Shown here in pieces: positions 1 through 64,000 of a DNA stretch of 64,000 bases. The DNA is taken from contig PBWR01000006.1 in assembly GCA_002727315.1 (NCBI GenBank), positions 320,094 to 384,093 on the forward strand, read 5' to 3'. A program made the translations under genes and the position numbers. Position 1 is the first letter of the stretch. The number at the start of each line of letters is the position of its first letter. The DNA is from Alphaproteobacteria bacterium. GTDB lineage: Bacteria; Pseudomonadota; Alphaproteobacteria; UBA6615. The notes beneath the pieces were generated by a model. That model was not told the origin of the DNA. It worked only from the letters and a program-made list of their open reading frames with translations, and ran no database searches.

Positions 1-2
1 TG

Positions 3-71
3 GCCCTGATGCTGGCGCTGGTGGTGTACCGCCGCGTCGAGGATCTGCCGCCCTCGGCCGAGCGCGACTAG
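3..71 (+). CDS. C-terminal end of an unidentified protein (partial)
   Basis: An open frame enters from the left edge and stops at 69-71. Only 22 codons are visible. They start with a hydrophobic stretch (ALMLALVVY) and end in a charged tail (RRVEDLPPSAERD). This would fit the last membrane helix and cytoplasmic tail of a transporter or other membrane protein. It converges on the aldo/keto reductase gene only 2 bases away. There is too little sequence to name a family. Confidence 0.55.
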   Translation, partial: ALMLALVVYRRVEDLPPSAERD

Positions 72-73
72 GC

Positions 74-1087
74 TCAGGCGGAGTCGACGAACACCTTCTG
101 CATCTGCGGCGCGGGATAGCGGGTGCCCGCAGCGGCACCGATCGGCACCGCGTCGGAAATCGCCGCCAGCTCGTCTGCCGACAATTCGACACCGACGGAC
201 CCGATATTCTCGTCCAGGCGCGATTCGCGCTTGGTCCCCGGGATCGCCACGAGGTCGTCGCCCTGCCCCAGCAACCACGCCAGGACCAGCTGCGCCGGCG
301 TGCAGTTCTTGTTGGCCGCAAATTCCGCGATGCGCAGGCCCAGCTCGCGATTCTGCTGGAAGTTGTCCTTGTTGAAGCGCGGATGGCGATAGTGCGGGTC
401 GTCCTCCGGCACCATTTCCGCGTTGATGAAATTGTCGGTCAGCATGCCACGCCCGAGCGGCGAATAGGCCACGAAGCTGATGCCCAGCTCGCTTGTCGCT
501 GCCCTGATCTGCTCGGCCTCCTCGCGGAAGAGGACCGAGTATTCGCTCTGCACGGCCGCCAGCGGATGGGTCGCATGGGCCCGGCGGATGGTCTCGGGCT
601 TCGCCTCGCAAATCCCGATCGCCTTCACCTTGCCCTGCTCGACGAGTTTCGCCATTGCGCCGACCGTGTCCTCGATCGGCACTTCCTGGTCGACACGATG
701 CTGGTAGTAGAGGTCGATCACGTCGGTGCCGAGGCGCTGCAGGCTCTTCTCACAGGCCTCGATCACATATTCGGGGCGACCATCCACACCCATGCCGCCG
801 CCTTCGACCTGGGTCTGACCAAACTTGGTCGCCAGAACCACCTTGTCCCGATATCCGTCGCTCAGCGCCCGCGCGAGCACCTCTTCATTGTGGCCCCAGC
901 CATACATGTCCGAGGAGTCCAGGAAATCGATGCCCGTGTCGATCGCGTGATGCACGAACTTGACGGTCTCGTCGTCATCCGCCGCGCCATACACACCGGA
1001 AAAGGACATGCAGCCCAATCCGACCGGCGCTACCATCAGGCCGCTTGAACCGAGCTCGCGTTTCTTCGAGCTGCGAATATCTGTCAT
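74..1087 (-). CDS. Aldo/keto reductase
   Basis: This is a cytosolic NADPH-dependent oxidoreductase of the AKR superfamily (337 aa, a full-length TIM barrel). The expected catalytic tetrad is visible as Asp57, Tyr62 (in DMYGWG), Lys88 and His130 (YYQHRVD). The C-terminal cofactor region contains IPGTKRESRLDENIG. It most resembles the YakC/AKR13-like bacterial group; the natural substrate (an aldehyde or ketone) cannot be read from sequence. The ATG at 1087 is preceded by a GGGGAG ribosome site 8 bases upstream. The gene is followed by the divergent end of an unrelated gene and looks monocistronic. Confidence 0.9.
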   Translation of the reverse strand: MTDIRSSKKRELGSSGLMVAPVGLGCMSFSGVYGAADDDETVKFVHHAIDTGIDFLDSSDMYGWGHNEEVLARALSDGYRDKVVLATKFGQTQVEGGGMGVDGRPEYVIEACEKSLQRLGTDVIDLYYQHRVDQEVPIEDTVGAMAKLVEQGKVKAIGICEAKPETIRRAHATHPLAAVQSEYSVLFREEAEQIRAATSELGISFVAYSPLGRGMLTDNFINAEMVPEDDPHYRHPRFNKDNFQQNRELGLRIAEFAANKNCTPAQLVLAWLLGQGDDLVAIPGTKRESRLDENIGSVGVELSADELAAISDAVPIGAAAGTRYPAPQMQKVFVDSA

Positions 1088-1209
1088 GGATTCAACTCCC
1101 CTGCCCGGCGCGGTTTTGGCCCGAATAAAATTTAACGGGCCGCCGCAGCGGCCGATTTGTTCCCAATCATCATAGCCTGCCGGAGGCCACGACGCGAGAC
1201 CGCCGCGCC

Positions 1210-2886
1210 TCAGGACTCGGGCCGCCAGGCCCGCGGCGTGATGCTCTCGATATCGGTCTTCACATCGATGATCGCGGGTCGGCTGCTGTCCAGCGCCTGG
1301 GCCAGCGCACCTTCGAAATCACCGGGCTTTTCGACCGTCAGGCCCAGCCCTCCCATAGATTCCGCGATCTTCGCGAAATCGGATTCCGGGAAGATCCAGA
1401 GATCGTCGGACCCCTTCGAGCGGCCGCCATAGATACCCTCGTTGATCCCCTGTTCCTGGTTCAGCGAATGGTTGTTGTTGACCACGGTCACGGTGTTGAT
1501 GCCGCAGCGCACCGCCGTTTCCATCTCGGTCAGATGGTACCACATGGCACCATCGCCGCCGAAGCAGATGACCGGACGGTCGGGCGCGGCGCACTTCGCA
1601 CCCATCGCGGCCGGGAAGGCCCAGCCAAGGGAGCCGGAGCAGCGGATATAGCTCTGCCGCGGGTCTTTGAGGTCGATCATCGTGCCGGTCCACACACCGG
1701 AATGACCTGTGTCGGACACCAGGATCGCATCGCCCGGCATATGCGTGCTCAGCTCGCGGCACAGGCGCTCGGTCCGGACCGGCACCGCGTCCGACGACAT
1801 CATCGGTTCGGCCTCCGCGTACCACGCGGCGGAGAGCTCCTGGACTTGCGACACCCAGGCATCCAGGTTCGGGCCGCCCTCGCAGGCCGCCAGCAGGGCC
1901 ACCAGGCCGGCGCGGGCATCGCACTGCATGGCCGCTGCCACCGGGTAGCTGCGGCCGAGCTCGCGCGGGTCGATGTCGATCTGCACAGTGCGTGCGCCGG
2001 GTGCAGGCACCGACCACTCGTTGGTCACCATGCCGCCGGCATTGCTGCCGATATAGATGACCAGATCGGCGTCGGACACGGCCCGGTTTGCACACCAGCG
2101 CGAATAGGCACCGACCACGCCGACCCCCAGCGGGTGGTCGTCGGGAAAGGTCTCCTTGCCGTTGAGCGATGTCGCAACCGGGATCGAATATTTCTCGGCG
2201 AATGCGACCAGTTCTTTGCCGGCACCCGAATGCTTCACCCCGCCGCCGGCCACGATGATGGGTTTCTTCGCCACGGTGATGGCCTTCGCCACGGTGGCAA
2301 CGCTGGCCGGTTCGGGCTCGGGCCGGAAGGGTGGCAATTGCGTGAACTGCTCCTCAACCAGCACCTCCAAATCCGCCTCCGCATCGATCACGTCCTGGCC
2401 GACGATGCCGTCGAAATCCAGGTGGACGGGTGCCGGTGCGCCCGACACGGATTCGCGGAAGGCCTGGCGCAGCGCCAGCGGCAGCTGATCGATATGGGTG
2501 ACGGCGTTGGAGTATTTCGTAACCGCCGAGAACGGCCCGACGTGATCGACTTCCTGATAGGCATGACGCTGCTGGTGGGCCTGGGGCCGTCTGCCGGTCA
2601 TGGCGATCACCGGCGAACCAGCAAGATAGGGATCCTGCAGCCCAGCCGCGAGATTCGCGGCCCCGACCGCCTGGGCCATACAGACACCCGGGCGTCCCGA
2701 CACACGCGCATAACCATCGGCCATATAGGCGGCCGGTTTCTCGCCATGCACCATGATCCGGCGCATGCCGAGTTCCTCGATCTCTTTCAGCGCCCGAATC
2801 CCGAAGACCGGCATAAAGAACACATGTGTGGTGCCGTACCCTTTCAAGGTCTCGGCGATGAAGCGTCCCCCGCTCATCTTGGCCAT
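1210..2886 (-). CDS. Thiamine-diphosphate-dependent enzyme, acetolactate-synthase-like
   Basis: At 558 aa the protein has the three-domain pyruvate-oxidase/acetolactate-synthase architecture. The N-terminal pyrimidine-binding domain carries the catalytic Glu49 in VHGEKPAAYMADG. A central Rossmann-like domain lies at about 190-340. The C-terminal PP-binding domain has GDG at 444-446 and NN at 470-471, the classic GDG-X25-NN ThDP/Mg site. It is not clearly IlvB: it stands alone without an ilvH-type regulatory subunit, so a catabolic role (a 2-oxo acid decarboxylase, oxalyl-CoA-decarboxylase-like or benzaldehyde-lyase-like enzyme) is equally possible. The ATG at 2886 follows an AGGGAG ribosome site. 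A dyad at 3026-3058 upstream could be its operator. Confidence 0.85.
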   Translation of the reverse strand: MAKMSGGRFIAETLKGYGTTHVFFMPVFGIRALKEIEELGMRRIMVHGEKPAAYMADGYARVSGRPGVCMAQAVGAANLAAGLQDPYLAGSPVIAMTGRRPQAHQQRHAYQEVDHVGPFSAVTKYSNAVTHIDQLPLALRQAFRESVSGAPAPVHLDFDGIVGQDVIDAEADLEVLVEEQFTQLPPFRPEPEPASVATVAKAITVAKKPIIVAGGGVKHSGAGKELVAFAEKYSIPVATSLNGKETFPDDHPLGVGVVGAYSRWCANRAVSDADLVIYIGSNAGGMVTNEWSVPAPGARTVQIDIDPRELGRSYPVAAAMQCDARAGLVALLAACEGGPNLDAWVSQVQELSAAWYAEAEPMMSSDAVPVRTERLCRELSTHMPGDAILVSDTGHSGVWTGTMIDLKDPRQSYIRCSGSLGWAFPAAMGAKCAAPDRPVICFGGDGAMWYHLTEMETAVRCGINTVTVVNNNHSLNQEQGINEGIYGGRSKGSDDLWIFPESDFAKIAESMGGLGLTVEKPGDFEGALAQALDSSRPAIIDVKTDIESITPRAWRPES

Positions 2887-3140
2887 GTCGTTTCTCCCTG
2901 TTGTTCACAAAGCCACCGGCTGACCCGGCGTGCCGAACTCTTGTCTGGCGTTACGTCCACCCCGAATTACAGGCACCGAACACGCGCACCGCGTTACCGT
3001 TTGCGAGACGAACGGTATCCAAATCGAATGAACTAAACTTTTCATAGATTTCATTCGGTGATTCTGCCGGGTAGAGGGAACGAGCGCAACACGCACGCCA
3101 TGCTGGTTTCTGGCATACATCCCCAAATCCCGGGAGGCGC
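2887..3140. other. Intergenic region upstream of the ThDP enzyme gene
   Basis: No coding sequence can be supported here. The stretch is less GC-rich than its surroundings and holds a perfect 8-bp inverted repeat at 3026-3058, so it probably carries the promoter of the minus-strand ThDP enzyme gene. It ends where the similarity of the broken FAH-family gene begins. Confidence 0.5.
3026..3058. repeat. Inverted repeat CGAATGAA-N17-TTCATTCG, operator-like
   Basis: Two perfect 8-base arms at 3026-3033 and 3051-3058 are separated by 17 bases of AT-rich sequence. The dyad lies about 140-170 bases upstream of the ThDP enzyme start. Its arm length and spacing would suit a dimeric repressor, but no regulator gene is adjacent, so the binding protein is unknown. 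Confidence 0.4.
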
Positions 3141-3538
3141 GACGATGCGCCCGCGCCCATCTTCGCGGTCACCGCCGGCAACGACCTGACCAAGCGAAGC
3201 TGGCAGGGATGCGATCTGCAATGGATGCGCGCCAGGGCGGTCGACGGATTCGGGCGGGTAGGACAGGCCATGGTGTCTGGTCTCGACCCCAACAACCTTC
3301 TTTTGACCACGCGCCTGAACGGTGAGGTGGTGCAACAAGAAAGCACGCAGAACATTATCCGTAAGTCGGCCAAGATCGTCAGCTATCTGAGCCGCACTTC
3401 ACACTCAATCCGGGCAACATGATTTTCATGAGCACCTCGGGCCGGACTTCGTCGCTCGATCAAGGCGTGATCGTCACGATCACGATCGAAGGCAACAGGA
3501 CACTTTCCAACAAGATCGTTTGCCCCGCCCGAAATTAG
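3141..3538 (+). pseudogene. Broken fumarylacetoacetate hydrolase (FAH) family gene, C-terminal part
   Basis: The plus strand encodes a recognisable C-terminal half of an FAH-family hydrolase. One frame reads NDLTKRSWQ, then AMVSGLDPNN, RLNGEVVQQ and AKIVSYLSR, up to about 3395. After that the similarity continues in a different frame (FTLNPGNMIFMSTSG, then TITIEGNRTLSNKIV) to a TAG at 3536-3538. Loss of one base between 3395 and 3396 explains the shift: restoring it gives SR-x-FTLNPG. The N-terminal half of the gene is missing, and the original frame now ends at TGA 3420. The copy is therefore doubly inactivated. An intact but clearly different FAH-family gene lies at 22138-23076. Confidence 0.8.
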
Positions 3539-3660
3539 AAAGAATCTGGGCACCCTCCCTTGCCCGCCGACCAATCCTTGCTAGGTTAACGGATGGCCCG
3601 TCACCCCCGAGAAGCCGGTTGGGCCATGCCTCATCAGTTCGAGCGTCGGGAAGTTTGAAA

Positions 3661-5988
3661 ATGGAAAAATTTGGTGTCGGACAGGGTGTGCGCCGCGAGG
3701 AAGATCCGCGGCTGCTGCGCGGTCACGGTCAGTATGTCAACGATGTCAGCCTCCCCGACCAGACCTACGCAATCATGTTGCGCTCGCCCTACGCGCATGC
3801 CGAGATTGCGTCGATCGACACCGCCGCCGCCGAGGCAGCACCCGGCGTCGTGGCTGTCTTCACCGGCGCGGATGTCGCGGCTGACAATCTGGGCGTTCCC
3901 GGCATGCCGGCCAAATGGAAACGGCCGGACGGCGATCCCATGGAGTACCGGCCCCAGCCACCGCTTGCAGTGGGTCGGGTCCGCTATGTGGGTGATCCGG
4001 TGGCCCTGATCGTCGCCGAAACCTTGCACCAGGCGCGTGATGCGGCCGAGCTGGTCAATGTGGATTATCAGGATCTGCCGTCGGTCACCGACACGGCGCA
4101 GACGGTCGAAGCCGACGCCCCCGTTATCTGGGGCGATTCCCCGGATAATATTTCTGGCCAGTTCCAGGCTGGCGACGCCGAGGCGACCGAGGCCGCGTTC
4201 GCGAACGCGGCGAAGATCGTCAGGCGCCGCTTCGTCATCAGCCGCGTGTTTGCCCAGTATATGGAGCCGCGCAGCGCCATCGGCGCCTACGATGAACATG
4301 AGGACCGCTACACGCTACACGCCGATGTGCAGTATCCCCATCGGGTCCGCCAGCTGCTGGCAGAGAAGATTTTCGGCATTCCCGAGCAGCAAATGCGCGT
4401 CGTGGCTCGCGACGTGGGCGGCGGCTTCGGCACCAAGGGGTGGCAGTATGCCGAGCACCGGCTGACACTGTGGGCCAGCCGCAAGATCGGCCGCCCGGTG
4501 AAATGGAACTGCGAGCGCAGCGAAGCGGTCCAGGCCGACGAGCATGGCCGCGACAATATCACCGAGGCTGAGCTTGCCTTCGATGCGGACAACAACGTCA
4601 TCGGGCTGCGGGTGAAGACTATTGCCAATATCGGCGCCTATCTGTCGGCCATCCGCAACCTGCTGTCCGTGTTCACCAATGTGGGCACGCTGATCGGCGT
4701 CTATGACATTCCCGCGGCCCACGTCACGGTGCACACGGTTCATTCCAACACCAATCCGACCGCGCCCTACCGTGGCGCCGGCCGGCCCGAGGCGACCTAT
4801 GTGATCGAGCGCATGTTCGACGAGGCCGCAAGCGAACTCGGCGTCGACCCCGCCGCACTGCGCAGCCAGAACATGATCGCGTCCGACACGATGCCGGTGA
4901 AGACCGCGCTGGGCCTGTCCTACGATTGCGGCGCCTTCACCGAGAACCAGAAAATGGCACTGGAGATGTCCGACTATGCCGACTTTGCGACGCGGCGGAC
5001 CGAAGCGGAATCGCGCGGAAAACTGCGCGGCATCGGCATCTCGAACCCCATCGAGCGGGCCGGGTCGCCATCCCCGGACTTCGCCGAGGTGCGGTTCAAC
5101 ACCGATGGCAGCGCGACAGTCTTGATGGGCACCAAGAGCCAGGGCCAGGGCCACGAGACCATGTACAAGCAGATCGTCGGCGAACGGCTCGGCCTAACTC
5201 CCAACATGGTTCGCGTCGTCGATGGCGACACCGACCGGGTCGCCTTCGGCATCGGCACGATGGGCTCACGCTCGACCGTGATCGGCGGTTCGGCCCTTTA
5301 CTATGCGTCGGAGAAGATCATCGACAAGGCGACGAGCATCGCCGCGCATCTGCTCGAGACCGACGATGCGGACCTGGTGTTCGAGAACGGCACCTTCACG
5401 GTCGCCGGCACAGACAAGTCGATCACGCTGGTGGAGGTGGCGAAGGCGTCGTTCCTGCCCGCCCGGCTGCCCGCGGGTGTCGAACCGGGACTGTACGAAA
5501 CCGCCACCTTCGCGCCCGAGGACGACACCTATCCCAACGGCAGCCATGTCTGTGAGGTGGAAATCGATCCGGATACGGGCGTGGTCGAGATGGTTGGATA
5601 CTGGGTCGTCGACGATGTCGGGGTGATGGTCAATCCAACCATCGTCAAGGGCCAGATCAACGGCGGCATCGCGCAAGGCCTCGGCCAGGTCCTGATGGAA
5701 CAGGTGGTCTACGACCGCGACAGCGGGCAGTTGCTCAGCGGTTCTTTCATGGATTACGCCATGCCCCGGGCCGACAATTTCTGCGACATCGAGATCGTCG
5801 GCAACGGTGTGCCCACCCAGCGCAACCCGCTGGGCGTGAAGGGCGCGGGTGAAGCAGGCACAGTCGGCGCGCTACCGGCCGTCATGAACGCGATCATGCA
5901 TGCGCTGCGCGACGTCGGCGTCGAACATCTCGACGTGCCGGCGTCCCCGGACCGGGTCTGGCGGGCGATCGAGGCCGCCCGCAGCTAG
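3661..5988 (+). CDS. Molybdenum hydroxylase large subunit (xanthine dehydrogenase/CoxL family, form II type)
   Basis: The 775-aa protein is a molybdopterin-binding subunit of the aldehyde-oxidase/xanthine-dehydrogenase/CO-dehydrogenase family. It opens with the typical GQGVRREEDPRLLRG box and contains DVGGGFGTKG. It has PYRGAGRPEA near residues 368-376; the AYRGAGR form marks the form II/OMP group rather than true CO dehydrogenase, which has AYxCSFR. GVKGAGEAGTVGA near the C-terminus carries the catalytic Glu. The open frame extends upstream to 3520, but ATG 3661 is chosen because family similarity begins there. Such enzymes normally need FAD (CoxM) and 2Fe-2S (CoxS) subunits; neither is adjacent. 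The substrate is unknown, probably an aromatic or heteroaromatic compound or an aldehyde. Confidence 0.88.
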   Translation: MEKFGVGQGVRREEDPRLLRGHGQYVNDVSLPDQTYAIMLRSPYAHAEIASIDTAAAEAAPGVVAVFTGADVAADNLGVPGMPAKWKRPDGDPMEYRPQPPLAVGRVRYVGDPVALIVAETLHQARDAAELVNVDYQDLPSVTDTAQTVEADAPVIWGDSPDNISGQFQAGDAEATEAAFANAAKIVRRRFVISRVFAQYMEPRSAIGAYDEHEDRYTLHADVQYPHRVRQLLAEKIFGIPEQQMRVVARDVGGGFGTKGWQYAEHRLTLWASRKIGRPVKWNCERSEAVQADEHGRDNITEAELAFDADNNVIGLRVKTIANIGAYLSAIRNLLSVFTNVGTLIGVYDIPAAHVTVHTVHSNTNPTAPYRGAGRPEATYVIERMFDEAASELGVDPAALRSQNMIASDTMPVKTALGLSYDCGAFTENQKMALEMSDYADFATRRTEAESRGKLRGIGISNPIERAGSPSPDFAEVRFNTDGSATVLMGTKSQGQGHETMYKQIVGERLGLTPNMVRVVDGDTDRVAFGIGTMGSRSTVIGGSALYYASEKIIDKATSIAAHLLETDDADLVFENGTFTVAGTDKSITLVEVAKASFLPARLPAGVEPGLYETATFAPEDDTYPNGSHVCEVEIDPDTGVVEMVGYWVVDDVGVMVNPTIVKGQINGGIAQGLGQVLMEQVVYDRDSGQLLSGSFMDYAMPRADNFCDIEIVGNGVPTQRNPLGVKGAGEAGTVGALPAVMNAIMHALRDVGVEHLDVPASPDRVWRAIEAARS

Positions 5989-6006
5989 GCGGCGCGGCCG
6001 GGCTGC

Positions 6007-6201
6007 CTAGCGGCGGCGGTACCAGGCGATACCTGCGACCACGCCGACGGCCAGCAGCACCAGCAGATGGTCGATCCCGAGGACGGGATGACCGGGTCCT
6101 ACAGCGTGTTCGACGCCGGTCACATGGGCCAGCGCGGGGGCAGCGGTCAGGAAGGCCGAAAGCCCGGTAACGGCAAAACCAAATCTGTACATTCTGATCA
6201 T
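6007..6201 (-). CDS. Short HupE/UreJ-like membrane protein
   Basis: This 64-aa product has a signal-peptide-like N-terminus (about residues 1-25, ending APALA). A His-containing segment follows, then HPVLGIDHLLVLLAVGVVAG, and the protein ends YRRR. HPxxGxDHLLxxLAVG is the signature of the first segment of HupE/UreJ proteins, which are predicted nickel permeases of about 190 aa with several helices. Here only one helix remains. It lies 24 bases downstream of ureG at the end of the urease operon, which fits an accessory role in nickel supply. It may be a genuine mini-HupE or a truncated gene; the reading frame is clean, so I leave it as a CDS. Confidence 0.6.
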   Translation of the reverse strand: MIRMYRFGFAVTGLSAFLTAAPALAHVTGVEHAVGPGHPVLGIDHLLVLLAVGVVAGIAWYRRR

Positions 6202-6225
6202 CCTGTCGGTTTTTCTGGTTGTGTC

Positions 6226-6861
6226 TTATCCGGCGGTAGCCGCGCCGGAAGATGTATCGTTGAAACCCCCGGCGGTCAAAATGAACCCGGCCACTTCATC
6301 CACACCGACCCCGGATTTCAAGTTGGTGAAGAGATAGGGCCGATCATCACGCATCTTGCGTGAATCCCTGTCCATCACGTCCAGGTCCGCGCCAACATGG
6401 GGGGCCAGATCGATTTTGTTGATCACGAGCAGGTCCGAGCGCGTGATTCCGGGGCCACCCTTCCGCGGGATCTTGTCACCCGCGGATACGTCGATGACGT
6501 AAATCGTGATGTCCGCGAGTTCCGGGGAGAAGGTCGCGGCCAGATTGTCACCCCCGGATTCAACCAGGACGATGTCCAGTGCCGGAAAAAGCGTTACCAT
6601 CTCGGCGATTGCCGCGAGATTGATGGATGCATCCTCGCGGATCGCGGTGTGCGGGCAACCGCCGGTCTCCACACCCTTGATGCGTTCCGGCGGCAGCGCC
6701 CCCGACCGGGTCAGGAACTGGGCGTCCTCTTCGGTGTAGATGTCATTGGTGATCGCCGCGATGTCGTGATCGTCGCGGAGCTTCTTGCACAGCGCATCCA
6801 TGAGCGCGGTCTTGCCGGTGCCGACCGGACCGCCGATGCCGACGCGGAAGGGTTTGGTCAT
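6226..6861 (-). CDS. ureG: Urease accessory GTPase UreG
   Basis: UreG is the GTPase that drives nickel delivery to apo-urease in complex with UreD/H and UreF (211 aa, full length). The P-loop [10 protein letters not shown] lies at residues 10-19. The metal-binding invariant CPH motif is seen in [13 protein letters not shown], the G3-like segment in [18 protein letters not shown], and the guanine-specificity motif in [13 protein letters not shown]. Its ATG overlaps the ureF stop by 4 bases (translational coupling), so it belongs to the ure operon. Confidence 0.97.
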
Positions 6862-7565
6862 GATCGAAAGAGCCTCGTGTATTGGGTTTCGTGGATTGAT
6901 GACGCCCAGTCGACCATGAAGGCCGCAGAGCCGATATCTTCGGGCGCGCGGTCAAGCGCCACGCGGGCCGCCGCAACGATTTCCGGTTCCAGGGTCGCGA
7001 GCACATGCAGCCCGTCGCTCTGCCCCAGGGGGATCAACCGGACACCGGCAGAGACGATGTTTGCCGCGAACGCGTGGAGATAGGCTTCCAGGGCGGGTAA
7101 CAGCGCCACGTCATGGGCGGCGGCCACCGATCCGACCGCCACCGGATAGACGACCCGCCGGTCCAGGGCCTCGACGCGGTCACACACATGATCGATCGCA
7201 ATATGGGGCCAATGACGGGCCGCCGCGCTCAGGAATGCTGCCCCCTGCGCGGTGGTCTCCAGGCCCAGTTCGGAAGTTGCCTGCAAGGCATCGCCGCGCT
7301 CAAGCGCGCAGTCGAGCAGATCCGGGTCTTCGGCATCGATGGCGGTCCAGGCGGCCCGAAACAGGGCTGCATCGATCCGCCCGGACCCGGTGGCGATGAT
7401 CGTGCGGATCCAGGCCGCGAGCGTTTCGCGGTCGCTGACGAGCCCGTCCTCGACCGCAGCCTCAAGCCCGTGGGAATAGCTGAACGCGCCGACCGGGAAG
7501 GACGGCGACAGCCATGTCAAGAGCCGCTGCAGCTGGGTGCCGGAAATGCCGGTCTCAATGGTCAT
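6858..7565 (-). CDS. ureF: Urease accessory protein UreF
   Basis: UreF joins UreD and UreG in the urease activation complex and acts as the GTPase regulator. The all-helical 235-aa protein has the family N-terminal motif [21 protein letters not shown]. The frame is open upstream, but the start is set at the ATG at 7565 (MTIETG), which overlaps the ureE end by 11 bases; an earlier in-frame ATG at 7601 lies well inside ureE. It overlaps ureG by 4 bases at the other end. Confidence 0.95.
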
Positions 7566-8022
7566 GATGATGTCCACCCCCGCCACCTTCGGCATAGGCA
7601 CCCGGCTCCGGTGAGAACGGCGCCCGCTTGGCCTCGGTCTCCGCGCCCAGGCGGGACACCATGTCAGCGATCACATGGTCGGCCCGGATACGCAGCCCGC
7701 CATCGTCCAGAACCTGGATCGGAATGTGCCGGTTGCCGATATGCCAAGCGACGCGCGCGGTGGCTTGTAGGTCGCGACAACGCACATCGATCACATCCTC
7801 CTCGGCGGCACGCACCTGCACAATCCCGCCATCCTCGAGACGTAGCCCGTCGCCCTCGTTCATCCGGGCCACATCGGCCAGATCGAGCAGAAACTCACCG
7901 CCCCCGTCATCGATCAGGCGCAGGCGCCGGCGATGCCGGTCGTCAAAGGCCAGCGTCACGCTGGCGACCGCCTCACCTTCGGGCCATGACCCGGCCGGAA
8001 CGATTTCGGTTGCCCGCCGCAT
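7555..8022 (-). CDS. ureE: Urease accessory nickel chaperone UreE
   Basis: UreE binds nickel and hands it to the urease activation complex. The 155-aa protein has the N-terminal peptide-binding domain (RRRLRLIDDGGGEFLLDL) and a C-terminal metal-binding domain containing WHIGNRHIPIQ. It ends in a short His-rich tail ([10 protein letters not shown]), the usual extra nickel site in bacterial UreE. It begins 2 bases after the ureC stop and overlaps ureF. Confidence 0.96.
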   Translation of the reverse strand: MRRATEIVPAGSWPEGEAVASVTLAFDDRHRRRLRLIDDGGGEFLLDLADVARMNEGDGLRLEDGGIVQVRAAEEDVIDVRCRDLQATARVAWHIGNRHIPIQVLDDGGLRIRADHVIADMVSRLGAETEAKRAPFSPEPGAYAEGGGGGHHHDH

Positions 8023-8024
8023 GA

Positions 8025-9734
8025 TCAGAACAGGAAGTAGCGCTGTGCCATGGGAAGTTCCTCGGCCGGCTCACAGGTCAAGAGCTCACCGTCCGCATGG
8101 ACTTCGTAGGTCTCGGGATCGACTTCGATCACCGGGGTCTCGCCATTCAGGATCATGGTCTTCTTGGAGACCGACCGCGTGTCGCGCACCGGCAGCACCT
8201 CGCGCGACAGGCCGAGCTGCCCGCCGATATCTGCCGCGGCGGCCGCCGCTGAGACGAAGGTGACGGAACTGGACGTCTTAGAGGCGCCGAAGCTGCCGAA
8301 CATGGGACGATAGTGAACCGGCTGCGGTGTCGGGATCGAGGCGTTGGGATCACCCATCGCCGCACCGGCAATCGTCCCCGCCTTGACGATCAGGTCCGGT
8401 TTCACACCGAAGAACATGGGCTTCCAGAGCACCAGGTCGGCCAGCTTTCCGACCTCGACCGAGCCCACATGGTCGGCGATGCCGTGACACAGGGCGGGAT
8501 TGATCGTGTACTTGGCGATGTAGCGACGGACCCGGAAATTGTCATTCTCGCCGGTCTCGTCGGCCAACCGCCCGCGCTGTCGTTTCATCTTGTCCGCCGT
8601 CTGCCAGGTGCGGATCACCACCTCGCCGACCCGGCCCATGGCCTGGCTGTCGGACGCGATCATCGAGAAGGCCCCGAGATCGTGAAGGATATCCTCCGCC
8701 GCGATGGTCTCGCGGCGAATACGGCTCTCGGCGAAGGCCACATCTTCGGGAATGCGCGAGTCCAGATGGTGGCAGACCATCAGCATGTCGAGATGCTCGT
8801 CGACCGTGTTGACCGTGTAGGGCCGCGTCGGATTGGTCGAGGATGGCAGGACGTTCGCCTCACCGGCGAGACGGATGATGTCCGGCGCATGGCCGCCGCC
8901 CGCCCCCTCGGTGTGGAAGGCGTGAATCGTGCGCCCCTTGAAGGCCGCGATGGTGTTCTCGACGAAGCAGGATTCGTTGAGTGTATCGGTGTGGATCGCC
9001 ACCTGGATGTCCATCTCCTCGGCAACGGACAGGCAAGCATCGATGGCCGCCGGGGTTGTACCCCAGTCTTCGTGCAGCTTCAGCCCGATCGCCCCGCCAG
9101 CGACCTGCTCGATCAGCGCATCCGGTACCGTGGAGTTTCCCTTACCGAAGAAACCGAGATTGACCGGAAAGCCCTCCGCCGCCTGCAGCATGCGCGCGAG
9201 ATGCCAGGGGCCCGGCGTGCAGGTGGTGGCGTTGGTGCCTTCGGCGGGGCCGGTGCCTCCGCCGAGCATCGTGGTGACGCCGGAATACAGCGCTTCGTCG
9301 ATCTGCTGTGGGCTGATCCAGTGAATATGGGCATCGATGGCGCCGGCGGTGACGATCCGGCCCTCACCGGCGATTGCCTCGGTTCCCGGCCCGATCACAA
9401 TATCCACGCCGGGCTGGATATCGGGGTTGCCAGCCTTGCCGATTCCGACAATCCGGCCGTCGCGCACACCGATATCGGCCTTCACGATCCCCCAATGATC
9501 CACAATCAGTGCATTGGTGATGACCGTATCGACGGCACCCTGGGCCCGGGTCGCCTGGGACTGCCCCATACCGTCGCGGATCACCTTGCCGCCGCCGAAC
9601 TTTACCTCTTCGCCATAGATCGTGTGATCGCGCTCCACTTCGATCACCAGCTCGGTGTCGGCGAGCCGCACCCGGTCGCCGACCGTCGGGCCGAACATCG
9701 AGGCGTAGCTTGCACGGTTGATCGAATAGGCCAT
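8025..9734 (-). CDS. ureC: Urease alpha subunit UreC
   Basis: UreC is the catalytic subunit that hydrolyses urea to ammonia and carbamate in the cytosol. At 569 aa it is standard length. All nickel ligands are present: His136 and His138 (AHIHW), the carbamylated Lys219 (GLKLHEDWG), His248, His274 and Asp362 (ASDSQAMG). The catalytic His322 is in the [18 protein letters not shown] flap. It is preceded 3 bases upstream by ureB, with a GGGGAGGG ribosome site at the end of that gene. Separate ureA, ureB and ureC genes are the usual bacterial arrangement. Confidence 0.98.
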
Positions 9735-9737
9735 CGC

Positions 9738-10061
9738 TCAACCCTCCCCGGCGCCGTCGAGCGGGCCATTGACGCGCCCGTTGAAGCCAAACACGCGTCC
9801 GGCGCCGGCATAGCGGACCAGATCGACGGCCCGCGTCTGTCCCGGCTCGAAACGCACCGCCGTGCCGGCCGGTATATCCAGACGGAAACCACGCGCAGCG
9901 TCGCGGTCGAATTCGAGCGCCGGATTGGTTTCGTGGAAATGATAGTGGGAACCGACCTGGATCGGCCGGTCGCCCGTGTTCGCCACGTCGAGGCGCAGCG
10001 TCTCGCGCCCCTCGTTGAGGAGCAGTTCGCCGTCGGCAGGAAATAGTTCTCCAGGGATCAT
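9738..10061 (-). CDS. ureB: Urease beta subunit UreB
   Basis: Structural beta subunit of the (UreABC)3 urease trimer (107 aa). The family opening MIPGELFP, followed by [17 protein letters not shown] and the [12 protein letters not shown] end, are all recognisable. It lies between ureA (7-base gap) and ureC (3-base gap) in the same minus-strand operon. Confidence 0.97.
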
Positions 10062-10068
10062 GTGGGCC

Positions 10069-10371
10069 TCAACGGATCGGATTGTGCACGGTGACTAGCT
10101 TGGTCCCATCGGGGAACGTCGCTTCGACCTGGACGTCGTGGATCATCTCGGCGACCCCGTCCATGACATCATCCCGGCCGAGGATTTCGCCGCCGGCGCT
10201 CATCAGCTCGGCGACCGAGCGGCCGTCGCGCGCACCCTCGACCACGAAGTCCGAAATCAGCGCGATCGCCTCGGGATAATTGAGCTTCACGCCCCGGGCC
10301 TGTCGCTTGCGCGCCACATCGGCGGCCATTGCGACCAGCAGCTTGTCCTTCTCGCGTGGTGTGAGATGCAT
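10069..10371 (-). CDS. ureA: Urease gamma subunit UreA
   Basis: Structural gamma subunit of urease (100 aa). It has the typical [11 protein letters not shown] start, [11 protein letters not shown], and the C-terminal [30 protein letters not shown] ribosome site precedes the ATG. It is located 27 bases downstream of ureD. Confidence 0.97.
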
Positions 10372-10398
10372 ATTCGATCCCTTCCCCTGTTCCGGATG

Positions 10399-11223
10399 CT
10401 AGATGGCCCAGAGCCGGGGCATCGCCGCCGGCAGCTCAGCAATCCGGTGGCGGAAATCCGCCCAGAATTTTCCATAGGTGTCGCGCAGGCGGCGCGCATC
10501 GCGCCCGAGCCAGCGCACGATCAGCACATCGCCCACGCATGTCGCCGCGCACCGCAGATCACGGTCGGCCGTCACTGCGTCCAGGCCAGCGCGGGCAGAC
10601 GGCAACAGCGCGGCCGCATCGTCGCCGGCATAGACCATGCTGGCGAAAGCGGCGGCCCCGTCGAAACCGGCCGCCGCCGTCAGCGTATTCGTGACATCGC
10701 CGTCGAGATGCACCGCGTCGGCCCAGACAAGCCGCCCCCCGCGGTGCACGTCCCAGGCCTCGTGCACCAACCCGTCTTGCAGCACCTCACCCATCGCGGC
10801 GCGGCCGAAGACGATCATCTCTCCGGCCAGCAGGCGCCCGCCCGGCGCGACATCGAGCTCCGCTCGGCGGCGCAGCCGCGCGGAATCGAACACAATCGTT
10901 TCCTGGGGCAGCCATTCCAGCCAGCCATCGGCCGCGACGGACAGGCGCATGTCGATCCGGACATCGGCCCCAGTCGAGCGGTAGACCTTCTCTGCCGCCT
11001 GCCCGACGACGCGCGCCGTCGCACCGGCCCCGGCGGCGACCGAGATGGACAGATGATCGCCTCCGACCAGGCCGCCCGACGTGGTCACAAGCGTCGCGGT
11101 TTCGGGCTCACCGGCGCCGGGATCGGGAAACAGGATCCGCAGAGGGTCACTCTGGTAGAGATGAGACAGGCGTGTGCGACCGTCCGTATATGCGAAGTCT
11201 ATTTCTGCACGCCCGGATGCCAT
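10399..11223 (-). CDS. ureD: Urease accessory protein UreD (UreH)
   Basis: UreD is the scaffold that binds apo-urease and recruits UreF and UreG for nickel insertion (274 aa). Family features include a LVTTSGGLVGGDHLSISVAAGAG-type region (about residues 45-67), VGQAAEKVYRS, and LEWLPQETIVFDSARLRR. It starts 18 bases after urtE, which links the transporter and enzyme halves of the urea locus into one transcription unit. Confidence 0.95.
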   Translation of the reverse strand: MASGRAEIDFAYTDGRTRLSHLYQSDPLRILFPDPGAGEPETATLVTTSGGLVGGDHLSISVAAGAGATARVVGQAAEKVYRSTGADVRIDMRLSVAADGWLEWLPQETIVFDSARLRRRAELDVAPGGRLLAGEMIVFGRAAMGEVLQDGLVHEAWDVHRGGRLVWADAVHLDGDVTNTLTAAAGFDGAAAFASMVYAGDDAAALLPSARAGLDAVTADRDLRCAATCVGDVLIVRWLGRDARRLRDTYGKFWADFRHRIAELPAAMPRLWAI

Positions 11224-11241
11224 CGAATTTCTACCCGTTGC

Positions 11242-11937
11242 CTAGACCGTAAGGTGCCGACGGATCTCGGATTCGGGCAATTCCCCGATCGGACCGGACA
11301 ACACGGTCTCGCCCCGGTCCATCACGGTGACACGGTCGGCCAGGTCGCGGGCAAACTCGTAATATTGTTCGACCAGCAGGATCGCCATCTCCCCCTGGTC
11401 GGCGAGCAACCGGATTACCGCCTCGATGTCCTTGATGATCGAGGGCTGGATGCCCTCGGTCGGCTCGTCGAGGACCAGAAGCTGCGGGCGGGTCACCAGC
11501 GCGCGGCCGATGGCGAGTTGCTGCTGCTGGCCGCCCGAAAGATCGCCGCCACGGCGCCCGAGCATGTCCGACAGGACGGGGAAAAGCTCGAAGACCTGGT
11601 CGGGGATGCGAGGGCGACCGTGTGGCAGACAGGCGAAACCCGTCATCAGGTTCTCCTCGACGGTCAGCCGGGGAAAGATGTCGCGTCCCTGGGGCACATA
11701 GGCGATGCCGCGCCGGGCCCGTGCATGGGCCGGCAGGCGCCCGATCAGCTCCCCATCCCATGTGACGGTGCCACTGCGGATCGGCGCATGACCGGTCAGG
11801 CCGCGCAGAAGCGAGGTCTTGCCAACACCGTTGCGGCCCAGCAGGCATGTCACCTGGCCCCGCGCGGCCGTAACATCGGCACCGCGCAGAATGTGGCTCG
11901 CGCCGTAGTAGAGGTTGATGTCCTTGGCTTCCAGCAT
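11242..11937 (-). CDS. urtE: Urea ABC transporter ATP-binding protein UrtE
   Basis: One of two ATPases of the urea importer, in the LivF-like branch (231 aa). Walker A is GRNGVGKTS (about residues 34-42), the Q-loop region is YVPQGRDIFPRLTVEENL, the signature is LSGGQQQQLAIGRAL, and Walker B is LLVLDEPTEGIQPS. QGRDIFPRLTVEENL and the position next to urtD and ureD separate it from branched-chain amino acid LivF. It begins 2 bases after the urtD stop. Confidence 0.95.
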   Translation of the reverse strand: MLEAKDINLYYGASHILRGADVTAARGQVTCLLGRNGVGKTSLLRGLTGHAPIRSGTVTWDGELIGRLPAHARARRGIAYVPQGRDIFPRLTVEENLMTGFACLPHGRPRIPDQVFELFPVLSDMLGRRGGDLSGGQQQQLAIGRALVTRPQLLVLDEPTEGIQPSIIKDIEAVIRLLADQGEMAILLVEQYYEFARDLADRVTVMDRGETVLSGPIGELPESEIRRHLTV

Positions 11938-11939
11938 GG

Positions 11940-12722
11940 TCAGCGGCCCAGATAGACTTCGATGACCCGGGGGTCGGACTGGACACTGTCCATGGGCCCC
12001 TCAGCGATAACGCTGCCCTCGTGCAGCACCGTGACCATGCATTCGAGGTTCCGCACGAATTCCATGTCGTGCTCGACGACCACCAGCGAATGGTCCTTCG
12101 CGATCTCCATCAGGAGCGCCACCGTCTGCTCGGTCTCGGCATCGCTCATCCCTGCGACCGGCTCGTCGAGCAGCATCAATTCCGGTTCCTGGGCCAGCAG
12201 CATGCCGATCTCCAGCCACTGTTTCTGACCATGGCTGAGATCGCCCGCCAGATCCTCGCGCCGTGCGCCAAGCCGGGTCGTCTCAAGAGTCTGGTCGATA
12301 CGGTCGCGCTGTTCGCCGCGGATGCGTGCGAACAGGGTTTCGGTCACGCTGCGGTTCGTCTTGAGCGCGAGATAGATGTTCTCGAAGACCGTCAGGCTTT
12401 CGAAGACGGTCGGCTTCTGGAACTTGCGCCCGATGCCGAGATTGGCGATCGCGGTCTCGTCCAGATGGGTCAGATTGGTGTCGGCAGCGAACAGGACGCG
12501 GCCGGTGTCGGGCCGGGTCCTGCCGGTGACCACATCCATCATGGTCGTCTTGCCGGCGCCGTTGGGACCAATGATCGCGCGCATTTCGCCCCGGCGAATG
12601 ATCAGGTTGAGGCTGTTCAACGCCTTGAAGCCGTCGAAGCTGACGGACACGCCCTCGAGATAGAGGATCGATTCCGTCACCCCGGCGCCCGGTGCGTCGT
12701 GGCGGGGATCGAGATCAGGCAT
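11940..12722 (-). CDS. urtD: Urea ABC transporter ATP-binding protein UrtD
   Basis: Second ATPase of the urea importer, LivG-like (260 aa). Walker A is IIGPNGAGKTTMMDVVTG, the signature is DLSHGQKQWLEIGMLL (the SHGQKQWLEIG form is characteristic of UrtD), and Walker B is LMLLDEPVAGMSDAE. The frame is open far upstream, but the ATG at 12722 is chosen: it overlaps the urtC stop by 8 bases and gives the normal family length. Co-transcribed with urtC and urtE. Confidence 0.95.
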   Translation of the reverse strand: MPDLDPRHDAPGAGVTESILYLEGVSVSFDGFKALNSLNLIIRRGEMRAIIGPNGAGKTTMMDVVTGRTRPDTGRVLFAADTNLTHLDETAIANLGIGRKFQKPTVFESLTVFENIYLALKTNRSVTETLFARIRGEQRDRIDQTLETTRLGARREDLAGDLSHGQKQWLEIGMLLAQEPELMLLDEPVAGMSDAETEQTVALLMEIAKDHSLVVVEHDMEFVRNLECMVTVLHEGSVIAEGPMDSVQSDPRVIEVYLGR

Positions 12723-13857
12723 CGACACGTTGCAACCTCCGACCGATCGCATCCTTGAACTGGCCCGATCGGATCGACTGGTAGACCCCGACGATCCCCC
12801 TGGGCATGGCCAGGGTGACGAGAATGAACAGTGCGCCCAGGAAGAATAGCCAGATCTCCGGCGCCGCCCCGGTGAAGTATGTGCGCGCGCCGTTGACCGC
12901 GAAGGCACCAAGGATCGCCCCGAACAGGGTGCCTCTGCCGCCGACCGCGACCCAGATCGCGATCTCGATCGACTTGGCAGGCGCGAACTCCCCCGGGTTA
13001 ATGATGCCCACCTGGGGCACGTAGAGCGCTCCGGCGAGGCCCGCGAGCATCGCAGACAGGGTGAAGACGAACAGCTTGGCGTTGGTGACCGAGTAACCCA
13101 GGAAACGTACCCGGCTCTCGGCATCGCGCACGGCGATCAACAGGCGTCCCATCTTCGAGGTCACGACCGCCCGGCAGACGAAGTAAACCAGCAGCAGGCT
13201 CGCCGCCGTCGCGATATAGAGGCCGACCTTGGTGGTGTCGCGCGACAGGTCAAAACCGAGGATATCCTTGAAGTCGGTCAGGCCGTTGTTGCCGCCGAAG
13301 CCCATCTCGTTGCGGAAGAAGGCCAGCATGAAGGCAAAGACCATGGCCTGGCTGATGATCGAGAAGTAGACGCCCGTGATTCGCGAACGGAAGGCGAACC
13401 AGCCGAAGACGAAGGCCAGAAGGCCGGGCACGGCCAGCACCATCAGGGCGGCGAACCAGAACTGGTCGAAGCCGAACCAGTACCAGGGCAGCGTGTCCCA
13501 GTTGAGGAACACCATGAAGTCGGGTAGTTCCGGATTGCCGTAGACACCACGCTCGCCAATCTGGCGCATCATGTACATGCCCATGGCATAGCCGCCGAGC
13601 CCGAAGAAGGCGCCGTGGCCCAGGCTCAGGATGCCAGCATAGCCCCAGATCAAGTCGAGGGACAGGGCGAGGATCGCAAAGGCAAGATACTTGCCGAGCG
13701 TCGCCACCCAGAAAGTCGGGAGGTGGAAAGCCGAGCCCGGCGGCACGGCCAGGTTCAGCACCGGCACGACGACGAGCGCGAGCACGGCGAACACCATCAC
13801 GGTGGCCCAGCCGCGCCGGCTTTCAAGCGCGAGCAGGCGGGTCGAGATCGGTCCCAT
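12715..13857 (-). CDS. urtC: Urea ABC transporter permease UrtC
   Basis: Membrane permease of the urea importer (380 aa), LivM-like, with about ten predicted helices. The family core GYAGILSLGHGAFFGLGGYAMGMYM is visible (about residues 75-100). AGLAGALYVPQVGIINP and the WVAVGGRGTLFGAILGA motif contact the ATPases. It lies 9 bases downstream of urtB and overlaps urtD by 8 bases. Confidence 0.95.
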   Translation of the reverse strand: MGPISTRLLALESRRGWATVMVFAVLALVVVPVLNLAVPPGSAFHLPTFWVATLGKYLAFAILALSLDLIWGYAGILSLGHGAFFGLGGYAMGMYMMRQIGERGVYGNPELPDFMVFLNWDTLPWYWFGFDQFWFAALMVLAVPGLLAFVFGWFAFRSRITGVYFSIISQAMVFAFMLAFFRNEMGFGGNNGLTDFKDILGFDLSRDTTKVGLYIATAASLLLVYFVCRAVVTSKMGRLLIAVRDAESRVRFLGYSVTNAKLFVFTLSAMLAGLAGALYVPQVGIINPGEFAPAKSIEIAIWVAVGGRGTLFGAILGAFAVNGARTYFTGAAPEIWLFFLGALFILVTLAMPRGIVGVYQSIRSGQFKDAIGRRLQRVDA

Positions 13858-13866
13858 CGCCGCCCC

Positions 13867-15555
13867 CTAGGCCTCGGCCGCCCGCCCCTTGAGGGCGAAC
13901 AGGCCGCGCGGCCGCTTCTGGATGAACAGGATGATGATCACCAGCACAACCACCTTGCCGAGAATCGCGCCGGAGACGGGCTCGAGGAACTTGTTCACGA
14001 TCCCGAGGCTGAAGGCGCCGACAATCGTGCCCCAAAGGCTGCCGACACCGCCAAACACCACGACCATGAAACTGTCGACGATGAAATTCTGGCCGAGGTT
14101 CGGGCTGACGTTCGAGATCTGGCTGAGCGCCACACCGGCGACACCCGCGATGCCGGAGCCGAGCGCGAAGGTGAGCGCATCGACCCGCCCCGTGCGAATG
14201 CCCATGGCCGAGGCCATGCCGCGGTTCTGGGTGACGGCGCGCATCTGCAGGCCGAACCGGCTGTGGCGGATGAAGGCAGCGAGCGCCACCACGACCACCA
14301 GGGAGAAGATGATGATGTAGACCCGGTTGAGCGTGATCGACACGCCGCCACCGAGCGAGACCGCGCCGGAGATCCAGTCGGGATTGGCCACCTCGCGGTT
14401 GTTGGCGCCGAACAGCGAACGGACCAGCTGCTGCAGGATCAGGCTGACGCCCCAGGTCGCAAGCAGGGTCTCGAGCGGGCGGCCGTACAGGAAGCGGATG
14501 CAGCCGCGCTCGATCAGCACGCCGAAACCGGCGGCAACGAGAAACGCGGCTGGAATCGCCGCCGCGACGTACCAGCCAAACACCTCGGGCGGCAGGGACG
14601 AGCGGAAGATTTCCTGCACGAGGAAGGTCGTGTAGGCGCCAAGCATGATCATCTCGCCATAGGCCATGTTGATCACGCCCATGACGCCGAAGGTGATGGC
14701 GAGGCCAATGGCGGCGAGCAGCAAGACCGAGCCGAGGCTCAAACCGAAGATCAGGTTCTCCGCCAGCCCGAACAGGGCTAGCCGGTCCTCGATATCCTCG
14801 ACCGCGGCCTGGACGGTCGCGCGGATCTCGGCGTCGGGCTCGACGAAACCGCCCTCGTCGTTGGCGAGCAGGCGCTGCTCGAGCGCCGACTTGATGGCCG
14901 GATCAGAACGATCGGCCAGCGCCGCCACAGCGGCGAGACGCAGGTCACGGTCATCCGACGCAAGCTCGAGCATTGCGATCCCGGTCTCAAGCGTCGCGCG
15001 GACACCCGCATCGGTCTCGCGGTCGCGTGCGCGCTTGAGCAGCGGCAGGGAATCGTCGCTCGGGCTGGCGATCACATTCTCGGCCGCCGCGCGCCGGGTG
15101 TCGGGATCGGCGCTGAACAGCGCAAGCTGGCCGAGCACGCCACGGATCTGGCCGCGCAGCTTGTTGTTGGCGACGATCCTCTTGACGGCGCGGCTGGCAA
15201 CAGTGCCGATCTCAGTGCCGTCGACGGGATTGGTCAGAATGTAGGTCTTGTCATCGCGCGTGCCGATGAAGACCAGCTTGTCGGCCTTGCGGCGATACAG
15301 CCGGCCGTCGGCGAAGGCTTCCAGGACGCTAATCGCCCGGTCATCGTCGAGCGCCCCGAGGGCCTCCACGGCCTCGGCCTTGCCTGAGAATTTTCGCGCA
15401 TCGAGCGCCTGGACGGCAGCCGCGAAGGTGTCGTCCAGGCTCTGGGCATGCGCCGGCGCGAGTGCCAGCAGCAGCGCTGTCATCAGCAGTCCGAGGCCGA
15501 CGAGAACGGCCCGACAATCAGGGCGCAGGGCGCCCCGTGTTCGGCTTGAAGCCAT
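13867..15555 (-). CDS. urtB: Urea ABC transporter permease UrtB
   Basis: Second permease of the urea importer (562 aa). Residues 1-38 look like a signal peptide ending APAHAQS. A region of about 220 residues, rich in Ala and Asp helices (HEAT-like), is followed by the LivH-type permease domain beginning near residue 255 (FGVMGVINMAYGEMIMLGAY). This long extracytoplasmic N-terminal extension is typical of UrtB and distinguishes it from LivH. The gene is separated from urtA by 104 bases containing a hairpin, which may set a higher level for the binding protein. Confidence 0.95.
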   Translation of the reverse strand: MASSRTRGALRPDCRAVLVGLGLLMTALLLALAPAHAQSLDDTFAAAVQALDARKFSGKAEAVEALGALDDDRAISVLEAFADGRLYRRKADKLVFIGTRDDKTYILTNPVDGTEIGTVASRAVKRIVANNKLRGQIRGVLGQLALFSADPDTRRAAAENVIASPSDDSLPLLKRARDRETDAGVRATLETGIAMLELASDDRDLRLAAVAALADRSDPAIKSALEQRLLANDEGGFVEPDAEIRATVQAAVEDIEDRLALFGLAENLIFGLSLGSVLLLAAIGLAITFGVMGVINMAYGEMIMLGAYTTFLVQEIFRSSLPPEVFGWYVAAAIPAAFLVAAGFGVLIERGCIRFLYGRPLETLLATWGVSLILQQLVRSLFGANNREVANPDWISGAVSLGGGVSITLNRVYIIIFSLVVVVALAAFIRHSRFGLQMRAVTQNRGMASAMGIRTGRVDALTFALGSGIAGVAGVALSQISNVSPNLGQNFIVDSFMVVVFGGVGSLWGTIVGAFSLGIVNKFLEPVSGAILGKVVVLVIIILFIQKRPRGLFALKGRAAEA

Positions 15556-15611
15556 GAATTACCATCCCGATTTGTGAGTTATTATTTTTTGTTTGTCGGT
15601 GACGGTCCGGG

Positions 15612-15632
15612 CGCCCCGGAAAATCCGAGGCG
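15612..15632 (-). promoter_or_regulatory. Intercistronic hairpin between urtA and urtB
   Basis: Read on the minus strand the RNA forms CGCCTCGG-ATTTT-CCGGGGCG, an 8-bp stem with one G-U pair and a 5-base loop. It sits about 30 bases after the urtA stop. Such hairpins often stabilise the upstream binding-protein message or attenuate read-through. There is no T-run directly after it, so I do not call a full terminator. Confidence 0.45.
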
Positions 15633-15659
15633 GCCGAAACCGCAGGGTCGGTACGGAGA

Positions 15660-16943
15660 CTAGTTGGTCAGGTGCTTGGGCTTCTCGCAGTTGCCGCAGA
15701 CCCAGGGGTAGGTCCAGTCGGCCGTGAGTTTCGCGCTTTCGGGGATGAAGTCGCTCCACGCATCGCCGACAACCACACCATCGGTTTCCCAGACGGTGGC
15801 GAACTGGCCGTCGTCCTGGATCTCGCCGATGAGAACCGGCTTGGAGAGGGGATGATTGACGTTCATCACCGCGGGGCCGCCGGTCAGGTTCTTAACCTCC
15901 TGGCCGTACATGGCCTGGCGGACGGCATCGATGTTGGTCGTGCCGGCCTGCTCGACCGCCTGCACCCACATGTTGAAACCAATGTAGTGCGCCTCCATCG
16001 GATCGTTGAACACACGGGCGTCGTCGCCAATGAACGCGTGCCACTTGGAGATCACGTCGGAATTGGTGTCATCGTCGACGCTCATGAAGTAGTTCCACGC
16101 TGCCAGATGGCCGACGAGCGGGCCGGTGTCGATACCGGCAAGCTCTTCCTCACCGACCGAGAAGGCCACGACCGGGATGTCCTCGGCCTTGATGCCCTGG
16201 TTGGCGAGCTCCTTGTAGAACGGGACGTTCGCATCGCCGTTGATGGTGGAGACTACCGCGGTCTTCTTACCCGCAGCCGCGAACTTCTTGATGTCGGAGA
16301 CGATCGTCTGCCAGTCGGAATGCCCAAACGGCGTGTAGTTGATCATGATGTCACTGGCCGGAACGCCCTTGGCCTTGAGGAACGCCTCGAGGATCTTGTT
16401 GGTCGTGCGCGGATAGACATAGTCGGTCCCCGCAAGCACCCAACGCTTGGCCTCGCCGCCATCCTCACTCATCAGGTATTCGACAGCCGGGATCGCCTGC
16501 TGGTTCGGCGCGGCGCCCGTATAGAAGATGTTGCGCGAGGATTCTTCACCCTCGTACTGGACCGGATAGAAGAGCATTCCGTTGAGCTCTTCGAAGACCG
16601 GGAGCACGGATTTGCGCGACACCGAGGTCCAGTTGCCGAACACCACATCGACCTTGTGCTGCTCAATCAGCTCGCGCGCCTTCTCGGCGAACAGGGGCCA
16701 GTCGGAGGCCGGATCGACGACCACCGGTTCGATCTGCTTGCCCAGCAAGCCGCCCTTCTTGTTCTGCTCATCGATCAGGAACAGCATAACATCCTTCAGC
16801 GCGGTCTCGCTGATGGCCATAGTTCCCGACAGAGAGTGCAGGATCCCCACCTTGATCGTGTCGGCCGCTTGCGCAGTCGTCGCCATCGTCAGCGAGCCCG
16901 CGAGCGCACCCGCCGCCGCAAGGATTTTTAGGCTTTTGAACAT
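15660..16943 (-). CDS. urtA: Urea ABC transporter substrate-binding protein UrtA
   Basis: Periplasmic urea receptor (427 aa). The start is the ATG at 16943, preceded by the strong ribosome site GGAGGTGGAGA. An upstream in-frame ATG at 16988 would spoil the signal peptide. Residues 1-26 form a signal peptide (FKSLKILAAAGALAGSL...AQA). The mature protein opens with TIKVGILHSLSGTMAISE, diagnostic for UrtA, and ends with a CGNCEKPKH tail found in this family. It is the first gene of the urt-ure operon and is preceded by a sigma-54-type promoter. Confidence 0.96.
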   Translation of the reverse strand: MFKSLKILAAAGALAGSLTMATTAQAADTIKVGILHSLSGTMAISETALKDVMLFLIDEQNKKGGLLGKQIEPVVVDPASDWPLFAEKARELIEQHKVDVVFGNWTSVSRKSVLPVFEELNGMLFYPVQYEGEESSRNIFYTGAAPNQQAIPAVEYLMSEDGGEAKRWVLAGTDYVYPRTTNKILEAFLKAKGVPASDIMINYTPFGHSDWQTIVSDIKKFAAAGKKTAVVSTINGDANVPFYKELANQGIKAEDIPVVAFSVGEEELAGIDTGPLVGHLAAWNYFMSVDDDTNSDVISKWHAFIGDDARVFNDPMEAHYIGFNMWVQAVEQAGTTNIDAVRQAMYGQEVKNLTGGPAVMNVNHPLSKPVLIGEIQDDGQFATVWETDGVVVGDAWSDFIPESAKLTADWTYPWVCGNCEKPKHLTN

Positions 16944-16982
16944 TCTCCACCTCCAGATTCGTGATGTGCATCGCAATATAGA

Positions 16983-17000
16983 TAGCAAGCGCTATGCCAA
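16983..17000 (-). promoter_or_regulatory. Sigma-54 (-24/-12) promoter of the urt-ure operon
   Basis: On the minus strand the sequence is TTGGCATAGCGCTTGCTA: GG, exactly ten bases, then GC, in the contexts TTGGCA and TTGCTA that match the sigma-54 consensus. The predicted start is near 16973, about 30 bases before the urtA ATG. Sigma-54 promoters need an enhancer-binding activator; two candidate NtrC dyads lie about 100-147 bases upstream of the predicted start. Confidence 0.75.
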
Positions 17001-17074
17001 CGCCTCTCGACGTATTAAGTTCTTGTTTTGAAAATCAATTTCGAAGACAGATCTAAAACTGGCGAGTCCAAATA

Positions 17075-17091
17075 TGCCCACTTTTTAGGCA
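17075..17091. promoter_or_regulatory. NtrC-like binding dyad 1
   Basis: TGCCCACTTTTTAGGCA is a 17-base dyad that shares TGC, the central TTTT and GCA with the enteric NtrC consensus TGCACC-N5-GGTGCA (about 11 of 17 positions against a typical site). It lies about 100-120 bases upstream of the predicted sigma-54 start, the usual enhancer distance. Confidence 0.5.
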
Positions 17092-17103
17092 CTTAAAATT
17101 TGA

Positions 17104-17120
17104 TGCCTAATATTTGGACA
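17104..17120. promoter_or_regulatory. NtrC-like binding dyad 2
   Basis: TGCCTAATATTTGGACA is a second, weaker 17-base site, centred 29 bases from the first. Paired sites nearly three helical turns apart are common for NtrC oligomerisation. The two sites also sit in a larger symmetric array: TCCAAATAT (17067-17075) and TTAGGCA (17085-17091) are mirrored by TGCCTAATATTTGGA (17104-17118). Confidence 0.45.
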
Positions 17121-17215
17121 ATCAAGTTTGAAACCGCCGAGGCCGCCAAACGAGCTTGCCCGCCGCCGGGTTAAACGCCAACCTTCGGCGCTGCCAAGAG
17201 CCCGGGGAGAAATCA

Positions 17216-17650
17216 TTGTCCAAAATGACCGGCCGTTGCCATTGCGGGAATCTCGAGATCGTCTTCGAGACGAACCTGTCGCCCAAAGACATGGTGCCGC
17301 GCGCGTGCCAGTGCTCGTTCTGCCGCAAACACTCGACGGCAGCGATCTCGGACCCGGCCGGGCACGTCACCTTCCTGGCCAAAGATCCCAAAAAGCTGAA
17401 CCGGTACACGTTCGGGCTCGGCAGCACGGAGTTCCTGATCTGCCGGACCTGTGGGGTTTATGTGGGGGCCTTCATGCCATCAGGGGACGAGGCGGCCTTC
17501 GCGAATGTGATGGCCAGCGCCCTGGATCTCCGCGAGGAGTTCCCGAACCCGCCTATCGCCGTCCATCGAACCCAGGAGAATTTCGAGGAACGGCAAAACC
17601 GCCGGCGGGAAATGTGGACGCCGGCGACCCTGGTTCAAGTGCCCGAGTAG
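17216..17650 (+). CDS. GFA/CENP-V family zinc protein
   Basis: A 144-aa protein of the glutathione-dependent formaldehyde-activating (GFA) fold. The zinc-binding cysteines are visible as GRCHCGN, CQCSFCRKHS and CRTCGVYVG. Family members bind zinc and some act on S-hydroxymethylglutathione; most have no proven activity. I place the start at TTG 17216 because a GGGGAG site lies at the right distance. The ATG at 17225 (MTGRCHCG) is the alternative, and a far-upstream ATG at 17156 lacks support. It is divergent from urtA, so the intergenic region carries both promoters, and is followed by an MFS gene 31 bases on. Confidence 0.8.
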   Translation: MSKMTGRCHCGNLEIVFETNLSPKDMVPRACQCSFCRKHSTAAISDPAGHVTFLAKDPKKLNRYTFGLGSTEFLICRTCGVYVGAFMPSGDEAAFANVMASALDLREEFPNPPIAVHRTQENFEERQNRRREMWTPATLVQVPE

Positions 17651-17681
17651 CGCAACCGGTTAGAGGATCGGCACCCGCCCG

Positions 17682-18884
17682 ATGACCGACGATATATCCA
17701 GCTCGCCTCGCCTCTGGCTCATCCTGTTTGCGATGACCCTGGTGCAGGCGCTTGCGACATTCTCCAGCCTGACAATCGCGGCGATCGCGCCCGCCGTCTC
17801 GGCCGGTGTCGGGGTGCCGGTGGAGTTCATCGGCTTCCAGGTGGCGCTGATCTATACCGGCGCCTCGTCGATCTCGACCCTTTCCGACTTTCTGTTGCGG
17901 CGCTGGGGTCCGGCCCGGGTCAGCCAGATCAGCCTGGTGCTGTGCAGCGGCGGCGTTGCACTGGCGGCAATTCCATCGGTGCCGGTCATGGCCCTGGGCT
18001 CGCTGTTCCTGGGGTTCGGATACGGCATGACCAACCCTTCGGCGACCCAGTTGCTGATACGGCTGACGCCGCGGAGCAAGCGCAACCTGGTATTCTCGCT
18101 CAAGCAAACCGGCGTGCCGCTCGGCGGCATGGCCGCCGGGTTGGTGGCACCCAATGCAACGGAAGCCTTCGGCTGGCAGTCCGCTCCCCTGATCGTCGCA
18201 GCGGCCTGCCTTATCCTCGTGTTTGCCCTGCAACCCTGGCGCAATGGCTGGGACGCGGAACGCGACCCGGATGCCCACCTCGACACCGGTGCGTTCGCGG
18301 CCATGGACTTGATCCGGCAGAGCCCGTCCCTGCGGTGGCTCAGCCTCGGCGGGTTTTCCTACGCCTTCACCCAGTTGTCCCTATCCACCTTCGCGGTCAC
18401 GATCCTGGTGGTCGAGGCGCAGTTTAGCCTGGTGGCCGCGGGCGCCGTCCTTGCCGCGATCCAGGCCGCCGGCATTATCGGCCGTGTTTTTTGGGGCATG
18501 ATCGCCGACCGCTGGGACATCGGAGACGGCCTGCTGATCCTGATGGGGGTCATGAACCTGACGAGCGCCGTCATCATGATCTGGATCGGGCCGGCGTGGC
18601 CGGTCTGGGCCATCTACTTCTTCTTCGTGTCTTTCGCGACCAGCGCGCTCGGCTGGACCGGGGTGTTCATCAGCTCAACCGTGGAACATGCACCGCCCGA
18701 CCAGTCCGGCGCCGTTGCCGGTGGGATCGGCGCGCCGGTCTATGCCGGTGTGATTCTGGGGACCGCGGTCCTATCGGCACTGGCCGACGCGATGGGCAGC
18801 GTGTCAAATACGTTCGCAATTGTCGCGGTGGTTGCCACCGTCGGCCTCATCGCCTTCGCCAAGGCGCGCCGCGGCGCGCACTGA
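17682..18884 (+). CDS. Major facilitator superfamily transporter
   Basis: A 400-aa inner-membrane carrier with about 12 hydrophobic helices. The MFS inter-helix motif appears as GYGMTNPSATQLL and RSKRNLVFSLKQTGVPLGGMAAGL. It resembles the CynX/NimT-like anion and organic acid carriers of catabolic clusters. The substrate cannot be inferred. It is likely co-transcribed with the GFA-family gene upstream. Confidence 0.85.
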   Translation: MTDDISSSPRLWLILFAMTLVQALATFSSLTIAAIAPAVSAGVGVPVEFIGFQVALIYTGASSISTLSDFLLRRWGPARVSQISLVLCSGGVALAAIPSVPVMALGSLFLGFGYGMTNPSATQLLIRLTPRSKRNLVFSLKQTGVPLGGMAAGLVAPNATEAFGWQSAPLIVAAACLILVFALQPWRNGWDAERDPDAHLDTGAFAAMDLIRQSPSLRWLSLGGFSYAFTQLSLSTFAVTILVVEAQFSLVAAGAVLAAIQAAGIIGRVFWGMIADRWDIGDGLLILMGVMNLTSAVIMIWIGPAWPVWAIYFFFVSFATSALGWTGVFISSTVEHAPPDQSGAVAGGIGAPVYAGVILGTAVLSALADAMGSVSNTFAIVAVVATVGLIAFAKARRGAH

Positions 18885-19111
18885 GGGTACGTCAGGCCTT
18901 GCCGATCCGGGGGACGTGGGATCGCGCGCTGGAACGCTTCGGTCATCGGGCGCACATACAGGGTATCGATCACGAGGCAGTTATCGGGGCCCACCACCAG
19001 CCCGGCGTTAGAAACGTTCAGGCCGCCAGACTGGATATAGGCGTAGCACCCCGGGCCGACCTCGGTCAGCCCGGTCCCCCATGTCTGGCAAACCTTGCGC
19101 ATTCGCGCCAT
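18885..19111 (-). pseudogene. Truncated metallo-beta-lactamase-fold gene
   Basis: The 5' end is intact, with a GGGAGG ribosome site before the ATG at 19111. The first 60 or so codons read as the N-terminus of an MBL-fold hydrolase (VGPGCYAYIQSGG, SNAGLVVGPDNCLVIDTLYV). Similarity stops at about 18920, before the HxHxDH zinc motif that would follow within 30-40 residues. The frame then runs antisense into the 3' end of the MFS gene. The enzyme cannot be active. It lies 13 bases after the monooxygenase gene, as the former last gene of that operon. Confidence 0.72.
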
Positions 19112-19124
19112 TGCGCCCTCCCGT

Positions 19125-20735
19125 CTAGTTCAACGAGAAACCTTCATAACCCTTGGCCGCAACGTCCTCGCATTTGCGGGCATAGACCGGGAAACCGCCG
19201 CTGTAGGGCAGTACCACCCGCGGCTTTCCGGGGATGTTCGAGCCGAAGTACCAGGACTGGCAGTTCGCGCGCAGCGACAGATCCCCGACCTCGTTGACGT
19301 GCTGGACCCAGGCCGCCTCGGCTTCCCGCTCAGCCTCGATGCGAGTCTTGCCGTTGTCGCGCATATGGTCGATGCAGCCGGTGATCCATTCCACATGCTG
19401 TTCGATCGACGGGATCATGTTGGTCAACACTGAGGGGCTGCCCGGACCGGTGATGGTGAACATGTTGGGGAACCCTGAAATGCCCAGTCCGAGATAAGCC
19501 TTCGGACCATCCTCCCATTTCTCGCGAAGGGTAATGTCGTCAACGCCGCTGATATCGATGCGCTTCAGCGCACCCGTGACCGCGTCAAACCCCGTGGCCA
19601 GCACCAAAACATCGACCTCATAGACCCGGCCCTCGACCGAGACTCCCTCGGGTGTGATTCGCTCGATCGGTGTCTCGCTGATATCAACCAGCGTGACATT
19701 GTCGCGGTTGTAGGTCTCGTAATAGTCGGTGCCGACACACAGGCGCTTGCACATGAACAGCTGTTTCGGCGCCAGCAGTTCCGCCACCGCGGGATCGTCG
19801 ACGATTTGGCGAATTTTGCCACGAACAAACTCCGAGGCTGTTTCGTTGGCAGCTTCACTGGTCTGGAAGTCGGCATAGGTGGCCATGATGGACAGTCCCC
19901 CCGCCGTCCAGCGCGCCTCGTATTCCCGGTTGCGCTCTTCCTCGGAAACGGCGAGCGCAGACGGACCGGCAACAGGAAAATCGTTGCCCGAGAAGCTCTT
20001 CTTGGCCTGCGCGCGCAGTGCGGGGTAGTTGGCCTTGATCTCGGCCACTTCGTCCGGTTCGAGCGGCCGGTTCCGCGCGGGGATGACGTAGTTTGCCGTC
20101 CGCTGAAATACGTGCAGATGCGCAGCCTGCTCGGCCATCACCGGAATCGACTGCACGCCCGACGAACCGGTACCGATCACCGCCACACGCTTGCCGGTGA
20201 AGTCCGCGCCCGCCTCCGGCCAGTGCGCCGTGTGAAAGGTCTCGCCGGCGAAGTCGGACAGTCCTTCAAATTTCGGGTAGTTCACCGCCGACAGACAGCC
20301 GGTGGCCATGATGCAGTACCGCGCCGCAACGCTCGATTGGGCACCGTCACCGTCTTCCGTCTGTACGGTCCACAAACATTGGTCCTCGCCCCAGGCCGCC
20401 GCGCTGACCCGGGTTTCAAACTGAATGTCCGGCCACAGTTCGAAGCGGTCCGCGACGTGACGCGCATAGGCCGCCAGATCCAGCTGGGCGGGATAACGTT
20501 CCGGCCAGTTCCATTCCTGCTGCAGCTCTTCGGAGAACTGATAGGAGTAAAACATGGTCTCGGTGTCGACCCGGGCGCCGGGATAGCGGTTCCAGTACCA
20601 GGTGCCCCCGACACTCGTGCCGGTCTCGAAGACCCGGACCCGCATCCCCCTTTCCCGCAGTCGGTACAACATGTACATGCCGGCAAATCCTGCCCCCACT
20701 ACGATCGCGTCATACACAGGTTTCTGTTTCAACAT
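19125..20735 (-). CDS. Flavin-dependent monooxygenase, Baeyer-Villiger type
   Basis: A 536-aa FAD/NADPH enzyme that should insert oxygen next to a ketone carbonyl. The FAD motif GAGFAG is at 14-19. The Baeyer-Villiger fingerprint FxGxxxHxxxW is at 162-172 (FAGETFHTAHW), and the NADPH motif GTGSSG at 188-193. VGGTWYWNRYPGARVDTE is typical of cyclohexanone and phenylacetone monooxygenases. It is 10 bases downstream of a ketopantoate-reductase-like gene and upstream of the broken MBL-fold gene. A lactone-hydrolysing partner would make sense there, but this is inference. Confidence 0.92.
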   Translation of the reverse strand: MLKQKPVYDAIVVGAGFAGMYMLYRLRERGMRVRVFETGTSVGGTWYWNRYPGARVDTETMFYSYQFSEELQQEWNWPERYPAQLDLAAYARHVADRFELWPDIQFETRVSAAAWGEDQCLWTVQTEDGDGAQSSVAARYCIMATGCLSAVNYPKFEGLSDFAGETFHTAHWPEAGADFTGKRVAVIGTGSSGVQSIPVMAEQAAHLHVFQRTANYVIPARNRPLEPDEVAEIKANYPALRAQAKKSFSGNDFPVAGPSALAVSEEERNREYEARWTAGGLSIMATYADFQTSEAANETASEFVRGKIRQIVDDPAVAELLAPKQLFMCKRLCVGTDYYETYNRDNVTLVDISETPIERITPEGVSVEGRVYEVDVLVLATGFDAVTGALKRIDISGVDDITLREKWEDGPKAYLGLGISGFPNMFTITGPGSPSVLTNMIPSIEQHVEWITGCIDHMRDNGKTRIEAEREAEAAWVQHVNEVGDLSLRANCQSWYFGSNIPGKPRVVLPYSGGFPVYARKCEDVAAKGYEGFSLN

Positions 20736-20745
20736 CGCTGGACAC

Positions 20746-21771
20746 TCAGTTCTTCATCAGTTTACGGGCAAGATCGAGATTGGACGGGTCGGGCTCGAGT
20801 TCGCCCAGCTGGATACGACGGGTGATCTCCGTGACCGCAGCATTGAACGGGGCCTTGCCGCCGCGGCTTTCGGCCTCCTCGACGACCAGGCCGTTGATCA
20901 GGTCCACCTCGCTGTAGCGCCCCTTCAGATGATCCTGCAGGACCGCATCGCGCGCGTCCGGCCCGACATCCGCGCCCAGCTTGTCGACCAGCTTCTCGAG
21001 CAGGCGATTGGTGTCCTTCACATCGTCCTCGCTCAATCCGAAGATCGGCTGGATGGTGTAGCCTTGGGATTGCCCGGCTGCGAGCGCCTCGGTCCCGCAC
21101 TGCAGCGCGAATTCACGCATGCCCGGCAGCCGCATGGCATCGCCAAAGGCCAGGCCCAGCATCGCGAAGGTGCCAAGGCTCATGGCGTTGACCACCAACT
21201 TCATCCACTTGGCCGAGATGATCTCGTCCGACATCGACACCTTGCCGGCGTGCCGGAGCAGCTCGGCAATCTCCTCCTCACGCCCGGCGGTGGATTCATC
21301 GACGCTGCCGATTCCGAACCAGGTGCCGGCCGGCGTCGTGTTCCGCTTCACAACCCCCGGCGTGAAACATTCCGAGGACAGCTCGATGACGCATCCCAGC
21401 GTCCGCGACGGGCCCACAATGTCGACGATATCGTCGACCGTCATGGCGTTCTGAATCCCGACCAGTAGCCCGTCTTCGGCCAGATAAGGCTTGATGAGCT
21501 CGCACGCCCAGCGCGTGTCGTAGGCCTTCACCAGCAGGAACACAACGTCGAAGGTGGTGTTCATCGTGCAGACGTCACACAGGTGATACGCCTCGACGGG
21601 CACGTTCAGCTGTTGGTCCGGCATATCGATCTGGAGGCCATTGGTGCGCATCGCCTCGACATGGGCCGGCCACTGGTCGATCAGAACCACGTCGAGCCCC
21701 GCCTGGGTCAAGTTCGCCGCAATGCTGCTGCCGTTCGCGCCTGTTCCCAGAACCGCGATTTTCTTACTCAT
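20746..21771 (-). CDS. Ketopantoate reductase family oxidoreductase (PanE/ApbA-like)
   Basis: A 341-aa NAD(P)H-dependent 2-oxo/2-hydroxy acid dehydrogenase fold. The N-terminal Rossmann motif is VLGTGANGSSIAANL (about residues 7-21) and the C-terminal helical domain contains SAKWMKLVVNAMSLGTFAMLG with the catalytic Lys. It is longer than canonical PanE (about 300 aa) and is the first gene of a monooxygenase operon, so a catabolic substrate is more likely than pantothenate synthesis. A paralogue lies at 58249-59235. Confidence 0.85.
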   Translation of the reverse strand: MSKKIAVLGTGANGSSIAANLTQAGLDVVLIDQWPAHVEAMRTNGLQIDMPDQQLNVPVEAYHLCDVCTMNTTFDVVFLLVKAYDTRWACELIKPYLAEDGLLVGIQNAMTVDDIVDIVGPSRTLGCVIELSSECFTPGVVKRNTTPAGTWFGIGSVDESTAGREEEIAELLRHAGKVSMSDEIISAKWMKLVVNAMSLGTFAMLGLAFGDAMRLPGMREFALQCGTEALAAGQSQGYTIQPIFGLSEDDVKDTNRLLEKLVDKLGADVGPDARDAVLQDHLKGRYSEVDLINGLVVEEAESRGGKAPFNAAVTEITRRIQLGELEPDPSNLDLARKLMKN

Positions 21772-21969
21772 TCGTCCCCCCGTGCCTGGCGTTCAGTCGC
21801 CAGATGCGCCTTTTGGTGTGCATAGTAGGCAAATTGACGGGAAATCGCACCGAATCGTGAACGCAAAATCTGCCCGCCCGGCGTGATTGTCGCCGCTGGC
21901 GTTCTATAATTTACGGGGCTGTAGCACACACGGCGTTGCCGGATTATGCGCGAGCAAAGTAGAAAAAGA

Positions 21970-22091
21970 GTGAGCGAGAATTTCAACATCGTCATTATCG
22001 GAGGCGGAAACGCGGGATCACCGCGAGCCAGATCAAGGATACGCCGACCGCGTTCCCGGCCTTCTCCTCGTACACCAAAAACCTGTTCTAG
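21970..22091 (+). pseudogene. Gene-fusion scar: FAD-enzyme start joined to an unrelated end
   Basis: In the 366-base gap 21772-22137 a GTG at 21970 begins a dinucleotide-binding N-terminus (SENFNIVIIGGGNAG), as in FAD-dependent dehydrogenases. It breaks off after about 16 codons. Directly adjoining it, in a different frame, is what looks like a native C-terminus (ITASQIKDTPTAFPAFSS, then YTKNLF and TAG at 22089-22091). This suggests a large internal deletion that left only the two ends. The source of the second half is not recognised. The rest of the gap shows no gene. Confidence 0.4.
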
Positions 22092-22100
22092 AAATTAGGA

Positions 22101-22116
22101 AAGGGGCATGCCCCTT
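22101..22116. terminator. Palindrome AAGGGGCATGCCCCTT, possible terminator
   Basis: A perfect 16-base palindrome (6-bp stem AAGGGG/CCCCTT with a 4-base CATG loop) lies just beyond the stop of the minus-strand FAH-family gene. On that strand it is followed by TCCTAATTT. The U-tract is poor, so termination is possible but weak. Confidence 0.35.
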
Positions 22117-22137
22117 CGCCTTTGCGTCATGACGGGT

Positions 22138-23076
22138 TTAGCTGCCGGGTGCATACTTGCCCGTCAGCTGCGGCGTGAAACGGCCTTCGGCGCCTGATTC
22201 GGTATGCTTCAGGCGGGTCACACGCGCCCAGGTCCGCTTCAGGTCATCGCGCACGTTGATTGTCAGACGGCCACAACCCTCGATTTCCAGCTCGATCTTG
22301 TCGCCGTCCTGGAACGGGTTCAATCCGCGATGGTTGGTGCCCGTCGCGATCACGTCGCCAACTTCCAGCGGATGTACCGAACTCAGATACTCAACCAAAC
22401 GCGGAATCTTGTGCGCCATGTCGTCGGTGTTGAAGTCCTGCATCAAATCGCCGTTCACCCAGAGCTTCACATCCAGGTTCTGGGGGTCGTCGAATTCGTC
22501 CGCCGTCACCAGCCAGGGACCGAGCGGGGCGAATGTAGCGCGGTTCTTGGCCTCGAAGAAGACGTTGAACGGGGTTGGCAAATCGCGGGCCGATCCGTCG
22601 ATGAAGTTGAAATAGCCGAAGATGTGATCCCATGCGTCCGCCTGGGAAACGTTCTCGGCGCGCTTGCCGATGACCAGGCCAAGCTCGGCCTCGCCCTCGA
22701 AGATCGTGGCCGGGATGTCCTGCAACACCATGGTGTCGCCTTCACCGATGACCGTGCTGCCCGCCTTGTTGAAAGCGTTGATCTGGGCCGGCTCGGTGCG
22801 TGTCCCATTTTCCATGTAGTTGACCGCCATGCAGTCGATGTTGCCCGGCCGGGGCAATGGCGGGCGGATGCGCACATCGTTGAGAGGAATGCCCGGGCCG
22901 TCGGCCACGGCTGTCTCCAGCCGGCCGCGATAGTCGTCGAAGCGTGCGATCAGGCCGTTGATCAGGTCGTGCGGTCCGGTGTGCGGGATGTCCTGCACTT
23001 CGGCAGAAACATCCACCACCTCGTCTTCGCCACGAAGCACGCCAAGCTTGAAATCATCGAAATATAGGATTTTCAT
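22138..23076 (-). CDS. Fumarylacetoacetate hydrolase (FAH) family protein
   Basis: A 312-aa enzyme of the FAH/HpaG family (hydratase, decarboxylase or acylpyruvase on 2-oxo acid enols). The metal-binding core is visible: ATIFEGEAELGLVIGKRA supplies the E-x-E ligands. The family fold continues through DHIFGYFNFIDGSARDL and ends with EVGDVIATGTNHRGLNP. Activity on a specific compound cannot be read. Divergent from the quinone oxidoreductase gene; the 183 bases between them should hold both promoters. Confidence 0.88.
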   Translation of the reverse strand: MKILYFDDFKLGVLRGEDEVVDVSAEVQDIPHTGPHDLINGLIARFDDYRGRLETAVADGPGIPLNDVRIRPPLPRPGNIDCMAVNYMENGTRTEPAQINAFNKAGSTVIGEGDTMVLQDIPATIFEGEAELGLVIGKRAENVSQADAWDHIFGYFNFIDGSARDLPTPFNVFFEAKNRATFAPLGPWLVTADEFDDPQNLDVKLWVNGDLMQDFNTDDMAHKIPRLVEYLSSVHPLEVGDVIATGTNHRGLNPFQDGDKIELEIEGCGRLTINVRDDLKRTWARVTRLKHTESGAEGRFTPQLTGKYAPGS

Positions 23077-23259
23077 CCCGTTCCCCCGGTGTCGTCGTAA
23101 GTCCAGTGTCTGTCAGGCTGCGCCTTTTAGCAGACGGCGGCTTCATGACGCGACTCCATATGTCCACAATGGTGCCATGCCCCTCGCGCGGCCCCGCCCG
23201 ATCCGTTAGCTTCGAGAATACCCCGGATGGTCGGGGCTGAAATCGGGGACGAGGAAAAG

Positions 23260-24186
23260 ATGAAAGCATCGTATTTCGAACAGCATGGCGGCCCCGAGGT
23301 CCTGACCTACGGCGATCTGCCCGACCCCGAACCGGCTGCCGGAGAGGTCATCGTCGACATCCATGCCGCCTCGGTGAACGGCGCCGACTGGAAGGTCCGC
23401 GCCGGCGGTACCTACGGCGAGATCGAAAGCTTTCCCTATATTCTGGGCCGGGATTTCTCCGGTGTCGTCGCCACGCTGGGCGAAGGCGCCGGCGATTTCG
23501 CCGTCGGCGATCCGGTGTTCGGCGTCTGCGAACGCGGACAGGAAGGCACCTACGCCGAGAAGATCGCGATGGACCAGGCGCTTTGCGCATCAAAGCCCGA
23601 CAGCATGCCCCATATCGACGCGGCCTGCCTGTCCCTGACCGGGCTCACGGCCATCATCTCGGTCGAGGAAACGCTGCAGCTGAAAGCCGGTGAGAAGATC
23701 CTGATCCAGGGTGGCGCCGGCGGCGTCGCCAGCTTCGCGATCGAGCTCGCCAAGCATATCGGCGCCCATGTGATCACCACCTGCAGCGCCCGCAACATGG
23801 ACTATGTGCGCGGCCTGGGAGCCGACGAGGTGATCGACTATGGGGCCCAGGACTTCACCGAAATCGTCACCGATTGCGATGCGGTGTTCGAGACTGTCGG
23901 CGGAGACGTGACCCTGAAATCCTTCTCGGTGCTGAAACCCGGCGGCCGCCTTGCGGCCATTGCCTCGGGCATGCAGGCGCCCCCGTCGCCCCGCGACGAC
24001 GTGGAATCCCTGCGCCCGGCGGTCGGTAGAGACCGGAAGTACATGGAACGGATCGTGAAACTGTACGAAGCCGGCGTGGTCCACACGCAGCCTGTCACGG
24101 TCTACAGCCTGGAAAACGCAGTGGAAACCCACCGGGTGAGTGAAAGCCGGCACCTCCAGGGCAAGCTCGTCTTCCAGGTTCGCTAA
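23260..24186 (+). CDS. Zinc-independent MDR alcohol dehydrogenase / quinone oxidoreductase
   Basis: A 308-aa NADPH-dependent medium-chain dehydrogenase. The GroES-like N-terminal part runs to about residue 120. The nucleotide-binding motif is QGGAGGVASFAIELAKHIGA (about residues 149-168). The structural-zinc cysteines of true alcohol dehydrogenases are absent, so it belongs to the quinone oxidoreductase/enoyl reductase branch. ATG 23260 is preferred over the upstream 23227 because GAGGAA precedes it. It is followed 5 bases later by a YciI-type gene. Confidence 0.88.
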   Translation: MKASYFEQHGGPEVLTYGDLPDPEPAAGEVIVDIHAASVNGADWKVRAGGTYGEIESFPYILGRDFSGVVATLGEGAGDFAVGDPVFGVCERGQEGTYAEKIAMDQALCASKPDSMPHIDAACLSLTGLTAIISVEETLQLKAGEKILIQGGAGGVASFAIELAKHIGAHVITTCSARNMDYVRGLGADEVIDYGAQDFTEIVTDCDAVFETVGGDVTLKSFSVLKPGGRLAAIASGMQAPPSPRDDVESLRPAVGRDRKYMERIVKLYEAGVVHTQPVTVYSLENAVETHRVSESRHLQGKLVFQVR

Positions 24187-24191
24187 CCGCC

Positions 24192-24506
24192 ATGCTGTAT
24201 ATCATCTACCAGGAGGACGGGCCGGACTCAGCAGCGCTGCGCGAGAAACACAAACCGGCCCACTTCGCCTATCTCGAGGAGCACAAGGACCTCCTGGTGC
24301 TGGGCGGCGCCATGCTGGCCGATGATGATGTGACCCGTATCGGCAGCGTGCTGATTCTCAACGTGCCCGACCGGGCAGCGGCGGAGAAATTCTCGAAGAA
24401 CGAGCCCCTGCGCATGGCCGGCACATTCGAGCGTGTCCAGATCACCCGCATGCGTCGCGGCCAATGGAACCCGGACGCCGCACCCAAGACGGCGGAGGGC
24501 AACTAG
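24192..24506 (+). CDS. YciI family protein
   Basis: A 104-aa ferredoxin-like protein of the YciI family. Typical features are the MLYIIYQED start, the conserved His in KPAHFAYLEEH, and GGAMLADD with the conserved Asp. Some relatives are small dehalogenase- or dehydrochlorinase-like enzymes in catabolic clusters; most are uncharacterised. It is 5 bases after the oxidoreductase and 30 bases before the RidA-family gene, a likely three-gene operon. Confidence 0.82.
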   Translation: MLYIIYQEDGPDSAALREKHKPAHFAYLEEHKDLLVLGGAMLADDDVTRIGSVLILNVPDRAAAEKFSKNEPLRMAGTFERVQITRMRRGQWNPDAAPKTAEGN

Positions 24507-24536
24507 CCCACGCCCGTTCGAGTAGAGGACACACAG

Positions 24537-24938
24537 ATGGCGAAGAAGCAGATCACCTCACCGCGCATGAAGGCCCCGAGCGGCCACTTCTCGCATGCCA
24601 CGACGATCGAGGCGCACGGCCGGCTGGTCTTCATTTCCGGCATGACCGCCCACACCCCGGATGGCTCGGTTGCCGGTGTCGGCGACCCGGAGGCCCAGAC
24701 GCGTCAGGTCTGCGAAAACCTGAAGGCGGCGGTCGAAGAGGCCGGCGGAACCATGGCCGATATCTGCCGGGTCGATGTCTATGTCCGGAACATGGAGCAT
24801 TTCGACGCCGTCCATAAGGTCCGGCGCGAGTATTTCGAGCCGCCCCTGCCTGCCTCGACGATGGTGGAGGTCACCAAGATGACCCATCCCGATTATCTCG
24901 TGGAGATCAGTGCCATCGCCGTGCTCGAGGACGGCTGA
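24537..24938 (+). CDS. RidA family protein (YjgF/UK114)
   Basis: A 133-aa member of the RidA family of trimeric proteins, which deaminate reactive enamines/imines or hydrolyse related intermediates. The family core is visible as ARLVFISGMTAHTPDG-like sequence, QTRQVCENLKAAVEEAGG and RVDVYVRNMEHF. The Arg that binds the carboxylate in true RidA, close to the C-terminal PxxS motif, is replaced here (PLPASTMVEVTKM), which points to a paralogue with another substrate. The ATG follows AGAGGACACACAG. Confidence 0.82.
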   Translation: MAKKQITSPRMKAPSGHFSHATTIEAHGRLVFISGMTAHTPDGSVAGVGDPEAQTRQVCENLKAAVEEAGGTMADICRVDVYVRNMEHFDAVHKVRREYFEPPLPASTMVEVTKMTHPDYLVEISAIAVLEDG

Positions 24939-24959
24939 TCCCGCAGTCCTGCCCACCGC

Positions 24960-26606
24960 CTAGGCATAGGTTTCGGGTTTCGGCGGCTCCCTGTCGAGGA
25001 TCATGTCGACGGCCTTCTCCGCGATCATCACCGTGGGGGCATGGGTATTCCCGCCGACCAGGTTGGGCATCACGGACGCATCGACCACACGCAGACCTTC
25101 CACACCGCGAACCCGAAGCGCGACATCCACCACCGCATTGTCATCGCTGCCCATCCGGCAGGTCCCGACCGGGTGATACACGGTACCGCCCGCATTCCGG
25201 ATGAACGCGTCGATCTCCGCGTCGGTCCGAACCACGGGTTCGGGCCAGATCTCGCCGTCGCTCATTGCGGCCAGGGCCGGCTGGTGCATCACATCGCGCA
25301 TGGCCTTGAAACCTTCACGCATGGTCGCCCGGTCGCGCTCTGCGGACAGGTAGTTGGGTTGTATTAGCGGTGCCTCGCGCGGATCCGCCGAGCGCAGCCG
25401 AATCTCGCCCCGGCTCTCCGGGCGCAGCTGGCAGACATGGCACATGAAGGCGTCGGGACGTGTGTGATCGGCCGAGGGGCTCGCAAACGGACGCTGTATC
25501 AGGGACAGCAGGTTCCCGGCGCTGAAATGGAACTGCACATCGGGTATCTCCAGATCCTTCGATGTCCGGATGAACGCACCACCCTCGAGCGGGAACGCCG
25601 CCGCCGGTCCCGACCGCATCAACGCGGCGCGCGCGATGGAAACTGCCCCCCGCTCCATCCGTGTCAGCTCGTCGGTCAGGGTGCGCACCTTCGATGTGTG
25701 CACGGTGTGGACACACAGATGATCCTGCAGGTTGGCGCCGACATCGGCCTGATCGACGCGCACCTCAAGGCCGAGCGCCCGCAGATCGTCGGCCGGGCCA
25801 ATGCCCGACAGCATGAGCAGCTGCGGCGAGTTGATGACGCCGCCGGACAGGAGCACCTCGCGGTCCGCCCGCGCCATCAGTTCCTGCTCGCCCTGCACAT
25901 AACGGACCCCCACGGCGCGTGTGCCCTCGCACACCACGCGCTGGGTCAGCGCGCCGGTTTCGACCACCAGGTTGGGCCGGTCCAGCACGGGACGAAGATA
26001 GGCCGCGGCGGCGCTCCAGCGCCGCGCGTTGCGGATCGTGAACTGGTAGCGGCCGAAGCCCTCCTGCTCGGGGCCATTGAAATCCGGGTTGACCCGGTAT
26101 CCGGCCTCGGCCCCGGCCGCGACAAAGGCATCGAACAGGGGATGGGTGTGCGCGGAATCGCTGATCGTCAGCGGGCCGTCGCCTCCGTGATAGGCATCGG
26201 CGCCGCGGACATTGCCTTCCGCGCGCTTGAAATAGGGAAGCACGTCGGCATAGGACCAGCCCGGCAGCCCGAACTGCCGCCAGTCATCATAGTCGCGGGC
26301 GTGCCCGCGCACATAGATCATGCCGTTGAGGGACGACGATCCGCCAAGAGTTTTGCCGCGCGGCCAGAGAATGCGCCGATCGGCCATATGCGGCTGGGGT
26401 TCGGTCTCGTACTGCCAGTTGTATTTCGACTTCGGAATGATCCGGCCATTTCCGACGGGAATATGGATCAGCGGATGGCTGTCCCGCGGGCCGGCCTCCA
26501 ACAACAGGACCCTGACGGACGAATCCGCGCTCAGGCGGTTGGCCAGAACGCAGCCGGCGCTCCCGGCACCGACAACGATATAGTCGAAACTGCGGCTGTC
26601 CGGCAT
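24960..26606 (-). CDS. GMC family FAD oxidoreductase (choline-dehydrogenase-like)
   Basis: A 548-aa flavoenzyme oxidising an alcohol. The FAD motif YIVVGAGSAGCVLANRL comes right at the N-terminus and GMC signature 1 follows (WPRGKTLGGSSSLNGMIYVR). Signature 2 is GGVINSPQLLMLSGIGP, and the C-terminal catalytic His is in YHPVGTCRMG with a second in GNTHAPTVMIAEKA. ATG 26606 (MPDSRS) is chosen over 26627 because the FAD motif follows in the usual distance. It is convergent with the RidA-family gene. It resembles choline/alcohol dehydrogenases, but no betaine genes are nearby. Confidence 0.9.
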   Translation of the reverse strand: MPDSRSFDYIVVGAGSAGCVLANRLSADSSVRVLLLEAGPRDSHPLIHIPVGNGRIIPKSKYNWQYETEPQPHMADRRILWPRGKTLGGSSSLNGMIYVRGHARDYDDWRQFGLPGWSYADVLPYFKRAEGNVRGADAYHGGDGPLTISDSAHTHPLFDAFVAAGAEAGYRVNPDFNGPEQEGFGRYQFTIRNARRWSAAAAYLRPVLDRPNLVVETGALTQRVVCEGTRAVGVRYVQGEQELMARADREVLLSGGVINSPQLLMLSGIGPADDLRALGLEVRVDQADVGANLQDHLCVHTVHTSKVRTLTDELTRMERGAVSIARAALMRSGPAAAFPLEGGAFIRTSKDLEIPDVQFHFSAGNLLSLIQRPFASPSADHTRPDAFMCHVCQLRPESRGEIRLRSADPREAPLIQPNYLSAERDRATMREGFKAMRDVMHQPALAAMSDGEIWPEPVVRTDAEIDAFIRNAGGTVYHPVGTCRMGSDDNAVVDVALRVRGVEGLRVVDASVMPNLVGGNTHAPTVMIAEKAVDMILDREPPKPETYA

Positions 26607-26908
26607 TGATGGTCTCACTATGTGCATTGTCGAGAATGTCGCATTGACTTTTCCGCCATTGTGACCTTTCTTACGGGGGCTGCGATTGTGGCTCCTGGCG
26701 CCAAAGCCTCAAATCATATTTTCGGCGAAATCAACAAGTTACGTCGATATGTGCCTGCCACCAGAACGGTCAGGCAGGCGAATTGTTCGCGTTTGGCAGA
26801 CCGGACATTGCAATTAACAGTGGAAACTTGCCCTGATCCGGGCTTGTTCAAGGGGGAATATGCGTGGCGTTGACCGATAGCGGGGCGCCAGCGACGAAGG
26901 AGTAGATG
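26607..26908. other. Divergent intergenic region
   Basis: About 300 bases between the GMC gene (minus) and the zinc-ribbon gene (plus). It is AT-richer than the genes, consistent with two promoters. I see no conserved gene, no strong palindrome and no RNA structure that I can support. Confidence 0.4.
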
Positions 26909-27121
26909 ATGAGTCACACCGGTCCAGAAGCTGAAGGCACGAGTGTACAGTCGACAGGCAGCGACGCTGCGAGCGACGCCGAGGCGTTCGGCCGCGTGCG
27001 TGCCCATGGTGACTCGGCGAGCGAACGATCCTGCATGGTTTGCGGCAACAAGTTCGAAAGCGAAGGCTGGCACAACCGTCTGTGCGGCAGCTGCCGCAAG
27101 CGAAGCGTCGCGGCCGGCTGA
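26909..27121 (+). CDS. Small zinc-ribbon protein
   Basis: A 70-aa product with an acidic, low-complexity N-terminal half (about residues 1-38) and a C-terminal treble-clef or ribbon-like C4 motif: CMVCG and CGSC with FESEGWHNRL between them. Short proteins with this cysteine spacing are common in Alphaproteobacteria and have no assigned function; nucleic acid or protein binding is a guess. Two ATGs are adjacent; the second (26909) is 6 bases from the AAGGAG site and is preferred to 26906. It converges on the valine-catabolism operon. Confidence 0.72.
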   Translation: MSHTGPEAEGTSVQSTGSDAASDAEAFGRVRAHGDSASERSCMVCGNKFESEGWHNRLCGSCRKRSVAAG

Positions 27122-27144
27122 GAACCCCACCTTCCGCACCCGCG

Positions 27145-28032
27145 TCACCGGCCGGTGATCTGCCGGATGATCGCCGAAAAATCCAGATCCTCATTTCCCG
27201 CTGCGGCGTAGGCGTCGTACATCTCCGTCGCCTGGGTGCCCAGTGGCGTGTTGGCGTCGACGGTGGCCGCGGCCTCCTGCGCCAGCTTCAGGTCCTTCAA
27301 CATCATCGCCACCGTGAAACCGGCCTGGTAGTTGTTGTTGGCCGGTGACGTCGGGACCGGTCCGGGCACCGGGCAATAGCTCGTCATGGCCCAGCACTGG
27401 CTGGTGGCGGTCGAGGCGATGTCAAAGAGCGCTTGCGTATCGAGACCGAGCTTTTCGCCCAGCGCGAAGCCTTCGGACACCGAGATCATCTGGATCGCGA
27501 GCATCAGATTGTTGCAGACCTTCACGGCCTGTCCCGCGCCCGCGTCACCAGCGTGGAAGACATTCTTGCCCATGGTCTCCAGGATCGGCTCGGCGCGCTG
27601 AAACGCGCTCTCGGTCCCGCCGCACATGAAGGTCAGCGTGCCCGCCTGCGCGCCCCCGATGCCGCCCGAGACCGGCGCATCGATCATCTCCAGGCCGCGC
27701 TTTTCGGCTTCCACGATCACGTCGCGCGCGGTGGTGACGTCGATCGTCGAGCAATCGATCACCAGCGCACCGGATTCGAGGACATCCAGTACGCCATCAT
27801 CCTCGATATAGACCGACCGTACATGCACGCCCGCCGGCAGCATAGTGATCACGACCTCCACGCCCTCCGCCGCAGCCGCGCCGTTCGATGCCGCGCTCGC
27901 CCCGCTCGCCTCCGCTCGTGCAACAGCGTCCACGGAGATATCGAACGCCGACACCGTATGGCCGGCCGCGATCAGGTTCGCGACCATGGGTCCGCCCATG
28001 TTGCCCAGTCCGATGAATCCAATCTTCGCCAT
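27145..28032 (-). CDS. mmsB: 3-hydroxyisobutyrate dehydrogenase
   Basis: A 295-aa NAD-dependent enzyme that oxidises 3-hydroxyisobutyrate to methylmalonate semialdehyde in valine breakdown. The Rossmann motif IGFIGLGNMGGPMVANL, the substrate-binding DAPVSGGIGGAQAGTLTFM and the catalytic Lys in GAGQAVKVCNNLMLA are all present. QAGFTVAMMLKDLKLA is typical of true MmsB. Placed after the hydrolase and dehydrogenase of the same pathway, which supports the specific call. Confidence 0.93.
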   Translation of the reverse strand: MAKIGFIGLGNMGGPMVANLIAAGHTVSAFDISVDAVARAEASGASAASNGAAAAEGVEVVITMLPAGVHVRSVYIEDDGVLDVLESGALVIDCSTIDVTTARDVIVEAEKRGLEMIDAPVSGGIGGAQAGTLTFMCGGTESAFQRAEPILETMGKNVFHAGDAGAGQAVKVCNNLMLAIQMISVSEGFALGEKLGLDTQALFDIASTATSQCWAMTSYCPVPGPVPTSPANNNYQAGFTVAMMLKDLKLAQEAAATVDANTPLGTQATEMYDAYAAAGNEDLDFSAIIRQITGR

Positions 28033-28062
28033 TTCCTTCTCCCTTGTTCGCCCCGGGTGCAG

Positions 28063-29112
28063 TCAACCGAATTTCGGCTCACCGGCTACGGGTTCGAAAT
28101 ATTCGTCGACATCGGCTGTGCTGATATTGTCGAGCGATGCCGGATTCCATTTCGGAGACCCGTCCTTGTCGATAACGACGGCCCGGATGCCTTCGAACAA
28201 ATCATGGCCGCGGAAGCACCTGTCGGCAATCCGGAACTCCATCTGCATGATATCCGCGAAGGGTTCGATCGTCGGGCCGAGACGCAGTTGCCGGAAGGTC
28301 ACCTTGAGGCTGGTCGGCGATTTCCCGGCAAGAATATCGATTTGCGCGCGCGCCCAGTCGGTCCCCTCGGCCGCAAGACGCGCCAGGATGTCTTCCATGC
28401 TGTCGCCGGCGAAACACCTGTCAATGGCCTTGCGGTGGGCCGCGAGCGGAGCCTCGCCCGGATCGGCCGTGAAGTTCCGTAGGACCGCATCGACACCGTC
28501 GCGGTCGATACCATCGGCGGACACGAGTTGCGCCACGAATCCGTCCAGCGCATCCGCCGGCATGTAGATATCGCCGATCCCCGCATACAGGCAGTCGGCC
28601 GCGCGCATGCGGTAGCCGGTCAGGCCCAGATACATCCCGATCTGCCCGGGACAGCAGGGAAGAAACCAGCTGGCGCCGATATCCGGGAACAAGCCGATCC
28701 CGGTTTCGGGCATGGCGAACAGCGTGCGTTCCGTCACGATGCGGTGTGAGCCGTGAATGGAGACCCCGACACCGCCGCCCATGGTCACCCCGTCCATCAT
28801 TGCAATATAGGGTTTCGAATAGGAGTGAATGGCGACATTCAGGGCATATTCGGCGGCATAGTAGGTTGGGCCATAATCCGTCCCGCGTCCTTCATAGAGA
28901 TCGCGGATGTCACCACCCGCGCAGAAGGCCTTCTCACCGGCCCCCTGGATGACCACTGCATCGATATCGGTGTCAGCGGCCCACGCCTCGAGCTGCGGCT
29001 GCATCGCCCGGACCATCGTCAGGGACAGGGCGTTCAGCGCCATGGGCTTGTTCAGGGTGATCAGGCCGATCCGGCCGCGCCGATCCAGCAGGACCTCGGG
29101 TTCATCGGTCAT
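28063..29112 (-). CDS. 3-hydroxyisobutyryl-CoA hydrolase (enoyl-CoA hydratase family)
   Basis: A 349-aa crotonase-fold hydrolase that releases CoA from 3-hydroxyisobutyryl-CoA. It has oxyanion-hole segments (AFCAGGDIRDLYEG and MDGVTMGGGVGVSIHG) and MPETGIGLFPDIGASWFL, a motif typical of the hydrolase branch rather than hydratases. The length is normal. It lies between mmsB and an acyl-CoA dehydrogenase with gaps of 30 and 8 bases. Confidence 0.93.
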   Translation of the reverse strand: MTDEPEVLLDRRGRIGLITLNKPMALNALSLTMVRAMQPQLEAWAADTDIDAVVIQGAGEKAFCAGGDIRDLYEGRGTDYGPTYYAAEYALNVAIHSYSKPYIAMMDGVTMGGGVGVSIHGSHRIVTERTLFAMPETGIGLFPDIGASWFLPCCPGQIGMYLGLTGYRMRAADCLYAGIGDIYMPADALDGFVAQLVSADGIDRDGVDAVLRNFTADPGEAPLAAHRKAIDRCFAGDSMEDILARLAAEGTDWARAQIDILAGKSPTSLKVTFRQLRLGPTIEPFADIMQMEFRIADRCFRGHDLFEGIRAVVIDKDGSPKWNPASLDNISTADVDEYFEPVAGEPKFG

Positions 29113-29120
29113 GGACGTAC

Positions 29121-30260
29121 CTACTGTCGCAACAGGTCGCGGGACACAATCACCCGCATGATTTCGTTCGTCCCCTCGAGGATCTGGTGCACCCGCAGAT
29201 CACGCAGATATCGCTGGATCGGGAATTCGCGCAGATAGCCGTAGCCGCCGTGAAGCTGCAGCGCCTGGTTCACCACCTCGAACCCGGTATCCGTCGCGAC
29301 GCGTTTCGCCATGGCGGCCGCGACCGTGGTGCCATGCATCTCGTTGTCCAGCATCCACGCGGCCCTGCGGATCATCAGGCGGGCGGATTCCAGCTCGGTC
29401 GCCATATCCGCCAGGCAGAACTGCAGCGCCTGGAAATCCGCCAGGGGCTGCCCGAACTGCTTGCGTTCCTTGAGATAGTCCCGGGCGGCATCGAGACAGG
29501 CCCGTGCACCGCCGATGGAACAAGCCCCGATATTGAGGCGCCCGCCGTCCAGACCCTGCATCGCGATCTTAAAGCCCTCGCCCTCCGCGCCGATCAGGTT
29601 CTCCACCGGCACCCGGCAATCCTCGAAGATCACGGCGGCGGTCGGCTGGCTGTTCCAGCCGAGCTTTTTCTCCAGCTTTCCGAACGACAGGCCCGGTGCG
29701 TCTTTTTCCACCGCAATGCAACTGATGCCGCTGGGGCTGTCATCGCCGGTGCGCACCATGCAGACATAGACATCGGCCGCCGAACCGCCGGAGATGAACG
29801 CCTTCGATCCGTTCAGCACATAATGATCGTCATCCCGATCGGCGCGGGTGCGCAAGGCCGCTGCATCCGAGCCCGAGCCCGGCTCGGTCAGGCAGTAGCT
29901 GGCGAAATGCTCCATCGTCGTCAACTTCGGGAGAAACCTGGCGCGCTGCTCGTTACCGCCGAAACTGTCGATCATCCAGGCGCACATATTGTGGATGGAG
30001 ATATAGGCCGCGGTCGACGGACAGGCGCTCGCCAGTTCCTCGAAGATGATGGTTGAATCGAGGCGCCCGAGACCCGAGCCGCCATGCTCTTCCGCGCAAT
30101 AGATTCCGGCCAGACCGAGGGCCGCGGCCGCGCGCAAGGCATCGACGGGAAAGATCGCGTTCTCGTCCCACTCCTCGGCGTGGGGCAGCATCTCGTCGCG
30201 CGCAAAATTGCGCGCCATGTCCAGGATCGCGGACTGTTCGTCTGAGAGTTGGAAATCCAC
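29121..30260 (-). CDS. Acyl-CoA dehydrogenase, probably isobutyryl-CoA dehydrogenase
   Basis: A 379-aa FAD-dependent dehydrogenase. It begins [19 protein letters not shown] and has [20 protein letters not shown] (FAD/substrate region) and [20 protein letters not shown]. The catalytic Glu is in [17 protein letters not shown]. The context with a 3-hydroxyisobutyryl-CoA hydrolase and mmsB indicates isobutyryl-CoA as substrate. The start is placed at GTG 30260 because similarity begins there; an in-frame ATG lies further up at 30293. mmsA, the next pathway step, is not in the window. Confidence 0.9.
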
Positions 30261-30376
30261 TGTGCCGCCTCGCCGTTCCGGTTCGTATCGCAAGCAGGCC
30301 GGAGTCTACCCGCTCACCCGGGGCGAACCAATCCCCACGCCAAATAGTCTAGAATGGGCATCGGAGGATTTGTTCG

Positions 30377-31351
30377 ATGGCCACCACAACCACATCCGCG
30401 CAGCGCCTGATGCTCCTGACCGTGAAGGAGAATGTCAGCCTGACCGCACTCGATGCCGAAACCGGCGATACCGTCGCTTGCGTCGAGGTGGGCACCCGGG
30501 ATACGGCGAAACCCCACGAGCTTGCCCTGTCACACGACGGCACCCGCGCTTTCGTCTCGATCTACGGCAGCGCGGATTACGGCCCGAACGTGCCCGACAA
30601 CCGGATCGCGGTGGTCAACCTGACCTCGATGACGCTGGAAGGTCATATCGACCTGAACCTCTACAAGGGGCCACACGCGCTGATCATGGATGACGATGGC
30701 AAGCTGTGGGCGACCGTCGATCACAGCCGCTGCCTGCTAGTGATCGACCCGGACAGTTGGGAAATCGAACACACGATCTGGCTGCAGACCCCGGGTCACT
30801 TCCTGGCTCTCGCGCCCGACGGCCAGACCCTCTACGCCTCGTCGAAGGAGTATCCGGTGATCACGGAGATCGATGTCGAGAGCCGCACCATCACCGCACG
30901 CATCCCGATCCCCGTGGGGGCCCAGGCCATCCGCGTTTCGAACGACGGCCGGCGCCTGTTCGTCGGCGATTTCCACCGCCCGCTGGTGCATGTGGTCGAC
31001 TGCGCCGCGCGCCAGCTCGTCGGCACGCACGCGCTGGCCGGCGTGCCGGGCTGGCCCTTCGTGTCACCAGATGGAAAGACGCTCATCGTTACCACCTATG
31101 ACGAGCCGACCGACCAGGGTTTCGTGGAAATTCTCGACGCCGACAATCTCGACGACCGCCGCGTCGTTGACATCCCCGCCGAGCCGTTCCACGTGCTCTT
31201 CAGCGATGATGGTACACATCTCTATGCGGCCCTGGCGAACGGGGAGTTACCGAAGATCGACGTGGCGGCCGCTAAGATCGTGGATGGCGGATTTCACGCC
31301 GGCGGGTCCATGCCTGAGACGATTGTCTTTCACGACCTAATTGCAGTTTGA
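30377..31351 (+). CDS. YVTN/YncE-like beta-propeller protein
   Basis: A 324-aa repeat protein with about six to seven blades of the YncE/SMP-30-like type. The repeated pattern is visible as HELALSHDGTRAFVSIYG, NRIAVVNLTSM, LALAPDGQTLYASSKEY, IRVSNDGRRLFVGDF and VSPDGKTLIVTTYD. No signal peptide is evident, which is unusual because many YncE relatives are periplasmic. A GGAGG site is 11 bases before the ATG. The gene is 22 bases upstream of a CmcJ-type oxidoreductase gene, so the two are probably co-expressed. Function unknown. Confidence 0.8.
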   Translation: MATTTTSAQRLMLLTVKENVSLTALDAETGDTVACVEVGTRDTAKPHELALSHDGTRAFVSIYGSADYGPNVPDNRIAVVNLTSMTLEGHIDLNLYKGPHALIMDDDGKLWATVDHSRCLLVIDPDSWEIEHTIWLQTPGHFLALAPDGQTLYASSKEYPVITEIDVESRTITARIPIPVGAQAIRVSNDGRRLFVGDFHRPLVHVVDCAARQLVGTHALAGVPGWPFVSPDGKTLIVTTYDEPTDQGFVEILDADNLDDRRVVDIPAEPFHVLFSDDGTHLYAALANGELPKIDVAAAKIVDGGFHAGGSMPETIVFHDLIAV

Positions 31352-31373
31352 AGCCGAGCCCAGGGAACGACCC

Positions 31374-32216
31374 ATGACCCAGACCGCCGAACTGAATACC
31401 AATCCCGACTATGTCGAAGCCGAACTCGACTACATCGTCGACGATGGCATTCCAGCTGTCCGCTACCTCGACTGGCCGGAGATGGAACATCTCGCCCACA
31501 TGCCGGCATACGAGAAACACCTGGTTCGCATCCACAACGGCCGCGCCGATCCGGCGCAGTTCGCCCTGCCCTCGCACGGCTTCGCCTTCGTCGACCATCA
31601 AACGAAGGTTCGCGATTTCTTCGACGAGGACGAGGTGCGTTCGGTCTACTACCCGGAGACCGAGGCACTGATTCAGGCCCATAGCGGCGGTGCCAACCGC
31701 GTGCTGGTGTTCGACCACACGCTGCGCACCGCCGAGCAGGCACGCCAGCAGGCCGACCGGGTGCGCAAGGCGGTCCATTCGGTCCACAACGACTATACCG
31801 AGCGTTCGGCACCGCAACGCGTGCGCGATTTCTTGCCGGAAGACAGAGCCGAGGCGGCTCTGGAACGGCGCTTCGCCATTATCCAGACCTGGCGGTCGAT
31901 CGCGCCGCGCGTCGAACGCGACCCACTGGCGCTATGCGACGGCAAGACGATCCCCGAAGAGGGTTTCGTTCCCTACCAGCGGCGCTATCGTTATCGCACC
32001 GGCGAGACCTATCATATCTCCTACAACCCGGCGCATCGCTGGTTCTGGTTCCCGCAGATGACGCGCGAGGAGGCGCTGGTGTTCAAGGTCTACGACACCG
32101 ACCCCTCGGCCGGCGTGCGCTTCACCGCCCACACCGCGTTCGAAGACCCGAACACTCCGCCCGACGCGGCGATCCGCGAGAGCATCGAGATGCGCGCGCT
32201 GGTGTTCTACGACTGA
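31374..32216 (+). CDS. CmcJ/NvfI family (AsaB-like) oxidoreductase
   Basis: A 280-aa protein of the CmcJ/GA4-desaturase/AsaB family. Family blocks are visible: VRKAVHSVHNDYTERSAPQR, the RSIAPRVERDPLALCDGKT segment, HRWFWFPQMTREEALVFKVY and RFTAHTAFEDPNTPP followed by RESIEMRAL. These proteins occur mostly in fungi and bacteria next to secondary-metabolite or catabolic genes and have been tied to iron-dependent oxygenase-like steps, but the chemistry is poorly defined. ATG 31374 is preferred over 31341, which lies inside the upstream gene. Confidence 0.85.
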   Translation: MTQTAELNTNPDYVEAELDYIVDDGIPAVRYLDWPEMEHLAHMPAYEKHLVRIHNGRADPAQFALPSHGFAFVDHQTKVRDFFDEDEVRSVYYPETEALIQAHSGGANRVLVFDHTLRTAEQARQQADRVRKAVHSVHNDYTERSAPQRVRDFLPEDRAEAALERRFAIIQTWRSIAPRVERDPLALCDGKTIPEEGFVPYQRRYRYRTGETYHISYNPAHRWFWFPQMTREEALVFKVYDTDPSAGVRFTAHTAFEDPNTPPDAAIRESIEMRALVFYD

Positions 32217-32249
32217 TACGGTGCTTTTCGGGCTGCAACCTGCAGGCTC

Positions 32250-33008
32250 TCACGTCACCGTCATGCCACCGTCGACCGCCAGGATGTGCCCGTTCACATA
32301 TGCTGCGGCCGGGCTGGCCAGATAGGACACCGCGCCGGCCACGTCCTCGGGCTCGGTGAAGCGCCCGAGGGGGATCTTGGCGATCCCCGATTCCCGACGT
32401 TCCGGGTCGGCGGCCATCACCTCGGCCCGGAGCTTGGTTTCCGACGTCCCCGGCGCGACCGCATTCACGCGCACGCCCTGCGGGCCCCACTCGGCCGCCA
32501 GATGCCGGGTGACGCCGCCGATGGCGGTCTTGGAGATGCCGTAGGGAGCGACTCCGGGGGAGCCGACCGTGGTGAAGGTCGAAGCGAGGTTGATGATCTG
32601 GCCTTCGCGACCCAACCCGAGCATATGGCGGGCCACCGCCTGGCTCATCAGAAACGTACCGGTGACATTGGTCCGCATGATGGTGTCGAACTCGTCCGGT
32701 GTGACATCCAGCGCCGAACCTACCAGCAACATCCCAGCATTGTTCACGAGCAAATCGATGCGGCCAAAGCCCTCCAGAACAGTATCCACGGCGGATACAA
32801 TGCTGTCGTTCGATCGCAAGTCCAGTTCCACGGCAAGCCCGCGCACGCCCGCGCCTTCGATGGCGGCGATGGTCTCTGCCAGATCGCCCGGGTCGAGTTC
32901 GGTGACGGCCACGTCGAAACCGTCCTGGGCAAGGCCGCGCGCGATCGCGGCACCCAGCCCGTAGGACGCGCCGGAGACCAGAGCGACCCTGCGTTCGTCT
33001 GTGCTCAT
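32250..33008 (-). CDS. Short-chain dehydrogenase/reductase
   Basis: A 252-aa classical SDR. The cofactor motif is SGASYGLGAAIA (about residues 12-23), NNAG is at 89-92, and the catalytic residues are Ser143, Tyr156 and Lys160 (YGISK). The Asp/Glu context after beta2 (TELDPGD) suggests NAD(H) preference. The C-terminus has the typical NGHILAVDGGMTVT. Its start overlaps the stop of the hydroxyacid dehydrogenase gene by 4 bases, so the two are coupled. The substrate is unknown. Confidence 0.9.
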   Translation of the reverse strand: MSTDERRVALVSGASYGLGAAIARGLAQDGFDVAVTELDPGDLAETIAAIEGAGVRGLAVELDLRSNDSIVSAVDTVLEGFGRIDLLVNNAGMLLVGSALDVTPDEFDTIMRTNVTGTFLMSQAVARHMLGLGREGQIINLASTFTTVGSPGVAPYGISKTAIGGVTRHLAAEWGPQGVRVNAVAPGTSETKLRAEVMAADPERRESGIAKIPLGRFTEPEDVAGAVSYLASPAAAYVNGHILAVDGGMTVT

Positions 33009-33877
33009 GTCTCGCCTCCCGCCTGAATGTGGCGGTAGATCTCGGTGAAGTCAGCGCCCGGCATGACCGTGTCTGCCCCATCCCAAAGACCCGTGACCGC
33101 GCCGCCCACGGCGTGCGGCACACCCGCCTTTCGCACCTCTTCGAGATACAGGCGCACATCCTTGGTCATCAGGGCCATGGCGAATCCGGCATCGAAGGTT
33201 TCACTCGCCACCCGGTTGGGAAATTTGTCCATGGATGCCGTGTTCCGCCCGGTCGAGACATTGACTACATCGAGGATTGTTTCCATCGCCACCCCCTTGC
33301 TCAGGCCGAACAGAACGGCCTCTGAAGTGGCCGCCATGGCGGTCGCCGACAGGAAGTTGTTCAGCAGCTTGACGGTCTGGGCCTGCCCGGGCTCCGGGCC
33401 GACATGGAAGACGTTGCCGCCGACCGCATCGAAGGGGGCCGCCAGGGCCTCGAACGTCTCGGCCGGGCCCGACGCGATCACCGTCAGCGTCCCGGCAATG
33501 GCACCGGCCCGGCCACCGCTCACCGGCGCATCCAGGAAGGTGATACCGGCATCGGACAGGCACGCACCCGTCTCGGCCGCTGCCTCCGGCCCCGTGGTCG
33601 AGAAATCTACAATGGTCGAGACCCGCCGCCCGGGCGCACCGATGATCGCAGCGCATACCTCGGCGACAACGGGGCCGTCGGGCAAGCTGAGGAACACCGT
33701 GTCCGCCGCGGCGACCACCGCCGTGATATCGGCGCCCACCGTCGCACCCTCGGGCGCCCGCTCCGCCGTCCCCGCGGCATCGAACACCGTGGGCAGAATG
33801 CTGGCGTTGCAAAGGTTTGCGCACATGGGCCCGCCCATGTTTCCGAGCCCGATAAACCCGTAAGATATCTCTGGCAT
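33005..33877 (-). CDS. Beta-hydroxyacid dehydrogenase family protein (3-hydroxyisobutyrate-dehydrogenase-like)
   Basis: A 290-aa NAD(P)-dependent dehydrogenase with the GFIGLGNMGGPMCANL Rossmann motif, DAPVSGGRAGAIAGTLTV, and the catalytic Lys in GQAQTVKLLNNFLSATAMAA. It is a paralogue of MmsB at 27145-28032 but is coupled to an SDR, not to valine genes. A tartronate semialdehyde reductase-like or another hydroxyacid role is equally possible. Confidence 0.87.
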   Translation of the reverse strand: MPEISYGFIGLGNMGGPMCANLCNASILPTVFDAAGTAERAPEGATVGADITAVVAAADTVFLSLPDGPVVAEVCAAIIGAPGRRVSTIVDFSTTGPEAAAETGACLSDAGITFLDAPVSGGRAGAIAGTLTVIASGPAETFEALAAPFDAVGGNVFHVGPEPGQAQTVKLLNNFLSATAMAATSEAVLFGLSKGVAMETILDVVNVSTGRNTASMDKFPNRVASETFDAGFAMALMTKDVRLYLEEVRKAGVPHAVGGAVTGLWDGADTVMPGADFTEIYRHIQAGGET

Positions 33878-33958
33878 GATCTCCGTCCCCTTCGTGGCTG
33901 ATCGTCCGTCGGCCTTCGCTGGGGAAGTATAGCCGAGCGACCCATTAGGGAGGGAAGA

Positions 33959-34765
33959 ATGACGTCACCGCGAACCTGGGAACTGTATGCCGTCAAGTAC
34001 GGCACGCTGGTCGAGCGGATGCGGCGCGAGAGTTTCGTGAAACTCGACCCCCATGACGACGGCCCCATGCCGATCGATTACTATGTCTGGGCCGCGGTCT
34101 CGCCCGAGCAGACCGTCGTGATCGACACCGGCTTCGATGACGCCGAAGCCCGGAATCGCGGACGGAGCCTGATCCGCAGCGTGACGGACGGGCTCGGCAC
34201 CATCGGCATCGAGGCGGCCAAGGTGACGGATGTCATCGTCACCCATCTCCACTATGACCATATCGGCGGTCACGCCCAGTTTCCCGCCGCCCAGTTCCAT
34301 CTACAGGAAAAGGAGATGCAGTTCGCTACCGGCCCGCACATGTGCAGCCATGTGGTGAATGCCTCCTTCACGCCCGACCATATCGCCGACATGGTCCGCA
34401 ACGTCTTCGCCGGACGCGTGTCGTTCTCGGACGGCACGGCGGAAATCGCGCCCGGGATCACCGTGCACCATGTGGGCGGCCATTCCATGGGGCTGCAGTT
34501 CGTGAAGGTGCTGACCAGGCGGGGCTGGGTCGTGGTGGCGTCGGACGTCACCCATTTCTATGAGAACCTGGAACGCCGCATGCCCTTCCCGGTGATCTAC
34601 AACCTGTCCGACATGGTGCGCGGCTTCGAGACGCTGGAGGCCCATGCCGAAACGCCGGGACATATCGTTCCCGGACATGATCCGCTAGTGCTGGAACGCT
34701 ATCCGGCGCCCGACCCGCGCCTGGAGGGGATCGCCGTCCGGCTCGACGTCACGCCGTCGGCCTAG
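33959..34765 (+). CDS. MBL-fold hydrolase, N-acyl homoserine lactonase-like
   Basis: A 268-aa metallo-beta-lactamase-fold enzyme. The dinuclear zinc motif HxHxDH is at 96-101 (HLHYDH), followed by GGHAQFP. Further ligands are likely in HHVGGHSMG, ASDVTHFYENL and PGHDPLV. It resembles the AttM/AiiB lactonase group; a lactone produced in local catabolism is as plausible a substrate as a quorum signal. A strong AGGGAGGGAAG ribosome site precedes the ATG. Its stop overlaps the end of the convergent VOC gene. Confidence 0.87.
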   Translation: MTSPRTWELYAVKYGTLVERMRRESFVKLDPHDDGPMPIDYYVWAAVSPEQTVVIDTGFDDAEARNRGRSLIRSVTDGLGTIGIEAAKVTDVIVTHLHYDHIGGHAQFPAAQFHLQEKEMQFATGPHMCSHVVNASFTPDHIADMVRNVFAGRVSFSDGTAEIAPGITVHHVGGHSMGLQFVKVLTRRGWVVVASDVTHFYENLERRMPFPVIYNLSDMVRGFETLEAHAETPGHIVPGHDPLVLERYPAPDPRLEGIAVRLDVTPSA

Positions 34766-35304
34766 TCCCCCATCGCATCGGCCAGGTCGGCCGACCATTC
34801 ATCGCGCGGGCGGAAGCCCTCGGTGGCGCGGCACATGTCTTTCGTGAGTTTGAGGATCTCTTCGTTCGACAGATCGAACTCGAGATACTCCCCGAACGGC
34901 TGCGGCACGTGAAAGGGTGAATCGAGATAGACCTCGATATTATTTGCCTCGGGATCGTCGAAATAGACCGACCAGGCATTCCCGTGGTTGCGCGGCAACA
35001 GGTTTTCCACCCCTTCCTTGAGCACCCGGCGATACATGATGCGCAGCTCATCGAGGGAGTTCACCAGGAAGGAAAGCTGGTTGATCGTGCTCGGCGCGTC
35101 GGCCGGCCGGCCCTCGGCGAACACCACCTGATGGTGCATCGTCGGGTCGTTGGACATGAAGGCGATGTGTCCGCCATAGCGCTCGACAAACCCCCGGTCG
35201 GTGACGTTGAAGCCCATCACCCGGGTGTAGAAATCGATCATGCCGTCCATGTCCCGCACCCAGATTCCGGCATGGGCGAGCTGTGGCTTGATGCTGTCTG
35301 CCAT
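34762..35304 (-). CDS. VOC family protein (extradiol dioxygenase-like)
   Basis: A 180-aa vicinal-oxygen-chelate protein. Candidate metal ligands are His11 (QLAHAGIWV), His76 (MHHQVVFA) and the Glu in DDPEANNIEVYLD. It resembles catechol-2,3-dioxygenase-like or glyoxalase-like members. It is the last gene of a three-gene minus-strand operon behind a CoA transferase (8-base gap) and a decarboxylase-like amidohydrolase. A TAGGAG site precedes the ATG. Confidence 0.85.
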   Translation of the reverse strand: MADSIKPQLAHAGIWVRDMDGMIDFYTRVMGFNVTDRGFVERYGGHIAFMSNDPTMHHQVVFAEGRPADAPSTINQLSFLVNSLDELRIMYRRVLKEGVENLLPRNHGNAWSVYFDDPEANNIEVYLDSPFHVPQPFGEYLEFDLSNEEILKLTKDMCRATEGFRPRDEWSADLADAMGD

Positions 35305-35312
35305 GGTGTCTC

Positions 35313-36518
35313 CTAATCCTCCGACGCGACGACACCGGATTTGTGCAGTTCCGCAATTTCATCCGCGCTGTAACCGAGCTCTTCAAGAACCTCACCGGTC
35401 TGGGCCCCCACCTCGGGCGACGACGCGGCGAACGAGCTCGGCGTCCGCGACAGGCTCACCGGCTGGCGCGCGAAATGCTGGGTGCCCAGCGCGGGCGATT
35501 CCAGCGGCTGGACGATGCCCAGATGCGCAACCTGTTCGTCGCCGAACACCTCGCCGATGTCATAGATCGGACCGCAGGGCACGCCCGCCCCGTTGAACTT
35601 CGCGACCCAGGTGGCGGTGGTCTCTTCGGCGATGCAGTCATCGATGAGCCCGTTCAGGCGGTCACGGTTTTCCGAGCGCCCATCGGCGGTCTCGAATTCC
35701 GGGTCCGTCATCCATTCCTCGTGCCCGACCAGCCGGCAGAACCGGCCCCAGATCTCCTGACCGGCAACGGCGATGTTGATATGACCGTCACGGGTGGCGA
35801 ACACGCCGGTGGGAATGCTGGTCGGATGATTGTTCCCCGCCTGCCCGGGCACATCCTTATCGATCAGCCAGCGCGCCGACTGGAAATCGAGCATGAAGAT
35901 CTGGGCCTCGAGCAATGAGGTGTGGAGCCATTGGCCGCGGCCGGATTTCTCGCGTTCGAGCAATGCCAGCATTATCCCCTGGGATGCGAAAAGCCCGGCC
36001 GTGAGATCGGCGATGGGGATACCGACCCGCACCGGCCCCTGGCCCGGCAGGCCGGTGATCGACATCAGGCCGCCCATGCCCTGGGCGATCTGGTCGAAGC
36101 CGGGACGCTTGGCATAGGGCCCGTCCTGAACGAATCCGGAGATGCTTGCGAGGATGATGCGCGGATTGATCTCGGCCAGTGAATCATAGTCGATACCGAG
36201 CCGATGCTTCACATCGGGCCGGTAGTTCTCGACCACCACGTCGGCCTTGGCCGCAAGTTTGCGGAACACCTCCTTGCCCGCCTCTTCCTTGAGGTTCAGG
36301 GCCAGCGACCGCTTGTTGCGATGCAGGTTCTGGAAGTCCGAGCCATGGCGCGAGCCACCCAGGGCGGCACCGCCCTCCACGGCCGGCGGCATCTCCACCT
36401 TGATCACGTCCGCGCCCCAATCGGCCAGCTGTCGCACGCAGGTCGGGCCGGAGCGCACGCGGGTCAGATCGAGGACGGTGATGTGATCGAGGACGGAGGC
36501 AGCAGGTTTATGCGGCAT
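35313..36518 (-). CDS. CoA transferase family III (CaiB/BaiF)
   Basis: A 401-aa class III CoA transferase, which moves CoA between carboxylic acids. The N-terminus has LDLTRVRSGPTCVRQLADWGADVIKVE, the catalytic Asp is in the AEINPRIILASISGFVQDGPYAKRPGFD region, and GIPIADLTAGLFASQGIMLAL follows. The length is typical. It is flanked by a gamma-resorcylate-decarboxylase-like gene and a VOC gene, suggesting activation of an organic acid from an aromatic or ring-derived substrate. A paralogue is at 52408-53637. Confidence 0.92.
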   Translation of the reverse strand: MPHKPAASVLDHITVLDLTRVRSGPTCVRQLADWGADVIKVEMPPAVEGGAALGGSRHGSDFQNLHRNKRSLALNLKEEAGKEVFRKLAAKADVVVENYRPDVKHRLGIDYDSLAEINPRIILASISGFVQDGPYAKRPGFDQIAQGMGGLMSITGLPGQGPVRVGIPIADLTAGLFASQGIMLALLEREKSGRGQWLHTSLLEAQIFMLDFQSARWLIDKDVPGQAGNNHPTSIPTGVFATRDGHINIAVAGQEIWGRFCRLVGHEEWMTDPEFETADGRSENRDRLNGLIDDCIAEETTATWVAKFNGAGVPCGPIYDIGEVFGDEQVAHLGIVQPLESPALGTQHFARQPVSLSRTPSSFAASSPEVGAQTGEVLEELGYSADEIAELHKSGVVASED

Positions 36519-36540
36519 GTGTCGAATGTCCTTGTTGGGC

Positions 36541-37506
36541 CTACAGCTTGAGGAGACGCTTGGCGTTGCCGTTCAGAATTTTCGCCTTGTCCTCACCATT
36601 GAGGTGCAGGCACTCGATCCAGTCCATGCCGGGTGCGTTGGGCACGAACGGCCAGTCGACGGAGAACAGGATGTGATCCGTGCCCATTTCCGCAATCGAA
36701 CACATCAGTGCCGGGTCCGAGAAATTGCCGCTGGTGGTAATGTAGAAGTTGCGGCTGAACACATCGCGGAACGACAACGGCTTGTTGCCGGGACGCGACA
36801 GTGCGTGGTCGATGCGCCAGAGCAGAAACGGCAGGCCTTCGCCCAGATGGCCGAGAATAATCTTGGTGTCGGGATACTTGTCGAGTACCCCGCTAAGCAC
36901 GATCCGGATGCCCTGGGTGGCCGTCTCGACCGTAAAGCCCCAGCCGGCGTTCAGGATCGCCGGGTAGTCCTTGGTATAGGGCTCATAATAGGTCTCGACG
37001 ACCGTTCGGTTGGGCACGGCAGGGTGCATGTAAAGCGGCACGTCGAGTTCCTGGGCGCGCTTGTAGACCGGCCAGAATCGCTCATTGTCGAAGAACACGC
37101 CATGGGTCAGGCCGTGGACCATGGCACCCTTGAAGCCGAGCTCGTTGACGCAGCGCGCCAGCTCGTCGGCGCAGGCATCCGGGTCCGGCGTCGGCAGGTT
37201 GGCGAACGCGGCGAACCGGTCGGGCCGCTGGGCCACGATATCGCCCAGGCGATCGTTCGTGGCGCGGGTGATCTCCGCCGCGGAGGCCGGGTCGAGGCGC
37301 TGGGTCGAGGGGGCGCCATGGGACAGGACCTGGATGTCGATGCCCGTCGCATCCATCTCGGCGATCCGCTCATCGAACAGATCCTCGAGCTTCGCACGCA
37401 TCTTGTCCGAGCCGCCCTGGTCCGCGACCGAGACATGTGCCGTCATCTCGGGATCCCAGTAATGCTCTTCTATCGCGATGACCTGTTCGCCGGTCGACGT
37501 TGCCAT
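36541..37506 (-). CDS. Amidohydrolase family protein, ACMSD/gamma-resorcylate decarboxylase-like
   Basis: A 321-aa TIM-barrel enzyme. The N-terminal EEHYWD (Glu as metal ligand in place of the HxH motif), the YMHP segment, DTKIILGHLGEGLPFLLWRID and the metal Asp in FSVDWPFVPN match the decarboxylating branch of the amidohydrolases (gamma-resorcylate, 5-carboxyvanillate, ACMSD). The start is ATG 37506 (MATSTGE) because of the GAGGAGGGGGT site directly upstream; ATG 37524 is less likely. It is the first gene of the operon with the CoA transferase and VOC protein. Confidence 0.87.
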   Translation of the reverse strand: MATSTGEQVIAIEEHYWDPEMTAHVSVADQGGSDKMRAKLEDLFDERIAEMDATGIDIQVLSHGAPSTQRLDPASAAEITRATNDRLGDIVAQRPDRFAAFANLPTPDPDACADELARCVNELGFKGAMVHGLTHGVFFDNERFWPVYKRAQELDVPLYMHPAVPNRTVVETYYEPYTKDYPAILNAGWGFTVETATQGIRIVLSGVLDKYPDTKIILGHLGEGLPFLLWRIDHALSRPGNKPLSFRDVFSRNFYITTSGNFSDPALMCSIAEMGTDHILFSVDWPFVPNAPGMDWIECLHLNGEDKAKILNGNAKRLLKL

Positions 37507-37783
37507 ACCCCCTCCTCGCCGCACTGCACGCGACCATTTGTTTCGGCTTTGCGTCCTGCTGCACGTGTTTCCGCCGCGCTAAACCCATCCTGCGGCTCGG
37601 GCCGGCAGATACAAGTCTTCCCGACAAATAATTTTCCTATAGTCAAAACCGTCCGGAACGCACAAAATCCCTTGTAGCGGGGTCCAACGGCGCAAAAGAC
37701 GGCGACGACACCTGACATAATCAAGCGGCCCGCCCGGTGGTACGGTTGGCGGCGCGGTCGAAACAAACCGGGGAGGAAATTCC

Positions 37784-39502
37784 ATGATCATCGAACGCGA
37801 TGTGCCAGTCACCATGGACGACGGGCAGGTGTTGCGGGTCGACGTCTATCGGCCCGACACGAAGAAGAAGGTTCCGGTCGTGATGGCCGGCGGCCCTTAT
37901 GGCAAGGGCGTGAAATACCAGGAACACTACAAGCCGCTTTGGGAATCGCTCCTGCAAATGCACCCGGACATTCTGCCGGGGTCCAAGCACCGCTGGCTCA
38001 CATGGGAAACCGTCGATCCGGAAGTCTGGGTCCCGTGGGGCTATGCCTGCGTGCGGCTCGATTCCCGTGGCGCTGGGCGTTCGCCGGGCTATCTCGACAT
38101 TTTCTCGCCGCGCGAGACCCAGGATTTCGCCAACGCCATCAACTGGGCGGGCGAGCAGAAATGGTCGAACGGCAATGTTGGGCTGAACGGCGTGTCCTAT
38201 TATGCCATCAACCAGTGGCAGGTTGCGGCCCTGCAGCCGAAGCATCTGACCGCGATGATCCCCTGGGAAGGCGCCGCGGACCAGTATCGTGACTGGGCCC
38301 GCCATGGCGGCATCCTGTCGAACTTCTTCATGGAGATCTGGTATCCGCGCCAGGTCGAGGCGGTGCAGCACGGCAACCCCAAGGGTCCGCGCGACCACTG
38401 GATGAAGGAAAGCGCGACCGGCCCGGCAAGGCTCTCGAAGACCGAACTGGCTGCCAATCGCGCCGACACGCTGGAGAATTTCCGGGTCCGCGAGATGGAC
38501 GATGACTGGTACCGCTCGCGTTCGCCGGACTGGTCGAAGGTCAAGGTGCCGTTCCTGTCGGCGGCGAGCTGGGCCGGGTTCGGCCTGCATCCGCGCGGCA
38601 ACTTCGAGGCCTTCACCCAGGCGGCCTCGCGCCAGAAGTGGCTGGAGGGCCATCCGGGACGCCATGAAGAGTGGTTCTATCTCGAATACGGTATGGAGCT
38701 GCAGAAGCGCTTCTTCGACTATTACCTCAAGGGCGAGAAGAACGGGTGGAACCGGGAACCCAAGGTCTGGGTCAACCTGCGCCGGCCCTTCACCGACGAG
38801 GTGGAGCTGCGCAAGGAAAGCGAGTGGCCGCTCAAGGGCACGAAGTGGACCAAGTACTACCTGGATGCCGGCGGCAAGGGCAAAATCGACACCAAGGTGC
38901 CGAAGGCCAACCGCAAGAAGGAGTTCCGCGCGCTGACCCGGGGCATCACCTGGAAGTCTCCGCCCCTGGCCCGCGAGACCGAGTTCACGGGACCGATGGC
39001 CGCAAAGCTCTATGTCTCGTCCTCGACGAAAGACTGCGATCTGTTCCTAACGGTACAGGCCTGGTCGGACAAGGGCCGCGAGGTCTACTTCCAGGGCACG
39101 GTCGACCCCAAGACGCCGATCGCCCAGGGCTGGTTGCGGGTGTCGCATCGCAAGCTGGACGAGGAGAAATCGGAGCCATGGCGCCCCTACCACACCCATG
39201 ACGACAAGCAGATGATGACCCCGGGAGAGATCTACGAGGTCGATGTCGAAATCTGGCCTCAGTGCATCGTGTTGCCCAAGGGTTATCAGATCTCGATCAA
39301 CATCGCGGGTCAGGATTTCGACCGGCCGGGACCGTCGATGGATGCCTATATCCCGTCGCGCGGTTCGGGCGTGTTCCTGCACAATCATCCGACCGACCGC
39401 CCGAAGGAGATCTTCGGCGGCAAGACGACGATCCACACCGGGCCGAATCACAAGTCGCACCTGCTGATGCCGGTGATCCCGAAGAACCGGAAGTCGATGT
39501 AG
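37784..39502 (+). CDS. CocE/NonD family X-Pro dipeptidyl-peptidase-like hydrolase
   Basis: A 572-aa alpha/beta hydrolase with the C-terminal jelly-roll (PepX_C) domain from about residue 330. The nucleophile Ser138 sits in GLNGVSYYA. YACVRLDSRGAGRSPGYLDIFSPRE is the family block before it, and GHPGRHEEW is a likely His-loop region. Members hydrolyse esters or amides such as cocaine; the substrate here is unknown. No signal peptide is seen. The ATG is preceded by GGGGAGGAAATTCC. It is 10 bases upstream of an OsmC-family gene. Confidence 0.88.
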   Translation: MIIERDVPVTMDDGQVLRVDVYRPDTKKKVPVVMAGGPYGKGVKYQEHYKPLWESLLQMHPDILPGSKHRWLTWETVDPEVWVPWGYACVRLDSRGAGRSPGYLDIFSPRETQDFANAINWAGEQKWSNGNVGLNGVSYYAINQWQVAALQPKHLTAMIPWEGAADQYRDWARHGGILSNFFMEIWYPRQVEAVQHGNPKGPRDHWMKESATGPARLSKTELAANRADTLENFRVREMDDDWYRSRSPDWSKVKVPFLSAASWAGFGLHPRGNFEAFTQAASRQKWLEGHPGRHEEWFYLEYGMELQKRFFDYYLKGEKNGWNREPKVWVNLRRPFTDEVELRKESEWPLKGTKWTKYYLDAGGKGKIDTKVPKANRKKEFRALTRGITWKSPPLARETEFTGPMAAKLYVSSSTKDCDLFLTVQAWSDKGREVYFQGTVDPKTPIAQGWLRVSHRKLDEEKSEPWRPYHTHDDKQMMTPGEIYEVDVEIWPQCIVLPKGYQISINIAGQDFDRPGPSMDAYIPSRGSGVFLHNHPTDRPKEIFGGKTTIHTGPNHKSHLLMPVIPKNRKSM

Positions 39503-39512
39503 GACCACACAG

Positions 39513-40046
39513 ATGACCAAGGTAAACGACGCGGCCTCCCCCGACGGGGAGGCCGCAGCCTCTTCCGAGGTACGTACCGTCGACATCGTGTTCGATGCCA
39601 AGGCGCGTGCGCTCGACGCCTTCAAGAGCGAGGTGACCGTCACCTCACAATATTCCAACTTCTCGGTCACGCTCGAGACCGACGAGGGAAAGCTGCATGG
39701 CGGTGACGGCTCCGCGCCGATGCCGCTGCACTATTTCGCAGCGGGCTCCGTGACCTGTCTGATGACCCAGATGAAAGCCTGCGCCAAACGGCTGCGGATC
39801 CCCATCGGCGATATCTCGATGAGCGCCAATTTCCATTGGCGGATCGAGCAGTCCGGCCGCGACCCCTACACCTCGGAACCGGTCGGCTTCGATATTGACA
39901 TCGAGGTGGAGGGCGAGGCCCCGGTCGAGGACGTCAAGCGGGTGATCGACTGGGCCAAGAAAGGCTGCTTCGCCGAGCGGGCGCTCGCCGTCCCGTGCGA
40001 GGTGGGCCACCGGCTCAAGGTTGGTGACGATTGGGTCGACGTCTGA
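39513..40046 (+). CDS. OsmC family protein
   Basis: A 177-aa OsmC/Ohr-fold protein, in a family of thiol peroxidases. One redox Cys is in GSVTCLMTQMKACAKRL and a second candidate is in AKKGCFAERALAV, although the classical Ohr context is not conserved. The N-terminal 20 residues are encoded by a strong hairpin (39531-39556) and may not belong to the fold. The domain itself starts near residue 40. It is co-directional with the CocE-type gene, 10 bases downstream. Confidence 0.82.
   Translation: MTKVNDAASPDGEAAASSEVRTVDIVFDAKARALDAFKSEVTVTSQYSNFSVTLETDEGKLHGGDGSAPMPLHYFAAGSVTCLMTQMKACAKRLRIPIGDISMSANFHWRIEQSGRDPYTSEPVGFDIDIEVEGEAPVEDVKRVIDWAKKGCFAERALAVPCEVGHRLKVGDDWVDV
39531..39556 (+). repeat. 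Perfect 11-bp hairpin in the 5' end of the OsmC-family gene
   Basis: GCGGCCTCCCC and GGGGAGGCCGC pair perfectly around a CGAC loop, starting 18 bases after the annotated ATG. So stable a structure in the first codons would hinder ribosomes. It may instead terminate or process the upstream CocE message. There is no T-run after it. Confidence 0.6.
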
Positions 40047-40049
40047 CGC

Positions 40050-41177
40050 CTAGTCGCGCGCCCGCGTGCTCACGAATGCGATCAGCAGCGCCAGCGCGCT
40101 GATGACGGCCATGGCGTGGAACGCCCCGCCGCCGAACGATCCATAGAGGTCTCCGGCCGCAATAAGCGTCAGGCCCATGATCACGCCGGACACCGAGGCA
40201 TAAGCGCCCTGGGCACTTGTCTTCAGGCCTTCCGGCGCGTGGCGCGAGATGAAATGCATGGTGGCCAGATATGTCGCGCCGAAGGTGAAGCCGTGCAGGG
40301 CCTGAGCGACGACGAGCCCCGGCAGCTCCACCGTTTCGGCCAAGATAAGCCAGCGGATGAGCGCCGCGCCGGCCCCCAGTAACAACAGGCGCGACGGCCC
40401 GAGCCGAGCCACCACGGCCCCGCTGGCGGCAAACAGGGCGATCTCGGCCACGACGCCGCCGCCCCACAGAAGGCCGACGGTCAACTCCGAATAGCCTGAT
40501 GCCTTCCAATGGATTCCGGAGAACCCGTTCAGCACCGCATGGCTGGCCTGAACCGCGCTGGCCGCGAAGATGAAACCAAAGAATCTCGGCTCGCGCACGA
40601 ATCCTAGAATCTCCGACCAGCGGGCCTGCCCGCGCGGGCTGGTTTGATCACGTAACAGCAAGGTGGTCAGCAGAACCACGAACAACGAGACGAAAATCAC
40701 CAGCCATATCAGATCCGGATCGCGGCCGGTCACCAGCTCGCCGACCGCCAGCGTGGCGATGATGAAAGTCACGGATCCCCACAGCCTGATCTGTCCATAG
40801 TCGAGGCCGTAACGCCGGGCAGCCGCCATGGTTTGCGCGTCCCCCAGCGGAATCAGCGCATGGAAGAACGGGGCATACACGATGGTGATCAATAAGATCA
40901 GCCAGAAAGAATGGGCAAAGTTGAAACCCAGAAACGCAACCAAACTGATCGCCGCCGCGCTGACGAGCATGATACGGCCGCGCCCGGTCCGGTCGACGGA
41001 TCTGGTGATGATCGGGTCGACAAGAACCCGCAGCCACGGGCTGACGGCCAGTACGATGCCGATATGTTCGGGTGTCAGTCCACGGCTCTGCAGCCAGATT
41101 GGCCAGAACGGCAGGAACACCCCGACGACGAAGAACACCGCGCCGTAGAACAATGCAAAGCGGACCGACAGGTTCAT
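40050..41177 (-). CDS. MFS transporter (MFS_1-like, HcaT type)
   Basis: A 375-aa inner-membrane protein with about 12 helices. The opening (MNLSVRFALFYGAVFFVVGVF) and FWPIWLQSRGLTPEHIGIVL are typical of the HcaT/LacY-related MFS_1_like group, which includes putative 3-phenylpropionate carriers. It converges on the OsmC-family gene with a 3-base gap. The substrate is unknown. Confidence 0.86.
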   Translation of the reverse strand: MNLSVRFALFYGAVFFVVGVFLPFWPIWLQSRGLTPEHIGIVLAVSPWLRVLVDPIITRSVDRTGRGRIMLVSAAAISLVAFLGFNFAHSFWLILLITIVYAPFFHALIPLGDAQTMAAARRYGLDYGQIRLWGSVTFIIATLAVGELVTGRDPDLIWLVIFVSLFVVLLTTLLLRDQTSPRGQARWSEILGFVREPRFFGFIFAASAVQASHAVLNGFSGIHWKASGYSELTVGLLWGGGVVAEIALFAASGAVVARLGPSRLLLLGAGAALIRWLILAETVELPGLVVAQALHGFTFGATYLATMHFISRHAPEGLKTSAQGAYASVSGVIMGLTLIAAGDLYGSFGGGAFHAMAVISALALLIAFVSTRARD

Positions 41178-41210
41178 GGCGACAACGGACCCCGGCCAAC
41201 CTCAGAACGA

Positions 41211-41239
41211 CAAAGGCCGCCCGCGGAACACGGGCGGCC
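41211..41239 (-). terminator. Rho-independent-like terminator of the deiodinase-like gene
   Basis: On the minus strand GGCCGCCCG-TGTTCCG-CGGGCGGCC forms a perfect 9-bp GC stem with a 7-base loop, followed by TTTG. It lies 36 bases after the stop of the minus-strand gene ending at 41275. The U-tract is short, but position and stem strength support a terminator. Confidence 0.65.
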
Positions 41240-41274
41240 AATAACGTCGAACGGGTTGTTCGGCAGAAAGCGCT

Positions 41275-42099
41275 CTATTCGGCTGCCTGCTTCGATGCTG
41301 CTTCGTCGGGCGCCGGCGCCTTTTCCGCGTCTGCGCCTTCCTCGATGCGGTTCTGGATCTCTTGCTGGCTCAGCGGCTGGTTCCGGAAACGGCCATGCTT
41401 CTCGTAATAGCGGTCGACATGGACATGCTTCGCCACGGTCAGCGGCGCATTCTTGAAGAAGTCATAGAGCGCGATAAAGCCGCCGGTCCACATAGTGCGG
41501 ATCATGTGCGCCATGGCGCGCGAGGCACGCAACTCGGCGGTCGGTGCGTTCTCGACGCGATGATAGTTTTCCCGATCCTCGAGCGCCGCCTCGATCAGAT
41601 GCGGAGCGGCCCAGTTGCACCGATAGTGGATCGTGCCGTCAGGGCGGATGATGTAGACGACGTTCGGCATGGCGCCATAGGCGCGATGGAAATCACCCTC
41701 GAGATTGTCGACCAGCACGCGGCGGAATTCCTTGTAGCGCGGAGCAACAAGGGCGGCGGCCTTGAACTTCTCTTCCATGGACTGGTGCGGGCCCATGCGC
41801 TCGCCCGGATGGGCCTCGCGGACATAGACCATCACGAAGTTCACATCGGAGAACTTCTCGACGATTTCCTTATAGGTCTTGATGTTCTTGGTATACATCG
41901 AGCAGGTCGACGAACCGGTCTCGACCACGGTCCACTGACCGTCGAAATCGGACAGTTTGACCTGTTCACGCGTCTCAAGATCAGTGAACGTGGCATCGAT
42001 ATACTTGTCGCCTGCCGCCGGGCCGACGAACGTATCGAAATTGTAGTCGACCACGCGGAAGCGCGGATTGTTGTAAACGGGCTTCTGAGGTTCAGACAT
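41275..42099 (-). CDS. Deiodinase-like / redoxin family protein
   Basis: A 274-aa thioredoxin-fold protein related to iodothyronine deiodinases. The active-site region ETGSSTCSMYT places Cys66 where vertebrate enzymes have selenocysteine. NFVMVYVREAHPGE, HQSMEEKFKAAALVA, and VDNLEGDFHRAYGAMPNVVY with YIIRPDGTIHY follow in deiodinase order. The codon is TGC, so no selenocysteine is needed. A C-terminal tail of about 30 residues is Ala/Glu/Lys-rich. The ATG has an AGAGGAGG site. The bacterial function is unknown; reductive dehalogenation or peroxide reduction are possibilities. Confidence 0.8.
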   Translation of the reverse strand: MSEPQKPVYNNPRFRVVDYNFDTFVGPAAGDKYIDATFTDLETREQVKLSDFDGQWTVVETGSSTCSMYTKNIKTYKEIVEKFSDVNFVMVYVREAHPGERMGPHQSMEEKFKAAALVAPRYKEFRRVLVDNLEGDFHRAYGAMPNVVYIIRPDGTIHYRCNWAAPHLIEAALEDRENYHRVENAPTAELRASRAMAHMIRTMWTGGFIALYDFFKNAPLTVAKHVHVDRYYEKHGRFRNQPLSQQEIQNRIEEGADAEKAPAPDEAASKQAAE

Positions 42100-42246
42100 A
42101 GCGAGCCTCCTCTTTGTTCATGGGCGTTTATATTGGCTTGTGCCTTGCGCGCACAATTGACCGAACTCTGCTACATTGCAAGTGACAAGGCTTCACAAGA
42201 GCACTGCGCGAAAACAGCGGGTTCCCCGCCAAAGGGTCCCCGCGCG

Positions 42247-43305
42247 CTATGCCCTGAGCTTCTCGGCCATCCAGTCGGCCATCAGCGGGCGCGACTTAAA
42301 GGGAATGTTGTCGCAGACATGGTTGCCTTCGGGATACACCACGAGTTCCGCGTCCGCGCCCGCCTCGTCGATCATCAGCTGTGATTCCTCGACCGGGCAA
42401 ATCGTGTCGAGCCCGCTGTGCACGACCAGCAGCGGGCAGGTGATTTTCCCCAAAGAGCCCTCGAGCGTATAGAGCTTGGCCGTCTCGGCCGCCTCTTCCA
42501 CCGTCTCGTCGCCGAACGCGAAACGCAGCGTGTCCTGTACGGCAAACGGCATCCGGTTCCAGAAGTTCGACATGCTGTAGAAGCCGCCGATGGAGATACA
42601 GGCCTTGATGCGCGGGTCGACCGCCGCGCGCGGAGCGGCATAACCACCAAAGCTACGGCCCCAGATGCCGATCCGGTCGCCGTCAATCTCCGGGCGCGCC
42701 TGCAACGCATCGATCACCGCGCCGGCCGGCACCTCCCAGTCGGGTCGGATTCGCCATTTCCGCTGGGTCAGGCTCTGACCCGGCCCGTCATAGGCACACG
42801 TCGCCACACCACGCTTGAGAAACTCGTTCTCCAGAGTGTGAAACTCTTCCTTCGTGGAATCCCCGCCGCAGGTGATCATCACGCAAGGCGGCGGCCGGTC
42901 CGTGTCGGGCACACGAAGATTGGCCGGAAAGCTGTCGCCGTCGAAGCGAATGTCGATGACCTGTGCCGGAATGGCCAGATGCGGCGCGGCCTTGGCATAG
43001 GCCGCGCGCTGGCGGGTCTGGAAGCGGGCCTTCTCCTCCGGATCGGAAAACGAGACCGATTGGCCAATGTGAAAGTACAGCGCTGCACGGACAAAAGCTT
43101 CGCCAGCCGTCAGGGCGTGTCCCTCGGCGAGCGCCGCATCACCCAGCGCCTCGTGACCCTCGGCCAGCTCCTCCCACACAGGCATCCACTCATCCATGCT
43201 TGAGACCTTCGCGAGCACGCTCTGGGCATCGTTGTAGTCGAGCCCCGCGGCCATGAGACGCGGGAAGCGCCCCTCGATGATTTCCTGCAGTTCGGCGTCG
43301 GCCAT
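42247..43305 (-). CDS. Alpha/beta hydrolase, 2,6-dihydroxypseudooxynicotine hydrolase-like
   Basis: A 352-aa hydrolase with a helical N-terminal region (about 1-110) and an alpha/beta core. The blocks GGDSTKEEFHTLEN, YDGPGQ and GRSFGGYAAPRAA match the carbon-carbon hydrolase family of nicotine degradation and the FrsA-like esterases. The candidate triad is Ser218, Asp300 (HSGLD) and His329 (GNHVCDN). It is the last gene of an operon behind a dienelactone hydrolase (9-base gap) and a molybdenum hydroxylase subunit. The substrate is not known. A GAGGAAA site precedes the ATG. Confidence 0.85.
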   Translation of the reverse strand: MADAELQEIIEGRFPRLMAAGLDYNDAQSVLAKVSSMDEWMPVWEELAEGHEALGDAALAEGHALTAGEAFVRAALYFHIGQSVSFSDPEEKARFQTRQRAAYAKAAPHLAIPAQVIDIRFDGDSFPANLRVPDTDRPPPCVMITCGGDSTKEEFHTLENEFLKRGVATCAYDGPGQSLTQRKWRIRPDWEVPAGAVIDALQARPEIDGDRIGIWGRSFGGYAAPRAAVDPRIKACISIGGFYSMSNFWNRMPFAVQDTLRFAFGDETVEEAAETAKLYTLEGSLGKITCPLLVVHSGLDTICPVEESQLMIDEAGADAELVVYPEGNHVCDNIPFKSRPLMADWMAEKLRA

Positions 43306-43314
43306 GGTTTTTCC

Positions 43315-44022
43315 TCAATCCAGATGTTTGTGGAAGAAGTCGACGGACAGCGCCAGGGCCTTCGTCGCCTCGGGCTCGCTGTAGGTGGTGCCGCCGTGGC
43401 GCGCGAACGCATGATCGGCGCCGGGATACTTGTGGATCTCGACCAGCGGGTTGGGTGACAGGCGCCGCTCGATCATGGCGCAGACTTCCGGCTGCACCCA
43501 TTTGTCCGCCAGCGCCTGGTGCAGCATGAACGGGGCGTGCAGGTTCGGCGCTTCCTTGATCGAGTGCTCGATATAGGTGCCGTAATAGGCGACCGCGCAA
43601 TCTATGTCCGTGCGGCAGCACATCAGGTAGCCCATCTTGCCGCCAAGGCAGTAGCCGACCGTGCCCACCTTGCCGTTACCGCCCGGGATGGTGCGCAGGA
43701 AGTTCATGGTGTCTTCCATGTCCTGCACGCCCAGGTCGTAGTCGAAATCGTAATAGAGATCGATCGCCTTTTCCCAATGGTCGCGATTGGCGTCCGATAG
43801 CTCGACCCCGGGCTCCAGCCGCCAGAATAGGTCAGGCACCAGGGTGATCCAGCCCGCCTCGGCAAACTCCTGTGCGTGATAGCGCATCGTGTCATTGACA
43901 CCCCATATCTCCATGATGGAGATGATCGCGCCGACCGGTTCCCTGTCGGGCCAGGCAACATGGGCGCCCATGTTGCTACCGTCGCGCAGGGTAACCTGAA
44001 TATCCTCCGTTCGCATCGCCAT
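43315..44022 (-). CDS. Dienelactone hydrolase family protein
   Basis: A 235-aa DLH-fold hydrolase with the nucleophile Cys125 in GYCLGGKMGYL, as in carboxymethylenebutenolidase, and the His in PGADHAFAR. True dienelactone hydrolase opens the lactone ring in chlorocatechol breakdown; other members act on different esters. ATG 44022 is chosen for its GGGGGAAG site; an upstream ATG at 44055 lies inside the preceding gene. It is 11 bases after the molybdenum hydroxylase gene. Confidence 0.88.
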   Translation of the reverse strand: MAMRTEDIQVTLRDGSNMGAHVAWPDREPVGAIISIMEIWGVNDTMRYHAQEFAEAGWITLVPDLFWRLEPGVELSDANRDHWEKAIDLYYDFDYDLGVQDMEDTMNFLRTIPGGNGKVGTVGYCLGGKMGYLMCCRTDIDCAVAYYGTYIEHSIKEAPNLHAPFMLHQALADKWVQPEVCAMIERRLSPNPLVEIHKYPGADHAFARHGGTTYSEPEATKALALSVDFFHKHLD

Positions 44023-44033
44023 CGTTCTTCCCC

Positions 44034-46358
44034 CTATTCGTTGAGTGCCCGCCACACGCGCGCCGGCGTCATCGGCAGATCGATCGGCCCCTTGCCCGCG
44101 CTCGCCAGCGCATCGGCAACCGCCGCCATCCCCGATGGCAGGGACCCGGCGACTCCGGACTCTCCGGCACCCTTTGCCCCCAACGGGTTGGTCGTGGCAG
44201 GTGCCGCGTGATGGCCAACAGCGATCGGCGGCAGATCGTCCGCGCGCGGCAGCATGTAGTCCATGAACGAGGCCGTCAGGAGTTGTCCGTCGTCGCCATA
44301 GACGACGTGCTCGCCCAACACCTGGCCGAGGCCCTGGGCCACGCCGCCGTGGATCTGTCCCTCAACCACCGTTTCGTCGAACACGTTGCCCACGTCGTCC
44401 ACCGCGGCATAGCCAACGACGTCGACTACGCCCGTGTCGGGGTCGATCTCGACCTCGCAGACATGGCAGCCATTGGGGAAGGTCATCTGTTCGGATTCGA
44501 AGTTCTCGCGGGCGTCCATCCCGCCGGACAATTCCTCGGGCAGGGCCAGGCTCGCGATCTGTTCGGAGAGTTCGAGAATTCCGATCTCCCGATCGGTGCC
44601 GCGCACCCGGAAACGCCCGTCGCCGAACTCGACATCCTCCACCGCCGCCTCGAAGACGTGGCCCGCAAGCGCCCGACCTTTTTCAATCGCCGTGTCGCAG
44701 ATCATGGTCATGGCGCTGCCGGCCATCATCATTGAGCGCGACGCTACCGACGGCGTCCCCGGCGGCACCTCCAAACTGTCCCCCTCGATCAGGCGGACCT
44801 TCGCGGGCGAAATGCCGAGCCGGTCGGCAGTCAACCGGGTATAGGTGGACAGATGGCTCTGGCCCATGGCCTGCACACCGAGACGTACGGTGGCATAGCC
44901 GTCGCCCTCGAAGCGAAGGTCGGCCGTTTCCTCGAGGATGCCGCCCGCGACCTCGAGGAAGCAGGCGAGCCCGATCCCGCGTAGCTTGCCATCGGCCTCG
45001 GACCCGTTGCGCCGGGCGGCAAACCCGTCCCAGTCGGCCAGCGCCAGGGCCTTGTCGAGACAGGCCTCGAACTCCCCGGAATCGTAGATCGGCCCGTTCG
45101 GCGTGGTGTAGGGCATGGCGTCGGGCGGAATCAGGTTGCGGCGCCGGATCTCCGCCCGGTCGATCCCCATCTCCGCCGCTGCCCGGTCGAGCAGCTGCTC
45201 GATGGAGATAATAGCCTCGGGCCGGCCGGCGCCCCGGTACGGCCCGAGCGGTGCGGCGTTGGTGAGCGTCATGGTGACGTCGATGGTGATGGCCGGGATC
45301 GTATAGACGCTCGCCAGGCAGTTTTTGGTGTTGTTGGTGGCGAACACGGCCGAGAAGGTCGTCAGGTACGCGCCCATGCCAACCCGGTTCCGGACCCTGA
45401 GGCCGAGGATCTTCCCGTCCCCATCGAACGCCATCTCGGCATCGATGAGCGTGTCTCGGCCGGCGGTGTCGGCGAGGAAACTCTCGACCCGTGAATTGCG
45501 CCACTTCACCGGCCGACCGACGTGACGGGCCCCATACAGGATCGCGGCATATTCGGGATAGGGGTGCGCCTTCATGCCGAAGCCGCCGCCCACATCGTGG
45601 GTCAGCACGCGCACCTGCTCTGGCGCGACGTCGAACACCTGGCCGGCAAACACCTTGCTGACCAGAGCCACCCCCTGGGTCGGCGCGGTCAGGGTGTAGC
45701 GGCCCACATCGGCATCCCATTCGCCGATGCCGCCGCGCGGCTCCATGGAGACCGGCGCAAGCCGCGTGTCGAGCAGCGAGACCGCAGCCACATGGGCGGC
45801 CCCGTCGAACGCGGCCGCGACCGCATCTTCGTCGCCATGCACCCATTCGAAGGCGACATTGCCTGGGACCGTGTCCCAGACCAGCGGTGCATCATCGGCG
45901 AGCGCCCCGGCTACATCGGGCACGGCGGGTTGTTCGTCGATATCGACGACGACGGCTTCGGCCGCATCCGCCGCCTGGGCCGCCGTCTCGGCCACCACGA
46001 GGGCCACGGCCTCGCCGGCAAAGCGGACCTTGTCATAGGCCAGCACCGGCTTCGGTGCCGAAGCCATCTCCATGCCGTCCTTGCCGGGGAAACTGATCAC
46101 CGGCGGAATATCGCCGAGGCCCGCCTGTTTCAGCTCGGCCCCCGTGATGACGGCCAGGACACCCGGCATGGCCTGTGCGGCGGCCCCGTCGACCCCGGCG
46201 ATCACGCCATGGGCCAGCGGCGATCGCACGAAGACCCCGTGGGCCTGCCCCGCCTTGTCTATATCGTCGGTGAAACGGCCCGCCCCAGTGAGCAGGTCGT
46301 GATCCTCCGTGCGCAGCGCTTCGCCGTCGCTGCCGTAGCGCGCGGTGATCTGGTCCAC
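44034..46358 (-). CDS. Molybdenum hydroxylase large subunit (xanthine dehydrogenase/CoxL family)
   Basis: A 774-aa molybdopterin subunit. The start is GTG 46358 with a GAGGAGAAA site. DVGGGFGMKA, PYRGAGRPEA (near residue 375, form II type) and the catalytic Glu in GAKGAGESGVAGSL are present, so the active site is intact. It is a paralogue of 3661-5988, with differing details such as FGMKA against FGTKG. Again no FAD or 2Fe-2S subunit lies beside it. It heads an operon with DLH and a DHPON-hydrolase-like gene, which points to hydroxylation of a heteroaromatic ring or ketone. This role is inferred from context. Confidence 0.9.
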   Translation of the reverse strand: MDQITARYGSDGEALRTEDHDLLTGAGRFTDDIDKAGQAHGVFVRSPLAHGVIAGVDGAAAQAMPGVLAVITGAELKQAGLGDIPPVISFPGKDGMEMASAPKPVLAYDKVRFAGEAVALVVAETAAQAADAAEAVVVDIDEQPAVPDVAGALADDAPLVWDTVPGNVAFEWVHGDEDAVAAAFDGAAHVAAVSLLDTRLAPVSMEPRGGIGEWDADVGRYTLTAPTQGVALVSKVFAGQVFDVAPEQVRVLTHDVGGGFGMKAHPYPEYAAILYGARHVGRPVKWRNSRVESFLADTAGRDTLIDAEMAFDGDGKILGLRVRNRVGMGAYLTTFSAVFATNNTKNCLASVYTIPAITIDVTMTLTNAAPLGPYRGAGRPEAIISIEQLLDRAAAEMGIDRAEIRRRNLIPPDAMPYTTPNGPIYDSGEFEACLDKALALADWDGFAARRNGSEADGKLRGIGLACFLEVAGGILEETADLRFEGDGYATVRLGVQAMGQSHLSTYTRLTADRLGISPAKVRLIEGDSLEVPPGTPSVASRSMMMAGSAMTMICDTAIEKGRALAGHVFEAAVEDVEFGDGRFRVRGTDREIGILELSEQIASLALPEELSGGMDARENFESEQMTFPNGCHVCEVEIDPDTGVVDVVGYAAVDDVGNVFDETVVEGQIHGGVAQGLGQVLGEHVVYGDDGQLLTASFMDYMLPRADDLPPIAVGHHAAPATTNPLGAKGAGESGVAGSLPSGMAAVADALASAGKGPIDLPMTPARVWRALNE

Positions 46359-46465
46359 GGGCTTTCTCCTCGACCTCGCATTCCGGCCACGTACATTGCG
46401 CAGCCGGGTTCTTGTGCAATCAGTCTAGGAGAAGTGGCGGCCGGCGGGAAGCCGCCCGATCCGGC

Positions 46466-47350
46466 CTAGAACTCGTAGAAGGCTTCCGAGTTGGTCACCA
46501 TGATGCGCGTGCGCATGTCTTCGTCGGGCACCCACTGGCCGAAGGCCTCGACCGGGTCGGCATCATTCGGGTTGACCTCATACTTGTTCGGGTGCGGCCA
46601 GTCGGTGCCCCAGATCACCCGGTCCGGGTTCGCCTCGATCAGCGCGCGCGCCATCGGCTGGCAGTCGTCATAAGGCGGCAGGTCGGTCTCGCTGACCCGG
46701 TTGCAGCCGGAAATCTTGACCCAGGTGTTGCCGTCGCGCACCAGCTTGAGCAGCGCCTGGAAGCCCTCGGCCTCGATGCCGGCGGTGGCCGGCTGATAGG
46801 CGAAATGGCCGATCGACATGCGCGTCGTCATCCCCTCGAACACCGACATCAGCGAGACGATGTCCTTGCCCGGGAACAGCCATTCGATATGCCAGTCGAA
46901 CGGCTTGATGCGTGCCTCCAGCTCGGCGATCTGGTCGAGCTCCAGCGGCATGCCGCCCTTGTTGTCGATATTCAGGCGCACGCCGCGGATGCCCTGGTCG
47001 TGCAGCTCCTGCAACTGGGCGTCGGTGAAGTCCATCGTCATGGCGCAGACGCCGCGGGCCCGGCCCGGCGTTTCGGCGTTGAGCGCGTTCATGCCGTCGA
47101 GGATGGCCGAATTGTCGGTGCCGTAGACCGACGGCTGGGTGAACACCACCCGGTCGATCCCGAGCTGCGCATGCAGGTGCTTGAGATCGTCCAGAGTCGA
47201 TTCCGGCGGGTTGTAGCCGCGCCCCGGCGACAGCGGGTAGCGGTCTTCGAATACATGCACATGGGTGTCGATCGAGCCCGCGGGCAGGGTGATGTTGGGC
47301 TTGCGCGGGTTCCGGTCGGGCGCAATGCAGTCTCTGATGTCGGTGTTCAC
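46466..47350 (-). CDS. Amidohydrolase family protein, 2-pyrone-4,6-dicarboxylate lactonase-like
   Basis: A 294-aa TIM-barrel hydrolase. The family blocks are IDTHVHVFEDRYPLS (HxH metal site), VVFTQPSVYGTDNSAILDGM, and VIWGTDWPHPNKYEV with the catalytic Asp, as in LigI-type pyrone lactonases. The start codon is GTG at 47350. It is 107 bases upstream of the molybdenum hydroxylase gene on the same strand, so it may belong to that operon and open a lactone ring. The exact substrate is unknown. Confidence 0.87.
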   Translation of the reverse strand: MNTDIRDCIAPDRNPRKPNITLPAGSIDTHVHVFEDRYPLSPGRGYNPPESTLDDLKHLHAQLGIDRVVFTQPSVYGTDNSAILDGMNALNAETPGRARGVCAMTMDFTDAQLQELHDQGIRGVRLNIDNKGGMPLELDQIAELEARIKPFDWHIEWLFPGKDIVSLMSVFEGMTTRMSIGHFAYQPATAGIEAEGFQALLKLVRDGNTWVKISGCNRVSETDLPPYDDCQPMARALIEANPDRVIWGTDWPHPNKYEVNPNDADPVEAFGQWVPDEDMRTRIMVTNSEAFYEF

Positions 47351-47364
47351 GGGCGTGGCCTATT

Positions 47365-48201
47365 CTACGTTCTTTGGACTTTGTTTCGTTGTGTCGTGGC
47401 CCCGCGCAAACGCGCCGGAAACCCCACAGGACAGTTACCCAAATACCACAGGGTCCCGGCGGACCGGAAGACCCCCGAGGCGGCGATTTCCAGCACCAGC
47501 TTGTTGACCAACGCGTGCGGGAAATCCGCCGGCGATCGGGTGACCACGGTGAACGCACCGGGGCCGCCGATGACCACCTCGCGGAAGTATCCGTCGAGGT
47601 CGTGTTTCACGCCTTCCACCTCAGTCTGCTCGAGTTGCGGGTTGATCACCAACCCGTTGATGATGATGCCGCGGGCGAGCGCCCGGTCCCGTGCCGCCGA
47701 GACCTCTTCCTCCATGCCGCGGGAATCCCGGCCGTCAGCCGAGACATCGATAACCTGCCGCGTGCCCTCGATGCCGTTGCCGTCGAACAGCAAGGAGGTG
47801 AAGTCGAGCACCCCGGTGATCGAGGTCAGGCCGCCGCGCGGCAGCGGGCTCGCCTCCACTGCGGCGGCAAAGACCAGCGCGTCGGCCCGGCTGGCGATCA
47901 CGGTCCAGCCGACGGTGACCCGCTGGGTTTCCGACCATTCCACATAGGTCAGCGCCACCCGGCCCAGCGGCCCCGCCAGCATGGCGTCGATCACCCGCGG
48001 GTCGGTGAGGGCCTGGACGTATCCCGCGCGCTGCAGGTTGACCTCGCCGCCATCGATCGATGCCGAAACATCGACCGCCAGCACAAGCTCCACATCGACG
48101 TGAATATCCTGCGCCGCGGCAGGTGTACCTATCAGACCGAACAAGAAAACAGCGGCACCCAGCGATGCTTCGAGACGCCACCTTCGGCGGCTTCTCAGCA
48201 C
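47365..48201 (-). CDS. DUF1194-type VWA domain protein, secreted
   Basis: A 278-aa periplasmic protein with a von Willebrand A-like fold. A degenerate MIDAS motif (DVSASIDGGE, near residue 45) and SADGRDSRG support this, and DUF1194 members share the pattern. The start is placed at GTG 48201. No ATG lies near the signal peptide (RSRRRWR, then EASLGAAVFLFGLIG ending AAAQ). That GTG and the basic n-region fall inside a REP-like palindrome (48164-48205). An ATG further up at 48375 would overlap the neighbouring gene. Function unknown. Confidence 0.78.
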   Translation of the reverse strand: MLRSRRRWRLEASLGAAVFLFGLIGTPAAAQDIHVDVELVLAVDVSASIDGGEVNLQRAGYVQALTDPRVIDAMLAGPLGRVALTYVEWSETQRVTVGWTVIASRADALVFAAAVEASPLPRGGLTSITGVLDFTSLLFDGNGIEGTRQVIDVSADGRDSRGMEEEVSAARDRALARGIIINGLVINPQLEQTEVEGVKHDLDGYFREVVIGGPGAFTVVTRSPADFPHALVNKLVLEIAASGVFRSAGTLWYLGNCPVGFPARLRGATTQRNKVQRT

Positions 48202-48263
48202 GAGGTCTTGTTTGGAATCCTCACCCTGAGGAGACTGCGAAGCGGTCGTCTCGAAGGGTCGAG
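48164..48263. repeat. Inverted pair of alphaproteobacterial REP-like palindromes
   Basis: Two related elements of about 42-45 bases face each other: 48164-48205 and 48219-48263, 13 bases apart. Each carries the CCTCxxxCTGAG start and the GTCTCGAAG end typical of a dispersed palindrome widespread in Alphaproteobacteria. The first copy overlaps the 5' end of the VWA gene. Confidence 0.75.
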
Positions 48264-48286
48264 CGGTGAGAAACGCTCTGGCGCAT

Positions 48287-49171
48287 CTACGCAAGGCCGG
48301 CACGGTAGAACTCCAGCAGCTTGGCGATGACGCCGGCATAGACTTCGGGATTGCGCGGTTCATAGACCTCGGCATGGTTGATGTCCGGGATCACATGGAG
48401 TTCCTTCGGTTCACCGGCATTGGCGAACAGGGCCTCGGCCTCCTCGAAGCGGACCATCGTGTCCTTCTCGCCATGGATCAGGAGCAGCGGGCGCGGCGCA
48501 ATCTGCCCCACCCAGTCCTCGGCACTGAAGCCGCAGGCGAGATCGATATTCTCGATCGGGTAGCCGTCCGGATAGGCATCCTCGGTCCGGTACATGGTCT
48601 TGAACGCCTCGCGCTCGGCCGGGCCTGGCGGCGAGACCTGCTGATAGGGCAGCCGGAGAGATTCCCCCGTCATCGCGCGGGCGACCCGGTCCGGGGCAAG
48701 TTCTGTCTGTAGTTCATCCCATTCCTCGGGCGTGCGTTTCGAACGCTGCCAGCGTTCGCCATTGCCCGGTGCACCGACTGTCGCGAGCATGGCGACGCCC
48801 GGATCGATCGCCGCCGCCCGGATCGACGCGCCGCCGCCATGGCTTAACCCCATGATCCCCACACGGGCGGCATCGACCTCGGGTCGCTCGGCCAACCAGA
48901 TGCGGGCGGCGAGGATGTCGCGGACCTGTTCCGCCGGGTCAATCCGGTTGGGAATGCCGTCGCTGTCGCCGAACCCGCGGTGATAGAAATCGAGTGTGTT
49001 GAAGCCCGCCGCCGTCAGGTCGCGGACGAAGGGCGGCATGTAGGTTTCCTTGCGCCCGGTATAGCCGTGCACGCAGATGATCCCCGGGCCCACACCGCCT
49101 GCTTCCGACGACGTGAAGGTGCCGGCAAGGCGCACCCCGTCGGCATAGAATGTCGCGGGTTCGCTGCTCAT
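48287..49171 (-). CDS. Alpha/beta hydrolase (dipeptidyl-aminopeptidase/acylaminoacyl-peptidase-like)
   Basis: A 294-aa hydrolase. The oxyanion-hole HGYTGRKET, the nucleophile Ser in GLSHGGGASIRAA, the Asp in HGEKDTMVRFEEAEAL and the His in NHAEVYEPRNP form a full triad. DFYHRGFGDSDGIPN marks the strand before it. ATG 49171 is chosen because GAGGAGAAG precedes it; the frame is open much further upstream but would overlap the divergent cupin gene. Substrate unknown. Confidence 0.86.
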   Translation of the reverse strand: MSSEPATFYADGVRLAGTFTSSEAGGVGPGIICVHGYTGRKETYMPPFVRDLTAAGFNTLDFYHRGFGDSDGIPNRIDPAEQVRDILAARIWLAERPEVDAARVGIMGLSHGGGASIRAAAIDPGVAMLATVGAPGNGERWQRSKRTPEEWDELQTELAPDRVARAMTGESLRLPYQQVSPPGPAEREAFKTMYRTEDAYPDGYPIENIDLACGFSAEDWVGQIAPRPLLLIHGEKDTMVRFEEAEALFANAGEPKELHVIPDINHAEVYEPRNPEVYAGVIAKLLEFYRAGLA

Positions 49172-49274
49172 CTCACTTCTCCTCGGGGACCATGTGCTTG
49201 ATCGGCGGGTCGGGTCATGTCTGAATCGATTCCGTCGCGCGGACGCGCGCGCCCATTCTACAGGACCCAGGACC

Positions 49275-49838
49275 ATGCGCACCACGACCCCCAGCCCCGA
49301 GGAGATGGAGCAGTACATCGCCCGCTTCGACGACCTGCCCGCCAACAAGGACCGCACGGCGGGTAAGATTCCGCCGGAGGCACGCGAGATGATGACCGCG
49401 CGCGCCACGCGCACCGTCATCGCGACCGTGACGGAAGACACACCGTGGGGCAACGGCGTCATCCCGGGCCCGGAGAACTTCGCAGTCGTGATCGCAGAAT
49501 GCGAGGCGGGGAACGGGCCGGGCCTACACTCCCATGCCCATACGACCGAGACCTTCACCTGCCTGCAGAGCCGGTTCCGCATCGAGTGGGGGGACGAGGG
49601 CGAGCATTCGATGGAGCTCGGCCTCTACGACACCATCTCCGTGCCGCCGGGCGTGATGCGGCGGTTCGAGAATATCGGCGACGAGCGCGGCCTGCTGCAT
49701 GTCACCCTGCAGGGACCGCTGCGCGATGTGGAGTTCGCACCGAGCCTGGAAGACGAACTGCGCGAGAAGTTCGGCGAAGAGGTTGTCGGCGAGCTTGAAA
49801 AGCTCGGCTACTCGTTCCGCGCCGGCCTCGACGACTAG
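49275..49838 (+). CDS. Cupin domain protein
   Basis: A 187-aa protein with one cupin barrel at about 60-155. The first motif is GLHSHAHTTETFTCL, supplying His and Glu metal ligands; the second is near DTISVPPGVMRRFEN, which lacks the usual His. A C-terminal amphipathic helix follows (LEDELREKFGEEVVGEL). The role (binding or enzyme) is unknown. ATG 49275 is preferred over 49194, since the earlier residues lie over the neighbouring divergent gene start. REP palindromes follow it. Confidence 0.8.
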   Translation: MRTTTPSPEEMEQYIARFDDLPANKDRTAGKIPPEAREMMTARATRTVIATVTEDTPWGNGVIPGPENFAVVIAECEAGNGPGLHSHAHTTETFTCLQSRFRIEWGDEGEHSMELGLYDTISVPPGVMRRFENIGDERGLLHVTLQGPLRDVEFAPSLEDELREKFGEEVVGELEKLGYSFRAGLDD

Positions 49839-49855
49839 AAAACGCAGGATCGTCA

Positions 49856-49878
49856 TACGCGGGCTCGACCCGCGTATC
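49856..49878. repeat. REP palindrome ATACGCGGG-N5-CCCGCGTAT
   Basis: A perfect 9-bp stem with a 5-base CTCGA loop, preceded by CGTC, a type of repeat seen in many Alphaproteobacteria between genes. It lies 18 bases after the cupin stop and could terminate transcription from either side. Confidence 0.8.
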
Positions 49879-49882
49879 TCTT

Positions 49883-49900
49883 CTCGGTCCGAGCCGAGAT
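49883..49900. repeat. Small palindrome TCTCGG-N6-CCGAGA
   Basis: A 6-bp stem that sits between the two larger REP hairpins and probably belongs to the same composite element. Confidence 0.55.
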
Positions 49901-49909
49901 GTCCGAAGA

Positions 49910-49932
49910 TGCCCGGATCAAGTCCGGGCATG
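49910..49932. repeat. REP palindrome ATGCCCGGA-N5-TCCGGGCAT
   Basis: A perfect 9-bp stem with a TCAAG loop followed by GACG, the classical form of the dispersed alphaproteobacterial palindrome. It lies 22 bases from the end of the truncated GntR gene. Confidence 0.8.
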
Positions 49933-49954
49933 ACGGCTTTGGATACAGGTTCTC

Positions 49955-50170
49955 CTATTCCGCGGCGGAGACCGTAGCCTCCTCGTAGCTGGCATCGAAA
50001 CGGGCGGCGAGATCCTTTCCGGTGCCCAGGACGTCTCCGGGCTTCAGGCGACCGGCGAACAACGCGTCGCGCACCCGCGCCACGATCTGCTCCGACAACG
50101 TGCCGGACGAATTGCCGCCGACCGGCAGGTCTTCGTCAGTGTCGGGATCGAGAGCGTCGATATTGGTCAC
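49955..50170 (-). pseudogene. Truncated GntR-family regulator
   Basis: The 71-aa frame starts with GTG 50170, has a 23-residue leader, then SEQIVARVRDALFAGRLKPGDVLGTGKDLAARFDAS, which is the beginning of a GntR winged helix. It ends after ASYEEATVSAAE, where the recognition helix should be. The wing and the whole effector-binding domain are missing, so it cannot be a normal regulator. REP palindromes lie directly downstream and may mark the deletion point. An accidental short functional DNA-binding peptide cannot be excluded. Confidence 0.7.
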
Positions 50171-50215
50171 GGTTGGGGCCGCCGAGAATGAGAATCATCC
50201 GCAGGCTAGCCCCGC

Positions 50216-50249
50216 CTTATAAAATAGTTACGATATCATCTTATAAAAT
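50216..50249. promoter_or_regulatory. Direct repeats CTTATAAAAT x2
   Basis: Two identical 10-base units at 50216-50225 and 50240-50249, 24 bases apart, in an unusually AT-rich island. They are about 45-80 bases upstream of the truncated GntR gene. They may be the former autoregulatory operator or simply promoter elements. Confidence 0.4.
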
Positions 50250-50287
50250 CGACGTGATGAAACCGTGCCGGGCGCTGTTCGGCGGTC

Positions 50288-50905
50288 CTAGTAAAGCTTG
50301 TTGGCGTATTCGTCCTTGAGCCGCGCGTCGATCTCGTCGGCGTCAGCCCCATACCAATCCGCATTGATCTGCCCGAGTGTCGGGAAATCCTTCCGGTCGA
50401 TGTGCTTTTCGGGATTCCACAGGTCGGACCGCACAACCGCCTTGCCGCAGTGGAAGTAGACGTAGCGAATGTCGATCACCAGGGCCGCGAGGGGCATCTT
50501 GCCGTTGGCCACCATGGTCTCGAGCAGCGCCGGGTCCGTTGAAAGCCGCGCGCGCCCGTTCAGCCGCAGCACCTCGTTCAGCCCCGGCACCATGAACAGC
50601 ACCGCCACTTCCGGGTTATCGAGGATGTTGTGGAAGGTATCAGTGCGCCGGTTGCCGGGCCGGTCTGGGATCGCGATCGTGGTGTCGTCGATGATGTTCA
50701 CGAAGCCCGGTGCATCGCCGCGCGGGCTGCAGTCGGCCGGCCCGTCCCCCGCAGCCGATGTCGACAGGATGCATATGGGCGACAGGTTGATGAAATTCTT
50801 GCAGTGGTCGCTGAGCTCCGGCTTTTCCTTCTCGCCGATATAGCCCTGGGGCTCCCCGTAATGAGCCACGAGTTCATCGACCGACTTGATATCTCCGTCC
50901 GGCAT
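50288..50905 (-). CDS. Pyridoxamine 5'-phosphate oxidase-like FMN-binding protein
   Basis: A 205-aa split-barrel protein of the MSMEG_1061-type family. The FMN region is seen as FINLSPICILSTSAAGDGPADCSPRGDAPGFV, PDRPGNRRTDTFHNILDNPEVAVLFM and LRLNGRARLSTD. It probably binds FMN or F420 and reduces or binds a small molecule. The start is ATG 50905 (MPDGDI) because CAGGAGGAC precedes it; an ATG at 50962 is less likely. Divergent from the hydrolase gene at 50991. Confidence 0.83.
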   Translation of the reverse strand: MPDGDIKSVDELVAHYGEPQGYIGEKEKPELSDHCKNFINLSPICILSTSAAGDGPADCSPRGDAPGFVNIIDDTTIAIPDRPGNRRTDTFHNILDNPEVAVLFMVPGLNEVLRLNGRARLSTDPALLETMVANGKMPLAALVIDIRYVYFHCGKAVVRSDLWNPEKHIDRKDFPTLGQINADWYGADADEIDARLKDEYANKLY

Positions 50906-50990
50906 GGCGTCCTCCTGTGATGAGAACTGCAGCGTGTCCTGCTTGTGCCTTTCCGTCAACATTCGACGTAATCCGCGCTAGACTGATCCC

Positions 50991-51860
50991 ATGGCTGACA
51001 AAATATTCCTCGACTACACGCAGGAAGAACTCGACCTGCAGTACACGAACCTTGTCACCGACTATGACAAGCAGACCCAGCAGGATCTGGTTGCGCGCTC
51101 AGGCGAGGTGGCAGAGGCACGCGCCAGCGCGCGCGATCTCTCATACCGCGACGATCCGGACAACCGCTTCGATCTCTACCGCGCCGGTGCCGTGGCGAAC
51201 CCGGCAATCATTTTCACCCATGGCGGCCAGTGGCAGCGCGGCGGCCCCACGGCCTCGTCCGCCTGGGCCGGTGCCGCATTGGATCACGGCATCTCGTTCG
51301 TGGCCGGAACCTTCCCGATGATTCCGCGGGTGCGCCTGCCCGACATGGTGGACCACGCCACCGCACTGGTGCGTCACGTGCGCGCGAACGCGGCCGACTA
51401 CGGGATCGACCCGACCCGGCTGTGCATTGCCGGACACTCCTCGGGGGCGCATCTCGCATCCTCCGTCCTCGTGCGCCTGGCCAACGAGGATGATCTCGCC
51501 GGCATCGTTTGCGGCATGACCGTCAGCGGCAACTACGATCTGCGACCCCTGATGCTCAGCTACCGGCGCGAATACCTGCAGCTCAGCGAAGAGGAGACGA
51601 CCGCCCTGTCACCGCTGCTGCAGCTCGACCGGCCGCTGCCCCCGACCCTGGTGGCCCACGGCGGCGCGGAAAGCGACGAGTTCAAGCGCCAGGCCCGGAC
51701 CTTCCACAAAGCCCTCACACAGAACACCGAGACCGAGCTCCTGGTGGTGCCAGACGCCAATCATTTTGCCGTTTTCGGGGGGCTCGAGGCGCCCGCGGCA
51801 CCCGCTTGGTCGTTCCTGACGCGCCACCTGAAATCGTCCGGTGCGCGCGCCGCCGAGTAG
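50991..51860 (+). CDS. Alpha/beta hydrolase, kynurenine-formamidase/esterase-like
   Basis: A 289-aa hydrolase. The oxyanion loop HGGQWQRGG and the nucleophile Ser in AGHSSGAHLASSV match the HSL/KFase-like branch. The Asp lies near GGAESDEFKRQ and the His in PDANHFAVFGGL. It is followed 15 bases later by an FlK-like gene, so the pair is probably co-transcribed. The natural substrate is unknown. Confidence 0.85.
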   Translation: MADKIFLDYTQEELDLQYTNLVTDYDKQTQQDLVARSGEVAEARASARDLSYRDDPDNRFDLYRAGAVANPAIIFTHGGQWQRGGPTASSAWAGAALDHGISFVAGTFPMIPRVRLPDMVDHATALVRHVRANAADYGIDPTRLCIAGHSSGAHLASSVLVRLANEDDLAGIVCGMTVSGNYDLRPLMLSYRREYLQLSEEETTALSPLLQLDRPLPPTLVAHGGAESDEFKRQARTFHKALTQNTETELLVVPDANHFAVFGGLEAPAAPAWSFLTRHLKSSGARAAE

Positions 51861-51875
51861 AGGGGTTCGATTGCC

Positions 51876-52283
51876 ATGATGGACAGCCTGAAAACCGGCC
51901 TCGAGACCACCGCCCGCATCACCATCGACACGGACCGCACCATCGGCTTCATGGGCGAGGATCTGCGGGTCTATGCCACACCATCGATGGTTCTCGACAT
52001 CGAGCGGACGTGCAAGGACCTGCTGCAACAGCATATCGACGATAGCGAGAATTCAGTCGGCGCGCGGGTCGAGATCGATCATCTTGGCGCCACCCTGGCC
52101 GGCATGTGGGTCGATGTGTACGCCACCATCGTCGAGATCGATAGGCGACGGGTCACCTTTGAAGTGGAGGTGCATGACGAAGCCGGAGACCATGTCGGCA
52201 AGTGCCGGCACACGCGCTTCGTCGTCGACCTGGCGAAGCAAAAGGAACGCCTCGACGCCAAGCGCGCGCGCCTGGCGGACTGA
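51876..52283 (+). CDS. FlK-like hotdog thioesterase
   Basis: A 135-aa hotdog-fold protein. The FlK family pattern YATPSMVLDIERTCKDLL (catalytic Thr/Glu region), SVGARVEIDHLGATLAGM (His) and DEAGDHVGKCRHTRFVVD is clear. FlK itself hydrolyses fluoroacetyl-CoA; most relatives act on other or unknown acyl-CoAs. It converges on a CoA transferase gene with a long inverted repeat in between. Confidence 0.85.
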   Translation: MMDSLKTGLETTARITIDTDRTIGFMGEDLRVYATPSMVLDIERTCKDLLQQHIDDSENSVGARVEIDHLGATLAGMWVDVYATIVEIDRRRVTFEVEVHDEAGDHVGKCRHTRFVVDLAKQKERLDAKRARLAD

Positions 52284-52322
52284 ACCCCGTATAAATCGGG
52301 CTGGCCGACACTGGCCAAATCG

Positions 52323-52387
52323 CCTCATCCTGAGCCTGTCGAAGGAGAGGCGTCGCGACCTCATGCATCGACAAGCTCAGCATGAGG
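52323..52387. terminator. Large inverted repeat, probable bidirectional terminator
   Basis: CCTCATCCTGAGCCTGTCGA at 52323-52342 faces its near-complement at 52368-52387, about 18 of 20 bases pairing, with a 25-base loop. The arms belong to a dispersed repeat type (CCTGTCGAAGG). It lies between the convergent FlK-like and CoA-transferase genes, the expected place for shared termination. Confidence 0.65.
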
Positions 52388-52407
52388 TTAGGTGGGATTT
52401 ACCGAAT

Positions 52408-53637
52408 CTATTCGGCGGCCTTGGCCTCGGCCTCCGGCTCGTGGATCGCGCCCGATGAAATCAGGCTCTGGATCTCGTCATCTGCGAACCCATATTCCGC
52501 CAGCACCTCGCGGCTATGCTCGCCCAGCAGGGGCGCACCACGACGGATCGAGGTCGGGGTGGCGGAGTATTTCACCGGATGGGCGATGACGCTGTGCTCA
52601 CCGCCTGTGGCCGCCGGCACCCGCTCAATCATGCCGCGCGCCTGGGTGTGGGGGTCGTCGCTCATCTCCTTGACGTCATAGACCGGCCCGGCGGGAACAC
52701 CGGCCGCCTCGAGTTTCTCAAGCCAGGCGGTGGTCGTGTCGTGGCTGAGAATCTCCGTCAGGGTCTCCACCAACGCATCCAGGTTGGTCATCCGCGAGTT
52801 GCTGGTCTCAAACCGCGGATCTTCGGCCAGCTCGGGCGCACCGATCGCCTCGACGAACTTCAGCCAGGTGTTCTGGTTCGCCGCGCCGACGACCAGCGAG
52901 GTGTCCTTGGTGGGAAAGGCCTGGTAGGGCGCGGACAGAGGATGGGCCGATCCCATGGGCTGCGAGATCTCGCCCGTCGCGTGATAGATGGCCGTCTGCC
53001 AGAACGTGTGAACGATGCCGGCCTCGTAGAGCGAGGAATCCACATACTGGCCCTCGCCCGTCTCATAGCGATGGGTCACCGCCCCGAGGATGCCCACGAC
53101 CGACAGAATGCCGGCGGTAATATCGGTGATCGGCGCCCCGACCTTGACCGGCGGGCGCCCCGGCCCCTCGCCGGTGATGCTCATGATCCCGGACATGCCC
53201 TGGGTGATCAGGTCGAACCCGCCGCGCTCGGCATAGGGGCCGGTGCGCCCGAATCCCGAGACCGAACAGTAGATCAGGCGCGGGTTGATCTCGTGCATCT
53301 CTTCCCAGCCGATCCCGAAATGCTCCATCGCACCCTTGCGGTAGTTCTCGATGAACACATCGACCTGCGCGATGATCCGGCGCAGGGCCGCCCGTCCCTC
53401 ATCGCTCTTGGTGTTCACACCCAGACCGCGCTTGTTCCGGTTCATCATCGCAAAGGCGGCGGAATCTCCCTGCACGCCTTCGCCGAAGCGCCGCGTGTCG
53501 TCGCCCCCGGGCACGCGCTCCACCTTGATCACGTCCGCACCCATATCGGCTAGCATCTGGCCGCAAGTGGGGGCCGCCATGATGTGGCTCATCTCGATCA
53601 CCTTGAGGCCATGCAGCAGGCCGGTGTTGTTGCTCAT
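52408..53637 (-). CDS. CoA transferase family III (CaiB/BaiF)
   Basis: A 409-aa class III CoA transferase. It starts LLHGLKVIEMSHIMAAPTCGQMLADMGADVIKVE; GDDTRRFGE, RGLGVNTKSDEG and YCSVSGFGRTGPYAERGGFDLITQGMSG follow, with the expected catalytic Asp in the DEGRAAL-to-FIENYRKG region. It is next to an enoyl-CoA hydratase gene (2-base gap), a pairing seen in carnitine and other acid activation pathways. A paralogue of 35313-36518. Confidence 0.92.
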   Translation of the reverse strand: MSNNTGLLHGLKVIEMSHIMAAPTCGQMLADMGADVIKVERVPGGDDTRRFGEGVQGDSAAFAMMNRNKRGLGVNTKSDEGRAALRRIIAQVDVFIENYRKGAMEHFGIGWEEMHEINPRLIYCSVSGFGRTGPYAERGGFDLITQGMSGIMSITGEGPGRPPVKVGAPITDITAGILSVVGILGAVTHRYETGEGQYVDSSLYEAGIVHTFWQTAIYHATGEISQPMGSAHPLSAPYQAFPTKDTSLVVGAANQNTWLKFVEAIGAPELAEDPRFETSNSRMTNLDALVETLTEILSHDTTTAWLEKLEAAGVPAGPVYDVKEMSDDPHTQARGMIERVPAATGGEHSVIAHPVKYSATPTSIRRGAPLLGEHSREVLAEYGFADDEIQSLISSGAIHEPEAEAKAAE

Positions 53638-53639
53638 CT

Positions 53640-54440
53640 TTATCGTCCCTTGAACTCTGGCTTTTCCTTGGCCAGGAAGGCCCGGAAGCCGGTGTTGAAA
53701 TCCTCGGTGTCGAAACAGGCGAAACCTTCTGCCTGCTCGGCCTCGGTCGGCGGCGGGCCACCGGCCAGCACCCGGTCGACGAACTTCTTGTGCCAGCGAT
53801 TGACCAACGGTGCGCCCTCCGCGATCCTCCCCGCGGTTGCATAGGCCTCGTCCTCGACCTGATCATCGGGAACCACCCGGTTGACCAGGCCCTTGTCCTT
53901 CGCCTCGGCAGCGTCGAACACGCGCGCCTCGTAGAGAATCTCCAGCGCCACCGACCGGCCGACCAGGCCGACCAGCGCCTCAACCTCCGGGTGGGTCATC
54001 ACCAAGCCGAGCCGGTTGATCGGCACCCCGAAGCGTGATCCCTCGCCGCAAATGCGCATGTCGCACATCAACGCAATCTCCAGCGCGCCGCCGACGCACA
54101 GGCCCTTGATCATTGCGATCACCGGGTGCTGGCAGTTGCGGATGGCGTGCATGGCACTGTGCATTAGCACGCCATAAGCGGCGGCCTGTTGCGAATTTGA
54201 CCGCTCGGTCTCGAACTCGGAAATATCGGCCCCCGGCCCCATCGCTTTGTCGCCCGCGCCGCGCAAGACGACGCAGCGGACACTCTTATCGCCGCCGAGC
54301 TCGTGCATCACCGTGGCGACACGGGTCCACATCGCCTTGTTGAGGGCGTTCAGCTTTTCCGGCCGGTTGAGTATGACGGTCGCAATATCCCCGTCGCGCT
54401 CGACCAGAACCACATCATCGCCGGCTGTGACCCCGTTCAT
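53640..54440 (-). CDS. Enoyl-CoA hydratase/isomerase family protein
   Basis: A 266-aa crotonase-fold protein. The oxyanion-hole segments are KAMGPGADISEF and KGLCVGGALEIALMCDMRI. The Glu positions of true hydratases appear as GLVMTHPEVEALV, where the usual first catalytic Glu lies in a MTHPE context, so the precise reaction is uncertain. ATG 54440 (MNGVTAG) with a GGGGTGAGA site is chosen over 54518. First gene of the operon with the CoA transferase. Confidence 0.88.
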   Translation of the reverse strand: MNGVTAGDDVVLVERDGDIATVILNRPEKLNALNKAMWTRVATVMHELGGDKSVRCVVLRGAGDKAMGPGADISEFETERSNSQQAAAYGVLMHSAMHAIRNCQHPVIAMIKGLCVGGALEIALMCDMRICGEGSRFGVPINRLGLVMTHPEVEALVGLVGRSVALEILYEARVFDAAEAKDKGLVNRVVPDDQVEDEAYATAGRIAEGAPLVNRWHKKFVDRVLAGGPPPTEAEQAEGFACFDTEDFNTGFRAFLAKEKPEFKGR

Positions 54441-54568
54441 ATTCTCACCCCGATCTCGATGCCGGTTTCGTCCGGCACGCCTTTTGTCACATCTCGTGCA
54501 CCAGTATAGTCCGGACAAAGCAACAACGCGCGCCGGGAATTCACGTCACCGGCCACGGGGAGGAACAA

Positions 54569-55495
54569 ATGAATGGAATGATGCCGGGCGACCGCCTGCC
54601 GTTTTCGGCTATAGACGACCGCAAGCCGCTGAAACTGCCCGATGGGGCCCGCATGGTGGTCTGGCCGGTACTGGCGCTCGAGGTCTGGGACATCGTCCGC
54701 GCGATGGCGCGCATGGTCATCCCGCCGCCCCAGGGTGTGCCGATGATTCCCGATCACCCGAACTGGAGCTGGCACGAATACGGCATGCGGGTCGGGTTCT
54801 GGCGCATCAAGCGCATGCTTGACGATCTGGGCGTGCGTCCGACTGTCACCCTGAACGCCCGCACCTGCCTTGAGTATCCACGCGCCGCCGAGGCGGTGCT
54901 GGATGCCGGCTGGGAATTCAACGCCCATTCCTATGAGCAGATGCCCATGCACAAGCTCAAGGACGAGCGCGCCGTCATCGACAAGTCGCTCAAGATCATC
55001 GGTGACTTCTGCGGCAAGACCCCGCGCGGCTGGTTCGGCCCGGGCCTGACCCAGACCTACCAGACCATCGACCACCTGGCGGCGGCCGGTGTCGAGTATA
55101 TTGGGGACTGGGTTCTCGACGACCAGCCGGTGCGCCTGAAGACCACCGGCGGCAACCCGATGATTGCCCTGCCCTACAATTACGAACTGCATGACATCGT
55201 GATGATGGCGATCCAGTACCAGACGTCCGATGTCTTCAAGACACGTTCGCTGGACTATTTCGATACCATCTATGCCGAGAGCCAGGACACCGCGAAGGTG
55301 ATGGCCATTGCCATGCATCCCTATCTCTCGGGCTCTCCGCACCGCATCCGCTACGTGCGCGAGACGTTCGAGCACATCCTGTCCCAGCCGGGCGTGGTGT
55401 GCTGGGACGGCGAGCAGATCGTCGACTGGTTCAACAAGGAAGTGCCGGCCCCGAAGTCCCGGAAGAAGAAATCCGGCGGCAAGAAGAAGGGCTAG
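54569..55495 (+). CDS. Polysaccharide deacetylase family protein (PuuE/allantoinase-like)
   Basis: A 308-aa NodB-fold protein of the PuuE/CDA1 branch. The expected first Asp motif is replaced by ALEVWD. The HSYEQMPMH segment corresponds to the metal-binding HxxxH motif, and RGWFGPGLTQT to motif 3. It ends with a very Lys-rich tail (about residues 295-308), which is unusual. Amide hydrolysis of a small molecule is more likely than cell-wall deacetylation, given the amidase 6 bases downstream. A GGGGAGGAACAA site precedes the ATG. Confidence 0.8.
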   Translation: MNGMMPGDRLPFSAIDDRKPLKLPDGARMVVWPVLALEVWDIVRAMARMVIPPPQGVPMIPDHPNWSWHEYGMRVGFWRIKRMLDDLGVRPTVTLNARTCLEYPRAAEAVLDAGWEFNAHSYEQMPMHKLKDERAVIDKSLKIIGDFCGKTPRGWFGPGLTQTYQTIDHLAAAGVEYIGDWVLDDQPVRLKTTGGNPMIALPYNYELHDIVMMAIQYQTSDVFKTRSLDYFDTIYAESQDTAKVMAIAMHPYLSGSPHRIRYVRETFEHILSQPGVVCWDGEQIVDWFNKEVPAPKSRKKKSGGKKKG

Positions 55496-55501
55496 CAGAC
55501 G

Positions 55502-56707
55502 ATGAGCGACGCAAGAATCCCCGACGACCCCGCGGGCGCCCTCGTGCCCCACAACATCACCGAACCGATCCGCGGATCGGGTCAGGGGCCGCTCGCCGGC
55601 AAGACCTTCGCGGTGAAGGACCTCTATCACATCGCCGGGCGCAAGGTGTCGAACGGCAACCCGGACTATTACGACTGGGTCGAGCCGAAGACCGAAACCT
55701 CGCCGGCCGTCCAGAAATGCCTCGATGCCGGCGCCGACATTGTTGGCATCACCATTTGCGACGAGTTTTTCTACAGCCTGTCTGGCGACAACGCCCATTA
55801 CGGCGCGCCGAAGAACTTGCGGGCACCCGGGCGCATGCCCGGCGGCTCGTCCTCGGGCTCCGCGTCCGCGATGACGGCGCAGATGTGCGACTTCACGCTC
55901 GGTTCCGACACCGGCGGTTCTGTTCGGGTTCCGGCGTCCTTCTGTGGCCTGTACGGGCTGCGCCCGACTCATGGCCGGATCGACCTGTCCCACGCGCATC
56001 CCATGGCCCCGTCCTTCGACACGGCCGGATGGTTCACCAACGAAGCTGAGCTTTTCCGGGATATCGGCCCGGTGCTGCTCGATGAGAACGGCGTGGCCGG
56101 TTCACCGGAACGCATGCTGGTGCTCACCGATGCCTTCGACCGGGCCACACCGGATGTCCGCCAGGCGCTTGAGGCGGTCGTCGCCGCGGCTGCCGATGTC
56201 CTTCCGGAAGCCGAGGAGATTGCCGTGGCCGGAGACGACACGCTGAACATCTGGTGGGACGCCTTCCGCGTCCTGCAGGCGGGTGAGGTCCAGCAGACCA
56301 ACGTGCCCTGGGTGGAGGAGCACAAAGCCGAACTCGGCCCCGGCATCCGCGAGCGGTTCGCCATGGCCGCGGCCATCACGCCCGACGAGACCGTCGCGGC
56401 GAATGCCGTGCGCGATCGCGTACGGACGCGCCTCGCCACGCTTGCTGTGCCCGGCACGATCCTGTGTCTGCCGACGGCACCGGTGATCGCCCCGATGCTC
56501 GATGCCAGCGCCGAGGATCTGGAATTCTTCCGCGCCAACACGATGGCCCTGACCTGCATCGCGGGTCATACGGGCCTGCCGCAGATCGCCATTCCGGCGG
56601 CCGAAGTCGAAGGATGTCCGATCGGGCTGTCCTTCATCGGCTGGGCGGGCGGCGACGAAGCCCTGCTCGATCTTGCCGTTGCGATGCAGCCGTTCTGCGT
56701 CCGCTAG
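55502..56707 (+). CDS. Amidase (AMI1-like, amidase signature family)
   Basis: A 401-aa amidase, shorter than most family members and closest in pattern to plant AMI1. The triad residues are Lys39 (AVKDLYH), the cis-Ser in GGSSSGSA at 114-121, and the nucleophile Ser140 in SDTGGSVRVPASFCGL. AMI1 converts indole-3-acetamide and other amides to acids; the substrate here is unknown. It is directly downstream of the PuuE-like gene and likely works with it. Confidence 0.88.
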   Translation: MSDARIPDDPAGALVPHNITEPIRGSGQGPLAGKTFAVKDLYHIAGRKVSNGNPDYYDWVEPKTETSPAVQKCLDAGADIVGITICDEFFYSLSGDNAHYGAPKNLRAPGRMPGGSSSGSASAMTAQMCDFTLGSDTGGSVRVPASFCGLYGLRPTHGRIDLSHAHPMAPSFDTAGWFTNEAELFRDIGPVLLDENGVAGSPERMLVLTDAFDRATPDVRQALEAVVAAAADVLPEAEEIAVAGDDTLNIWWDAFRVLQAGEVQQTNVPWVEEHKAELGPGIRERFAMAAAITPDETVAANAVRDRVRTRLATLAVPGTILCLPTAPVIAPMLDASAEDLEFFRANTMALTCIAGHTGLPQIAIPAAEVEGCPIGLSFIGWAGGDEALLDLAVAMQPFCVR

Positions 56708-56723
56708 CAACCGGGACAGGGTC

Positions 56724-57026
56724 ATGCTCGACGTCATCCATCCGGATCTGATCGGCGGGGTCGCGGCCGTCCTGACCACCATCGCATTCGTGCCCCAGGT
56801 CCTGAAGTCCTGGCGCACCCGGTCGACCCGAGATGTCTCGCTGGTCATGTTCGTGATCTTCACCACCGGGTTGTCGCTGTGGCTGATCTATGGGTTCGTC
56901 ATCGAATCCTGGCCGATCATCGTCGCCAACATCGTCACCCTCTCACTGACGATCACGATGATCGCACTCAAGATCCGCGGCGAACCAGATACCGAACCCC
57001 GCCGGACAACTAGATCCGACCCATGA
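56724..57026 (+). CDS. SemiSWEET-type PQ-loop transporter
   Basis: A 100-aa membrane protein with three helices and the PQ motif at 24-25 (IAFVPQVLKSWRTR), followed by TRDVSLVMFVIFTTGLSLW. Family members act as homodimers moving sugars. The ATG at 56724 lies 16 bases after the amidase stop; the open frame extends upstream into the amidase and is rejected. Co-directional with the amidase and serine hydrolase. Confidence 0.88.
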   Translation: MLDVIHPDLIGGVAAVLTTIAFVPQVLKSWRTRSTRDVSLVMFVIFTTGLSLWLIYGFVIESWPIIVANIVTLSLTITMIALKIRGEPDTEPRRTTRSDP

Positions 57027-57064
57027 CCGGCGACGGATACTCGGGCGCCTGACGGGGGAGCAGC

Positions 57065-58231
57065 ATGAGCAATATCGATACCGCTGAAATCGAGATCCAC
57101 GGCAATTGCGACCCGGCGTTCGACGCTGTCCGCGAGGCGCTGGCCCGCAACTTTTCGGACCATGGCGAAATCGGCAGCGCGGCCACGATTTATCACCAGG
57201 GCAAGAAGGCGGTCGACCTTTGGGCCGGGCACATGGATGCCGCCCGTACCCGGCCGTGGCGCGAGGACACGCTGTGCATCATGTACTCGATTGCCAAAAG
57301 CATCTGCGCGACCAGCGTGCATATCCTGGTCGATCGCGGGCTGGTCGATCTTGAGGCACCGGTCGCCAACTACTGGCCGGAATTCGCCCAGAACGGCAAG
57401 GCGGAGGTCAAGGTCCGGCACATCATCTCCCACAATTGCGGGGTTTGCTTCGCCGATGCGAGCGAACCCGGCGACGTCTACGACTATGACCGCATGATCG
57501 CGGCCCTCGAGGTGCAGGAGCCCGCCTGGCCCGCTGGCAGCAAGGGGGCCTACAACACCGTCAACATCGGCTTCCTCGCCGGCGAAGTGGTTCGGCGCGT
57601 CACGGGCACCCCGATCCGGCAGTTCATCCAGGAGAACATCTGCGGTCCCCTCGGTGCCGACTACCAGATTGGCGTGGCGGAGGCGGATCTCGACCGGGTC
57701 GCCGATCTGAGCCCAAACCCCGCCGGCAATGCGATGATGAAGCAGGGGGCATCCGGTGAAACCATCCTTTCCCGTGCCTGGCAGCCCAACCCGAAACCCT
57801 TCGGCACCGACCAGCAGAACAGCGCGAAGTTTCGGACATCCGGCATCCCCTCCTTCGGCGGGTTCGGTGAGGCCCGCGCCATGGCCCGCATCTATGCGAT
57901 GCTGGCAAACGGCGGCGAACTCGACGGTGTGCGGATTCTTTCACCCGAAGCCGTCGCACGCGCGACCGTGACCCAGTGGACCGACGAAGCCGACGGCATG
58001 ACCGGCCGTCCAATGCGCTATGCGATGGGCTATGCCCAAAACCCGCCTGGCGCGACCATCATGGGCCCGAACGAGAACGCCTTCGGCCACCTCGGCTCCG
58101 GCGGAGCGCGCGCCATCGCCGACCCCGAGCGCAACCTCGCGCTATGCTTCGTGTCGAATTTTCAGAGCGAAGGGATGGGAATTGGCGTGCGGACCGAGGC
58201 AATCGTCGAGGCCGCCTTCGCGAAACTCTAG
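57065..58231 (+). CDS. Serine hydrolase, beta-lactamase-related (class VIII esterase-like)
   Basis: A 388-aa penicillin-binding-protein-like hydrolase without signal peptide. The S-x-x-K motif is Ser75-Ile-Ala-Lys78; the Y-x-N-like element is in KGAYNTVNIGFLAGE; the third box is HLGSGGARAIADP. Family members are esterases or beta-lactamases of low specificity. A GGGGAG site precedes the ATG. It converges on the ketopantoate-reductase-like gene. Confidence 0.87.
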   Translation: MSNIDTAEIEIHGNCDPAFDAVREALARNFSDHGEIGSAATIYHQGKKAVDLWAGHMDAARTRPWREDTLCIMYSIAKSICATSVHILVDRGLVDLEAPVANYWPEFAQNGKAEVKVRHIISHNCGVCFADASEPGDVYDYDRMIAALEVQEPAWPAGSKGAYNTVNIGFLAGEVVRRVTGTPIRQFIQENICGPLGADYQIGVAEADLDRVADLSPNPAGNAMMKQGASGETILSRAWQPNPKPFGTDQQNSAKFRTSGIPSFGGFGEARAMARIYAMLANGGELDGVRILSPEAVARATVTQWTDEADGMTGRPMRYAMGYAQNPPGATIMGPNENAFGHLGSGGARAIADPERNLALCFVSNFQSEGMGIGVRTEAIVEAAFAKL

Positions 58232-58248
58232 TCCAGCGCGAATCGCAT

Positions 58249-59235
58249 TCAGCCGTCGTAGCAGCCCGCCAGGCGGGCGCGCTGGCGCACCAGCCCCAGC
58301 ACCGTATCGATCGCGGGTGTTGCCACACCAACGATCCGCCCGAGCTCCTGGACCGAGGCCACCAGCGCGTCGATCTCCATCGGCCGGCCCAGTTCCAAAT
58401 CCTGCAGCATCGACGTCTTGTGGTCGCCCACTTCGCGTGCACCGGCGATGCGCTTGTCCACGTCGATCGCGAACTTGACCCCCAACGCCTCACCCACCGC
58501 CTGTGCCTCGACCATGACGGTTCGAATGACGGCGCAGACATCGGGATCGTCGATCATCTCGGCAAGGGTCCCGCCCGTCAGCGCAGAGATCGGGTTCAGC
58601 GAGACATTGCCCCAGAGCTTGACCCACATCTCGTCCCGGATGCGTGGGCGCACGGGCGCGCGCATGCCGGCGTCGGAGAACAGCTTCGACAGGGCCTGGA
58701 CCCGCTCGGTTCGCTCGCCCGACGGTTCCCCGAGCGTGAACCGGTTGCCGTATTCGTGTCGGATGACCCCCGGTTCGATGATCTCCGTGGCCGGATAGAC
58801 GACACAGCCGATCGCCCGGTCGGGGCCGATCATCTCCCACTGGCGGTTGGCGGGATCCACCGATGCCACCCGCGTGCCCTCATGGGGACCGTCGAGTTCG
58901 TGGAAGTACCACCACGGCACGCCGTTCTGGGCCGTCACCAGCGCCGTTTCCGGCCCCAGAAGCGGCGCCATCTGGTCCGTCACCGCCGCGGCCGAATGGG
59001 CCTTCAGGGTGATGATGACGAAATCCTGCGGCCCGGCTTCGGCCGGGTCGTCTGTGGCGTTGACCGCGGCCACCTTCTCGGTGCCGTCCTCGTAGATGAG
59101 CCTGAGCCCGTTCGCCTGCATCGCCGCCAGGTGCGGGCCACGTGCAATGCATGTCACGTCGGCATCGCCCGCCTGCGCCAGCTCAACCGCCAGGTACCCA
59201 CCGATCGCGCCGGCGCCGTAGATGCAAACCTTCAT
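58249..59235 (-). CDS. Ketopantoate reductase family oxidoreductase
   Basis: A 328-aa NADPH-dependent PanE-like dehydrogenase: IYGAGAIGGYLAVELAQAG (Rossmann), TAQNGVPWWYF, and the catalytic Lys in RDEMWVKLWGNVSLNPISAL. It is 9 bases downstream of an acyl-CoA synthetase gene. With the paralogue at 20746-21771 there are two such genes in the window, and at least one is likely catabolic. Confidence 0.86.
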   Translation of the reverse strand: MKVCIYGAGAIGGYLAVELAQAGDADVTCIARGPHLAAMQANGLRLIYEDGTEKVAAVNATDDPAEAGPQDFVIITLKAHSAAAVTDQMAPLLGPETALVTAQNGVPWWYFHELDGPHEGTRVASVDPANRQWEMIGPDRAIGCVVYPATEIIEPGVIRHEYGNRFTLGEPSGERTERVQALSKLFSDAGMRAPVRPRIRDEMWVKLWGNVSLNPISALTGGTLAEMIDDPDVCAVIRTVMVEAQAVGEALGVKFAIDVDKRIAGAREVGDHKTSMLQDLELGRPMEIDALVASVQELGRIVGVATPAIDTVLGLVRQRARLAGCYDG

Positions 59236-59244
59236 GGATCCGAC

Positions 59245-60756
59245 CTAGAGCCCGAGTTTCTCGTGCAGCCCGATCCGCTGCAGCTTGCCTGTCGCGCCCT
59301 TGGGAATCTCCTCCAGGAACACAACCTTCCGGGGCACCTTGAAATCAGCCAGGCGTTCGCCCGCAAAATCGCGGATCTCCGCATCGCCTGCCGATTCCCC
59401 CTCTTTCAGCACGATCGCCGCGGCAACCTCCTCGCCCAGCTTGTCGTGCGGCAGGGCAAACGTGACCGCCTGTGCGACCGCCGGATGGTCGAGGAGGACC
59501 TCGTCGACCTCGCGCGGGCTGATCTTCTCGCCGCCCCGGTTGATGATCTCCTTCAACCGGCCGGTGATGCTGAGATAGCCTTCGTCATCAAACGACCCCT
59601 GGTCACCGGTCCGGAACCAGCCATCGGAAAAGGCCTCGGCATTGGCCTTGTCGTTGGCCTCGTAGCCCGCCGTCACGTTCGGTCCGCGAATGACGATCTC
59701 GCCGGTCTCACCGGCCGCGAGGACGTTGCCCTCCTCATCCATGATCTCGACCTCCGGACCGGCGGCAACACCGACAGAGCCCGGCTTGCGGGCGGCCGGT
59801 GGCAGAGGATTCGACGCCATCTGATGGGCGGCCTCGGTCATGCCGTAGGATTCGATAACCGGGCACCCGAACGTGTCCTCCAGCGACGCCATCACCTGGG
59901 GCGGCAGCGAGGAGGAAGAAGACCGGATAAAGCGCAGGTCCATCGCGTCGAGAATTTCTGCGTTCCGCGACGCGCGCGAAACCATCGCCTGATGCATCGT
60001 CGGCACGGCCGTGTACCAGCTCGGCGCCGCATCCTCGAACCAGCGGAAGACCCGCAGGGCATCGAAGCCCGGCGTGCAATAGGTGCTTCCGCCCGCTGCC
60101 AGGCTCGACAGCACCGCGGCAATCAGGCCGTGAATGTGGAACAGCGGCATGATGTTGACGCACCGGTCACCGGGCCCGAGCGCCAGGATCTCGCCGATAT
60201 GTCGGGCCGAGGCACAAATGTTGGTCTGGCTGAGGGGGACGATCTTGGGCCGCGAGGTCGTACCCGATGTGTGGAGGACCAGGGCAATATCGCCCGGCTC
60301 CGCGAAACCGCTTGACGATGCTGCGCTGCCGCCATCCCCGATAATCTCGAACATGCCGGCCGGATCGTCGTCGGAATGGCCGATCTCGAGAACCGGCACG
60401 CCGAGCTCCTCGGCCACGCCGATCGCAGGAGAATCGCTCCCGGCCTCGACGAACAGGGCCTTCGCGTTAAGATCCTCCAGGTAAAATCGGAATTCCTCGG
60501 TCCGGTATCCCGGGTTGAGCGGCGCCGTCGTGGCGCCCGCCCCGACCGCGAGGAACGCGGTCGCCATTTCCGGACCGTTGGACAGGACGATCGCGACCCG
60601 GTCATTGCGCCCGATCCCAAGCCGGTTCATGTCGGTGACGGTCTTTTCGACCAGCGCCCGCAGCGTCTTGTAGGTGAGCGGCGCGCGCTCCCAGCACGCA
60701 ATTGCAACGGCGTCGTCCGCGCCCGTCGCGATCAGTTCCTGAATGGTGTCAGCCAT
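59245..60756 (-). CDS. Acyl-CoA synthetase, oxalate-CoA ligase-like (AAE3/Pcs60 type)
   Basis: A 503-aa ANL-family adenylating enzyme. The P-loop-like motif is HTSGTTSRPKIVPL, the adenine motif ESYGMTEAAHQMASNPLPP and the core GWFRTGDQGSFDDEGYLSITGR; GGEKISPREVDE and the C-terminal Lys in GATGKLQRIGL complete the domain. The MTEAAHQMASNPLPP form resembles plant AAE3/yeast Pcs60 oxalyl-CoA synthetases, so oxalate or a short diacid is a plausible substrate. ATG 60756 with a GGTGGGGAA site is chosen over 60801. Confidence 0.87.
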   Translation of the reverse strand: MADTIQELIATGADDAVAIACWERAPLTYKTLRALVEKTVTDMNRLGIGRNDRVAIVLSNGPEMATAFLAVGAGATTAPLNPGYRTEEFRFYLEDLNAKALFVEAGSDSPAIGVAEELGVPVLEIGHSDDDPAGMFEIIGDGGSAASSSGFAEPGDIALVLHTSGTTSRPKIVPLSQTNICASARHIGEILALGPGDRCVNIMPLFHIHGLIAAVLSSLAAGGSTYCTPGFDALRVFRWFEDAAPSWYTAVPTMHQAMVSRASRNAEILDAMDLRFIRSSSSSLPPQVMASLEDTFGCPVIESYGMTEAAHQMASNPLPPAARKPGSVGVAAGPEVEIMDEEGNVLAAGETGEIVIRGPNVTAGYEANDKANAEAFSDGWFRTGDQGSFDDEGYLSITGRLKEIINRGGEKISPREVDEVLLDHPAVAQAVTFALPHDKLGEEVAAAIVLKEGESAGDAEIRDFAGERLADFKVPRKVVFLEEIPKGATGKLQRIGLHEKLGL

Positions 60757-60841
60757 GAATTCCCCACCTGGTTCCGCCCGGTCGCACCGATGCGCGACCA
60801 TGCCCGCCCTTCAATAAGCGATCACGGGTCGCCGCCGCAAT

Positions 60842-61132
60842 GTGCGGTCCGGCCACCGGCTCGAATTGTTAGCGGAATCAGACGAGGAAATCGACGCGCG
60901 GGGCTGTTCCCACCAGGACAATCTAATCGCCAGGAAGGAAGATCTCGTTGTCGAAAGCGAGCCAGAGATAGGCCGCCGCACCCCGGGCATGGTCGGCCAC
61001 ATTGGCCTGGCTTGCGTCGCGGAGTGGGTCGAATCCGAAGACGAGGCCAAATTGCTGCGCGACGAAGGTGTCGACCTTCTACAGAGCTGGCACTGCAGCA
61101 AGCCCGAGGTCGATCCCGACTGGATGGACTAG
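60842..61132 (+). pseudogene. Fragment of an EAL-domain (c-di-GMP phosphodiesterase) gene
   Basis: The last 45 codons read GLACVAEWVESEDEAKLLRD, then EGVDLLQSWHCSKPEVDP, the C-terminal end of an EAL domain (compare VAEGVE and DYLQG). The catalytic EAL motif and the rest of the domain are absent. The upstream 50 codons do not resemble EAL and may be another gene's remains. No ribosome site is clear. Converges on phaR. Confidence 0.6.
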
Positions 61133-61141
61133 GCACGCGGC

Positions 61142-61726
61142 CTAGCGCGACAGCGCGTCCAACTGCTTTCGAAGATTATCGATCTGGGTTTTCAGATCGT
61201 CGAGCTGCGCACCTCCACGATCGGTTTCACTCTCTGAACCGTCGCCCGCCGGCGCGTCTTCGGCACCGCCGCGTGGCGTGAACATCTGGAAGGCGCGCTC
61301 GAACATCGCCATGTTCTGGCGGCCCATTTCTTCCCACTGGGCAAACGGAAACATGCTGTTCCCGACCGCGCCCTGCATGTATTCGCGCATCCGGTCCTGG
61401 TTGTTCGAAAACGCGTCCATCGAGGCCTCGAGATAGTTCGGCACCATCGACTGCAGGCTGTCGCCATAGAACTGGATGAGCTGGCGGAGGAAACTGATCG
61501 GCAGCAAATTCTGCCCCTTGTTCTCCTCCTCGAAAATGATCTGCGTCAGAACCGAGCGCGTGATGTTGTCGCCGGATTTCGCATCGACCACCTGAAATTC
61601 CGTGCCGGCCTTCACCATCTGCGCCAGATCATCGAGCGTCACATACTTGCTCGTCGATGTGTTGTAGAGGCGCCGATTGGCGTATTTCTTGATCGTGATC
61701 GGGTCGTTCTTGTCAGAGTCGGCCAT
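61142..61726 (-). CDS. phaR: Polyhydroxyalkanoate synthesis repressor PhaR
   Basis: A 194-aa regulator that binds PHA granules and DNA and represses phasin and synthesis genes. The PHB_acc_N domain ITIKKYANRRLYNTSTSKYV is followed by the PHB_acc domain (LLPISFLRQLIQFYGDSLQ). The C-terminus ends in an amphipathic coiled-coil helix (LDDLKTQIDNLRKQLDAL). ATG 61726 is used because family similarity starts there; an upstream frame adds a poorly conserved stretch. Divergent from the PHA synthase genes. Confidence 0.93.
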   Translation of the reverse strand: MADSDKNDPITIKKYANRRLYNTSTSKYVTLDDLAQMVKAGTEFQVVDAKSGDNITRSVLTQIIFEEENKGQNLLPISFLRQLIQFYGDSLQSMVPNYLEASMDAFSNNQDRMREYMQGAVGNSMFPFAQWEEMGRQNMAMFERAFQMFTPRGGAEDAPAGDGSESETDRGGAQLDDLKTQIDNLRKQLDALSR

Positions 61727-61852
61727 GGCTCGCGGCACCGGAATGTTCACCAGAGAGGCGACAAGTATAACAGAAATCGGGACCATGTTGCATCGCAGCG
61801 TGAAATTGTCCCGGTGGCGATTCCGCACGGCTCGGGTCTATAGTCCGGGACC

Positions 61853-62257
61853 ATGACCGATCAGCCGGATTTCGCCGACCTTGCGCGGCAATATCTTGAC
61901 CTTTGGGAGGATCAGTTGGCCGCGATGGCCGCCGATCCCGAACTGGCAGAGCAATCCGCCCGCTTCTTCGAGACCATGACCCGCCTGGGGGGTGTCGCTA
62001 ATCCCATGATGGCCGCCAACCTTGCGACGCTCATGGGGCAGATGGCGGGATCGGGAGGCCCGAAAACGGACGGCACGAATGGATCCAGCAGCCAAGACAC
62101 CGAGACAGGGGCCGCGACCGCTGCCGCTGCATCTCCTGACCGCGATGAACGGTTGGATGAGCTCGCGCGGCGCCTTGCCGATGTTGAGAAACGCCTCGAC
62201 GGACTGGAGGCCGGAGGTCGCCAAAAGGGCCGCGCAGCTCCGAAAAAATCTGCCTAA
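61853..62257 (+). CDS. Small coiled-coil protein upstream of PHA synthase
   Basis: A 134-aa product: an N-terminal helical part with YLDLWEDQLAAMAADPEL and MMAANLATLMGQM, a low-complexity Gly/Ser/Thr/Ala linker (about 68-95), and a C-terminal heptad coiled coil (LDELARRLADVEKRLDGLE) with a basic tail. It is positioned like PhaE or PhaM-type granule or synthase partners, but I cannot assign a family. It overlaps the synthase frame by 179 bases. Confidence 0.72.
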   Translation: MTDQPDFADLARQYLDLWEDQLAAMAADPELAEQSARFFETMTRLGGVANPMMAANLATLMGQMAGSGGPKTDGTNGSSSQDTETGAATAAAASPDRDERLDELARRLADVEKRLDGLEAGGRQKGRAAPKKSA

Positions 62258-63314
62258 GCCCGCACCGGACGAAACCCCGGCAGACCCCTTCGCCGCCGCC
62301 GTCGAAGCGGAAATTCACAACAGGCTTTCGGCCTTTTCGCGCGGCCTCAACGCGTACCGTAACCATCCCTATCGTCGCCAGCTCGAAGACCCGGACGTGC
62401 TGTGGGAATCCGGGGCGACACGGCTGCTCGACTATGGGCCACGAAACGGCCGCCCGGCGGTCTTCGTACCCTCGCTCATCAACCGATCCTACATCCTGGA
62501 TCTGTCACAACGCCGCAGCCTGATGCGCTGGCTCGCCGGCGAGAGCGATGTTCGCCCGCTGCTGGTCGACTGGCGTGCGCCGGGCGAGACGGAACAGGCC
62601 TACGATCTGAGCGATTACATCACGGGCCCGCTCGACCAGGCGCTCGATGCCGCCGTCGCGGCCGCGGGGGGACCGGTGCCGCTGGTCGGCTACTGTATGG
62701 GCGGGTTGCTCACCCTCGCACTGGCGGCCCGGCGGCCGTCCGACATTTCCGGCCTGGTTCTCCTCGCAACACCCTGGAATTTCCATACCGAACGCGTCGC
62801 CCAGGCGGAAGCCCTGGCACGCGCCGTTGCGGCCGCGACCCCCCTGCTCGACGCCTATGGCGTGCTGCCGGTCGACATCATCCAGTCCATGTTCTCGGCC
62901 CTGGACCCGTTTCTCGTCACCCGGAAGTTCATCCACTTCGCCGGTGCAAATCCGTCAGGCGCCGCGGCGGAAGATTTCGTCGCACTTGAGGATTGGCTCA
63001 ATGACGGCGTCCCCCTGTCGGGACCGGTCGCGCGCGAATGCATGGGCGGCTGGTACGGTGAGAACACGCCCCACCGTGGTGCGTGGCAGGTCGCCGGCGC
63101 ACCGGTGCGGCCCGAAACCGTCGAAGCGCCCGCCCTGGTGCTGATCCCCCAGCAGGACCGCATCGTCCCGCCGGCCTCCACAACAGCGCTCGCCGATGCA
63201 TTGCCGAACGCGGAATCCGACAGTCCGCGCCTCGGCCATATCGGTATGGTCGCGGGCTCGCGGGCCAAATCCGAAGTCTGGGAACCCCTGGCCCGGTGGC
63301 TCGCCGACCACTAG
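62079..63314 (+). CDS. phaC: PHA synthase-like alpha/beta hydrolase (PhaC family)
   Basis: A 411-aa polyester synthase-like protein. The lipase-box variant GYCMGG holds the active-site Cys206. RPAVFVPSLINRSYILDL, LLVDWRAPGETEQAYDLSDY, IPQQDRIVPPAST (Asp) and GHIGMVAG (His) complete the expected triad. It is smaller than class I synthases (about 590 aa) and close in size to class III PhaC. ATG 62079 keeps the conserved PRPLPLHLLTAMNGW start; ATG 62145 would reduce overlap with the upstream gene, and an ATG at 62022 also exists, so the start is uncertain. Followed by phaA. Confidence 0.85.
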   Translation: MDPAAKTPRQGPRPLPLHLLTAMNGWMSSRGALPMLRNASTDWRPEVAKRAAQLRKNLPKPAPDETPADPFAAAVEAEIHNRLSAFSRGLNAYRNHPYRRQLEDPDVLWESGATRLLDYGPRNGRPAVFVPSLINRSYILDLSQRRSLMRWLAGESDVRPLLVDWRAPGETEQAYDLSDYITGPLDQALDAAVAAAGGPVPLVGYCMGGLLTLALAARRPSDISGLVLLATPWNFHTERVAQAEALARAVAAATPLLDAYGVLPVDIIQSMFSALDPFLVTRKFIHFAGANPSGAAAEDFVALEDWLNDGVPLSGPVARECMGGWYGENTPHRGAWQVAGAPVRPETVEAPALVLIPQQDRIVPPASTTALADALPNAESDSPRLGHIGMVAGSRAKSEVWEPLARWLADH

Positions 63315-63376
63315 TGCGTCAGGCGCACGCTGGACTCCGCCTCACACCGGGTCTATATCGATCCAAAGTCTGAAAT

Positions 63377-63391
63377 CGCCGGAATTCGGCG
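63377..63391 (+). terminator. Weak hairpin after the PHA synthase gene
   Basis: CGCCG-GAATT-CGGCG forms a 5-bp GC stem, followed after two bases by TTT. It lies 63 bases after the phaC stop and could partly terminate transcription before phaA. Confidence 0.35.
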
Positions 63392-63445
63392 GCTTTATGC
63401 GCTATCGGCGCGGGCCTCCCGAATCCGCATAACAGGAGAGATTTT

Positions 63446-64000
63446 ATGTCGGATGTCGTGATTGCCGGCGCTGCCCGGACACCTGTCGGAGCCTTCAACG
63501 GCGCCTTCTCCAGCCTCAGCGCGGCCGAGCTCGGCACCGTGGCGATTGCCAGCGCACTCGAACGCGCCGGCGTGCCCGCGGCTGAAGTCGACGAGGTGGT
63601 CCTGGGCCAGGTCCTGACGGCCGCCACCGGCATGAACCCGGCGCGCCAGGCGCTGCTCGCCGCCGACATTCCCGAAGACCGCACCGCCTACCTGATCAAT
63701 CAGGTCTGCGGCTCGGGCCTGCGCGCCGTCGCCCAGGGTTTCCAGGCCATCAAGCTCGACGAGGCCGATGTGGTGGTCGCCGGTGGCCAGGAAAGCATGA
63801 GCCAGTCGCCGCACGCATCGCACATGCGCGACGGCACCAAGATGGGCGAGGTGAAGTTTGTCGACACGATGATCAATGACGGCCTGTGGTGCTCGCTGAT
63901 GGGCTACCACATGGGCACGACGGCCGAAAATGTCGCGGAGAAATGGCAGATTACCCGCGACGAGCAGGATGCCTTCGCGGCCGGCTCCCAGCAGAAGGCC
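63446..64000 (+). CDS. phaA: Acetyl-CoA acetyltransferase, N-terminal part (cut by window edge)
   Basis: The frame begins at ATG 63446 with an AGGAGAG site and runs to the window end (185 codons visible of about 390). VIAGAARTPVGAFNGAFSSL, the active-site Cys88 in NQVCGSGLRAVAQG, and AGGQESMSQSPHAS are characteristic of thiolase II. It condenses two acetyl-CoA to acetoacetyl-CoA for PHB synthesis; the neighbouring PHA genes support phaA rather than a degradative thiolase. Confidence 0.93.
   Translation, partial: MSDVVIAGAARTPVGAFNGAFSSLSAAELGTVAIASALERAGVPAAEVDEVVLGQVLTAATGMNPARQALLAADIPEDRTAYLINQVCGSGLRAVAQGFQAIKLDEADVVVAGGQESMSQSPHASHMRDGTKMGEVKFVDTMINDGLWCSLMGYHMGTTAENVAEKWQITRDEQDAFAAGSQQKA

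Follow-up and report, generated by a model that had tools for sequence, protein, structure and literature searches.

Enteric enhancer-promoters of the glnAp2 type combine a GG-N10-GC box with two tandem 17-bp dyads upstream of -100, and the enteric NtrC consensus reads TGCACC-N5-GGTGCA. As described in the available part of PMC5343134, the core NtrC regulon comprises glnA, amtB, glnBK and ntrBC, the NtrC regulons of Rhizobiales, Rhodobacterales, Alteromonadales and Oceanospirillales include urtABCDEF and ureABC, and for Rhizobiales and Rhodobacterales the NtrC targets already named include urea transporter and urease genes. In Caulobacter and Rhodobacter, NtrC lacks GAFTGA and acts without sigma-54, and the NtrC ChIP motif is described as related to E. 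coli Fis and NtrC (both from excerpts of PMC10274813). Operators of the repressor PhaR have been given as TGCRNYGCASMA in Bradyrhizobium diazoefficiens (excerpts of PMC6201568) and as CTGCNNNGCAG in Rhodobacter sphaeroides, while the Sinorhizobium meliloti PhaR motif, WNWD2NYGCRNYGCRNH2WNW, contains YGCRNYGCR (both from excerpts of PMC12542648).

Promoter elements upstream of the urea operon

Here we compare with these systems the region upstream of urtA in a 64-kb window (the whole stretch of DNA that was analysed, 64,000 nucleotides) of a genome of 2.24 Mb, assembled in 27 contigs and 87% complete, whose relatives place it in the Alphaproteobacteria. The genes urtABCDE and ureDABCEFG, each identified by NCBIfam or Pfam, all lie on the minus strand of this window and are collinear:

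15660-16943, minus strand: urtA, urea ABC transporter substrate-binding protein (TIGR03407)
13867-15555, minus strand: urtB (TIGR03409)
12715-13857, minus strand: urtC (TIGR03408)
11940-12758, minus strand: urtD, start codon uncertain (TIGR03411)
11242-11937, minus strand: urtE (TIGR03410)
10399-11223, minus strand: ureD (PF01774)
10069-10371, minus strand: ureA, urease gamma (PF00547)
9738-10061, minus strand: ureB, urease beta (PF00699)
8025-9734, minus strand: ureC, urease alpha (TIGR01792)
7555-8022, minus strand: ureE (PF05194 and PF02814)
6858-7601, minus strand: ureF, start codon uncertain (PF01730)
6226-6861, minus strand: ureG (TIGR00101)

Between urtA and urtB lie about 104 bp (15556-15659), a gap that may separate their expression. 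On its other side, urtA shares its intergenic region with a divergent GFA-family gene (PF04828, 17156-17650). This gene adjoins urtA in four genus relatives (L007-L010) as well as here (L006) and was absent from the remaining 91 of the 96 urtA loci searched; the NtrC sites described below could also serve it.

Three elements were read in this region:

16984-17001, minus strand: sigma-54 (RpoN) -24/-12 box TTGGCATAGCGCTTGCTA, of the form GG-N10-GC, read directly and backed by conservation
17075-17091: predicted promoter-proximal NtrC-type dyad of 17 bp, TGCCCACTTTTTAGGCA (minus strand TGCCTAAAAAGTGGGCA)
17104-17120: predicted promoter-distal NtrC-type dyad of 17 bp, TGCCTAATATTTGGACA (minus strand TGTCCAAATATTAGGCA)

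Direct reading confirmed both the GG-N10-GC box and the 29-bp dyad pair that the initial annotation had placed here. The box has the sigma-54-type context TGGCAY-N5-TTGCW, with GG and GC 10 bp apart. Counting from the -12 C at 16985, we infer a transcription start at 16973, 30 nt 5' of the urtA ATG at 16943. The distance of 30 bases to urtA that had been ascribed to the box holds for this predicted start; the end of the box itself lies 41 nt before the ATG. No sigma-70-like promoter was found in 16880-17260, so that the -35/-10 promoter which the initial annotation had named as evidence against its own reading did not appear. Upstream of -100 stand the two tandem dyads of TGC-N11-GCA type, their starts 29 bp apart, the distal one ending in ACA rather than GCA.

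Within the window, the pattern TGGCAYN5YTGCW has a single match (0.24 expected; 22 of 100 shuffles give one or more), as does a TGC-N11-RCA pair at 29 bp (0.08 expected; 7 of 100 shuffles), and lone TGC-N11-RCA dyads show no excess (70 against 75 expected). Since such window-only statistics are weak, it is conservation that decides whether the box and dyads are real. We therefore turned to the 16 urtA loci at 69% identity or more, our own and 15 in other genomes searched. A sigma-54 box lies upstream of urtA in 14 of them (that of L015 counted by eye from its sequence) and is absent at L016 and L021. With the 29-bp spacing imposed in the search, a TG...CA dyad pair was found in 11 of the 14 box-bearing loci, 120-152 bp upstream of the box (120 bp in our genome), and was not found at L015, L018 and L019. 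The initial annotation had suggested just such a motif search upstream of urtA in relatives, and had held that conservation of both box and dyads would support its reading.

The arrangement extends beyond this family. Among 38 non-family sigma-54 urtA promoters (box score of at least 13 and 180 nt of upstream sequence), a good single site was present in 34 (1.8 expected from shuffles) and a pair in 21, all at 27-33 bp with the spacing left free between 18 and 39 (0.14 expected); kinship among the loci (7 of Mesorhizobium, 5 of our own genus) inflates counts throughout, and the shuffles, like those for the 47 promoters considered below, preserve base composition only. The non-family urtA loci number 80, of which 79 were used in one count, L116 being too short.

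A palindromic weight matrix pointed to the same sites. It was trained on 20 dyads of 10 relatives, with our own sequence excluded and with L015, L018 and L019 (no pair) and L016 and L021 (no box) omitted. By this matrix the two urtA dyads score highest and second highest among the 63,984 positions of the window, and by paired score the urtA pair ranks first of 63,955 (39.4 bits; next 7.7). The matrix is AT-rich and the window GC-rich, yet in 1000 column-shuffled palindromic versions the urtA pair never scored as high. The larger symmetric array noted earlier around the dyads, GTCCAAATAT/ATATTTGGAC, does exist here, with arms that match at 10 of 10 positions, but was rejected as a conserved feature: the 10 relatives reach at most 8 of 10 in any register, and 10/10 arms occur in our own genome only.

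Shared dyads and the nitrogen regulators

When we searched 22 genomes, our own included, for the paired dyads, seven places were found (reversed control, none), six of them upstream of glnK/amtB or urtA, with L069 as the exception. A search of 24 genomes of the order, allowing 11-13 bp between the dyads, returned 27 places, again with none in the reversed control. Nitrogen promoters account for 25 of these: dus-ntrBC or ntrBC (13), glnK/amtB (7) and urtA (5). In all, 23 of the 27 places were typed by tblastn, and one glnK/amtB place, 592 bp upstream of an amtB, and one urtA place (L012) were assigned by coordinates. One of the remaining two, at G019:C14 near a contig end, is a reverse-complement copy of the glnK site of the same genome; the other is on G017:C91. 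The NtrC-type dyad pair on that contig (L234, G017:C91:35779-35824) stands some 240 bp ahead of a gene for an MFS transporter, which is a possible further NtrC target. Judged from match lengths, the spacing is 28 bp in all 13 dus-ntrBC or ntrBC pairs, and among the 12 glnK/amtB and urtA pairs it is 29 bp in 11 and 30 bp in one.

In our own genome, the perfect single dyad TGNNYAWNNNWTRNNCA occurs at 12 places, a count barely above the 11 of the reversed control, so that only the places themselves are informative. The distal urtA dyad is one of them, and six of the 12 fall at dus-ntrBC (2), glnBA (1), glnK-amtB (2) and urtA (1); urtA thus has its dyads in common with the core NtrC targets of the same genome. 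The own glnK pair lies 118 bp upstream of its TGGCAC-N5-TTGA box, a distance similar to the 120 bp at urtA. The strict sigma-54 pattern passes over almost every glnK promoter, since the -12 element there mostly reads TTGA or TTGT; a looser scan recovers these promoters. At dus-ntrBC, where the pair is spaced at 28 bp (L162/L198, G000:C4:36346-36390), the proximal dyad overlaps the dus start codon, which suggests that NtrC may repress its own operon.

The genome encodes RpoN (PF04552, 224 bits, G000:C19) and an NtrC that matches the NCBIfam ntrC equivalog TIGR01818 at 709 bits, against a cut-off of 559, with receiver (PF00072), AAA+ (PF00158) and Fis-type helix-turn-helix (PF02954) domains and GAFTGA present. 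NtrX, encoded 4 kb from NtrC and lacking GAFTGA, is the only other real bEBP that we found in the genome; a third, weak PF00158 match reads, on inspection, as a Clp-type ATPase. In the ntrX gene (L037, G000:C4) the receiver and AAA+ domains are separated by an in-frame stop, either a sequencing error or a real truncation, while the ntrX frames of relatives are intact.

The initial annotation had remarked that the dyads differ from the enteric consensus and had suggested a divergent NtrC. The first part stands, since the urtA dyads match that consensus at 7 and 6 of 12 positions. The own glnK dyads are intermediate, at 9 of 12, and the alphaproteobacterial dyads of the relatives average 6.25 of 12. 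The second part does not: by its sequence NtrC is not divergent, and the AT-cored site is the usual one of the lineage. These matches locate the difference in the sites rather than in NtrC, and the other nitrogen promoters of the lineage depart from the enteric site likewise. The enteric consensus reflects a preference of enteric bacteria, to which NtrC sites as a class need not conform.

The elements, their conservation, the dyad pair common to other nitrogen promoters and the genes for RpoN and a GAFTGA-bearing NtrC are directly established. In light of the conserved box and pair, the occurrence of that pair at glnK-amtB and dus-ntrBC, and the two regulator genes, the stretch is very probably an NtrC-activated, sigma-54-dependent promoter of a urtABCDE-ureDABCEFG operon, as the initial annotation proposed in describing a sigma-54 promoter with two NtrC sites before the urea genes. 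We infer NtrC binding, control by phosphorylation and read-through of the whole operon as follows. Under nitrogen limitation, phosphorylated NtrC would bind both 17-bp dyads and assemble into oligomers. Across a DNA loop of about 120 bp it would then reach the RpoN polymerase complex at the GG-N10-GC box, which it would open at the cost of ATP, and transcripts starting near 16973 would extend through the collinear genes for urea uptake and urease.

Other explanations of the same elements fare poorly. The box and dyads might be correctly read and the activator be another bEBP, either NtrX, given its place close to NtrC, or one outside the assembled 87%; since genus relatives encode additional PF00158 proteins (bEBPs), another activator could indeed be missing from view. 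Yet NtrX of this genome is without GAFTGA, and the same pair marks dus-ntrBC and glnK-amtB, which belong to the core NtrC regulon in the available part of PMC5343134, and we consider such an activator very unlikely. It is harder still to credit that the dyads serve as operators for some unrelated regulator of nitrogen genes, such as one of LysR type, acting beside NtrC. As AT-cored TG-N13-CA palindromes they are unlike the enteric NtrC site, but a bEBP enhancer is what their fixed pairing at 28-29 bp, their position some 120-130 bp ahead of sigma-54 boxes and their occurrence at the ntrBC operon itself fit, and the own glnK sites come closer to the enteric consensus. That the arrangement arose by chance and has no function could be argued from the shuffles of the window alone, and is contradicted by a layout kept in relatives and across the class, which leaves this account scarcely credible.

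A PhaR-like dyad at the predicted start

Besides these elements, the promoter bears a conserved PhaR-like dyad on the start site, which the initial annotation did not mention. The features concerned are:

16964-16975, minus strand: PhaR-like dyad TGCGATGCA(CAT), with a 9-bp core at 16967-16975, covering the predicted +1; PhaR is its putative binder
61145-61786, minus strand: phaR, PHB-responsive repressor and candidate binder of the +1 dyad (PF07879 and PF05233; true start probably about 61726)
61786-61797, minus strand: TGCGATGCAACA upstream of phaR, its 9-bp core (61789-61797) identical to that of the urtA +1 dyad

The element was first seen as a leader core, GGTGCAAnnAAC, which 18 of 47 promoters match at 8 or more of its 10 positions (0.4 in shuffles), 12-13 nt after the GC in 17 of the 18. 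These 47 comprise the 14 box-bearing family loci and 33 of the 80 others (box score of 13 or more, with no more than 160 nt between box and match start). Expressed as TGCRNYGCA, it lies at the predicted +1 in 18 of the 47 urtA sigma-54 promoters (0.06 expected from shuffles), beginning 9-11 nt after the GC in 17 of them; it was noticed before the PhaR consensus was looked up, and discovery and count come from the same data. By group, it is present in 9 of the 14 family promoters and 9 of the 33 elsewhere, and the arrangement of box and +1 dyad is kept in our own genus, several relatives and Mesorhizobium. At glnK promoters TGCRNYGCA was found in none of 12.

Across 385 genomes of the class, the box followed by TGCRNYGCA and AAC occurs at four places, all of them urtA (three, in G129, G011 and G006, assigned by previously known loci), and at none in the reversed control. 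The box with GRTGCAA is less specific, since 7 of its 13 places lie elsewhere, flagellar genes among them; five of the others are urtA and one is urtA-like. G302 has both urtA and a urtA-like gene that is distant from it, at 27% identity (L178 and L185); the two are almost alike in sigma-54 promoter and leader (GGTGCAAGACAACCCC). Within the window TGCRNYGCA is frequent by chance, with 6 matches against 8.7 expected, so that the evidence for the +1 dyad lies in its position and conservation. Further window matches, expected by chance, are at 36317-36325, 42701-42709, 56680-56688 and 59143-59151.

Several observations point to PhaR as the binder. The own copy of the dyad, TGCGATGCACAT, agrees with the B. 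diazoefficiens operator at 11 of 12 positions, as counted by eye. PhaR is encoded in the window, the same motif stands at its own promoter, and TGCRNYGCA was found upstream of 12 of the 16 phaR genes examined, our own included. In S. meliloti, UreA and UreB are among the PhaR-repressed proteins, with modest fold changes, but the examined portion of the PhaR operator table lists neither a urt nor a ure promoter; PHB is described as accumulating at nutrient imbalance with excess carbon (all from excerpts of PMC12542648). We tentatively propose, with a confidence just short of an even chance, that the urt promoter acts as a two-input gate, at which NtrC~P would activate transcription when nitrogen is scarce and PhaR on the start site would block it, with release once stored PHB titrates the repressor off. 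Such a promoter would turn on urea scavenging solely in cells that are nitrogen-starved and carbon-replete at once.

The +1 dyad could instead be the site of another factor, or owe its conservation to the urtA leader, through initial transcription or through translation, and our belief in this also stops slightly below the halfway mark. It is favoured by L085, L087, L096 and L101, which keep only the right half, GGTGCAA, and no dyad, and by the 29 of 47 urtA promoters without TGCRNYGCA, among them L015 and L017, whose genomes (G008 and G013) have phaR; the frequency of the motif by chance in the window also speaks in its favour. It sits less well with a left half that covaries with the centre as the PhaR consensus permits (GGT, ATC, GAT, GCT), with the same sequence at the phaR promoters of the lineage, and with the part of the dyad that lies upstream of the predicted +1.

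Comparison with known systems

The urtA promoter has the same layout of box and dyads as the enteric glnAp2 type and differs from it at the inner dyad positions (7 and 6 of 12 matches). Its NtrC/sigma-54 part is thus of a known kind, textbook logic now found in a further alphaproteobacterial family, whereas the conserved +1 dyad is a new element and the composite promoter a variant. Our literature search, which covered listings and parts of papers, found no report of urt under PhaR regulation, and its listings held no description of a composite promoter that joins NtrC/sigma-54 elements to a +1 dyad. In practical terms, TGNNYAWNNNWTRNNCA paired at 28-29 bp provides a usable NtrC motif where the enteric consensus would miss sites. 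If PhaR binds the +1 dyad, this would be a direct link at the level of DNA from a carbon-storage sensor to nitrogen scavenging, and if the proposed two-input gate is true, the cell would check its carbon reserves before scavenging nitrogen.

Set beside NtrC of Caulobacter and Rhodobacter, as described in excerpts of PMC10274813, the regulator encoded here belongs to the same family and differs in having GAFTGA and targets with sigma-54 boxes. In contrast to the PhaR operators published in PMC6201568 and PMC12542648 (excerpts of both), the +1 dyad sits on the sigma-54/NtrC promoter of a urea operon. Compared with the NtrC regulons in the available part of PMC5343134, the targets are alike, with urea transport and urease genes in both, while the urtA promoter is set apart by the AT-cored site, its pairing at 29 bp (28 bp at dus-ntrBC) and the extra dyad at +1.
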